From Candidatus Acetothermia bacterium (GTDB taxonomy: Bacteria; Bipolaricaulota; Bipolaricaulia; RBG-16-55-9; JANLFV01), in NCBI GenBank assembly GCA_024653345.1, contig JANLFV010000017.1:1-27626 (forward strand): 27,626 nt of DNA, in the 5' to 3' direction. The notes below the pieces were generated by a model, which had not been told where the DNA came from, made no database searches, and saw only the letters and a list, made by a program, of their open reading frames with translations. Position 1 is the stretch's first letter. Every line of letters begins with the position of its first letter. A program made the position numbers and the translations under genes. Of the stretch, positions 1 through 27,626 are shown piece by piece.

Positions 1-52
1 TTGGACCTTACCCCTCCCTAACAGAGGTGTCCAATCCGAGGGGTCCACTACA
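1..52 (-). mobile_element. Left-boundary copy of an IS end (outward-facing, IS3-like)
   Basis: These 52 bases are the exact reverse complement of 27574-27625. Read on the minus strand the element begins TGTAGTGGACCCC at base 52 and runs off the window edge. The 5'-TG terminus and the nearby TTGGACACC-like and GGGAGGGG (ribosome-binding-site-like) segments resemble the left end of IS3-family elements. No transposase codons are present, so the family is an inference. The junction lies 17 bp from the stop of the first gene. Confidence 0.7.
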
Positions 53-69
53 CCTAACCTCATTGTGAT

Positions 70-330
70 CTACTGGGCCTGGGAGACCTCGACCTTCACC
101 CGATAGCCCAAGCGTGCGAGATAATTCGCGCAATCCTCCAAACTCAAGCTAAACCTCTCCACATCAGCCAGGCCGAGGCGACTGATGATATCTCGTAGTT
201 CCTCGAGGTAGTCTTCTTCAAACTCCTCCTCCATCATCGCCCTCTCGGCCCAAGCTACCAGTTCTTCCAGGGTGAGACGATGCTGGAGATAGTCGGCCAA
301 TCTTGTAGCAACGTCATGACGGGTAATCAT
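70..330 (-). CDS. Small acidic hypothetical protein (86 aa), possible antitoxin-like partner
   Basis: The product is 86 residues, strongly acidic in the middle (EEEFEEDYLEELRD, about residues 34-47) and predicted mostly helical; no catalytic motif is visible. It starts with ATG and lies 6 bp downstream of the 69-aa gene at 337-546, so the two probably form one transcript. I recognise the general type (small conserved proteins beginning MITR.DVA..L.DYL.HR...EELV.WAE) but know of no assigned function. The pairing with another small gene and the location in a flank rich in toxin-antitoxin-like genes allow an antitoxin or regulatory role, but this is only inference. An IS end follows 17 bp after the stop. 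Confidence 0.6.
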   Translation of the reverse strand: MITRHDVATRLADYLQHRLTLEELVAWAERAMMEEEFEEDYLEELRDIISRLGLADVERFSLSLEDCANYLARLGYRVKVEVSQAQ

Positions 331-336
331 CGTGCT

Positions 337-546
337 TCACCCCTTTGATCTCACCTTCTTATGTCCCTTATCAACCGGATATTTCTCATGGATCTCCAGC
401 GACTGGCCTTTGCCGTTGTAGATCTCTTGACAAAACCTGAACATTCTCTCCTCAGCATCGACTTCCTTTACATATCTTGCCTTCCAGCCGGATCGGCTTG
501 ACACTTCATACCAATACCGTCGGCCGCCCTGGTGTAGGTCTTCCAT
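337..546 (-). CDS. Small basic hypothetical protein (69 aa)
   Basis: This 69-residue protein is rich in Lys, Arg and aromatic residues. It has a central segment WKARYVKEVDAEERMFRF followed by EIHEKYPVDKGHKK, which looks like a short two- to three-strand beta fold with a charged tail. There is no signal peptide or membrane segment. It is the upstream member of a two-gene unit with the 86-aa acidic protein (6-bp gap). A basic plus an acidic small protein is compatible with a toxin-antitoxin-type pair, but nothing in the sequence proves it. The family looks familiar as a conserved hypothetical; I cannot assign a role. Confidence 0.55.
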   Translation of the reverse strand: MEDLHQGGRRYWYEVSSRSGWKARYVKEVDAEERMFRFCQEIYNGKGQSLEIHEKYPVDKGHKKVRSKG

Positions 547-606
547 GCCCCGAACTTTCTGTCATTCTGCTTCCGCTTTCTTTCATCCACTCAACCAGCA
601 CTCAGA

Positions 607-959
607 TTATATGGCACACCCCTTACCAAGCACCAGGGCGAGCTTCCCCACCTGGCCCTTCACCAGCTCCCCTTGGGAGTCCCAGGCGGTGATGACAGAG
701 AGATAGACACCATGGGCCACGCGCTCCCCGGCCTCAGTGGTCATCGGCCAATCGAGGGCCTTTCCCATCAGCAGCCCGGAGTCGAACAGCCGCTTCCCGC
801 CCAGGTCGAAGACCTCAGCCCGCATGGGGGCCACCTTCTTGTTCTGCATTGCATCGCCACAGACCGCGGCCTGGGGATCAGCAGCCCCCGACCCGTGGCA
901 ACAGGGCGAGGAACATCATTGCTAGGCCTAAGAAACTTGAACTTACCCAGCAAGCGCAT
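607..959 (-). pseudogene. Frameshifted gene for a small secreted protein (degraded paralogue of 1501-1935)
   Basis: An ATG at 957-959, preceded on the minus strand by AAGGGAGGT, begins MRLLGKFKFLRP. A shift of one frame then gives AMMFLALLPRV, which together reads as a normal signal peptide. A second shift leads to GAADPQAAVCGDAMQNKKVAP and on to an 80-residue open stretch with VFDLGGKRLFDSG and GVYLSVITAWDSQGELV. The two frameshifts are inferred from the sensible composite reading. They could be true decay or assembly error. The C-terminal part is about 80% identical in DNA to the neighbouring paralogue and resembles small beta-sandwich (FlgD/T9SS-sorting-like) domains that end secreted proteins. 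Confidence 0.6.
649..823. repeat. Imperfect direct repeat, copy A (175 bp)
   Basis: This stretch aligns without gaps with 1546-1720 at roughly 80% identity by eye. Both copies encode, on the minus strand, the conserved C-terminal domain of the small secreted proteins. The toxin-like gene and DUF2283 gene lie between the copies. Confidence 0.8.
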
Positions 960-975
960 CTTATACCTCCCTTAT

Positions 976-1221
976 CTATTTCTTCGCCTCCTTGCCTTCC
1001 TGCCCGAGTAAGCTCAGCAACTTAGCTCCCAGACCTAAGATGGTTAGGCCTACTACCTCGCCCTTCTCCTCATCATACCGCAAGACCACGCCCTCACCGA
1101 TATCCACTCCCACCGCTGCGCGCGGGTCGCCAAAGCTCAAGTAGAGCACATCGGCCTCGCCGTCGTAATCCCAGTTGAGAGCTTCTCTCGGCCTCTTCTC
1201 GAAAAGCTTTATCGCCTCCAT
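976..1221 (-). CDS. DUF2283 family protein, putative antitoxin-type partner
   Basis: The 81-residue product carries the DUF2283 signature: WDYDGEADVLYLSFG near residues 17-31, a middle VGVDIGEGVVLRYDEE and a closing GEVVGLTILGLG. The start at 1221 is preferred over an upstream in-frame ATG at 1236 because GGAGGGAGG sits just before it. DUF2283 proteins are small, single-domain and of unknown biochemical function. The gene overlaps the 3' end of the BECR-like gene by 13 bp (28 bp if the upstream start is used), so the two are translationally coupled. The same two-gene arrangement recurs at 22893-23427, which suggests a functional pair. Confidence 0.85.
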   Translation of the reverse strand: MEAIKLFEKRPREALNWDYDGEADVLYLSFGDPRAAVGVDIGEGVVLRYDEEKGEVVGLTILGLGAKLLSLLGQEGKEAKK

Positions 1222-1520
1222 AGAACCTCCCTCCATGCCGCCGGTTGTCTTGTAAAATAAGATGTAATGATGAATCCGTTAGAGCGGCCTATCTCCCTAT
1301 AGACCACGATCAGATATTTTGAACCCAGAGGGGTCTTCTCATATGACCTAATTGCCATCTTCGTTCCCTGATCTCCTTCTTGGATATAGTCTGGATCGTT
1401 GATTGTCTCCAGGACCTTGTCTTTCTGGTCCTGCATCTCTGGATGCCGCCTGCAGATATATCCCCATCTCTCCTCGGTCAATCTTATTGGCACACCATCT
1501 TTAGATCTTGCTATAAGCAT
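1209..1520 (-). CDS. BECR/RelE-like putative nuclease toxin (103 aa), paired with DUF2283
   Basis: The protein is 103 residues. Its pattern is IRLTEERWGYICRRHPEM at residues 12-29, NDPDYIQ near 41-47, KTPLGSKYLIVVY near 62-74 and GFIITSYFTR near 81-90. The RLT..W..I..RH.E opening and closing beta strands resemble the barnase-EndoU-colicin-RelE-like (PBECR) small nuclease families. That assignment is by pattern only. Histidine 26 and the Arg residues around it are candidate catalytic residues. The first 20 bases overlap the end of the secreted-protein gene upstream. No strong ribosome-binding site is visible, so translation may be coupled. A paralogue lies at 23083-23427. Confidence 0.7.
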   Translation of the reverse strand: MLIARSKDGVPIRLTEERWGYICRRHPEMQDQKDKVLETINDPDYIQEGDQGTKMAIRSYEKTPLGSKYLIVVYREIGRSNGFIITSYFTRQPAAWREVLWRR

Positions 1521-1935
1521 AGTTCAATAGGAGGCTTGGCTCGCCCACCTGGCTCTTCACCAGCTCCCCTTGCGCGTCCCAGGCGGTGATGACATAGACA
1601 TAGACGCCGTGGGCTGCTCGCTCTCCAGCTCCAGTGGTCATGGCCCAATCAAGGGCATTTTCCATCACCAGCCTGGGGTCGAAGAGGCGCTTCCCGCCCA
1701 GGTCGAAGACCGTGGCCCGCAGGATTGCGACTTGATCGTTCGGCACAGCAAACCGCACCGAGTCGGAGTAGCGGATCGCCGTCACTACGCTCTTATCCCT
1801 GCCAGAGCCAGAGCTGAACCTGATCCCGGCTGCGCTCACCACGGTGATGCCGAGGACTACTGCCAACGCTAACAGCCTGAACCCAGCGGCTTTTGGGCAT
1901 CCAACACCTCCCCGCTGAAGTTCTAAGTGCTGCAT
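1501..1935 (-). CDS. Small exported protein with FlgD/sorting-like C-terminal domain (144 aa)
   Basis: The ATG at 1935 is chosen over a longer open frame because GGGGGGAAC precedes it and it is followed by a plausible signal anchor (LLALAVVLGITVVSAAG, about residues 21-37). The upstream extension is Arg-rich and overlaps the Uma2 gene. After the signal comes a domain with ILRATVFDLGGKRLFD and GVYVYVITAWDAQGELVKSQVG, a beta-sandwich type seen at the end of extracellular proteins; function unknown. The extreme C-terminus (EPSLLLNYAYSKI) departs from the paralogue's KLALVLG exactly where the toxin gene begins, so the original end may have been replaced by the incoming toxin gene. Confidence 0.65.
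   Translation of the reverse strand: MQHLELQRGGVGCPKAAGFRLLALAVVLGITVVSAAGIRFSSGSGRDKSVVTAIRYSDSVRFAVPNDQVAILRATVFDLGGKRLFDPRLVMENALDWAMTTGAGERAAHGVYVYVITAWDAQGELVKSQVGEPSLLLNYAYSKI
1546..1720. repeat. Imperfect direct repeat, copy B (175 bp)
   Basis: This is the partner of 649-823, the same length and ungapped, about 80% identical by eye. It encodes the C-terminal domain of the intact secreted protein. The duplication with 897 bp between starts is compatible with unequal recombination or gene duplication around the toxin/DUF2283 pair. Confidence 0.8.
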
Positions 1936-1984
1936 TCTATGTTCCCCCCATCTTATCAAGGCCCAGGGCCGGATGGCCATCTGA

Positions 1985-2554
1985 TTACTGAAAAACCTCC
2001 TCCAGCTTGATCTCCAGTCCCGAGAGGAGGGGCGAGCGCAAGCTATCAGCCTTCCCATAGAGCGCGGCCCTCGCAAAGCCTCTCTCTCCTAGCAGGAGCA
2101 CCTCGACCGTTTCAGCCTCAGGATCGACGATCCAATACTCCTTGACCCCATGGCGGGCATATAAGGTTTTCTTGTATCCTCGATCTCGCGCCTCAGTCCC
2201 TGGGGAGATGATCTCCACTACCAAGTCAGGTGCTCCTTGAATCTCCTTCTCGGCGATGATCTGCGAGCGCTCTTTGGAGATGAAGAAGATGTCGGGCTGG
2301 GTGACTTCCCGCTCCTCCCCCTGGCCGAGGACGACATCTAAGGGCGCATAATAAAGCTGGCCCAAAGCCCTCTCCCGGATAAACTGTCGCAGGATAAACT
2401 CTAGATTGCCTGAGATCCGCTGATGATACTCCGTCGGCGATGGGACCATCACAAGCTCTCCTCCTAGAAGCTCATAGCGCTTCGTCTCCGACTCCGGCAG
2501 GCTCTTATAATCCTCGTAGGTGAACTTGATCTTGGTCCTCGCCTCTGCCATCAT
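1985..2554 (-). CDS. Uma2 family endonuclease-like protein (189 aa)
   Basis: This is a complete Uma2/DUF820 protein of the usual length (about 190 aa) with a PD-(D/E)XK-type nuclease fold. Visible landmarks are KRYELLGGELV near residues 25-35, TQPDIFFIS near 85-93, PDLVVEIISPGTEARDR near 108-124 and GVKEYWIVDP near 135-144. The Asp of PDI, the Glu of VVEI and the Lys in YKKT form the expected acidic/basic active-site set. The family is common in cyanobacteria and Chloroflexota; its biological role is unknown. AGGAGG lies 5 bp before the first of two tandem ATGs. A second, divergent Uma2 gene lies just upstream. Confidence 0.9.
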   Translation of the reverse strand: MMAEARTKIKFTYEDYKSLPESETKRYELLGGELVMVPSPTEYHQRISGNLEFILRQFIRERALGQLYYAPLDVVLGQGEEREVTQPDIFFISKERSQIIAEKEIQGAPDLVVEIISPGTEARDRGYKKTLYARHGVKEYWIVDPEAETVEVLLLGERGFARAALYGKADSLRSPLLSGLEIKLEEVFQ

Positions 2555-2571
2555 TCACACCTCCTGACCGA

Positions 2572-2600
2572 ATCATACTGCCCTGTAGCTCCGGGGTCAG
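2572..2600 (-). promoter_or_regulatory. Probable sigma70-type promoter for the 1985-2554 Uma2 gene
   Basis: On the minus strand CTGACC (2600-2595) is followed after 17 bp by TATGAT (2577-2572). The start codon is 17 bp beyond the -10 box with AGGAGG between. This is a match by eye only. Confidence 0.45.
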
Positions 2601-2620
2601 GTCTTGAATCGTGCGCACGC

Positions 2621-3229
2621 TCAGACCAGCCCGAGCTGCTTTAGCACCTCCAAGATCGGCGGGAGCGGCTCCTGAAAGAGCCAGGCCACCCTCAGCCAGA
2701 AGCCCGGCAGGACCTCCGAGCGGTAGACCCCCTCGGGATCGGCCTCCCTCAGCCGGAACCGCCCGCGCTCATCGAGCAGGTAGAAGTCTGCCTCCTTCCG
2801 GTCCGGATCGATCAACCAATACTCCTTCACTCCACCCAGCTCATACTCGGCGAACTTCTCTCCTCGGTCTCGCAGGCGGCTCTGTGGGGAGACAATCTCA
2901 ATGACTAGCGCAGCCGGGCCGTCGAGATAGGTCTGCTTCAGTTGCTCAAGATTTTCCTTGGCAACGAAGAGGATATCCGGCTCCCTCCCAGGGAGATCCG
3001 GCCCCGTCTTCATCTGAAACGGCGCGCTCAGCATCACCCCCAAATCCCGGACTTTGACAAAGATGCCCACAGTTTGGATGAGAAAGTCTGCCAACTCTTG
3101 ATGCCTTCTTGATGCTGGTGTAAGCACAATCACCTCCCCATCCACCCACTCCGCCCAGGTGTCCTCATCGCACCACTCCAGGAATTCCTCGTAGGTGAGC
3201 TTTCTCGCTGGTGCCTCGAGCTTTCCCAT
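2621..3229 (-). CDS. Uma2 family endonuclease-like protein (202 aa)
   Basis: This is a second Uma2/DUF820 protein, divergent from its downstream neighbour. The start at 3229 (MGKLEAPARKLTYEEF) is chosen because GGGAGGG lies 9 bp upstream and the 30-residue open extension before it is Pro/Arg-rich and unlike the family. Landmarks are EWVDGEVIVLTPAS near residues 28-41, PDILFVAKEN near 84-93, LVIEIVSPQSR near 108-118 and GGVKEYWLIDP near 132-142. The putative nuclease residues are conserved. Two unlike Uma2 genes in tandem are common in genomes that carry the family; substrate and role are not known. Confidence 0.87.
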   Translation of the reverse strand: MGKLEAPARKLTYEEFLEWCDEDTWAEWVDGEVIVLTPASRRHQELADFLIQTVGIFVKVRDLGVMLSAPFQMKTGPDLPGREPDILFVAKENLEQLKQTYLDGPAALVIEIVSPQSRLRDRGEKFAEYELGGVKEYWLIDPDRKEADFYLLDERGRFRLREADPEGVYRSEVLPGFWLRVAWLFQEPLPPILEVLKQLGLV

Positions 3230-3331
3230 TCCTTGTCCCTCCCAGAATTCCGCCGCCAAGTCACCGGTCCGAGGTCGAGGACTCGCTCCCCAGCCGGACC
3301 GAGGAGGTCGGCCTGCCAAGGGGCCGCCCTC

Positions 3332-4192
3332 TCACCCCGCCTCCGGGCGCTTCCCCCCTTGCATGTAGTTAACGAAGAACGCGAGCAGGATTCCCACGAA
3401 TAGTCCCAGCACCCCGGCCACGGCCAGGTTCATCGTCCGATTAGGCCCGATGGGAGCCGGCGAGCCTGAGGGAGCGTTCATCACGGCTAGCGGCTCCCAG
3501 TCGGTCGCGAGCAGCTCACTCAGCTCCTGTTCCGAGAGCCGGAGGGTGTCCAGTTCCTTCCGGATCGGGCCGAGCCGAGCATACAGGTCTGACAGTTCCA
3601 GCCGGAGCGCGACCCCCTCCAGGGTAGCGTCGAACTCGCCCACCTTCGCTTGAGCGACTCCCTCCCTGCTCAGCAACTCCTGGATCTGCTGGGCAAGCTG
3701 GGCCTGCTCCGCCTCGAGCAGCGCCGCTCTCTGCTGCATTCTAAGAAGCCTCTCTTGCATATCGGCTCTAGTCTGGTCCTTCACCCTCGTGGAGAAGAGC
3801 TGGACGACCTTCGCCAGGACCTGTGCCAGGAGCTCGGGCGAGCGCGCGCCCCGCAGCTCCATCTCGACGAGGTTGTCCTTCCGACTCGTCACCTTCAGCT
3901 CAAGGGAGGAGGAGCCTCCGGCGGCGATCAGCCCTTCGCTCGCCTCTTGAAGGAGCTCCCTTGAGCTGAGCATCGCCACGGCCGTCTCGCTAGAGGGGGC
4001 ACTGAGGACGGTTCCGCTGGCCGCTGCAATCCCCCGGAGTTGGTAGAGCCCGTCCGCCTGATATCGGCTGGGGGTCCACCAGGAGGCGAGCGCGGCGGCG
4101 ATGAGCGCGACGAAGAAGGTGGCGACGATGATCCACTTCTTCCGCCACATCACCCGGAAGCAGTCGCGCAGGTCCACCTCATACTCCTCCAT
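3332..4192 (-). CDS. Wzz/chain-length-determinant-like inner membrane protein (286 aa)
   Basis: The product has the Wzz layout: a short cytoplasmic N-terminus (MEEYEVDLRDCFRVMWRKKW), a first membrane helix at about 21-38, a periplasmic region with a long Gln/Glu/Leu-rich coiled coil (about 125-225), a Pro-rich approach (SGSPAPIGPNR) and a second membrane helix near 258-278. Such proteins set polysaccharide chain length or act as co-polymerases. No tyrosine kinase domain is fused. The start at 4192 fits GGAGGGG just upstream; the open frame continues 88 codons further but only antisense to the peptidase end. The gene begins 11 bp after the S8 peptidase stop, so the two are co-transcribed. No glycosyltransferases are nearby. 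Confidence 0.8.
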   Translation of the reverse strand: MEEYEVDLRDCFRVMWRKKWIIVATFFVALIAAALASWWTPSRYQADGLYQLRGIAAASGTVLSAPSSETAVAMLSSRELLQEASEGLIAAGGSSSLELKVTSRKDNLVEMELRGARSPELLAQVLAKVVQLFSTRVKDQTRADMQERLLRMQQRAALLEAEQAQLAQQIQELLSREGVAQAKVGEFDATLEGVALRLELSDLYARLGPIRKELDTLRLSEQELSELLATDWEPLAVMNAPSGSPAPIGPNRTMNLAVAGVLGLFVGILLAFFVNYMQGGKRPEAG

Positions 4193-4203
4193 CGCCCCTC
4201 CTC

Positions 4204-6555
4204 TCACTGCATCACCAGCATCCTGATCAGGCCTTGGCCCTCTTCCAGCGGCTCGAGGGCCTTCCCCACGATCGCCCCCTCGCACCGGCTCAGCTCGCCG
4301 CAGCGCATCACATGGCCGGGCGTGGAGGAGCTGACCAGCAGGTCGCCGGGCCGGATCGGGCCGTTCTCCGTTGAGGCCTTCACGGGCACCACTCCGATGA
4401 GCGCCAGCAGCGGCTGGCTCGCCCGCAGCTGGGCCAGGACCCCGGCTACGGTCCACTCCAAGCTAATGGCGAGCGAGTCAGCGTGGCGCTTGGCGATCGA
4501 GCCGATGCTGAGCCTTGGGCCTTCGCTTCCAGCCGCGCTGAGGGCGAGGCTCAGGGGAAGCGTAACGCCAGGCTTTGCGTTCCCGCCACCCATGACCATC
4601 CCCGGCGCGCTGGAGATCACCCCGGCCACCAAGGTCGAGTAGGGCCTGGAGGCCTTCCGATAGTGCCCCGGCCTGGCTGGGTCGAGTTCGACGAGATCTC
4701 CCGGAGTGACCGGCTCGCTCGTGCTGATCAGCTCAGCGATGTCGGCCCCGGAGCCGCTCTGGAAGCAGCCCGAGCTCAGCCCGCAGAAGTAGGCCCGGTC
4801 GGCGTAGACATCCCCTTCCCGTGTCACGCGGAAGGCCGCCTCCGTGCCCGCGGGCAAGAGGAGGCTAAGCCGGCCTGAGCCGTAGATGTTGTCCTTCCCC
4901 GCCGCGCCCATGTCGACCGCGTCCGCCTCGAGCTTGGCCTGGAGGTCGTTAGCTGTCCGGCCGGGGTTCTCCGAGAGGAGGAGCGCGGCCGCCCCGGCCA
5001 CATGTGGGGCCGAGGCCGAGGTCCCGTAGAAGTAAGAGCCGCCGTAGGTATAGGTTGAGACGCCGTCCGGCCCCATCAGGTCCGGCTTCGTCCGGCTGCT
5101 CGCATACTTGCTCGCGTTCGTCGGCCCCTGGGAGCTGTAGGACTCCTGGGGCCCAGTCGTCCAATTTCCACGATAGATTGCCCCGACGGTGAGGACCTTC
5201 GCGCTGTTGCCCGGCGCGGGGATGCTGCTCGCCGCCATGCTGTATTCCAGGTTGAGGTTCGTGCTCTTGAAGATGAAGACCTCAAGGGCAGGGTGGCTTG
5301 GGGCATTGTAATCGTAGATGCTGAAGCAGTAGCTCCCCGCCGAGGGGACATTGTAGGCGATCTTCTCCATAGGTGGCTGGGTCCCGCTCTGGCGGTTCAC
5401 CGATGACGCGACCTGCTGCTGGCTAGCGTTGTAGAGGAAGAGGTCGTAGTCCTGGGGATCGTTCGGCCAGGCGTCCCAGGTGAGGTAGATCTCGACCATC
5501 TCGCCCGCGGAGGCATTGAAGTTGTCGCACTCGTCGCTCGTGGCGAAGTCATGCCAGCGGTTCCCGTTCCCATCGACGAAGGAGCCCTGCCAGTGGCCGT
5601 TGTTCCGGGAGGGATCGGCGAAGTTCCCCGCGGCGTTGACCCAGAGGATGTTGTGATCTCGGGCGTCCGCAGCGGCTTCGGCGACAGAACCGGTCCCGTC
5701 GTAGAAGTTGGTGTTATACCAGCCGACCGAGTGGCTGACGATATCCACGCCGTAGTAGATCGCGTCGTCCTTGGCATTTTCCAGGTCGACTTCATCGCCG
5801 ACGCGCATCAGGCAGAGCGTCGCCTGAGGGGCCATGTCATGGACGATCTCCGCGACGGCGGTGCCGTGGCTCGTGTTGCTCTCCAGGCCGCCGAGGGTAT
5901 AGTCCTTCGTGCAGGCGGCGTCGATCACGGCGCTTCCGCCGTAGCCGCTTCCGCTCCCGAACTCACCGTTGGCGATCGCGCCGCTCAGGCCAATGAACCC
6001 CAAGTCGATCACGGCCACCTTAGTGTTCTGGCCGTAGTAGCCCGCGCTATGGTAGGCCGAGGCCCCGGTGAGTGCCACGCCCTCGCTCGTCACGGCCGCC
6101 GGTCGAGGCGTGTAGGGGCGCCGGATGAAGCGGACCCCGCCGACGGTGTCCGCGACGGCGATGAGCTTAGCCAGCGGGATCCGCGCCCGCATCAGGCTAC
6201 GGGAGGTTGCCTCGACGGTCGCCCCGAGCCGCTCGAGGGCCGCGCGGTCGATCTCGAGCGAGCCTCTCCCCAGCGGCTCGATAACAACGCGCACAGCATC
6301 GTCCGCTAGCTCGATCCCTTGAGCCTGAGCGAAGGCCTGGGCCGCGACCACGCCGGCCTCGCGGCTCTCGGCCAGCAGCTGGAGGACGGTCTCGAGCTTG
6401 GGATGGGCCTGAGCCACAGGCGGCATCTCTGGAGGCGGCAGGGCCTCCTGCCCCGCCGCAGGAGAGAGCCAAGCGAAAGCCAGGGGGAGGATCATGGCCA
6501 GGAGGAGCCAGGTCCTTAGCCCCCGCCGGATCGGTAGCCGCTCGAGCTGCGCCAT
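4204..6555 (-). CDS. Secreted S8 (subtilisin-like) serine peptidase with inserted and C-terminal domains (783 aa)
   Basis: The ATG at 6555 is used because GGGGAGGG lies 4 bp upstream; an in-frame TTG seven codons earlier is less likely. Residues 1-35 are a signal peptide ending near SPAAG. A prodomain-like region follows (about 45-150). The catalytic domain contains VAVIDLGF (Asp184), SHGTAV (His230), NAAGN (oxyanion Asn311) and GTSASAP (Ser513), so the triad is intact. About 120 residues between the Asn and Ser motifs (320-440) form a PPC-like beta domain (GEMVEIYLTWD... YDLFLYN... GSYCFSIYDY). After the catalytic domain, about 575-783 is a Cys-containing beta-rich domain (FRVTREGDVYADRAYFCGL, GADIAELIST, PGDLVELDP, IRPGDLLVSSS) of the type that ends other surface proteins. 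The role is probably extracellular proteolysis or processing of envelope proteins. Confidence 0.93.
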   Translation of the reverse strand: MAQLERLPIRRGLRTWLLLAMILPLAFAWLSPAAGQEALPPPEMPPVAQAHPKLETVLQLLAESREAGVVAAQAFAQAQGIELADDAVRVVIEPLGRGSLEIDRAALERLGATVEATSRSLMRARIPLAKLIAVADTVGGVRFIRRPYTPRPAAVTSEGVALTGASAYHSAGYYGQNTKVAVIDLGFIGLSGAIANGEFGSGSGYGGSAVIDAACTKDYTLGGLESNTSHGTAVAEIVHDMAPQATLCLMRVGDEVDLENAKDDAIYYGVDIVSHSVGWYNTNFYDGTGSVAEAAADARDHNILWVNAAGNFADPSRNNGHWQGSFVDGNGNRWHDFATSDECDNFNASAGEMVEIYLTWDAWPNDPQDYDLFLYNASQQQVASSVNRQSGTQPPMEKIAYNVPSAGSYCFSIYDYNAPSHPALEVFIFKSTNLNLEYSMAASSIPAPGNSAKVLTVGAIYRGNWTTGPQESYSSQGPTNASKYASSRTKPDLMGPDGVSTYTYGGSYFYGTSASAPHVAGAAALLLSENPGRTANDLQAKLEADAVDMGAAGKDNIYGSGRLSLLLPAGTEAAFRVTREGDVYADRAYFCGLSSGCFQSGSGADIAELISTSEPVTPGDLVELDPARPGHYRKASRPYSTLVAGVISSAPGMVMGGGNAKPGVTLPLSLALSAAGSEGPRLSIGSIAKRHADSLAISLEWTVAGVLAQLRASQPLLALIGVVPVKASTENGPIRPGDLLVSSSTPGHVMRCGELSRCEGAIVGKALEPLEEGQGLIRMLVMQ

Positions 6556-6716
6556 CTTATCCCTCCCCTGCTCCAAGGGTTACCTTAATGATACCACAAA
6601 GGCTCTCGTTGGCGAGCGGGGCGACTGCTCTAGAGAGACCCTTTGTGTAGACCACCGGCTGGGAAGGGCGGCCAAGCGCTTAGGCCCTCCAGTTCGAGCC
6701 CCAATTCCGGCGTCCC
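6556..6716. other. Intergenic region without a recognisable gene
   Basis: This lies between the peptidase start and the MNT stop. It contains a TTCGAGC T-loop-like motif near 6692 but no tRNA fold could be built around it. No clear promoter was identified. Confidence 0.4.
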
Positions 6717-7088
6717 TCAGCCACTAGCTTGCTCCTTAGCTCTTCCATCGAACAGCACGAGCCCGCCCGCGACCATCCTCGCGATAGTGTCCCTCATCTC
6801 GCCATACTCTGATTCAGCGTAGAGGTGGGGTTCGAGGCGGGGGCTGGCCAACTCCTCCCGGACGAGGGCGTAGGCCTCATCCCGCGGCCCGCCCTTGTAG
6901 ACCACCAGGAGGTCCACATCGCTGGCCGCGGTATGCCTCCCCTTAGCGTAGGAGCCGAAGAGGACCACGAGCCCGAGCGGCAAGCGCCCGTTCAGCCTCG
7001 GGAGCCGCGCGGTGATCTTGCGGACCAGCTCAGCGCGGCTGAATCTGGGGTAGTGGACCCGCACAGAACTCGATGATCTTCGTTGCAT
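6717..7088 (-). CDS. MNT-type minimal nucleotidyltransferase (antitoxin of a HEPN-MNT pair)
   Basis: The 123-residue product has the minimal nucleotidyltransferase signature VVLFGSYAKGRHTAASDVDLLVV at about residues 41-63: the GSx(3)G motif and the DxD pair that bind metal and ATP. In characterised HEPN-MNT (MntA-HepT) systems this enzyme AMPylates and neutralises the HEPN RNase. The ATG at 7088 gives eight Ser/Arg-rich residues before VRVHYPRF, where most family members begin, so a GTG at 7064 may be the true start. The reading frame overlaps the remains of the HEPN gene, as usual for these operons, but the HEPN gene is broken, leaving an orphan antitoxin. Confidence 0.85.
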   Translation of the reverse strand: MQRRSSSSVRVHYPRFSRAELVRKITARLPRLNGRLPLGLVVLFGSYAKGRHTAASDVDLLVVYKGGPRDEAYALVREELASPRLEPHLYAESEYGEMRDTIARMVAGGLVLFDGRAKEQASG

Positions 7089-7388
7089 GGCCGGTCAGCC
7101 TCTCCGCCTCCTCGGCGAGCTCGAGGGGGTATCGGGCAGGATATAAGCCTTATCCAGCTCGAGCGGGCGCTCAAGAGCGGCCTAGGTCCGCGAGAGCTTC
7201 TGGAGGAGCTCGGCCGCCGAGTGGCCCCAGGCCTCCCTGCCCAGCCTCTGGAAGACCGCCTTCACTCCCTTCTCCGCGGCCTGCTGGGACGAGAACCAGG
7301 CCCAGTCGTAATACCCGCCCTTCACATCGCTCTTGGCGTGCTCGAGCTCGCCCTTAACCTGATCCAGCCAGTCGCGGCTCCGCTCCAC
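7030..7388 (-). pseudogene. Broken HEPN-domain toxin gene
   Basis: The N-terminal 68 residues (RDWLDQVKGELEHAKSD ... WFSSQQAAEKGVKAVFQ ... EAWGHSAAELLQKL) are a clear HEPN domain. An in-frame TAG at 7184-7182 ends the frame. Beyond it the same frame still reads LELDKAYILPDTP, which matches the continuation of the family. A frame change plus a small deletion then leads to LELAEEAERLTGHATKIIEFC, the expected C-terminal helix, ending at TGA 7032-7030. The region that normally carries the RX4-6H ribonuclease motif is missing or scrambled, so the toxin should be inactive. The intact MNT gene follows. A sequencing error could explain one change but hardly both. Confidence 0.8.
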
Positions 7389-7466
7389 AACAGGAGCCTA
7401 GCCGCTTCTCCCGCGCGTGTCAATCCCAATGCGGCGAAGGGCGAACTACGGAGTGGAGAAGGCGCT

Positions 7467-8204
7467 CTAGAGCAGGTTCTCGCGGACGGCGATCGGCAGG
7501 GGCCTGGCCAGCTGCCGGAGCCCCTGGGGGTCGAGGAGGATGATCCGATGGCCCTCGAGCTGGATCAACCGGGCCTCGCGGAGGCGGGCCAGGGTCCGAA
7601 TCGCCGTCTCCGGGGCCACGCCCGCCAGCTCGGCCAGCTCGGTCCGTGAGAGGTCGAGCCCCAGCTCGACCCGCCCGGCCTCGGCCCGGCCGAACTGCTC
7701 CCCGATCGCTAGGAGGAGCCGAGCCAGGCGCTCCTCGCTGCTCCCGTAGGCCACCTCGACGAGCTTGCTCCGGAAGGCCACGAGCTCCCGCGCCAGCTTG
7801 TCGAGCAGCTTGAAGGTCACGCTCGGATGTTCTTTGATGAATTCCAAGAACTTGTCCTTGGTGATGAAGGCGAGCGTCGAGGGCTCGAGCGTCCGAGCGA
7901 AGGCGATGTAGCCCCCATCGGCGAAGAGCGACTCCTCGCCCAGGATCTCCCCGGCCCGGAGGAGCTTGAGGATCTGGCGCTTCCCGTTCGGCGACTTCTC
8001 CACGACCTTCACCTTGCCCCGGCAGACCACATAGACGCCGAACTGGAGCCCGCCTTCGTGGAAGACGGCCTCCCCGGCGTCGTAGGTCACATGCCGGACG
8101 AGGCGGGTGAAGCGGGCGAACTCTTCCGGGCTGAGCTCGGAGAAGATCCAGGAGCAGGACTCCTGGCGGCACTCGCTGCAGCTTCTGATCGGCCCTGGCT
8201 CCAT
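7467..8204 (-). CDS. Crp/Fnr family transcriptional regulator, possible Fe-S sensor (245 aa)
   Basis: The protein has the full family layout: a cyclic-nucleotide-binding-type beta roll (about 20-130, with GEAVFHEGG and GEILGEESLF), a long dimerisation helix (about 135-165) and a C-terminal winged helix-turn-helix (about 188-228, RTELAELAGVAPETAIRTLARL). The N-terminus carries Cys9, Cys12 and Cys17, spaced much as the N-terminal cysteines of FNR, and Cys61 could be a fourth ligand. Redox or oxygen sensing through an Fe-S cluster is therefore plausible but unproven. Two dyads (8250-8261 and 8272-8283) upstream suggest autoregulation; the same paired sites occur before the gltD-like/radical-SAM genes and before korD, so this protein probably controls the energy-metabolism cluster. 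Confidence 0.9.
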   Translation of the reverse strand: MEPGPIRSCSECRQESCSWIFSELSPEEFARFTRLVRHVTYDAGEAVFHEGGLQFGVYVVCRGKVKVVEKSPNGKRQILKLLRAGEILGEESLFADGGYIAFARTLEPSTLAFITKDKFLEFIKEHPSVTFKLLDKLARELVAFRSKLVEVAYGSSEERLARLLLAIGEQFGRAEAGRVELGLDLSRTELAELAGVAPETAIRTLARLREARLIQLEGHRIILLDPQGLRQLARPLPIAVRENLL

Positions 8205-8219
8205 CTCTTCCTCTCTCCG

Positions 8220-8225
8220 ACTATG
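8220..8225 (-). promoter_or_regulatory. Possible -10 element of the Crp/Fnr gene
   Basis: CATAGT on the minus strand (4 of 6 matches to TATAAT). It would place transcription start near 8213-8214 and the proximal dyad centre (8255.5) at about -42, the position of class II Crp/Fnr activation. Confidence 0.4.
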
Positions 8226-8249
8226 CCCTCTTCTCCGCCAGTGGGGCGA

Positions 8250-8283
8250 TGACTCAAGTCATGGGCTGGGGTGATCTCAATCA
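8250..8283. promoter_or_regulatory. Tandem Crp/Fnr-like operators upstream of the regulator gene
   Basis: Two dyads: TGACTCAAGTCA at 8250-8261 (flanked by A and T to give a 14-bp perfect dyad) and TGATCTCAATCA at 8272-8283. Both fit TGAY-N4-RTCA, close to the FNR consensus TTGAT-N4-ATCAA. Centres are 22 bp apart, about two helical turns. They lie 46-79 bp upstream of the start at 8204. Confidence 0.7.
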
Positions 8284-8288
8284 ATAGC

Positions 8289-9644
8289 CTAGCCCCTTCC
8301 GCTCGAGAGGTAATGGTCGATCCCCGCCGCGGCCAGCTTCCCGTCCCGGACCGCCTGGACGACCGTGGCCCCGCCGTTGATGCAGTCCCCGCCCGCGAAG
8401 TAGCGGGGATTGCTGGTCTGGAGCGTCTCCGGATCGACCTTCACCAGGCCGCCGTCCAGCTCGAGGCCGGGGATCAGCTTCAGCACCTCCGTCCGGGGCT
8501 GCTGGCCGATCGCCTTCACCACGGTGTCGACCGGCAGGACGAACTCCGTCCCGGGGACCGGCTCGGGCCGGGGCCGGCCGCTCGCGTCCGGCGCGCCCAG
8601 CCGCATGTAGAGGCACTCGATCCCCTCGACCCGGCTGGTGCCGCGGAGCCGCTTCGGCGCGACCAGCCAGTAGAAGTGGACCCCCTCCTTCCGGGCCCAC
8701 TTCACCTCCTTCTTGAAGGCCGGCATCTGCTCCTCCGTCCGGCGATAGAGGATCATCACATCCTTCGCCCCGAGGCGGACGGCCTCCCTTGCCACATCGA
8801 GCGCGGTGTTCCCCCCGCCGATCACCGCCACCCGCTCGCCGATCCGCAGCCGGCGCGGGTCGCCCAGCTTCAGCTCCTCGATGAACGGGAGCGACTCGTA
8901 GACCCCCTCTAGATCGTCCCCCTCCCAGCGGACCTCGACATCCTTCCCCATCCCGATCCCGAGGAAGAGCGCCTGATGGCGGCGCTCCAGCTCCTCGAAG
9001 GTCGGGCTCTCCCCCACGGCCTGGCCGAGGCGGAACTCCACTCCCAGCCGGGCGATCCGCTCGGCCTCCTGGGGGAGGGGCTCGATGTGCTGCTTGTAGG
9101 GCGCGATCGCGCGGGTCACCAGCCCGCCGAGGTCGGGGTCGCGCTCGTAGACCGTCACCCGATACCCGAGCTTGGCCAGCTCCGCGGCACAGGCCAGCCC
9201 CGCTGGGCCGGCCCCGATCACTCCCACGCTCCGCTTGTTCGGTCTTCCCCGCTCGAGGTATTCCAGCCCCCGCTCGAGGACCCAGTCGGTCGCAAACCGC
9301 TGGAGCCGCCCGATTGCCACCGGCCGGCGGCCCTCCTCGTGGAGGACGCAGGCCCCCTCGCAGAGCTCGTCCACGGGGCAGACCCGGGCGCAGGTTCCGC
9401 CCAGGACATTCGCGGCGAAGATCGTCCTCCCCGAGGCCTCGTGATCGCGCTCGAGGATCTGCTTGATGAACAAGGGGACATCGACGCGGGCCGGGCAGGC
9501 GGCCACGCAGGGGGCCGGGGCCTCCTTCCCCCCGCAGAGGAGGCAGCGCTCGGCCTCAAAGAGCGCTTCATCTTCCGAAGAGAACGGCGGGACCTCCTCG
9601 GCGAAGAGCGCCTCCGCGCCCCTCGGCTGGACCTTCACTGGCAT
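8289..9644 (-). CDS. GltD/PreT/NfnB-like FAD- and Fe-S-dependent NAD(P)H oxidoreductase (451 aa)
   Basis: The N-terminal 125 residues are the cysteine-rich helical domain shared by glutamate synthase small subunit, dihydropyrimidine dehydrogenase (PreT) and Nfn large subunit: Cys34, 37, 46, 50 and Cys85, 89, 95, 99 should hold two [4Fe-4S] clusters. An FAD Rossmann motif GVIGAGPAGLACA begins near 141, an NAD(P)H Rossmann motif VAVIGGGNTALDVA near 272, and AGGDCINGG near the end binds FAD. No large-subunit partner (GltB, PreA or NfnA) is adjacent, so the electron partner is unknown. Its position divergent from the kor/hdr operon and behind the shared paired operators suggests electron exchange between NAD(P)H and ferredoxin or the Hdr module. 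AAGGAGG lies 7 bp before the ATG. Confidence 0.88.
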   Translation of the reverse strand: MPVKVQPRGAEALFAEEVPPFSSEDEALFEAERCLLCGGKEAPAPCVAACPARVDVPLFIKQILERDHEASGRTIFAANVLGGTCARVCPVDELCEGACVLHEEGRRPVAIGRLQRFATDWVLERGLEYLERGRPNKRSVGVIGAGPAGLACAAELAKLGYRVTVYERDPDLGGLVTRAIAPYKQHIEPLPQEAERIARLGVEFRLGQAVGESPTFEELERRHQALFLGIGMGKDVEVRWEGDDLEGVYESLPFIEELKLGDPRRLRIGERVAVIGGGNTALDVAREAVRLGAKDVMILYRRTEEQMPAFKKEVKWARKEGVHFYWLVAPKRLRGTSRVEGIECLYMRLGAPDASGRPRPEPVPGTEFVLPVDTVVKAIGQQPRTEVLKLIPGLELDGGLVKVDPETLQTSNPRYFAGGDCINGGATVVQAVRDGKLAAAGIDHYLSSGRG

Positions 9645-9677
9645 GATCGGCCTCCTTAGCCTAAGATTGCTAGCGCC

Positions 9678-9683
9678 ATTCTA
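9678..9683 (-). promoter_or_regulatory. Probable -10 element of the gltD-like gene
   Basis: TAGAAT on the minus strand within CCTAGAATG, the same nonamer as before korD. It predicts a start near 9671 and a 26-27-nt leader holding AAGGAGG. The operator at 9707-9718 then centres exactly at -41.5 and the second at -63.5. Confidence 0.6.
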
Positions 9684-9706
9684 GGCCCGCTCGCGAGGGG
9701 GCACTA

Positions 9707-9740
9707 TGATCCATATCGCCAGCGGAGATGATCTAAATCA
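9707..9740. promoter_or_regulatory. Tandem Crp/Fnr-like operators between the gltD-like and radical-SAM genes
   Basis: TGATCCATATCG (9707-9718, one mismatch in the right half-site) and TGATCTAAATCA (9729-9740, perfect half-sites). Centres are 22 bp apart, as in the other two control regions. The pair could serve both divergent genes; spacing fits best the gltD-like promoter. Confidence 0.68.
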
Positions 9741-9780
9741 GAGGAGCTCGGGAAAGGATGCTCAAGGATGTGAGCCAGCG

Positions 9781-11508
9781 ATGAGCCGGACGGACCTTGT
9801 CTTGCTCCATCCCCCCAGCATCTACGACTTCCGCGAGCGGGCCGCCCTCCTCGGGCCGCTGAGCGACCTGATCCCCTCCTCGCCCGTCTTCGAGATGTAT
9901 CCTCTCGGGTTCCTCACGCTCGCTAGCTACCTCGAGGCGCGGGGCCTGCGAGTCCGGCTGGTGAACCTGGCCGTGCGGATGCTGGCCGAGCGGCGATTCG
10001 CCGTCCGACCGTTCCTGGCGAGGCTTAAGCCGAAGCTGTTCGGGATCGACCTCCACTGGCTCCCTCACGCCCACGGGGCGCTCGAGGTCGCCCACCTCCT
10101 CAAGGAGCTCCACCCCGAGGTCCCCGTGGTCGTCGGCGGCCTCTCGGCCAGCTACTACTACCGCGAGCTGATCGGCTATCCCCAGATCGACTATGTGATC
10201 CGCGGCGACTGCGCCGAGGAGCCGCTCTATCGCCTGCTGGAATGCATCATGGACCGCCGGCCCGTGGCGGATGTCCCGAACCTCGTCTGGAGGGACACCG
10301 CCGGGATTCGCGCGAACGAGGCGGCCTTCATACCCGACTCGCTGGACTATGTCGACCTCCGGCCCGACCGGCTGATCAAGCATGTCCTCCGCTACAGGGA
10401 CAGGCTCAGCCTCACGCCCTATGGCGGCTGGTGGGGGAGCCCCGTGACGGCCATCCTCACGGTGAAGGGCTGCACCCACAGCTGCGCCACCTGCGGCGGC
10501 TCGCGCGAGGCGGCGCCTCGGGTGGTCGGCCGGGCCAGGCCGGCCTACCGGAGCCCGGAGAGCATGATGAGGAACATCCTCGATGTCGCCCGCTTCTCCC
10601 GCGGCCCGATCTTCCTCATCGGCGACATCCGCCAGCCGGGGGAGGCCTACGCCGAGGAGCTTCTCCGGCTGCTACGGGAGAACCCGCTCGAGAACGAGCT
10701 GATCTTCGAGCTCTTCACCCCCGCGGGAGAGGAGTTCCTGCGCGAGCTGGGAAGGTCCGTCCGGAACTGGACTCTCGAGATGTCGCCCGAGAGCCACGAC
10801 CCCGCGCTCCGCGGGGTCCACGACCCGACGGCCGTCTACGATAATGATGAGCTGGAACGGACCCTAGCGGAGGCCCTGAAGGCCGGCTGCCGGCGGCTCG
10901 ACATCTTCTTCATGATCGGCCTCTCCCGCCAGAGCTATCGCTCGGTCATGGCGAGCGTGGACTACGCCGGGGCACTCCTCCGGCGGTTCGACCGGCGGCT
11001 CTCCTGCTTCATCTCCCCATTGGGGCCGTTCCTCGACCCAGGGAGCCGAGCCTTCGAGGAGCCGGAGAGCCTCGGCTACCGGCTCTTCGCCCGCTCGCTC
11101 GAGGACCACCGCCAACTGCTGCTCCGACCGACCTGGGCCGAGATGCTCAACTACGAGACCGCCTGGATGAGCCGGGAGGAGCTGGTCCGCGCGACCTACG
11201 ATGCCGGGGAGAGGCTTACCGAGCTGAAGGCGGAGCATGGCCGGCTCTCGCCCCGCCAGGCTGCGGCGGTGGCCGAGCGGATCGCCCGAGCCAGGGAGCT
11301 GGAAAAAGAGCTTCAGGCCTATGGCCGGAGGAAGGCCGACCCGCCGGAGGGGCTGCGCGCGGCCGCGCGCGCGTTCAGCGTCTCCACCGTCTGCGACAAG
11401 CGGGAGCTGGCCTGGCCGCGCGAAGCGCTGAACTTCAGGCCCCTAGGGATCGCGCGCGCGCTCCTCTCCCGCTCCGCCCGCTCTGACTCGGATCACCCGC
11501 GCCATTGA
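9781..11508 (+). CDS. B12-binding domain radical SAM protein, Ta0216-like (575 aa)
   Basis: The ATG at 9781 (MSRTDLVLLHPPSIYDF) is chosen; an upstream in-frame ATG at 9706 would place the operators inside the gene. Residues about 35-165 are a cobalamin-binding-type Rossmann domain (PLGFLTLASYLEARG, VPVVVGGLSASYY, YVIRGDCAEEPL). The radical SAM cluster motif CTHSCATC places Cys231, 235 and 238, followed by the TIM-barrel region to about 450 and a charged helical C-terminus. The opening LLHPPS.YDFR, PVFEMYP and YGGWWGSP segments fit the Ta0216-type B12/radical SAM family, whose substrate is unknown. No classical DxHxxG B12 motif is visible. It ends 50 bp before korD, and the korD operators lie over its last codons. 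Confidence 0.88.
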   Translation: MSRTDLVLLHPPSIYDFRERAALLGPLSDLIPSSPVFEMYPLGFLTLASYLEARGLRVRLVNLAVRMLAERRFAVRPFLARLKPKLFGIDLHWLPHAHGALEVAHLLKELHPEVPVVVGGLSASYYYRELIGYPQIDYVIRGDCAEEPLYRLLECIMDRRPVADVPNLVWRDTAGIRANEAAFIPDSLDYVDLRPDRLIKHVLRYRDRLSLTPYGGWWGSPVTAILTVKGCTHSCATCGGSREAAPRVVGRARPAYRSPESMMRNILDVARFSRGPIFLIGDIRQPGEAYAEELLRLLRENPLENELIFELFTPAGEEFLRELGRSVRNWTLEMSPESHDPALRGVHDPTAVYDNDELERTLAEALKAGCRRLDIFFMIGLSRQSYRSVMASVDYAGALLRRFDRRLSCFISPLGPFLDPGSRAFEEPESLGYRLFARSLEDHRQLLLRPTWAEMLNYETAWMSREELVRATYDAGERLTELKAEHGRLSPRQAAAVAERIARARELEKELQAYGRRKADPPEGLRAAARAFSVSTVCDKRELAWPREALNFRPLGIARALLSRSARSDSDHPRH

Positions 11509-11517
11509 CCTCGGTCA
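11484..11517. promoter_or_regulatory. Tandem Crp/Fnr-like operators of the kor operon
   Basis: TGACTCGGATCA (11484-11495) and TGACCTCGGTCA (11506-11517), both TGAY-N4-RTCA with perfect half-sites, centres 22 bp apart. They overlap the end of the radical SAM coding sequence. Relative to the -10 at 11541 their centres fall at -41.5 and -63.5. Confidence 0.72.
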
Positions 11518-11540
11518 TAGCGCCGCCCCGCGCCGGCCCC

Positions 11541-11546
11541 TAGAAT
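11541..11546 (+). promoter_or_regulatory. Probable -10 element of the kor-hdr-frd operon
   Basis: TAGAAT inside CCTAGAATG, with no -35 match at the usual distance, as expected for an activator-dependent class II promoter. The predicted start (about 11553) is only 6 nt before the korD ATG, so the transcript may be nearly leaderless. Confidence 0.6.
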
Positions 11547-11558
11547 GCGAGGGCAAAG

Positions 11559-11852
11559 ATGGCAATTGCCGTGGAAGAAAGAGAGAAGTCGCGCGGGCGC
11601 AAGCTTCTCGGAGGCCAGCCCGCGGTCCCCGTCGGGCGGGTCTATGTGATCCCCGAGCGGTGCAAGGAATGCGGCTTCTGCTGGACCTTCTGCCCCAAGG
11701 AGGTCCTGGAAAAATCCGACACTGCTAACTCCAAAGGATTCTACTACCCTCGGCTGAAGGAGGGGAAGGAGCAGGAGTGCGTGGACTGCAAGACCTGCAT
11801 GCTCATCTGCCCCGAGTTCGCCATCTTTACTGAGAGGGTGGAAGAGAGATGA
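11559..11852 (+). CDS. korD: 2-oxoacid:ferredoxin oxidoreductase, delta (ferredoxin) subunit
   Basis: This 97-residue protein holds two [4Fe-4S] motifs, CKECGFCWTFCP (about residues 34-45) and CVDCKTCMLICP (about 74-85). It delivers electrons between the TPP-containing subunit and free ferredoxin. About 30 basic residues precede the first cluster. It is the first gene of the operon; its TGA overlaps the korA ATG (ATGA). GAGGG lies before the ATG, although the predicted promoter would leave little leader. Order D-A-B-C is typical of 2-oxoglutarate (Kor) type four-subunit enzymes. Confidence 0.93.
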   Translation: MAIAVEEREKSRGRKLLGGQPAVPVGRVYVIPERCKECGFCWTFCPKEVLEKSDTANSKGFYYPRLKEGKEQECVDCKTCMLICPEFAIFTERVEER

Positions 11853-13006
11853 GCGCCCAAGTCCAGGCGACCGATCAGGCCATTCTCGTCGGCCAGCACT
11901 TCATGAGCGGGGACGACGCCTGCGCCGAGGGGGCGATCGCCGCGGGGTGCCGGTTCTTCGCCGGCTACCCCATCACGCCCTCGAGCGAGATCGCCGAGCG
12001 GATGGCCCGTCGGCTCCCCCAGGTCGGGGGGATCTACCTCCAGATGGAGGACGAGATCGCGAGCATGGCCGCGATCGTTGGCGCCTCCTGCGCCGGGGCG
12101 AAGGCGATGACCGCCACCAGCGGCCCCGGCTTCTCCCTGATGCAAGAGAACATCGGCCTGGCCTTCATGACCGAGACGCCGTGCGTCATCGTCAATGTCC
12201 AGCGCGGCGGCCCCTCCACGGGGATGCCGACCCTCATCGGCCAGGCGGACATGATGCAGGTCCGGTTCGGCTCGCACGGTGATTACGCGGTGATCGCCTA
12301 TGCCCCCGCCTCGCCCCAGGAGATGTTCGACTACACGATCAAGGCCTTCAATATGGCCGAGCGGTTCCGCACCCCCACCTTCGTGATGGCCGATGAGCTG
12401 GTCGGGCACACCTACGAGCGGGTGGTGATCGACCCGGCGAAGATCGAGCTGGTGAGCCGGAAGCGACCGCATGTCAAGCCGGGCGAGCGGTTCTGGCCGT
12501 TCGAGCCCGACCCGGACCTCGTCCCGCCGATGGCCCTCGCTGGGGAGGGCTATAGGATCCATGTGACCGGCCTGACCCATGACGAGCGGGGCTACCCCGC
12601 GGCGACCGAGCCGGAGATCCAGGAGCGGATGCTCGAGCGGATGCTGCGGAAGATCCTGGACCGGCGAGATGAGATCGTGGAATACGAGGAGGTCGAGCTG
12701 GAGGACGCCGAGGTCGTGCTCATCGCCTACGGCTCGACGGCCCGCGCGGCCCTCCATGCCCTCCGCCTGGCACGGGAGCGAGGGCTGAAAGTAGGCATGC
12801 TCCGGCTCATCACCCCCTGGCCCTTCCCCGACAAGAGGGTCGCTGCGCTCCGCGAGGCGGAGATCATCGTCCCCGAGGTGAACGCCGGCCAGATGGCTCG
12901 GGAGATCGAGCGCTGGATCCGCAAGCCGGCCCACCGCGTCAACCGGCTCGGGGGCGAGCTGCTCCATCCCGACGAGATCCTGAGGAAGATCGAGGAGGTG
13001 GCCTAG
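11849..13006 (+). CDS. korA: 2-oxoacid:ferredoxin oxidoreductase, alpha subunit
   Basis: The 385-residue protein has the family's conserved segments: FFAGYPITPSSE (about 36-47), MEDEIASMAAIVGAS (about 66-80), TATSGPGFSLM (about 88-98) and RGGPSTGMPT (about 119-128), followed by the second domain with GSTARAALHA and the LRLITPWPFP segment. It binds the pyrimidine side of TPP and the CoA/2-oxoacid substrate together with korB. Length fits the separate alpha subunit of Kor/Vor-type enzymes rather than a fused pyruvate enzyme. 2-oxoglutarate (succinyl-CoA + CO2 + reduced ferredoxin) is the likeliest substrate because isocitrate dehydrogenase and fumarate-reductase-like genes are linked; branched-chain or other 2-oxoacids are not excluded. 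Confidence 0.93.
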   Translation: MSAQVQATDQAILVGQHFMSGDDACAEGAIAAGCRFFAGYPITPSSEIAERMARRLPQVGGIYLQMEDEIASMAAIVGASCAGAKAMTATSGPGFSLMQENIGLAFMTETPCVIVNVQRGGPSTGMPTLIGQADMMQVRFGSHGDYAVIAYAPASPQEMFDYTIKAFNMAERFRTPTFVMADELVGHTYERVVIDPAKIELVSRKRPHVKPGERFWPFEPDPDLVPPMALAGEGYRIHVTGLTHDERGYPAATEPEIQERMLERMLRKILDRRDEIVEYEEVELEDAEVVLIAYGSTARAALHALRLARERGLKVGMLRLITPWPFPDKRVAALREAEIIVPEVNAGQMAREIERWIRKPAHRVNRLGGELLHPDEILRKIEEVA

Positions 13007-13010
13007 AGAG

Positions 13011-13883
13011 ATGGCCCTCGACCTCCGCGAGGTCATCACCGAGCACCACCCCGAGGATGAGCTGCTTCGCGAGGACCGGATCCCCCACATCTGGTGCCCC
13101 GGCTGCGGCCTGGGGGTGGCCGTCACGGCCTACATCGAGGCCCTAAAGCTCGCCTCGGCCCAGATCCCGCTCGAGAAGCAGATTGTGGTCTCCGGGATCG
13201 GCTGCACCGGCCGAGTCGCGGGCTACATCAATGTCGACTCCTACCACACGACCCACGGGCGGGCTATCCCCTTCGCCACGGGGCTGAAGGTGGCCAATCC
13301 CGAGCTGGAGATCACCGTCTTCAGCGGGGACGGGGACCTCTTCGCCATCGGGGGGAACCACTTCATCCACGCCGCGCGCCGCAATGTGGACATCAATGTG
13401 ATCTGCTGCAACAACTTCAACTACGGGATGACCGGGGGCCAGGTCGGGCCCACGACCCCGGAGATGGCGATCACCAGCACCTCGCCCTACGGGAACATGG
13501 AGGAGGGGTTCAACCTGCCCTATCTCGCTGCGGCCTCGGGGGCGGTCTTCGTCGCCAGGTGGACCACCCTCCACTTCCGCAAGCTCCGGGATGCCATCTC
13601 GCAGGCCTTCGCCAAGCGGGGGTTCACCTTCATCGAGGTCATCGCCCCCTGCCCGACGAGCTTCGGCCGGCCGAACGAGCTCGGCCAGGGGCTGGACGAG
13701 ATGGAGTGGTATCGCGAGAGCTGCGTGATCGACCACCAGGCCAACCTGCGGGAGATCGGCCTCTCGATGAGGAAGGACTCGAAGATCGTGGTGGGGAATT
13801 TTCTGGATATCGAGCGGCCGACCTTCCTCGACCGCTACCAAGAGGTGATGAAGCGGGCCCAGGCTGCGGGAGGGAAGAGATGA
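13011..13883 (+). CDS. korB: 2-oxoacid:ferredoxin oxidoreductase, beta (TPP-binding) subunit
   Basis: The product is 290 residues. The thiamine-diphosphate motif runs from SGDGD (105-109) to NN (134-135). Cys29 and Cys32 (WCPGCG), Cys65 (GIGCTGR) and Cys214 (PCPTS) are at the places of the four ligands of the proximal [4Fe-4S] cluster. It contains the active-site cofactor for oxidative decarboxylation, or in reverse carboxylation, of the 2-oxoacid. It starts 4 bp after korA and its TGA overlaps the ATG of korC. Confidence 0.93.
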   Translation: MALDLREVITEHHPEDELLREDRIPHIWCPGCGLGVAVTAYIEALKLASAQIPLEKQIVVSGIGCTGRVAGYINVDSYHTTHGRAIPFATGLKVANPELEITVFSGDGDLFAIGGNHFIHAARRNVDINVICCNNFNYGMTGGQVGPTTPEMAITSTSPYGNMEEGFNLPYLAAASGAVFVARWTTLHFRKLRDAISQAFAKRGFTFIEVIAPCPTSFGRPNELGQGLDEMEWYRESCVIDHQANLREIGLSMRKDSKIVVGNFLDIERPTFLDRYQEVMKRAQAAGGKR

Positions 13884-14449
13884 GGCAAGAGATCCGCATC
13901 GGCGGGTTCGGAGGGCAGGGAATCGTGCTTGCGGGGCACATCCTCGGCCGGGCCGCGATTGCCGCGGGGAAGCACGCGGCCATGACTCAGTCCTATGGCC
14001 CCGAGATGCGCGGCGGGCGCGTGGCTGCCGATGTGGTCCTCGACGATCGGCCGATCGACTACCCCAAGGTCATCAGGCCCGAGATCTCGGTCTTCCTCTT
14101 CCAGGGGGCCTATGAGCACCATCGCCAGGAGATCGGCCCGGTGCTGCTCTATGATCAGGACCTGGTCCAGCTCCACCCGGAGGACGCTGCCCGCGAGGGG
14201 CGGACAGTCTATGCCATCCGGCCGAACAAGATCGCCGAGGAGCTCGGCCGGAGGGTGGTGGTGAACATCGCCATGCTCGGCGCCCTCACCGCCCTCACCG
14301 ACCTGCTCCCCGCCGAGGTCCTCGAGGAGGCGGTCCTCGCCTCGGTCCCGAGGAAGGCGCTCGACCTGAACCGCGAGGCGTTCCGCTGGGGCCTGGCCCA
14401 CGGGCTGGAGCTCCGCGCCCAGCGCAAAGAAGTGGAGGTCCGCCGATGA
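13880..14449 (+). CDS. korC: 2-oxoacid:ferredoxin oxidoreductase, gamma subunit
   Basis: The 189-residue protein begins MRQEIRIGGFGGQGIVLAGHIL, the hallmark of the gamma domain, and continues with SYGPEMRGG and VNIAMLGAL. It is the CoA-side/structural subunit of the four-part enzyme. The ATG at 13880 overlaps the korB stop (ATGA), and its own TGA overlaps the hdrA ATG; a longer open frame exists upstream only as a shadow of korB. The tight overlap with hdrA links the oxidoreductase physically, at least in expression, to the Hdr module. Confidence 0.92.
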   Translation: MRQEIRIGGFGGQGIVLAGHILGRAAIAAGKHAAMTQSYGPEMRGGRVAADVVLDDRPIDYPKVIRPEISVFLFQGAYEHHRQEIGPVLLYDQDLVQLHPEDAAREGRTVYAIRPNKIAEELGRRVVVNIAMLGALTALTDLLPAEVLEEAVLASVPRKALDLNREAFRWGLAHGLELRAQRKEVEVRR

Positions 14450-16836
14450 GCGAGCGAGAAGAGCCGCGCGTGGGGGTCTATGTCTGCCACTGCGGGACGA
14501 ACATCGCCGGGGTGGTGGATGTGGAAGAGGTGGCCAAGGCCGCCCAGGCCTTGCCCGGGGTGGTGGTGGCCAAGCACACGATGTATGCCTGCTCCGAGGC
14601 GACCCAGCGGGAGATCATCAACGACGTCCAGCAGGAGAAGCTCAATCGGGTGGTCGTCGCGGCCTGTTCACCGAAGATGCACGAGCCGACCTTCCGCGCG
14701 GCCCTGGAGCGGGCCGGCTTGAACAAATACCTCTTCGAGATGGCCAACATCCGGGAGCAGGACTCCTGGGTCCACAAGGACGGCCACAAGGCCACGGAGA
14801 AGGCCAAGGACCTGGTGAGGATGGCCGTGGCTCGGGCCCGCCTCCTCAGGGCTTATGAAGAGCGCGAGCTCCCCGTGGGGGAGCGCGTCCTGGTCGTGGG
14901 GGGCGGGATCGCCGGGATCCAGGCGGCCCTCGACCTGGCCGACTCCGGCTACAAGGTCTTCCTGGTCGAGAAGGAGCCGTTCATCGGGGGGCACATGGCC
15001 CAGCTCGATAAGACCTTCCCGACACTCGACTGCTCGACCTGCATCCTCGCCCCGAAGATGGCCGAGGTCGCCCGGCACAAGAACATCACGCTCCTCACCA
15101 ATGCCGAGGTCACCGAGGTCACCGGGTTCGTGGGGAACTTCAAGGTCAAGGTCCGCCAGAAGGCCCGCTTCGTGACCTCGGAGTGCACCGCCTGCAATGA
15201 GTGCGTCCCCGTCTGCCCCGTGGCCGTCCCCGACGAGTTCAATATGGGGCTCGGCTTGAGGAAGGCAATCTACAAGTCTCTCCCCCAGGCCGTTCCTGCG
15301 GAATACGCCATCGACATCGAGAACTGCCTCAACAAGCCGAACCTGCTAGTCTGCGAGAAGTGCCTCGAGGCCTGTTCCCCGAAGGCGATCGACTTCGAGC
15401 AGCCGCGGGAGAAGGAGCTGGAGCTGGCCGTGGACACGGTGATCATCGCCATCGGGGCCGACCCCTACGACCCCTCGAAGGGCCAGGACTACGGCTACGG
15501 GAAATACGAGAATGTGATCACGACCATCGACTTCGAGCGGATCATCGCCCCCACCGGCCCGACGAATGGAAAACTCCTCCGGCCGAGCGATCTCGGGAAG
15601 CCGCAGAGGATCGCGTTCATCCAGTGCGTCGGCTCGCGGATCGCCAACCCCGAGCTGGTGGGGAACCCCTACTGCAGCGGGATCTGCTGCATGGTCTCGA
15701 TCAAGCAGGCCCTGCTCATCAGGGAGAAGCTCCCCGAGGCCGAGATCACGATCTACTACATCGACATCCGGGCCAAGGGGAAGGGCTTCGAGGAGATGTA
15801 TCGCCGGGCCAGGCTCGCCGGGATCAGGTTCATCAAGGGCCTCCCGGCCGAGGTCCTGGAAAACGATGATGGGAGCCTGACCCTCGTGGGGGAGAACATC
15901 CTCCTGGGTGAGCTCTACGAGCACCGCCATGATCTAGTCATCCTTTCGGTGGGCCTGGAGGCGCGCAAGGAGAGCGAGAAGGTCCAGAAGCTCCTCGGCG
16001 TGGCCCGCTCGAGCGACGGCTTCTTCGCCGAGAAGCACCCCAAGCTCGAGCCGGTCGATACTGCCACTACAGGCATCTTCCTCGCCGGCGCGGCCGAGAG
16101 CCCCAAGGACATTCGGGAGAGCTCGACCCAGGCCAAGGCCGCGGCCAGCCGGGCCGCGCGGCTGATGAAGGAGGGGAAGATCAGGATCGAGGCCCTCACG
16201 GCCGAGGTCCGGGAGGAGATGTGCGTGGCCTGCGGGATCTGCGAGTCTGTCTGCCCATTCAACGCCATCCATGTCGACGGGACCTCGAAGGTCACCGAGG
16301 CCGCCTGCCAGGGGTGCGGGGTCTGCGCCGCCTCCTGCCCCGTGGGAGCGATCACGATGCACAACTTCACCGACGAGCAGATCCTGGCCCAGGTCGAGGC
16401 GGCCCTGGCCGAGCGGCCCGAGGAGAAGGCGATCGTCTTCACCTGCAACTGGTGCTCCTACGCCGGGGCGGACATGGCCGGGACCTCCAGGCTGGAGTAT
16501 GACCCCTCCGTCCGGCTGATCCGGCTGATGTGCTCCGGCCGGCTCAACCCGAAGTTCGTCCTCCGGGCCTTCGAGCTGGGCGCGGCGGGCGTGCTCGTCA
16601 CCGGCTGTCACCCGGGGGAGTGCCACTACCAGTCCGGGAATTACCGGGCGCTCAGCCGGTTCCAGCTCCTCCAGGGGCTCTTGCGGAGCCTGGGGATCGC
16701 CGAGGAGCGGTTCGGTCTGGAGTGGGTCTCAGCCGCCGAGGGGGAGAGGTTCAGCCAGGTGGTGAACGCCTTCGCGGACCGGCTGCGGCGGCTCCGCGCC
16801 GCCCCCGAGGAGCAAGAGATGGTCGAGGTGCACTGA
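14446..16836 (+). CDS. hdrA: HdrA-like flavoprotein fused to an MvhD domain (796 aa)
   Basis: The first about 640 residues are HdrA: an N-terminal domain with VCHCGTNIAG, the FAD Rossmann motif VLVVGGGIAGIQAA (148-161), the PTLDCSTCILAPKM segment typical of HdrA, Fe-S ligands at Cys247/250/253/257 and Cys294/303/306/310, and a C-terminal two-cluster ferredoxin (Cys593/596/599/603 and Cys621/624/627/631). Residues about 662-775 are an MvhD-like domain (TCNWCSYAG, LMCSGR, GCHPGECHY), normally a separate small [2Fe-2S] subunit linking HdrA to a hydrogenase or dehydrogenase. HdrA is the flavin-based electron-bifurcating subunit in methanogens. No hydrogenase genes are present here, so the donor must be another partner. 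Confidence 0.93.
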   Translation: MSEREEPRVGVYVCHCGTNIAGVVDVEEVAKAAQALPGVVVAKHTMYACSEATQREIINDVQQEKLNRVVVAACSPKMHEPTFRAALERAGLNKYLFEMANIREQDSWVHKDGHKATEKAKDLVRMAVARARLLRAYEERELPVGERVLVVGGGIAGIQAALDLADSGYKVFLVEKEPFIGGHMAQLDKTFPTLDCSTCILAPKMAEVARHKNITLLTNAEVTEVTGFVGNFKVKVRQKARFVTSECTACNECVPVCPVAVPDEFNMGLGLRKAIYKSLPQAVPAEYAIDIENCLNKPNLLVCEKCLEACSPKAIDFEQPREKELELAVDTVIIAIGADPYDPSKGQDYGYGKYENVITTIDFERIIAPTGPTNGKLLRPSDLGKPQRIAFIQCVGSRIANPELVGNPYCSGICCMVSIKQALLIREKLPEAEITIYYIDIRAKGKGFEEMYRRARLAGIRFIKGLPAEVLENDDGSLTLVGENILLGELYEHRHDLVILSVGLEARKESEKVQKLLGVARSSDGFFAEKHPKLEPVDTATTGIFLAGAAESPKDIRESSTQAKAAASRAARLMKEGKIRIEALTAEVREEMCVACGICESVCPFNAIHVDGTSKVTEAACQGCGVCAASCPVGAITMHNFTDEQILAQVEAALAERPEEKAIVFTCNWCSYAGADMAGTSRLEYDPSVRLIRLMCSGRLNPKFVLRAFELGAAGVLVTGCHPGECHYQSGNYRALSRFQLLQGLLRSLGIAEERFGLEWVSAAEGERFSQVVNAFADRLRRLRAAPEEQEMVEVH

Positions 16837-16837
16837 G

Positions 16838-17227
16838 ATGCTAGAGCTTTCGAGCAAAGAGTTGCAGCGCGCGGTCGAGGAGCTCTCCGGCCAGAAGGTC
16901 TTCGCCTGTTACCAGTGCGGAAAGTGCAGCGCGAGCTGCCCCTTCGCCGCGGAGATGGACCTCACTCCCCGCCAGGTGCTGGAATACATCATGGACGGGC
17001 GAGTGGAGGTCCTGAACTCGAACACCATCTGGATCTGCGCCTCCTGCTTCTCCTGCATGGCCCGCTGCCCCAACGGGATCGACATCTCCAAGGTGATGGA
17101 AGCTCTCCGGCAGCTTCTCCTGCGGAGCGGGCGAGATCAGCTCGACCTGCTGAAGATCCCCGAGGCCGACCTGAAGGAGATCCCCCAGATCGCGTTCATC
17201 GCCGGGGCGAGGAAGCTGATCGGATGA
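16838..17227 (+). CDS. hdrC: HdrC-like iron-sulfur protein
   Basis: The 129-residue protein has two [4Fe-4S] motifs: Cys24/27/30/34 (CYQCGKCSASCP) and Cys67/70/73/77 (CASCFSCMARCP). HdrC relays electrons between HdrA and the catalytic HdrB. It starts one base after the hdrA stop and its TGA overlaps the hdrB ATG. Length is somewhat below archaeal HdrC (about 185 aa) but usual for bacterial forms. Confidence 0.92.
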   Translation: MLELSSKELQRAVEELSGQKVFACYQCGKCSASCPFAAEMDLTPRQVLEYIMDGRVEVLNSNTIWICASCFSCMARCPNGIDISKVMEALRQLLLRSGRDQLDLLKIPEADLKEIPQIAFIAGARKLIG

Positions 17228-18105
17228 AGGTCTTATATTACCCCGGCTGCAGCCTGAAGACCGTCGCGGAGAGCTTCGAGCGGTCGGCCAAGCTGGCCAT
17301 GGCCGCCCTGGGGGTCGAACTGGTCGAGCTCGAGCGCTGGAACTGCTGCGGGACGGTGAGCGCCCTCACGACCGACGACCTGATGCACCAGCTCGCCCCG
17401 ATCCGCAACCTGATCCGCGTCCAGGAGGCGGGCGAGGAAAGGCTAGTCACCCTCTGCGCCATGTGCTACAACACCCTCAAGCGGGCCGACCTCTGGGTGG
17501 CCCAGCACCCCGAGGAGCTGGCGAAGATCAACGCCTTCCTCGATGAGGAGCCGGACTACCGCGGGAAGGTGCGGGTCCTCCACCTCCTCGAGCTACTCCG
17601 GGACGAGCTGGGCTTTGCCACGGTGAAGGAGCGGGTCGTCCGCCCCCTCACCGGGCTGCGGGTCATCCCCTACTACGGCTGCCTCCTCCTCCGCCCGCGG
17701 GAGGTCGGGCTCGATAGCGCCGAGAATCCGCGGATCTTGGAGGACTTGATCGTGGCCCTGGGCGCCGAGCCGGTCGATACGCCCTACAAGACCCAGTGTT
17801 GCGGCTCCTACCACACCACGACCCACAAGGAGATCGTGGCCAAGCGCGCCCATGCGATCCTGTCCTCAGCGCGGGAGCACGGCGGGGAGGTGTTGATCTC
17901 CTCCTGCCCGTTGTGCTCGTTCAACCTCGACAACCGCCAGCGGCTCGTCCGGGAGCTCTACGACGGCTTCGCCCCCGTCCCGGTCCTCTACTTCACCGAG
18001 CTGCTGGGGCTGGCCCTGGGATTGGACCCGCAGGCTTGGATCTCCGAGCAGCACTATGTCGATCCCCGACCGTTGCTCGAGGAGCACCAGTTACTGAAGA
18101 GGTGA
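17224..18105 (+). CDS. hdrB: HdrB-like subunit with two complete CCG domains
   Basis: The ATG at 17224 overlaps the hdrC stop (ATGA) and gives 293 residues, the normal HdrB length. Both CCG cysteine sets are complete: Cys9, 41, 42, 78, 81 and Cys153, 192, 193, 228, 231. In structurally known HdrB these bind two non-cubane [4Fe-4S] clusters that cleave a heterodisulfide. The bacterial substrate is unknown; a thiol/disulfide or a partner protein's cluster is possible. The immediate linkage to fumarate-reductase-like subunits recalls thiol:fumarate reductase, in which HdrB-like and SdhB-like domains are fused. Confidence 0.92.
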   Translation: MKVLYYPGCSLKTVAESFERSAKLAMAALGVELVELERWNCCGTVSALTTDDLMHQLAPIRNLIRVQEAGEERLVTLCAMCYNTLKRADLWVAQHPEELAKINAFLDEEPDYRGKVRVLHLLELLRDELGFATVKERVVRPLTGLRVIPYYGCLLLRPREVGLDSAENPRILEDLIVALGAEPVDTPYKTQCCGSYHTTTHKEIVAKRAHAILSSAREHGGEVLISSCPLCSFNLDNRQRLVRELYDGFAPVPVLYFTELLGLALGLDPQAWISEQHYVDPRPLLEEHQLLKR

Positions 18106-18113
18106 GATGATCT

Positions 18114-18797
18114 ATGGAGACTGTGCGGATTTATATCATGGGCAAGGAATACTCGGTCCCGGCCGGGCTGACGGTGATGAAGGCCATGGAGTATGCCGGC
18201 TACAAGTTCATCCGCGGGGCCGGCTGCCGGGCCGGGTTCTGCGGGGCCTGCGGGACGGTCTACCGGAAGGAGGACGAGTATAAGCTCCGGTTCGCCGTGG
18301 CCTGTCAGAAGCTGGTAGAGGACGGGATGTATCTTGTCCAGCTCCCCTTCGCCCCCGCGCCCCGCGCAAGCTATGATCTGGAGAAGATCCGCCCGAGCGA
18401 CAATGTCCTGCTCAAGTTCTACCCCGAGATCGCCAGGTGCGTGGCCTGCAACACCTGCACCAAGAGCTGTCCCCAGGAGATCCAGGTGATGGACTACATC
18501 CAGGCGGCCCTCCGCGGGGACATCCGGCGCGTGGCCGAGCTATCATTCGACTGCATCCAGTGCGGCCTCTGCTCCATGCGCTGCCCCGCGGACATTAAGC
18601 ACTATCATGTGGCCCAGCTCGCCCGCCGCCTCTACGGGAAGTATCTTGCCCCTAAGGCCGAGCACCTTGCCCAGAGGGTAGCGGAGATCGAGCAAGGGAA
18701 GTTCAACGCAGAGTTAGATCGGCTCACTCGGATGGAAAGGAAGGAGCTCACCAAGCTCTATGAGGCCCGCCAGATCGAGGAAGGAGTGGGAGTATGA
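18114..18797 (+). CDS. frdB: Fumarate reductase/succinate dehydrogenase-like iron-sulfur subunit (227 aa)
   Basis: The N-terminal about 85 residues form a [2Fe-2S] ferredoxin domain with Cys38, 43, 46 and 64 (GCRAGFCGACG). The C-terminal part has Cys109/112/115/119 and Cys147/150/153/157. Both sets are full CxxCxxCxxxCP motifs, whereas membrane-bound Sdh/Frd carry one [3Fe-4S] centre. Together with the absence of any membrane anchor gene this points to a soluble, TfrB-like subunit whose CCG part is supplied separately by hdrB or the HdrD-like protein. It begins 8 bp after hdrB; its TGA overlaps the frdA ATG. Confidence 0.88.
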   Translation: METVRIYIMGKEYSVPAGLTVMKAMEYAGYKFIRGAGCRAGFCGACGTVYRKEDEYKLRFAVACQKLVEDGMYLVQLPFAPAPRASYDLEKIRPSDNVLLKFYPEIARCVACNTCTKSCPQEIQVMDYIQAALRGDIRRVAELSFDCIQCGLCSMRCPADIKHYHVAQLARRLYGKYLAPKAEHLAQRVAEIEQGKFNAELDRLTRMERKELTKLYEARQIEEGVGV

Positions 18798-20479
18798 GCA
18801 TAGCCCTGACCACGAGCACAAGCATGAGCACGAGCGGCTACCCTGACTCCATGCGGGAGTTGATCGCCAAGGTCGAGGCCACGCGGCCTGAGCGGCTCAA
18901 GAGTTCCCCGCCGCGGATGAGCGCGGAGGAGCGAGAGAAGCTCCTCCGGGAGTGGCATCCGGACTACAAGGCCGGGACGAAGAGGCCCCTCTCTATCGGC
19001 CCGAGCAAGGGGGAGCTGGTGCCGCACGAGGTGGCCGACCTCCTCGAGGCCTACCCCCTGATCTCGCCGGAGGAGGTCGACCTCTCCCAGATCGACTACG
19101 ATGTCGATGTCCTGGTCATCGGCGGCGGGGGGGCCGGGACGGTCGCGGCCCTCTGGGCCTATTACGAGGGACTCCCCCCGGAGAGGATCTTGATCGCCAC
19201 CAAGCTCCGCTGGGGGGACTCGAACTCGATCATGGCCCAGGGTGGGATCCAGGCGGCCGATCGGCCCGAGGACTCCCCCGCGATCCACTACCTCGACATC
19301 ATCGGCGGCGGGCACTACGCGAACAAGCCCGAGCTGGTCCGGGCCCTGGCGAGCGACGGCCCGATGATCATCAAGTGGCACGAGTCCTTGGGAGTGATGT
19401 ATGACAAGAACCCCGACGGGAGCTTCGTGGAGAAGCACGGCGGGGGGACCTCGAGGATGCGGATGCACTCGGCCAAGGACTACACCGGGATGGAGATCAT
19501 GCGGGCCCTAAGGGATGAGGCGAGGAACATCGGGATCCCGGTGGTCGAGTTCGCCCCCGCGGTCGAGCTCCTGATGGACGACCTCGGCCAGGTGGCCGGT
19601 GCGGTCCTCTTCAACCTCGAGACGGGCCAATACCTAGTAGTCCGGGCCAAGGCCACGGTCCTCGCCACCGGGGGCTTCGGGCGGCTCCACATCCAAGGGT
19701 TCCCCACGACTAACCACTACGGCGCGACGGCCGATGGGCTGGTCCTAGCCTACCGCGTCGGGGCCAAACTCCGCGACATGGACGCGGTCCAATATCACCC
19801 CACCGGCGTCGCTTATCCCGAGGCGCTGGTCGGCCAGCTCGTGACCGAGAAGGTCCGCGGGATGGGCGCGATGCCGGTCAACCGGCATGGGGAGGCCTTC
19901 GTCTACCCCCTCGAACCAAGGGATGTGGAGTCCGCGGCCTTGATCCGGGAATGCTACGGCCGGGGGAATGGGGTTGAGACCCCCACGGGGATGAGGGGGG
20001 TCTGGCTCGACTCCCCGATGATCGAGGAGCTCCAGGGGGCGGGGGCGATCAAGCGCGAGCTGGCGGCGATGTGGCGGATGTTCAACCGCTTCGGGATCGA
20101 TATGACCAAGGAGCCGATCCTCGTCTTCCCCACGCTCCACTACCAGAACGGGGGGGTCGAGATCGATGAGCACGGCTGGACCGGTGTCCCGGGGCTCTTC
20201 GCCGGGGGAGAAGTCGAGGGCGGGGTCCACGGGAAGAACCGGCTGATGGGGAACTCGCTCCTCGACTACAATGTCTTCGGCCGGCGGGCCGGGATCGCCG
20301 CGGCCAGGCACGCCAAGGGCAAGGGAGCGAAGCTGGGGAAGCTCACGCTCGACCACATCGTGGCCTACAGCCGAATGCTAGAGGAAGCGGGGGTCAGCAA
20401 TGACCGGAAGGCCCCGCTCCTCCTCCCGGAGTATCGCGGCGAGCGGGCACTAGCCCGGTCGCTCAAGATCCGGCTCTGA
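18794..20479 (+). CDS. frdA: Fumarate reductase/succinate dehydrogenase-like flavoprotein subunit (561 aa)
   Basis: The FAD-binding motif VDVLVIGGGGAGTVAALWA lies at 104-122, unusually far in because of a roughly 100-residue N-terminal extension. Catalytic residues of the family can be placed: His335 (QYHPTG), Arg355 (TEKVRGMG), His449 (LHYQNGG) and Arg483 (GKNRLMGNSLLD). The His that carries covalent FAD in membrane-bound enzymes aligns with Asn144 (GDSNSIMAQGG), so FAD should be non-covalent. The enzyme probably interconverts fumarate and succinate in the cytoplasm, exchanging electrons through FrdB with the Hdr module. L-aspartate oxidase is an alternative flavoprotein with a similar motif, but the paired Fe-S subunit argues for fumarate reductase. 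Confidence 0.88.
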   Translation: MSIALTTSTSMSTSGYPDSMRELIAKVEATRPERLKSSPPRMSAEEREKLLREWHPDYKAGTKRPLSIGPSKGELVPHEVADLLEAYPLISPEEVDLSQIDYDVDVLVIGGGGAGTVAALWAYYEGLPPERILIATKLRWGDSNSIMAQGGIQAADRPEDSPAIHYLDIIGGGHYANKPELVRALASDGPMIIKWHESLGVMYDKNPDGSFVEKHGGGTSRMRMHSAKDYTGMEIMRALRDEARNIGIPVVEFAPAVELLMDDLGQVAGAVLFNLETGQYLVVRAKATVLATGGFGRLHIQGFPTTNHYGATADGLVLAYRVGAKLRDMDAVQYHPTGVAYPEALVGQLVTEKVRGMGAMPVNRHGEAFVYPLEPRDVESAALIRECYGRGNGVETPTGMRGVWLDSPMIEELQGAGAIKRELAAMWRMFNRFGIDMTKEPILVFPTLHYQNGGVEIDEHGWTGVPGLFAGGEVEGGVHGKNRLMGNSLLDYNVFGRRAGIAAARHAKGKGAKLGKLTLDHIVAYSRMLEEAGVSNDRKAPLLLPEYRGERALARSLKIRL

Positions 20480-21603
20480 TCCGCGATTATTGCTACCACT
20501 GCGGGCGGTGTAGCGCCGTCTGCCCGGCCGGCTTGACCGGCCCCTTCCGCCCGCGGCGGCTCCTCCTCCTGGCCCAGCTCGACCCCGAGCGGCTCCTCAG
20601 CCCGGGCTCGGATCTTACCTGGGAGTGCACCACCTGCAACGCCTGCGTCGACCTCTGCCCTCAGGGGATGAGGCCCCCAGAGGTCGCCGTCCTCCTGCGG
20701 AGCCGGCTCGTCGAGGCCGGCCGCCTCCCCGAGCCGGTCAATGAGGCCCTGAAGGGGATCTATCGCCGGGGGAACCCCTGGGGCCTCCCCAGGGCTGAGC
20801 GGGCGGCCTGGGCCGCGGGTCTCCCGCTCAAGCCCTACCAGCGCGGGATGGAGTGGCTCTGGTTCCTCGGCTGTGCTGCGGCTTACGACCCCCGGCTCCA
20901 GGCGGCGGCCCGAGCCTTGGCGAAGATACTTGCTCATGCCGGGTTGGAGGTCGGTTTCCTGGGCGAGCGTGAGCGCTGCTGCGGCGAGCCGGCCCGGCGG
21001 CTCGGCGAGGAAGGGCTCTTCCAAATGCTGGCGGAGGAGAACTCGGCCCAGTTCAACGATCTCGGGGCGAAGAAGATCCTCACCGCCTGCCCGCACGGCT
21101 ACCATGCCTTCAAGAACGAGTATCCCCCGCTCAAGGCCGAGGTCCGGCACTATACCCAGCTCCTGGCCGAATTGGTCCGCGACCGGAGGCTGGCCTTCTC
21201 CGAGCCAGAGGAGGAGCTGCGCGTGACCTACCATGACCCTTGCTATCTGGGGCGGCACAATGGGATCTATGAGGAGCCGCGCCTCGTGCTGGAGAGCCTC
21301 CCAGGGGTGGAGCTGATCGAGATGCCGCGGAATCGCGACCGCAGCCGCTGCTGCGGCGGTGGCGGCGGAAGGATGTGGGCGGCATTGAATGAGCAGGTCC
21401 GCCCGAGCGAGCTCCGGCTCCAGGAGGCCCTGGAGACCGGGGCTGAGGCGCTCATCACCGCCTGCCCGTTCTGCACCTGCCACCTCGAGGAGGCGGTCAA
21501 GACCCTCAATCTGGAGAGCGAGATCAGGGTCCTCGACCTCGCTGAGCTGGTGGCCGCGCGGCTCGCCCGCCCCGGCCGGGCCGGGAGCATTGAACTGATT
21601 TGA
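20476..21603 (+). CDS. HdrD/GlpC-like Fe-S protein with ferredoxin and two CCG domains (375 aa)
   Basis: The first cluster motif (Cys6, 9, 12, 16: CYHCGRCSAVCP) begins right after the frdA stop, so the gene must start upstream of the first conventional start (TTG 20533), which would delete it. The best candidate is CTG at 20476, which overlaps the frdA TGA as CTGA just as the other genes overlap through ATGA. A second [4Fe-4S] motif is Cys51/54/57/61. CCG domain 1 has Cys133, 168, 169, 205 (its last Cys is replaced: CPHG); domain 2 is complete (Cys256, 292, 293, 330, 333). Similar proteins (HdrD, GlpC, LldE relatives) pass electrons to a thiol, quinone or flavoprotein. No membrane helices are seen. 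Confidence 0.85.
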   Translation: MIRDYCYHCGRCSAVCPAGLTGPFRPRRLLLLAQLDPERLLSPGSDLTWECTTCNACVDLCPQGMRPPEVAVLLRSRLVEAGRLPEPVNEALKGIYRRGNPWGLPRAERAAWAAGLPLKPYQRGMEWLWFLGCAAAYDPRLQAAARALAKILAHAGLEVGFLGERERCCGEPARRLGEEGLFQMLAEENSAQFNDLGAKKILTACPHGYHAFKNEYPPLKAEVRHYTQLLAELVRDRRLAFSEPEEELRVTYHDPCYLGRHNGIYEEPRLVLESLPGVELIEMPRNRDRSRCCGGGGGRMWAALNEQVRPSELRLQEALETGAEALITACPFCTCHLEEAVKTLNLESEIRVLDLAELVAARLARPGRAGSIELI

Positions 21604-21657
21604 TCCTCGGCCCGGCTCTTGCTAAGCTATCGAAAAGCGAGAGATGAGAGGTGGTCT

Positions 21658-22773
21658 ATGGCCAAGCTGAGGATCGCGCTCCTCCCCGGGGACGGGATCG
21701 GCAGGGATGTGATGGACGCCGCCAGGATTGTCTTGGAGAAGATCGACCTCGACGCCGAGTATCTCGAGGGCGAGGTCGGCTGGGAGCTGTGGAAGCGGGA
21801 GGGGAACCCTCTCCCCCAGCGGACGATCGATCTCCTGAAGAGCACGGACTGCTGCCTCTTCGGGGCGATCACCTCCAAGCCGAAGGAGGAGGCGGAAAAG
21901 GAGCTCATCCCCGAGCTCCAAGGGAAGGGCTACACCTACTCCAGCCCGATCGTGGCCTTAAGGCAGCTCTTCGACCTCTACATCAACATGCGCCCGTGCA
22001 AGGCCTACCCTGGGAATCCTCTGAACTACCGGGACGACATCGACCTCGTGGTCTTCCGGGAGAACACCGAGGGCTTGTATGCCGGGGTCGAGTTCTACCC
22101 CCTCCCCGACGGGGTCCGGCGAGCCCTCGAGACCCATCCGAAGATGAAGCGCTTCGCCGATGTCCCTCCTGACGAGATTGCCCTCACCTGCCGGATCATC
22201 ACCAGGCGCGGGGCGGAGCGGATCGTCCGGGCCGCCTTCGAGTATGCCAAGAAGACCGGCCGCAAGTCCGTGACGATCGTGGAGAAGCCCAATGTTCTGA
22301 GGGAGACGAGCGGACTGATGGTCCGGACCGCAAGGGAGGTGGCGAAGGATTATCCCGGGATCGAGCTCTCGGAGGCGAATATCGATTCAATGGCCATGTG
22401 GCTGATCAAGAACCCCCAGGACTACAGCGTGCTCGTGACCTCGAACCTCTTCGGGGATGTGATCTCCGACCTGGCGGGGCAGCTCGTCGGCGGGCTGGGG
22501 TTCGCCTCCTCGGCGAACATCGGGGACCACTATGCCTTGTTCGAGCCGGTCCACGGCTCGGCACCCAAATATGCCGGGCAATACAAGGTGAACCCGATGG
22601 CGATGCTCCTCACGGTGAGCCTGATGCTCGAGTGGCTCGGGAAGCAAGAGGAGGCTGCCAAACTCGAGCGGGCGATCGCCTCGGTGATCAAGGAAGGCAA
22701 AGTAAGGACATACGACATGGGTGGGAGCACCTCGACGCTCGATGTGGCAAGAGAGGTGGCCCGGAGGCTCTAG
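21658..22773 (+). CDS. icd: Isocitrate/isopropylmalate dehydrogenase family; probable NADP+-isocitrate dehydrogenase (371 aa)
   Basis: The ATG at 21658 follows GAGAGGTGG and opens MAKLRIALLPGDGIG. The beta-decarboxylating dehydrogenase signature is present: VALRQLFDLYINMRP (99-113), FRENTEGLYAG (133-143), the metal-binding region NLFGDVISDLAG (263-274) and HGSAPKYAGQYKVNP (299-313). Lys304, Tyr305 and Val311 match the residues that select NADP+ in E. coli isocitrate dehydrogenase, while NAD+ enzymes have Asp-Ile there. Ser97 matches the substrate Ser, but Ile99 replaces the usual Asn, as in isopropylmalate and homoisocitrate relatives, so the substrate is not settled by sequence alone. The link with kor and frd genes favours isocitrate, working in the oxidative or reductive direction. 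Confidence 0.85.
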   Translation: MAKLRIALLPGDGIGRDVMDAARIVLEKIDLDAEYLEGEVGWELWKREGNPLPQRTIDLLKSTDCCLFGAITSKPKEEAEKELIPELQGKGYTYSSPIVALRQLFDLYINMRPCKAYPGNPLNYRDDIDLVVFRENTEGLYAGVEFYPLPDGVRRALETHPKMKRFADVPPDEIALTCRIITRRGAERIVRAAFEYAKKTGRKSVTIVEKPNVLRETSGLMVRTAREVAKDYPGIELSEANIDSMAMWLIKNPQDYSVLVTSNLFGDVISDLAGQLVGGLGFASSANIGDHYALFEPVHGSAPKYAGQYKVNPMAMLLTVSLMLEWLGKQEEAAKLERAIASVIKEGKVRTYDMGGSTSTLDVAREVARRL

Positions 22774-22886
22774 TGCTCTGCTAACCATCCTTTGTTAAGT
22801 TCCTCCACTCCCCTAGAGGGAGAGGACTGAGGTGGGGGGAAGAGAAGTAGCACGTCGTGCCTCCATATCAACTGCGGCAGAGCACT
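22772..22886. repeat. MITE-like element with 10-bp terminal inverted repeats
   Basis: AGTGCTCTGC at 22772-22781 is the exact reverse complement of GCAGAGCACT at 22877-22886. The 115-bp unit contains no gene and has an internal CTCCC-CTAGA-GGGAG hairpin (22808-22822) and a purine-rich GAGGTGGGGGGAAGAG segment like small dispersed repeats in GC-rich genomes. Its first two bases are the last two of the icd TAG stop codon. No clear target duplication is seen. Confidence 0.5.
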
Positions 22887-22892
22887 GGGCGC

Positions 22893-23117
22893 TCAAGCTC
22901 CTGCGTAGAGCGGGATCTCGACCTCCTTGGGAGCCCGGCCGAACTTCTTCGAGAAGTTGATAATGGTAAAGCCCGCCAGGCTCTTATCCCTAGGGTTGTA
23001 TCGGGCAAAGACGCCTTCCTCCAACTCTTCAGCCTCAGCTTCCACATCTTGAAAGCTCAAATACATGACATCCGCTTCGCTGTCATAGGAAATGGAGACT
23101 CTCTCCTTCTCTTTCAT
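22893..23117 (-). CDS. DUF2283 family protein, second copy (74 aa)
   Basis: The sequence opens with VSISYDSEADVMYLSFQDVEAE, followed by LEEGVFARYNPRDKSLAGFTIINFSKKFG, the full DUF2283 pattern. GGTGAGAG precedes the ATG. It overlaps the 3' end of the BECR-like gene by 35 bp, more than in copy 1, and shows the same gene order. It is only distantly similar to the 976-1221 protein, so the two pairs are old relatives and not a recent duplication. Confidence 0.87.
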   Translation of the reverse strand: MKEKERVSISYDSEADVMYLSFQDVEAEAEELEEGVFARYNPRDKSLAGFTIINFSKKFGRAPKEVEIPLYAGA

Positions 23118-23427
23118 ACACTCTCACCTTACCTCGCTCATTAACCTTTCGAAGAAAGAAGGCCGTGATGACGAACCCCTCATCGTCCAGATGCTTGACA
23201 ACGACCAGTAGGTGCTTTCCGGCCACGGGCGTCTTCGAGAAGAACCTGTGATACTGGTAGTTATCATCGCTCCTTGAGTATAACACGAAATCGGGGTCCC
23301 GCAAGGTCGTCCTAATCCTGCTCTCTTGGCCCTTCAGCTCTCTGTGCCGGCTGGTGATGTGGTCCCACTGAGCCTTTGTGAGTCGGACTCTCCTAGCAAG
23401 CCGCGAGCGCACCTCGAAGATGAGCAT
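23083..23427 (-). CDS. BECR/RelE-like putative nuclease toxin, second copy (114 aa)
   Basis: The protein shares with the 1209-1520 product the skeleton RLT..QWDHITSRHREL, a DPDF element, KTPVAGKHLLVVV and GFVITAFFLRK, separated by nearly the same distances. His and Arg of the SRH motif and the KTP segment are the best conserved. A TTG three codons upstream extends the frame, but the ATG at 23427 is preferred because a TATAAT box lies at 23442-23437 and would start transcription only about 3 nt before it. The C-terminus is longer and basic/acidic mixed. Role inferred: toxin component of a two-gene system with DUF2283. Confidence 0.7.
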   Translation of the reverse strand: MLIFEVRSRLARRVRLTKAQWDHITSRHRELKGQESRIRTTLRDPDFVLYSRSDDNYQYHRFFSKTPVAGKHLLVVVKHLDDEGFVITAFFLRKVNERGKVRVYEREGESLHFL

Positions 23428-23436
23428 CCCTTCCAA

Positions 23437-23442
23437 ATTATA
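23437..23442 (-). promoter_or_regulatory. Consensus -10 element of the second toxin/DUF2283 pair
   Basis: Perfect TATAAT on the minus strand, 9 bp before the ATG at 23427, with no good -35 match at 16-18 bp. The position implies a nearly leaderless transcript. Confidence 0.5.
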
Positions 23443-23531
23443 GCGCTTCCGCTGTTTGGCAGTCCCCCATCTCCATCGTGCTTATTGGTGAAGACCCTGC
23501 GTGAGCGAACAATCCTGGCCCCCGGGCTGCG

Positions 23532-23678
23532 GTGGCTTACTGCTTGACGCTCTCCCCTGCGGCGGCCTTCGCCTGCCTCAAAGGAGCTACCTTGGTTACA
23601 GGGGATCCGGAGTTCAAAGCCCTCGAAAAGCACGAGGTGCTCGCGCTGCTCTGGCTCCCCTTCAAGGCCCAGGGCTGA
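23532..23678 (+). pseudogene. 3' remnant of a VapC-type PIN-domain toxin gene
   Basis: One open frame reads VAYCLTLSPAAAFACL followed by GATLVTGDPEFKALEKHE and ALLWLPF, ending at TGA 23676-23678. This is the C-terminal third of a PIN/VapC protein, including the last conserved acidic region (TGDPEF). The frame is closed by a TGA about 25 bp upstream of the GTG and nothing before it resembles the N-terminal PIN residues or an antitoxin. It is too short to act and lies in a decayed stretch. Confidence 0.7.
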
Positions 23679-23994
23679 AAGGCAGCACGGCCTGCTGGTC
23701 CTTCTCCCCTTGAGGACTTGCACTGACGCCGACCCCTCTGATCTCTACCGGGAGGTTTCCCCACGGCGCCCAAATGTAGGCGATCCGTAGGAGCGTGGAG
23801 CAAAGGCTTGATGAGGTTCAAGGACCAATTTTAGGAGGTGTTCCTGGATCTGCGTAGCTCTGGCAACCTTGGCCCGCCCTATTCCCTAAGCCCCCGGCTG
23901 GCTGAAGGTTCATGTAGACAGCTCTGTTAGGAACTTAGAGAGAATCGCTAGTGAACCATTGTATCATCCTGTTCTGCCCTCCCGTGCCATGCCC
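23679..23994. other. Gene-poor stretch
   Basis: No supportable gene, tRNA or repeat was recognised. Short open frames on either strand have arbitrary composition and no ribosome-binding site. Confidence 0.5.
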
Positions 23995-24024
23995 TTGACT
24001 TTCTCAGGAGTAGAGTTCTATAGT
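23995..24024 (+). promoter_or_regulatory. Probable sigma70-type promoter for the exported-protein genes
   Basis: TTGACT (23995-24000), an 18-bp spacer and TATAGT (24019-24024). Predicted start near 24031 with a leader of about 65 nt that ends in AGAAGGAGGT before the ATG at 24096. Confidence 0.6.
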
Positions 24025-24095
24025 GGATCAGCAGGAGGGGCCGTAGACTGCGATGCCTCTGATGCAGTTCGAATAGTGAGCAGAAGGAGGTTACA

Positions 24096-24623
24096 ATGAA
24101 GAAATTAATTCTCCCCATCCTGATCTTCTCGATCATTCTTTCACTCTCAACTGTTCAGACGCTGTCTCAAGAGCAACCCGCACCTCAAGGCGAAAATCTC
24201 TCTCAAGGTAGGCTATTCGGCTTTGGTGGGGAAGTCTTCATGCCAACTTTGACTGTAGCTTATTTAAGTGGTAGACTATGGACTTCAGACACATTTGGAT
24301 TCGATTTTGGGGCAGGAGCCATAACAATCCCAGGGATAGCAACCTTCCCCTCTTTCTTGGGAAGAGGTCTCTTCAAATTTGTGGATCAGACAACGACAGA
24401 TTTCTATCTCGCTTTTGGAGTATCAGCAGTTTTATTGGGAGGGGGCCCCATCATGGGAACTCCATGGGGAGGGCAAGCCACGAATTTCTTGATAGGTCTA
24501 GGCTCTGAATTCTCCCAGTCGAAGACAATGGCGTTCTGTGCAGAAATTGATTTGGTGATAGGTGGAGGAGGTTTTTCGATAATAGCTGGCGGCACTTTGC
24601 ACTTCTACATGGGTAAAAAATGA
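24096..24623 (+). CDS. Exported, probably beta-barrel outer-membrane-like protein (175 aa)
   Basis: A signal peptide (MKKLILPILIFSIILSLSTVQTLS, residues 1-24) is followed by Gly- and aromatic-rich alternating stretches: FGFGGEVFMPTLTVAYLSGRLW, FGFDFGAGAITIPG, FYLAFGVSAVLLGG, FLIGLGSEF and an aromatic C-terminal strand ILAGG-like TLHFYMGKK. This is the pattern of a small eight-strand-like barrel. GGAGG lies 7 bp before the ATG. The gene is clearly AT-richer than the central operon. It ends 12 bp before the large surface-protein gene, so the two form an operon. Function unknown; a structural or adhesion role is possible. Confidence 0.75.
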   Translation: MKKLILPILIFSIILSLSTVQTLSQEQPAPQGENLSQGRLFGFGGEVFMPTLTVAYLSGRLWTSDTFGFDFGAGAITIPGIATFPSFLGRGLFKFVDQTTTDFYLAFGVSAVLLGGGPIMGTPWGGQATNFLIGLGSEFSQSKTMAFCAEIDLVIGGGGFSIIAGGTLHFYMGKK

Positions 24624-24635
24624 AGGAGGTCAGGA

Positions 24636-27578
24636 GTGCGCTTTAAGAGCATAATAATTCTTTCATTTATTCTCATTCCTCTTTTAGGCTTCATATTTGT
24701 TGCACAAGGCCGCGAGATTCGGGTTACAACTGTTGATGACCTCATTAGAGGAGCAGCAGGTCAGTCCATCTTGTCTGGGCCTGACGCGGGAGTGACTCCT
24801 GCTTCAGGAGATGCCCTGATAATAGCACAGGGCACATACTACTTGGGATCGAGAACAGTCAGGATTACTGTTCCCAATATAGCTATACGGTCAACCGATG
24901 GGCCCGGTAAGACTATAATACGAGGCAGTTCCCTAATAATGGAGATTCTAGCTGGAGGGATCACTATTGGAGGCTTCCCTAAAGGTATCACGATTGCTGA
25001 CGGGGATATTGGTATCAAGATATCGGGCGGTGTCCCTAACGTGCGTATTGAAGGAAGCTGTATCGTTAGTAATTCCCGGTTTGGGGTAGATGCAAACACC
25101 TTATCACCCGAACTGATAGTTGACGCGTCCAACAACTGGTGGGGTCTACCCTCCGGGCCCTTCCATCAGCACAACCCAAACGGGAAAGGTAATGCTGTAA
25201 CGGACAGAGTGGTCTTCACACCTTGGATTAACGAGCCGATTGACGACTGTCCGTCTTCCTCTGAACCTCCTAATGGAGAACCATTTTTCAGCATAGTTGA
25301 GTTTAGTGTGTCCGGCACATTCGAAGTAGGCGGGAGTGTTAGTGTGCTGGCTGTAGTGCAGAATCAAGGAACCGGAGTTGGGACTCAAACTATCCACTGC
25401 TTGATACGAGACATGACAGGAACGGTCATCCGCTCTGAATCAAGAACTTCCACTATTCCTACAGCAGGGAGTGAAAGACTCTCCCTGACCTTCTTTGATG
25501 CTTTCTCATCACCGGGGACCTACACAATCGAGCTTTCAACCGAGGATGATTCCAAGTCAGCCACAATCACGGTGGCAGGAGGGGAACAGTATCAGGAGAT
25601 CAAATTCACTGGAAAAGCCCTCAGATACCAACAAGGGACTATGCCAGGAGCTCCCTCTTACTGGGCTGTGGATGTGGATCAGGTGATTAGCGGGCCACGG
25701 CCTTGCAGTGATTCTCTCCCCGTTATTACCTACCAAGCCACTTCAGAAGTTTGGGGCTATGTTGACCCTAATATCCAGGCCGGAGACAAGGTGGAGGTCT
25801 ATGGAAGATACGAAGCAGGCGTGGAATGTGCTGTAAGGTTGGAGGGGTCCACAAGCTACTATATCAAAAGAATTGAGGAGACCAGGAAGACAAAGCTATA
25901 CCTATACGCTCAGGATGTGGACACGCTGGCTGCAATGAATGTTGATATTCAGGTCAATCCTCTTCCTAGCGGAACTTCTGGAATGGTAACCACCCATTGG
26001 GAGGGCGAATACACACGGGGAACGAGCGTGACCCTAACGGCCCCTGCCAGCGTAACCAAGGACGGCAAGACCTACTCCTTCGTCAAGTGGAGCACTCATA
26101 ACCACGCGCAAAGGGATTTCTCAGAGAGAACCATAACAGTAACCTTGGACACGGACATACTTGATGCGACGGCTTGGTATAAGCCCAAGGCAGAGGAGAA
26201 GAAGCCGGACCTGATAATTGAAGATATCTGGAATGAAGGCACCAAGATTTATTACAGAATTAAGAACATCGGCGACGGACCAGCTGAGACCACGTGTATA
26301 TCATGCTTCTACTCGACCGTTTACATCGACGGACAAGAGAGGTCAAGAGACTTTCCTCCCAACTTAGCCCCTGGCGCGAGTTCCACACAATCCTTCAGTA
26401 ACGAATGGCTGTGTTCAGATCCCAGCGATGTTATAAAGGTCGTTGCAGATGCAGGAAATCATTTCGCTGAGAGTAACGAGAACAACAATGCAAGGGAAGA
26501 GACGTTGAGCTGCCCCACAAAGCGCCTGCCGGACCTCGTAGTCGAGGACATCTGGTGGGAGCCTTCAGAGGTGAAGGTTGGCGACAAAGTTACCTTCCAT
26601 TACAGAGTAAAGAATCAAGGAGAGGCAAATGCTGAAGCTTTTGGCAATAAGCTCTTCATAGATGGGGATGAGATTGACATAAGTGCTAGAGGGCCCTTGG
26701 CGACTGGATCCTCTAGAGAAGGATTTTTCACATATCAATGGGAGGCAGCGGCTGGAGATCATGAGATTAGGGTAGAGGCTGATTGGGAAAATAGCGTTCG
26801 CGAGAGCAACGAACAGAACAATATGCACATTGAGACCTTCAAGGCTGGGGAAAAGGAAAAACAATCCCCGGTTGCCAGACTTTCAGCTCATCCGACAACC
26901 GTATATGTAGGGGACAAAGTGACTCTTGACGCTTCAGCCTCCTATGACCCTGACGGGCACATAGATCGCTATTCGTTCTCTTTCGGGGATGGGAACCTCA
27001 CTGATTGGCTCTCCTCTCCTGTTTACGAATACACCTACTCGGTGCCGGGCAGCTATCATGCTTCAGTCATGGTAGCAGATAACGACGATCTTGTAGATAT
27101 GGGGGATAGTGTAGTCATTACTGTAGAGGCGACGCCACCGCGCCCTTGCGAGGGAGTTCGAGTGTTATTTGATGGCATGCCACGACGCGATTTCTATATA
27201 AATAAAATCATCGCCGAACCCATCATAGGGGGATTCGGTGTCGATAAAGTCAGAGTTGATGCCAGGGTAAATCCCCAATGTGGCGAGATCTTGGTAATCG
27301 AGGCTATAGCCAGCGGTCTTGTTGGGATAAAGGCCATTCGTCAGGCGGCTTATGTTATACTCCAACCCTTTTTCGTCAATGTCGGGACGGACTATGATGT
27401 AGAAATCGATATGGAATACCAGTTTTGGGCATTCGGACTAGCTGTCGGGTTGCCTATTTCAAGTCTATCCGCCTGGTTACAGCCCCATACTCTGTCGCCC
27501 CCCGAACTTAGACTCGTAGCGGGGTTTGGGGAGGAGCCACCTCACAGACTTCTCTGTGATTGGGAAGGTTGTATGTAG
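24636..27578 (+). CDS. Large exported surface protein with beta-helix, CARDB and PKD domains, 3' end cut by an IS (980 aa)
   Basis: A GTG start at 24636 follows GGAGGTCAGGA. Residues 1-25 are a signal peptide. About 55-200 are a right-handed parallel beta-helix ending in the typical NNWWGLPSGP and VFTPWINEP. An Ig-like domain (about 217-313), an OB-like domain (about 318-413) and a 'bacterial repeat' domain (about 418-516) follow. Two CARDB domains (524-627 and 632-736, each with PDL..EDIW and ESNE.NN) and a PKD domain (744-832, ASASYDPDG, FSFGDG) come next, then about 145 unassigned residues. The final Met and the stop TAG come from the inserted IS end (ATG|TAG with TG from the element). The original protein was therefore probably longer or ended differently. 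Confidence 0.85.
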   Translation: MRFKSIIILSFILIPLLGFIFVAQGREIRVTTVDDLIRGAAGQSILSGPDAGVTPASGDALIIAQGTYYLGSRTVRITVPNIAIRSTDGPGKTIIRGSSLIMEILAGGITIGGFPKGITIADGDIGIKISGGVPNVRIEGSCIVSNSRFGVDANTLSPELIVDASNNWWGLPSGPFHQHNPNGKGNAVTDRVVFTPWINEPIDDCPSSSEPPNGEPFFSIVEFSVSGTFEVGGSVSVLAVVQNQGTGVGTQTIHCLIRDMTGTVIRSESRTSTIPTAGSERLSLTFFDAFSSPGTYTIELSTEDDSKSATITVAGGEQYQEIKFTGKALRYQQGTMPGAPSYWAVDVDQVISGPRPCSDSLPVITYQATSEVWGYVDPNIQAGDKVEVYGRYEAGVECAVRLEGSTSYYIKRIEETRKTKLYLYAQDVDTLAAMNVDIQVNPLPSGTSGMVTTHWEGEYTRGTSVTLTAPASVTKDGKTYSFVKWSTHNHAQRDFSERTITVTLDTDILDATAWYKPKAEEKKPDLIIEDIWNEGTKIYYRIKNIGDGPAETTCISCFYSTVYIDGQERSRDFPPNLAPGASSTQSFSNEWLCSDPSDVIKVVADAGNHFAESNENNNAREETLSCPTKRLPDLVVEDIWWEPSEVKVGDKVTFHYRVKNQGEANAEAFGNKLFIDGDEIDISARGPLATGSSREGFFTYQWEAAAGDHEIRVEADWENSVRESNEQNNMHIETFKAGEKEKQSPVARLSAHPTTVYVGDKVTLDASASYDPDGHIDRYSFSFGDGNLTDWLSSPVYEYTYSVPGSYHASVMVADNDDLVDMGDSVVITVEATPPRPCEGVRVLFDGMPRRDFYINKIIAEPIIGGFGVDKVRVDARVNPQCGEILVIEAIASGLVGIKAIRQAAYVILQPFFVNVGTDYDVEIDMEYQFWAFGLAVGLPISSLSAWLQPHTLSPPELRLVAGFGEEPPHRLLCDWEGCM

Positions 27579-27625
27579 TGGACCCCTCGGATTGGACACC
27601 TCTGTTAGGGAGGGGTAAGGTCCAA
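27574..27625 (+). mobile_element. Right-boundary copy of the IS end (outward-facing)
   Basis: Exact inverted copy of 1-52: starts TGTAGTGGACCCC next to the surface-protein gene and runs off the window. It includes GGGAGGGGTAAGG, which could be the ribosome-binding region of a transposase gene just outside. Identity with the left copy ends precisely at the TG/CA dinucleotide, as expected of an IS terminus. Confidence 0.72.
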
Positions 27626-27626
27626 G

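Follow-up and report, generated by a model that had tools for sequence, protein, structure and literature searches.

In the genome of a Bipolaricaulota bacterium, a 2-oxoacid:ferredoxin oxidoreductase (Kor), an HdrABC module, a fumarate-reductase-like pair (FrdBA) and an HdrD-like frame are encoded in a single run of tightly packed genes. This raises the question of whether these proteins form one electron-transferring system and, if so, which of them belong to it. A sequence-only reading of the window (the whole stretch of DNA analysed, 27,626 nucleotides) had proposed that HdrA couples ferredoxin, made or used by Kor, to fumarate/succinate through FrdAB without a membrane anchor, with a second carrier and the HdrD-like protein as further partners.

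Gene order and subunit identity

All ten frames of the run were found, at positions 11559-21603, in the order KorDABC, HdrA(MvhD)-HdrC-HdrB, FrdB-FrdA and the HdrD-like frame, followed by an isocitrate-dehydrogenase-like gene. Adjacent frames overlap by 4 nt (ATGA) at KorD/KorA, KorB/KorC, KorC/HdrA, HdrC/HdrB and FrdB/FrdA, and are separated by 1-8 nt at KorA/KorB, HdrA/HdrC and HdrB/FrdB. The ten tightly packed genes of the sequence-only reading were thus recovered; its placement of the run's end at the HdrD-like frame did not hold, as the isocitrate/homoisocitrate dehydrogenase-like gene also belongs. The features are as follows.

7467..8204, minus strand: CRP/FNR-family regulator, adjoining the GltD-like gene
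8289..9644, minus strand: GltD/NfnB-like NAD(P)H flavoprotein, a divergent neighbour kept in the genus
9706..11508, plus strand: B12-binding radical SAM protein (TIGR04190), 50 nt upstream of KorD and kept in the sister genome
11559..11852, plus strand: KorD, ferredoxin-like delta subunit with two 4Fe-4S motifs
11849..13006, plus strand: KorA, 2-oxoacid:acceptor oxidoreductase alpha subunit (NF006412, 563.6 bits, cut-off 411)
13011..13883, plus strand: KorB, TPP subunit; best solved relative, a 2-oxoglutarate:ferredoxin oxidoreductase beta subunit
13880..14449, plus strand: KorC, gamma subunit, by family match
14446..16836, plus strand: HdrA of the HdrA2 type with a fused MvhD (FlpD) domain at residues ~663-783 (NF040770, PF02662)
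16838..17227, plus strand: HdrC, by family match, with two 4Fe-4S motifs
17224..18105, plus strand: HdrB, with two complete CX31-38CCX34-35CXXC noncubane-cluster motifs
18114..18797, plus strand: FrdB-like protein, with an N-terminal 2Fe-2S domain and an HdrC-like domain bearing two four-Cys 4Fe-4S motifs
18794..20479, plus strand: FrdA-like flavoprotein, with a conserved N-terminal extension of ~100 aa and fumarate-reductase active-site residues
20476..21603, plus strand: HdrD-like frame resembling the TfrB C-terminal part; its CTG start overlaps the FrdA stop
21658..22773, plus strand: isocitrate/homoisocitrate dehydrogenase-like protein (ATG at 21658), probably the run's last gene; in the same place in relatives L009 and L104

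Promoter and terminator scans of the run yielded no more sites than shuffled sequence, leaving the ends of the operon undefined. Hydropathy gave no likely membrane segment in any protein of the run (Kyte-Doolittle means over 19 residues peaked at 1.74), and the run includes no membrane anchor gene of quinone-linked succinate dehydrogenase/fumarate reductase (complex II). The NiFe hydrogenase subunits MvhG and MvhA are absent from the run, and the NADH module FlxA/B/C from the window. Other hydrogenases are encoded elsewhere in this genome.

The family assignments made earlier for Kor, HdrA(MvhD), HdrC, HdrB and the Frd-like pair were upheld by family or profile matches and by matches to solved structures. 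Kor forms a full four-subunit set in which KorA exceeds its NF006412 cut-off and KorB scores under its family cut-offs; its family, together with SucCD and isocitrate dehydrogenase neighbours, suggests specificity for 2-oxoglutarate. HdrA has solved HdrA homologs and lies over the HdrA2 cut-off (NF040770, 1142.7 bits versus 1100), and its C-terminal MvhD domain matched PF02662 at residues 663-783 (1.4e-50). HdrB falls under the methanogen equivalog cut-offs, and matched SdhE (4.8e-42), the CCG protein that serves SdhAB in 8-methylmenaquinol:fumarate reductase.

FrdB departs from its quinone-linked counterparts. Its third cluster is bounded by four invariant Cys (C147, C150, C153 and C157), where E. 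coli FrdB has three, and it therefore has no quinone-type 3Fe-4S site. The C-terminal domain was nearest to solved HdrC chains (Z 11.5, 2.5 A over 88 residues), with CODH alpha tying. Profile comparison with E. coli FrdB was positive but modest (94.9%, E 4e-8) and similar to that with HdrC (95.7%). SdhB chains did not appear among the structural matches listed, an absence that is no proof. On these three grounds we rejected an ordinary SdhB as its identity.

FrdA carries the catalytic Arg/His set and the fold of the fumarate reductase/succinate dehydrogenase flavoprotein. The catalytic residues of E. coli FrdA are kept, with R376, T351-E352, R355, H449 and R483 invariant and H335 at least 90% conserved, and the predicted model matched fumarate reductases at Z 38-40. 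The His that binds FAD covalently in quinone-linked members is missing, and an invariant Asn144 stands at that position. This FrdA is the sole full-length FAD_binding_2 flavoprotein in the window's genome.

The HdrD-like frame has no ATG, GTG or TTG start before its first 4Fe-4S motif, and its sole coupled start, the CTG at 20476, has no clear Shine-Dalgarno sequence. Among 52 relatives whose upstream sequence reaches 7.5 kb or more, 5 have the gene, and in the nearest relative, the sister genome, it is reduced to a scar; the frame is lineage-specific and possibly in decay. This scarcity and decay led us to reject it as a core part, and the further electron port that had been assigned to it is not conserved.

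Conservation of HdrABC-FrdBA and exchange of donor modules

Two sets of relatives were compared: the 52 relatives just mentioned, and loci from the phylum of L072 and from Asgard archaea that were found with FrdA alone. Of the first set, 50 encode HdrA, 51 encode HdrB and HdrC, 28 encode Kor and 26 encode MvhG and MvhA. HdrB-FrdB-FrdA was contiguous in 22 of 25 short loci of the second set, and all nine wider Asgard regions held complete HdrABC-FrdBA, with Kor in eight, NiFe hydrogenase (MvhGA) in five and the NADH module (FlxABC) in four. Loci with Flx were L061, L069, L076, L083, L087, L088, L159-L161 and L165; L083 comes from a cultured species, Clostridium asparagiforme. Within one run, HdrABC and FrdBA stay constant while MvhGA or FlxABC swaps, and Kor is found before Hdr-Frd, after it, or not at all. 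By gene content, then, the conserved unit is HdrABC with FrdBA, not the ten-gene block.

Separate occurrence of the blocks with no co-conservation had been named beforehand as the outcome that would count against a joint system. For Hdr and Frd we found instead that co-conservation spans Bipolaricaulota, Thermoplasmatota, Asgard archaea and several bacterial phyla, and the proposed anchor-free coupling by HdrA of ferredoxin (Kor) to fumarate/succinate (FrdAB) is well supported by it. The second carrier expected within the window is missing rather than hidden: a donor module, hydrogenase or Flx, is normal in relatives, in the same run, and absent here. Some loci depart from the pattern. In Dehalococcoidia the neighbours of FrdBA are fumarase and malic enzyme, and the stretch examined contains no Hdr gene; in L072 and L155 FrdBA lies beside a hydrogenase-type module without HdrB. 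No subunit fusions (Rosetta stones) were found among HdrB, FrdB, FrdA and Kor. The distance correlation between FrdA and HdrA was weak (Spearman 0.33), and subunit correlations were overall too uneven for use.

Mechanism, direction and alternative explanations

We consider it likely, at a probability of about 0.6, that the run encodes a soluble HdrABC-FrdBA system that shares ferredoxin with Kor and has fumarate/succinate, not a heterodisulfide, as its high-potential partner. In the arrangement that we infer, Hdr and Frd proteins would be in physical contact, and the flavin of HdrA would split or merge electron pairs (bifurcation or confurcation). The low-potential branch would be ferredoxin, common to HdrA and the co-encoded 2-oxoglutarate:ferredoxin oxidoreductase (Kor); the high-potential branch would run from HdrA through HdrC, HdrB and FrdB to FrdA and fumarate/succinate; and the middle-potential port would be interchangeable, with MvhGA (for H2) or FlxABC (for NADH) filling it in relatives. 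For the window's genus, which has no dedicated module in the run, our guess is NAD(P)H through the GltD-like protein, a candidate electron donor, or a hydrogenase encoded elsewhere. Kor and Frd each transfer two electrons per turnover, so that one bifurcation cycle would balance one turnover of each, a match that would account for their being transcribed together. Fumarase, malic enzyme and SucCD, which would complete a path from 2-oxoglutarate to pyruvate within a single cluster, are co-encoded in many relatives and thereby support a fumarate/succinate substrate.

In the reductive direction, fumarate reduction would pay for the ferredoxin that drives 2-oxoglutarate synthesis. This direction is likelier in the window's genus, given its ATP-citrate-lyase-like pair and the failure to find a separate Si-citrate synthase there. 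The pair (L119:5066-8481) consists of a SucC-like subunit adjoining a SucD-citryl-CoA-lyase fusion, and matches solved citryl-CoA lyase, citryl-CoA synthetase and ATP-citrate lyase (6hxj).

The alternative that survives best, though we regard it as tentative, differs from this explanation in direction alone and otherwise overlaps it: Kor would reduce ferredoxin from 2-oxoglutarate, FrdBA would oxidise succinate, and HdrABC would merge both into H2 or NADH, which could serve a cell that ferments amino acids or lives in syntrophy. In relatives with a hydrogenase, Kor, Frd, fumarase and malic enzyme are encoded together, in some cases along with SucCD. Ferredoxin lies at about -500 mV and H2 at -414 mV. 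With standard potentials of +33 mV for fumarate/succinate and -320 mV for NAD (PMC5861303), the merged ferredoxin and succinate pair averages about -234 mV, a value at which H2 release would be near equilibrium solely at very low H2. Ca. Bipolaricaulis Ran1, described as fermenting amino acids and sugars and as having HdrABC-MvhDGA but no annotated Sdh/Frd (PMC6092417), would suit this direction. The window's genus, however, has the ATP-citrate-lyase-like pair and no hydrogenase in the run, and the reductive reaction, 2 H2 + Fd + fumarate -> Fd(red) + succinate, comes to about -70 kJ/mol under standard conditions.

It is improbable, in our judgement, that a small thiol is the sole link, with HdrABC reducing a disulfide and FrdBA plus the HdrD-like protein (a split TfrB) acting as a thiol:fumarate reductase. 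A thiol/disulfide may yet act between Hdr and Frd, because HdrB keeps both heterodisulfide-type cluster motifs; the best NCBIfam matches of FrdA and the HdrD-like frame are TfrA and the TfrB C-terminal part, the FrdB N-terminus weakly matches that of TfrB, and Tfr has been suggested for Sifarchaeia (PMC9723677). Those matches nevertheless fall widely short of their cut-offs (313.7 versus 718 bits for TfrA, 167 versus 385 for TfrB), and since 47 of 52 loci do not encode the HdrD-like part, of which the sister genome has a decayed remnant, the thiol-oxidising half is missing in most relatives. Least probable is an operon that simply groups unconnected enzymes: Kor, HdrABC and FrdBA would be regulated jointly in response to TCA demand, and FrdBA would be fed by free ferredoxin or another soluble carrier, with no bifurcation to it. 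The Dehalococcoidia loci and the shifting or absent Kor, which is therefore not a fixed part, agree with it, but HdrC-HdrB adjoins FrdB in many phyla and the Hdr-Frd pairing persists through the exchange of donor modules.

Returning to the HdrABC-FrdBA system, we see slightly better than even odds for a wider reading: a widespread, unrecognised soluble bifurcating fumarate reductase/confurcating succinate dehydrogenase, with an FrdBA arm on HdrABC, an exchangeable H2/NADH port and wiring to Kor, carried by Asgard archaea, Thermoplasmatota and several bacterial phyla, for which the succinate/fumarate step would not need a membrane. Two classic energetic bottlenecks, the oxidation of succinate by fermenters and the supply of ferredoxin to the reductive TCA cycle, are usually dealt with at the membrane. 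If this reading is true, one soluble Hdr-Frd enzyme family would solve both, and could cover the ferredoxin cost of the reductive cycle. It would fill the succinate dehydrogenase/fumarate reductase gap reported for Ca. Bipolaricaulis (PMC6092417); two single-contig genomes of the same phylum, G004 and G005, carry the block. It would also give Asgard archaea a putative H2/NADH-ferredoxin-fumarate link, which bears on syntrophy models of eukaryote origins. The prediction is ferredoxin reduction with H2 or NADH that depends on fumarate.

Comparison with known systems

No description of an Hdr-Frd assembly was found in the literature searched, most subscription papers being outside that search. 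HdrA2B2C2 of Methanosarcina acetivorans, which links F420H2, ferredoxin and CoM-S-S-CoB (PMC6019823), shares the HdrA2-type HdrA with fused MvhD, HdrB and HdrC, and the lack of a hydrogenase in the unit; the window adds FrdBA and Kor in the run, and fumarate/succinate would replace CoM-S-S-CoB. MvhADG-HdrABC of hydrogenotrophic methanogens has a counterpart in roughly half of the well-flanked relatives, where a single run holds HdrA, MvhD, MvhG, MvhA, HdrC and HdrB, but with FrdBA after HdrB and Kor attached; the window itself lacks MvhGA. The FlxABCD-HdrABC arrangement of anaerobic bacteria is paralleled in Clostridia, Synergistales, Chitinivibrionales and several Asgard relatives, where Flx replaces the hydrogenase and FrdBA is attached; Flx is absent from the window.

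Among fumarate reductases, TfrAB is likewise soluble and anchor-free with CCG domains, and is the best family match for FrdA and the HdrD-like frame, but its family cut-offs are missed by far, the CCG part here is a separate, non-conserved gene, and the partner is Hdr instead. A soluble NADH-dependent fumarate reductase was reportedly described from Hydrogenobacter thermophilus by Miura et al. in 2008, a study cited in PMC12743299; by description it too is soluble and serves the reductive TCA cycle, and it is not known to have bifurcation or an HdrABC partner. In SdhABE/8-methylmenaquinol:fumarate reductase an HdrB-like CCG subunit also serves an Sdh/Frd pair, but that enzyme is quinol-linked, whereas the window has HdrA and HdrC, and an FrdB without the 3Fe-4S ligand set. 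In the Ehe cluster of Culexarchaeia, SdhA and 'CdhA' genes are co-located with HdrA2B2C2 and succinate oxidation has been suggested (PMC9723716), although that cluster is tied to a membrane group 4 hydrogenase. Because the best NCBIfam match of the window's FrdB is a partial one to CdhA, the Ehe 'CdhA' may, by analogy, be an FrdB-like protein.

A compact gene run for predicted soluble proteins

The assembly containing the window is 1.71 Mb and 92% complete, and its closest public relative is the Acetothermia/Bipolaricaulota MAG RSWS19 (FrdA 94% identical). Gene calls and family matches defined the run, which includes one frame considered separately:

11559-22773 (+), KorD-KorA-KorB-KorC-HdrA (C-terminal MvhD)-HdrC-HdrB-FrdB-FrdA-HdrD-like frame-isocitrate dehydrogenase (IDH)-like gene
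20476-21603 (+), HdrD-like frame, body intact

The sequence-only reading had described ten tightly packed genes for a soluble, anchor-free system. Junctions are indeed mostly 4-nt overlaps or 1-8 nt gaps, and no likely membrane segment was found in any product of the run. The proposed Kor, Hdr, Frd and HdrD-like content also stands; its end at the HdrD-like frame does not, as an isocitrate/homoisocitrate dehydrogenase-like gene had been overlooked.

Elsewhere in the window, a TIGR04190-family B12-binding radical SAM gene (9706-11508), kept in the sister genome, ends 50 nt 5' of KorD. G+C is 0.47-0.50 across 24000-27000, versus 0.61-0.70 across 3000-23000; this segment, which holds a large, secreted-looking protein (24636-27578), is possibly acquired DNA. 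Two neighbouring short genes (1985-2554 and 2621-3319, both -) are similar in translation and, judged by eye, possibly Uma2-like; the former had no NCBIfam match.

Conservation of the Hdr-Frd core

Scanning genome contigs with FrdA as the sole query yielded 80 loci, and neighbours, which lay outside the selection here and in the second set below, were counted in the 52 that had 7.5 kb or more of upstream sequence. HdrA was present in 50 of these, HdrB and HdrC in 51, KorA in 28 and MvhA in 26. Among the carriers, by record name, are Bipolaricaulota, Thermoplasmatota, Theionarchaea, Borr- and Sifarchaeota, Chitinivibrionales, Synergistales and Clostridia. Faulty binning may account for a few MAG labels (Gammaproteobacteria, Spirochaetaceae, Anaerolineales). 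Within the window's phylum, 52 of 100 genomes had an FrdA-like stretch of at least 60% identity, counted from match rows.

The same query was applied to the phylum of locus L072, which is the Asgard archaea because the Borrarchaeum genome of L071 belongs to it. FrdA occurred in 43 of 227 genomes, and HdrB-FrdB-FrdA formed an unbroken series in 22 of the 25 short loci. All nine wider regions carried HdrA, HdrC, HdrB, FrdB and FrdA, eight carried Kor, and the donor module was MvhGA in five and FlxABC in four. One Asgard FrdA frame (L149; G274:C15:2540-4183) contains an in-frame TGA, possibly recoding, sequence error or a pseudogene.

Conservation of the block thus holds for HdrABC-FrdBA, extends to KorA in part of the loci, and fails for the HdrD-like protein, which had been proposed as a further port. 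That gene occurs in only 5 of the 52 well-flanked relatives, at low identity in all; its frame has no ATG, GTG or TTG start upstream of the first 4Fe-4S motif; and the ~160-nt FrdA-IDH spacer of RSWS19, still alignable to the start of the gene, reads as a deletion scar. For these reasons we do not count it as a core part. A 64% identical paralog lies elsewhere in the genome, beside another HdrA.

FrdBA also has other surroundings. In four Dehalococcoidia loci (L081, L082, L085, L086) it adjoins fumarase, with malic enzyme in three, and no Hdr gene was found in the fetched stretches. At L072:9319-15634 and L155, HdrB is missing and FrdBA precedes FlxB/FlxA-like and NiFe hydrogenase genes, so that the same FrdBA has another partner there. 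Bipolaricaulota are not united in the FrdA tree, and because hydrogenase-less blocks (window/L009; L022, L034, L077) are scattered among hydrogenase-bearing relatives, repeated loss of the hydrogenase is probable.

Electron route and FrdA chemistry

The predicted FrdB model (pLDDT 89.3) shows a 2Fe-2S domain at the N-terminus, and two four-Cys motifs lie in its C-terminal domain. Its best structural matches are solved HdrC chains (Z 11.5, 2.5 A, 88 residues), with CODH alpha tying. FrdB aligned with E. coli FrdB over most of its length, but at the position of its third cluster's fourth Cys the E. coli protein has Val. The window's HdrB has matches to HdrB and to SdhE. These sequence and structure matches fit a putative route HdrA-HdrC-HdrB-FrdB-FrdA.

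Other HdrA proteins differ: two in the same genome (L100:8124-11390, contig C11; L099:8845-12573, contig C9) and those of DHVE2 loci L042, L048 and L051 contain a mid-protein GltD-like FAD/NAD(P) domain, possibly a direct NAD(P)H port. Contig C11 also carries HdrD-like, FlxA-like, GltD, MvhD, MvhG and MvhA genes.

The FrdA model (pLDDT 87.6) scored Z 38-40 against fumarate reductases across some 390-430 residues; the conserved extension formed by its first ~80 residues lies outside the matched part. Among relatives R376, T351-E352, R355, H449 and R483 are invariant and H335 is at least 90% conserved; these correspond to R287, T244-E245, R248, H355, R390 and H232 of E. coli FrdA, whose fumarate-reducing catalytic residues are retained. 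An invariant Asn144 occupies the place of the covalent-FAD His. Since the fold and active site are also those of L-aspartate oxidases, the substrate assignment leans on context too: in many relatives the block is joined by genes for a class I fumarase, for malic enzyme and for SucCD, which suggest a route from 2-oxoglutarate through succinyl-CoA, succinate, fumarate and malate to pyruvate.

Direction and known systems

Standard potentials are about -500 mV for ferredoxin and -414 mV for H2. Those of fumarate/succinate and NAD are +33 and -320 mV (PMC5861303). On these values, reduction of one fumarate plus ferredoxin (two electrons each) would yield about -70 kJ/mol with 2 H2 and about -33 kJ/mol with 2 NADH; the reverse with H2 would come close to equilibrium only if H2 did not exceed a few Pa and the succinate:fumarate ratio were high. 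An oxidative, confurcating direction is equally possible in amino-acid-fermenting, hydrogenase-bearing relatives. The genome's sole Citrate_synt match is a SucD-citryl-CoA-lyase fusion adjoining a SucC-like gene (L119:5066-8481), an ATP-citrate-lyase-like pair that is rare in the phylum, found in only 3 of 100 Bipolaricaulota genomes including both members of the window's genus. Also identified were genes for fumarase and SucC and one of the aconitase family, LeuC-type; the set identified covers part of a reductive cycle and includes no Re-citrate synthase, true aconitase, malate dehydrogenase or SucD.

The mechanism, as read from genomics, we consider probable at roughly 0.6. The literature searched contained no description of Hdr-Frd coupling of this type. 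Ran1, a closed Bipolaricaulis genome, is reported with HdrABC-MvhDGA and without annotated Sdh/Frd (PMC6092417); G004 and G005, genomes from this phylum that each consist of one contig, carry HdrA-MvhDGA-HdrCB-FrdBA-KorDAB-fumarase-malic enzyme in one run. In Culexarchaeia, SdhA and 'CdhA' lie beside HdrA2B2C2, and succinate or CO oxidation was proposed (PMC9723716); because the best NCBIfam match of the window's FrdB is a partial one to CdhA, that 'CdhA' may be the same kind of protein. The gene system is real and conserved, and is a new combination of known parts.
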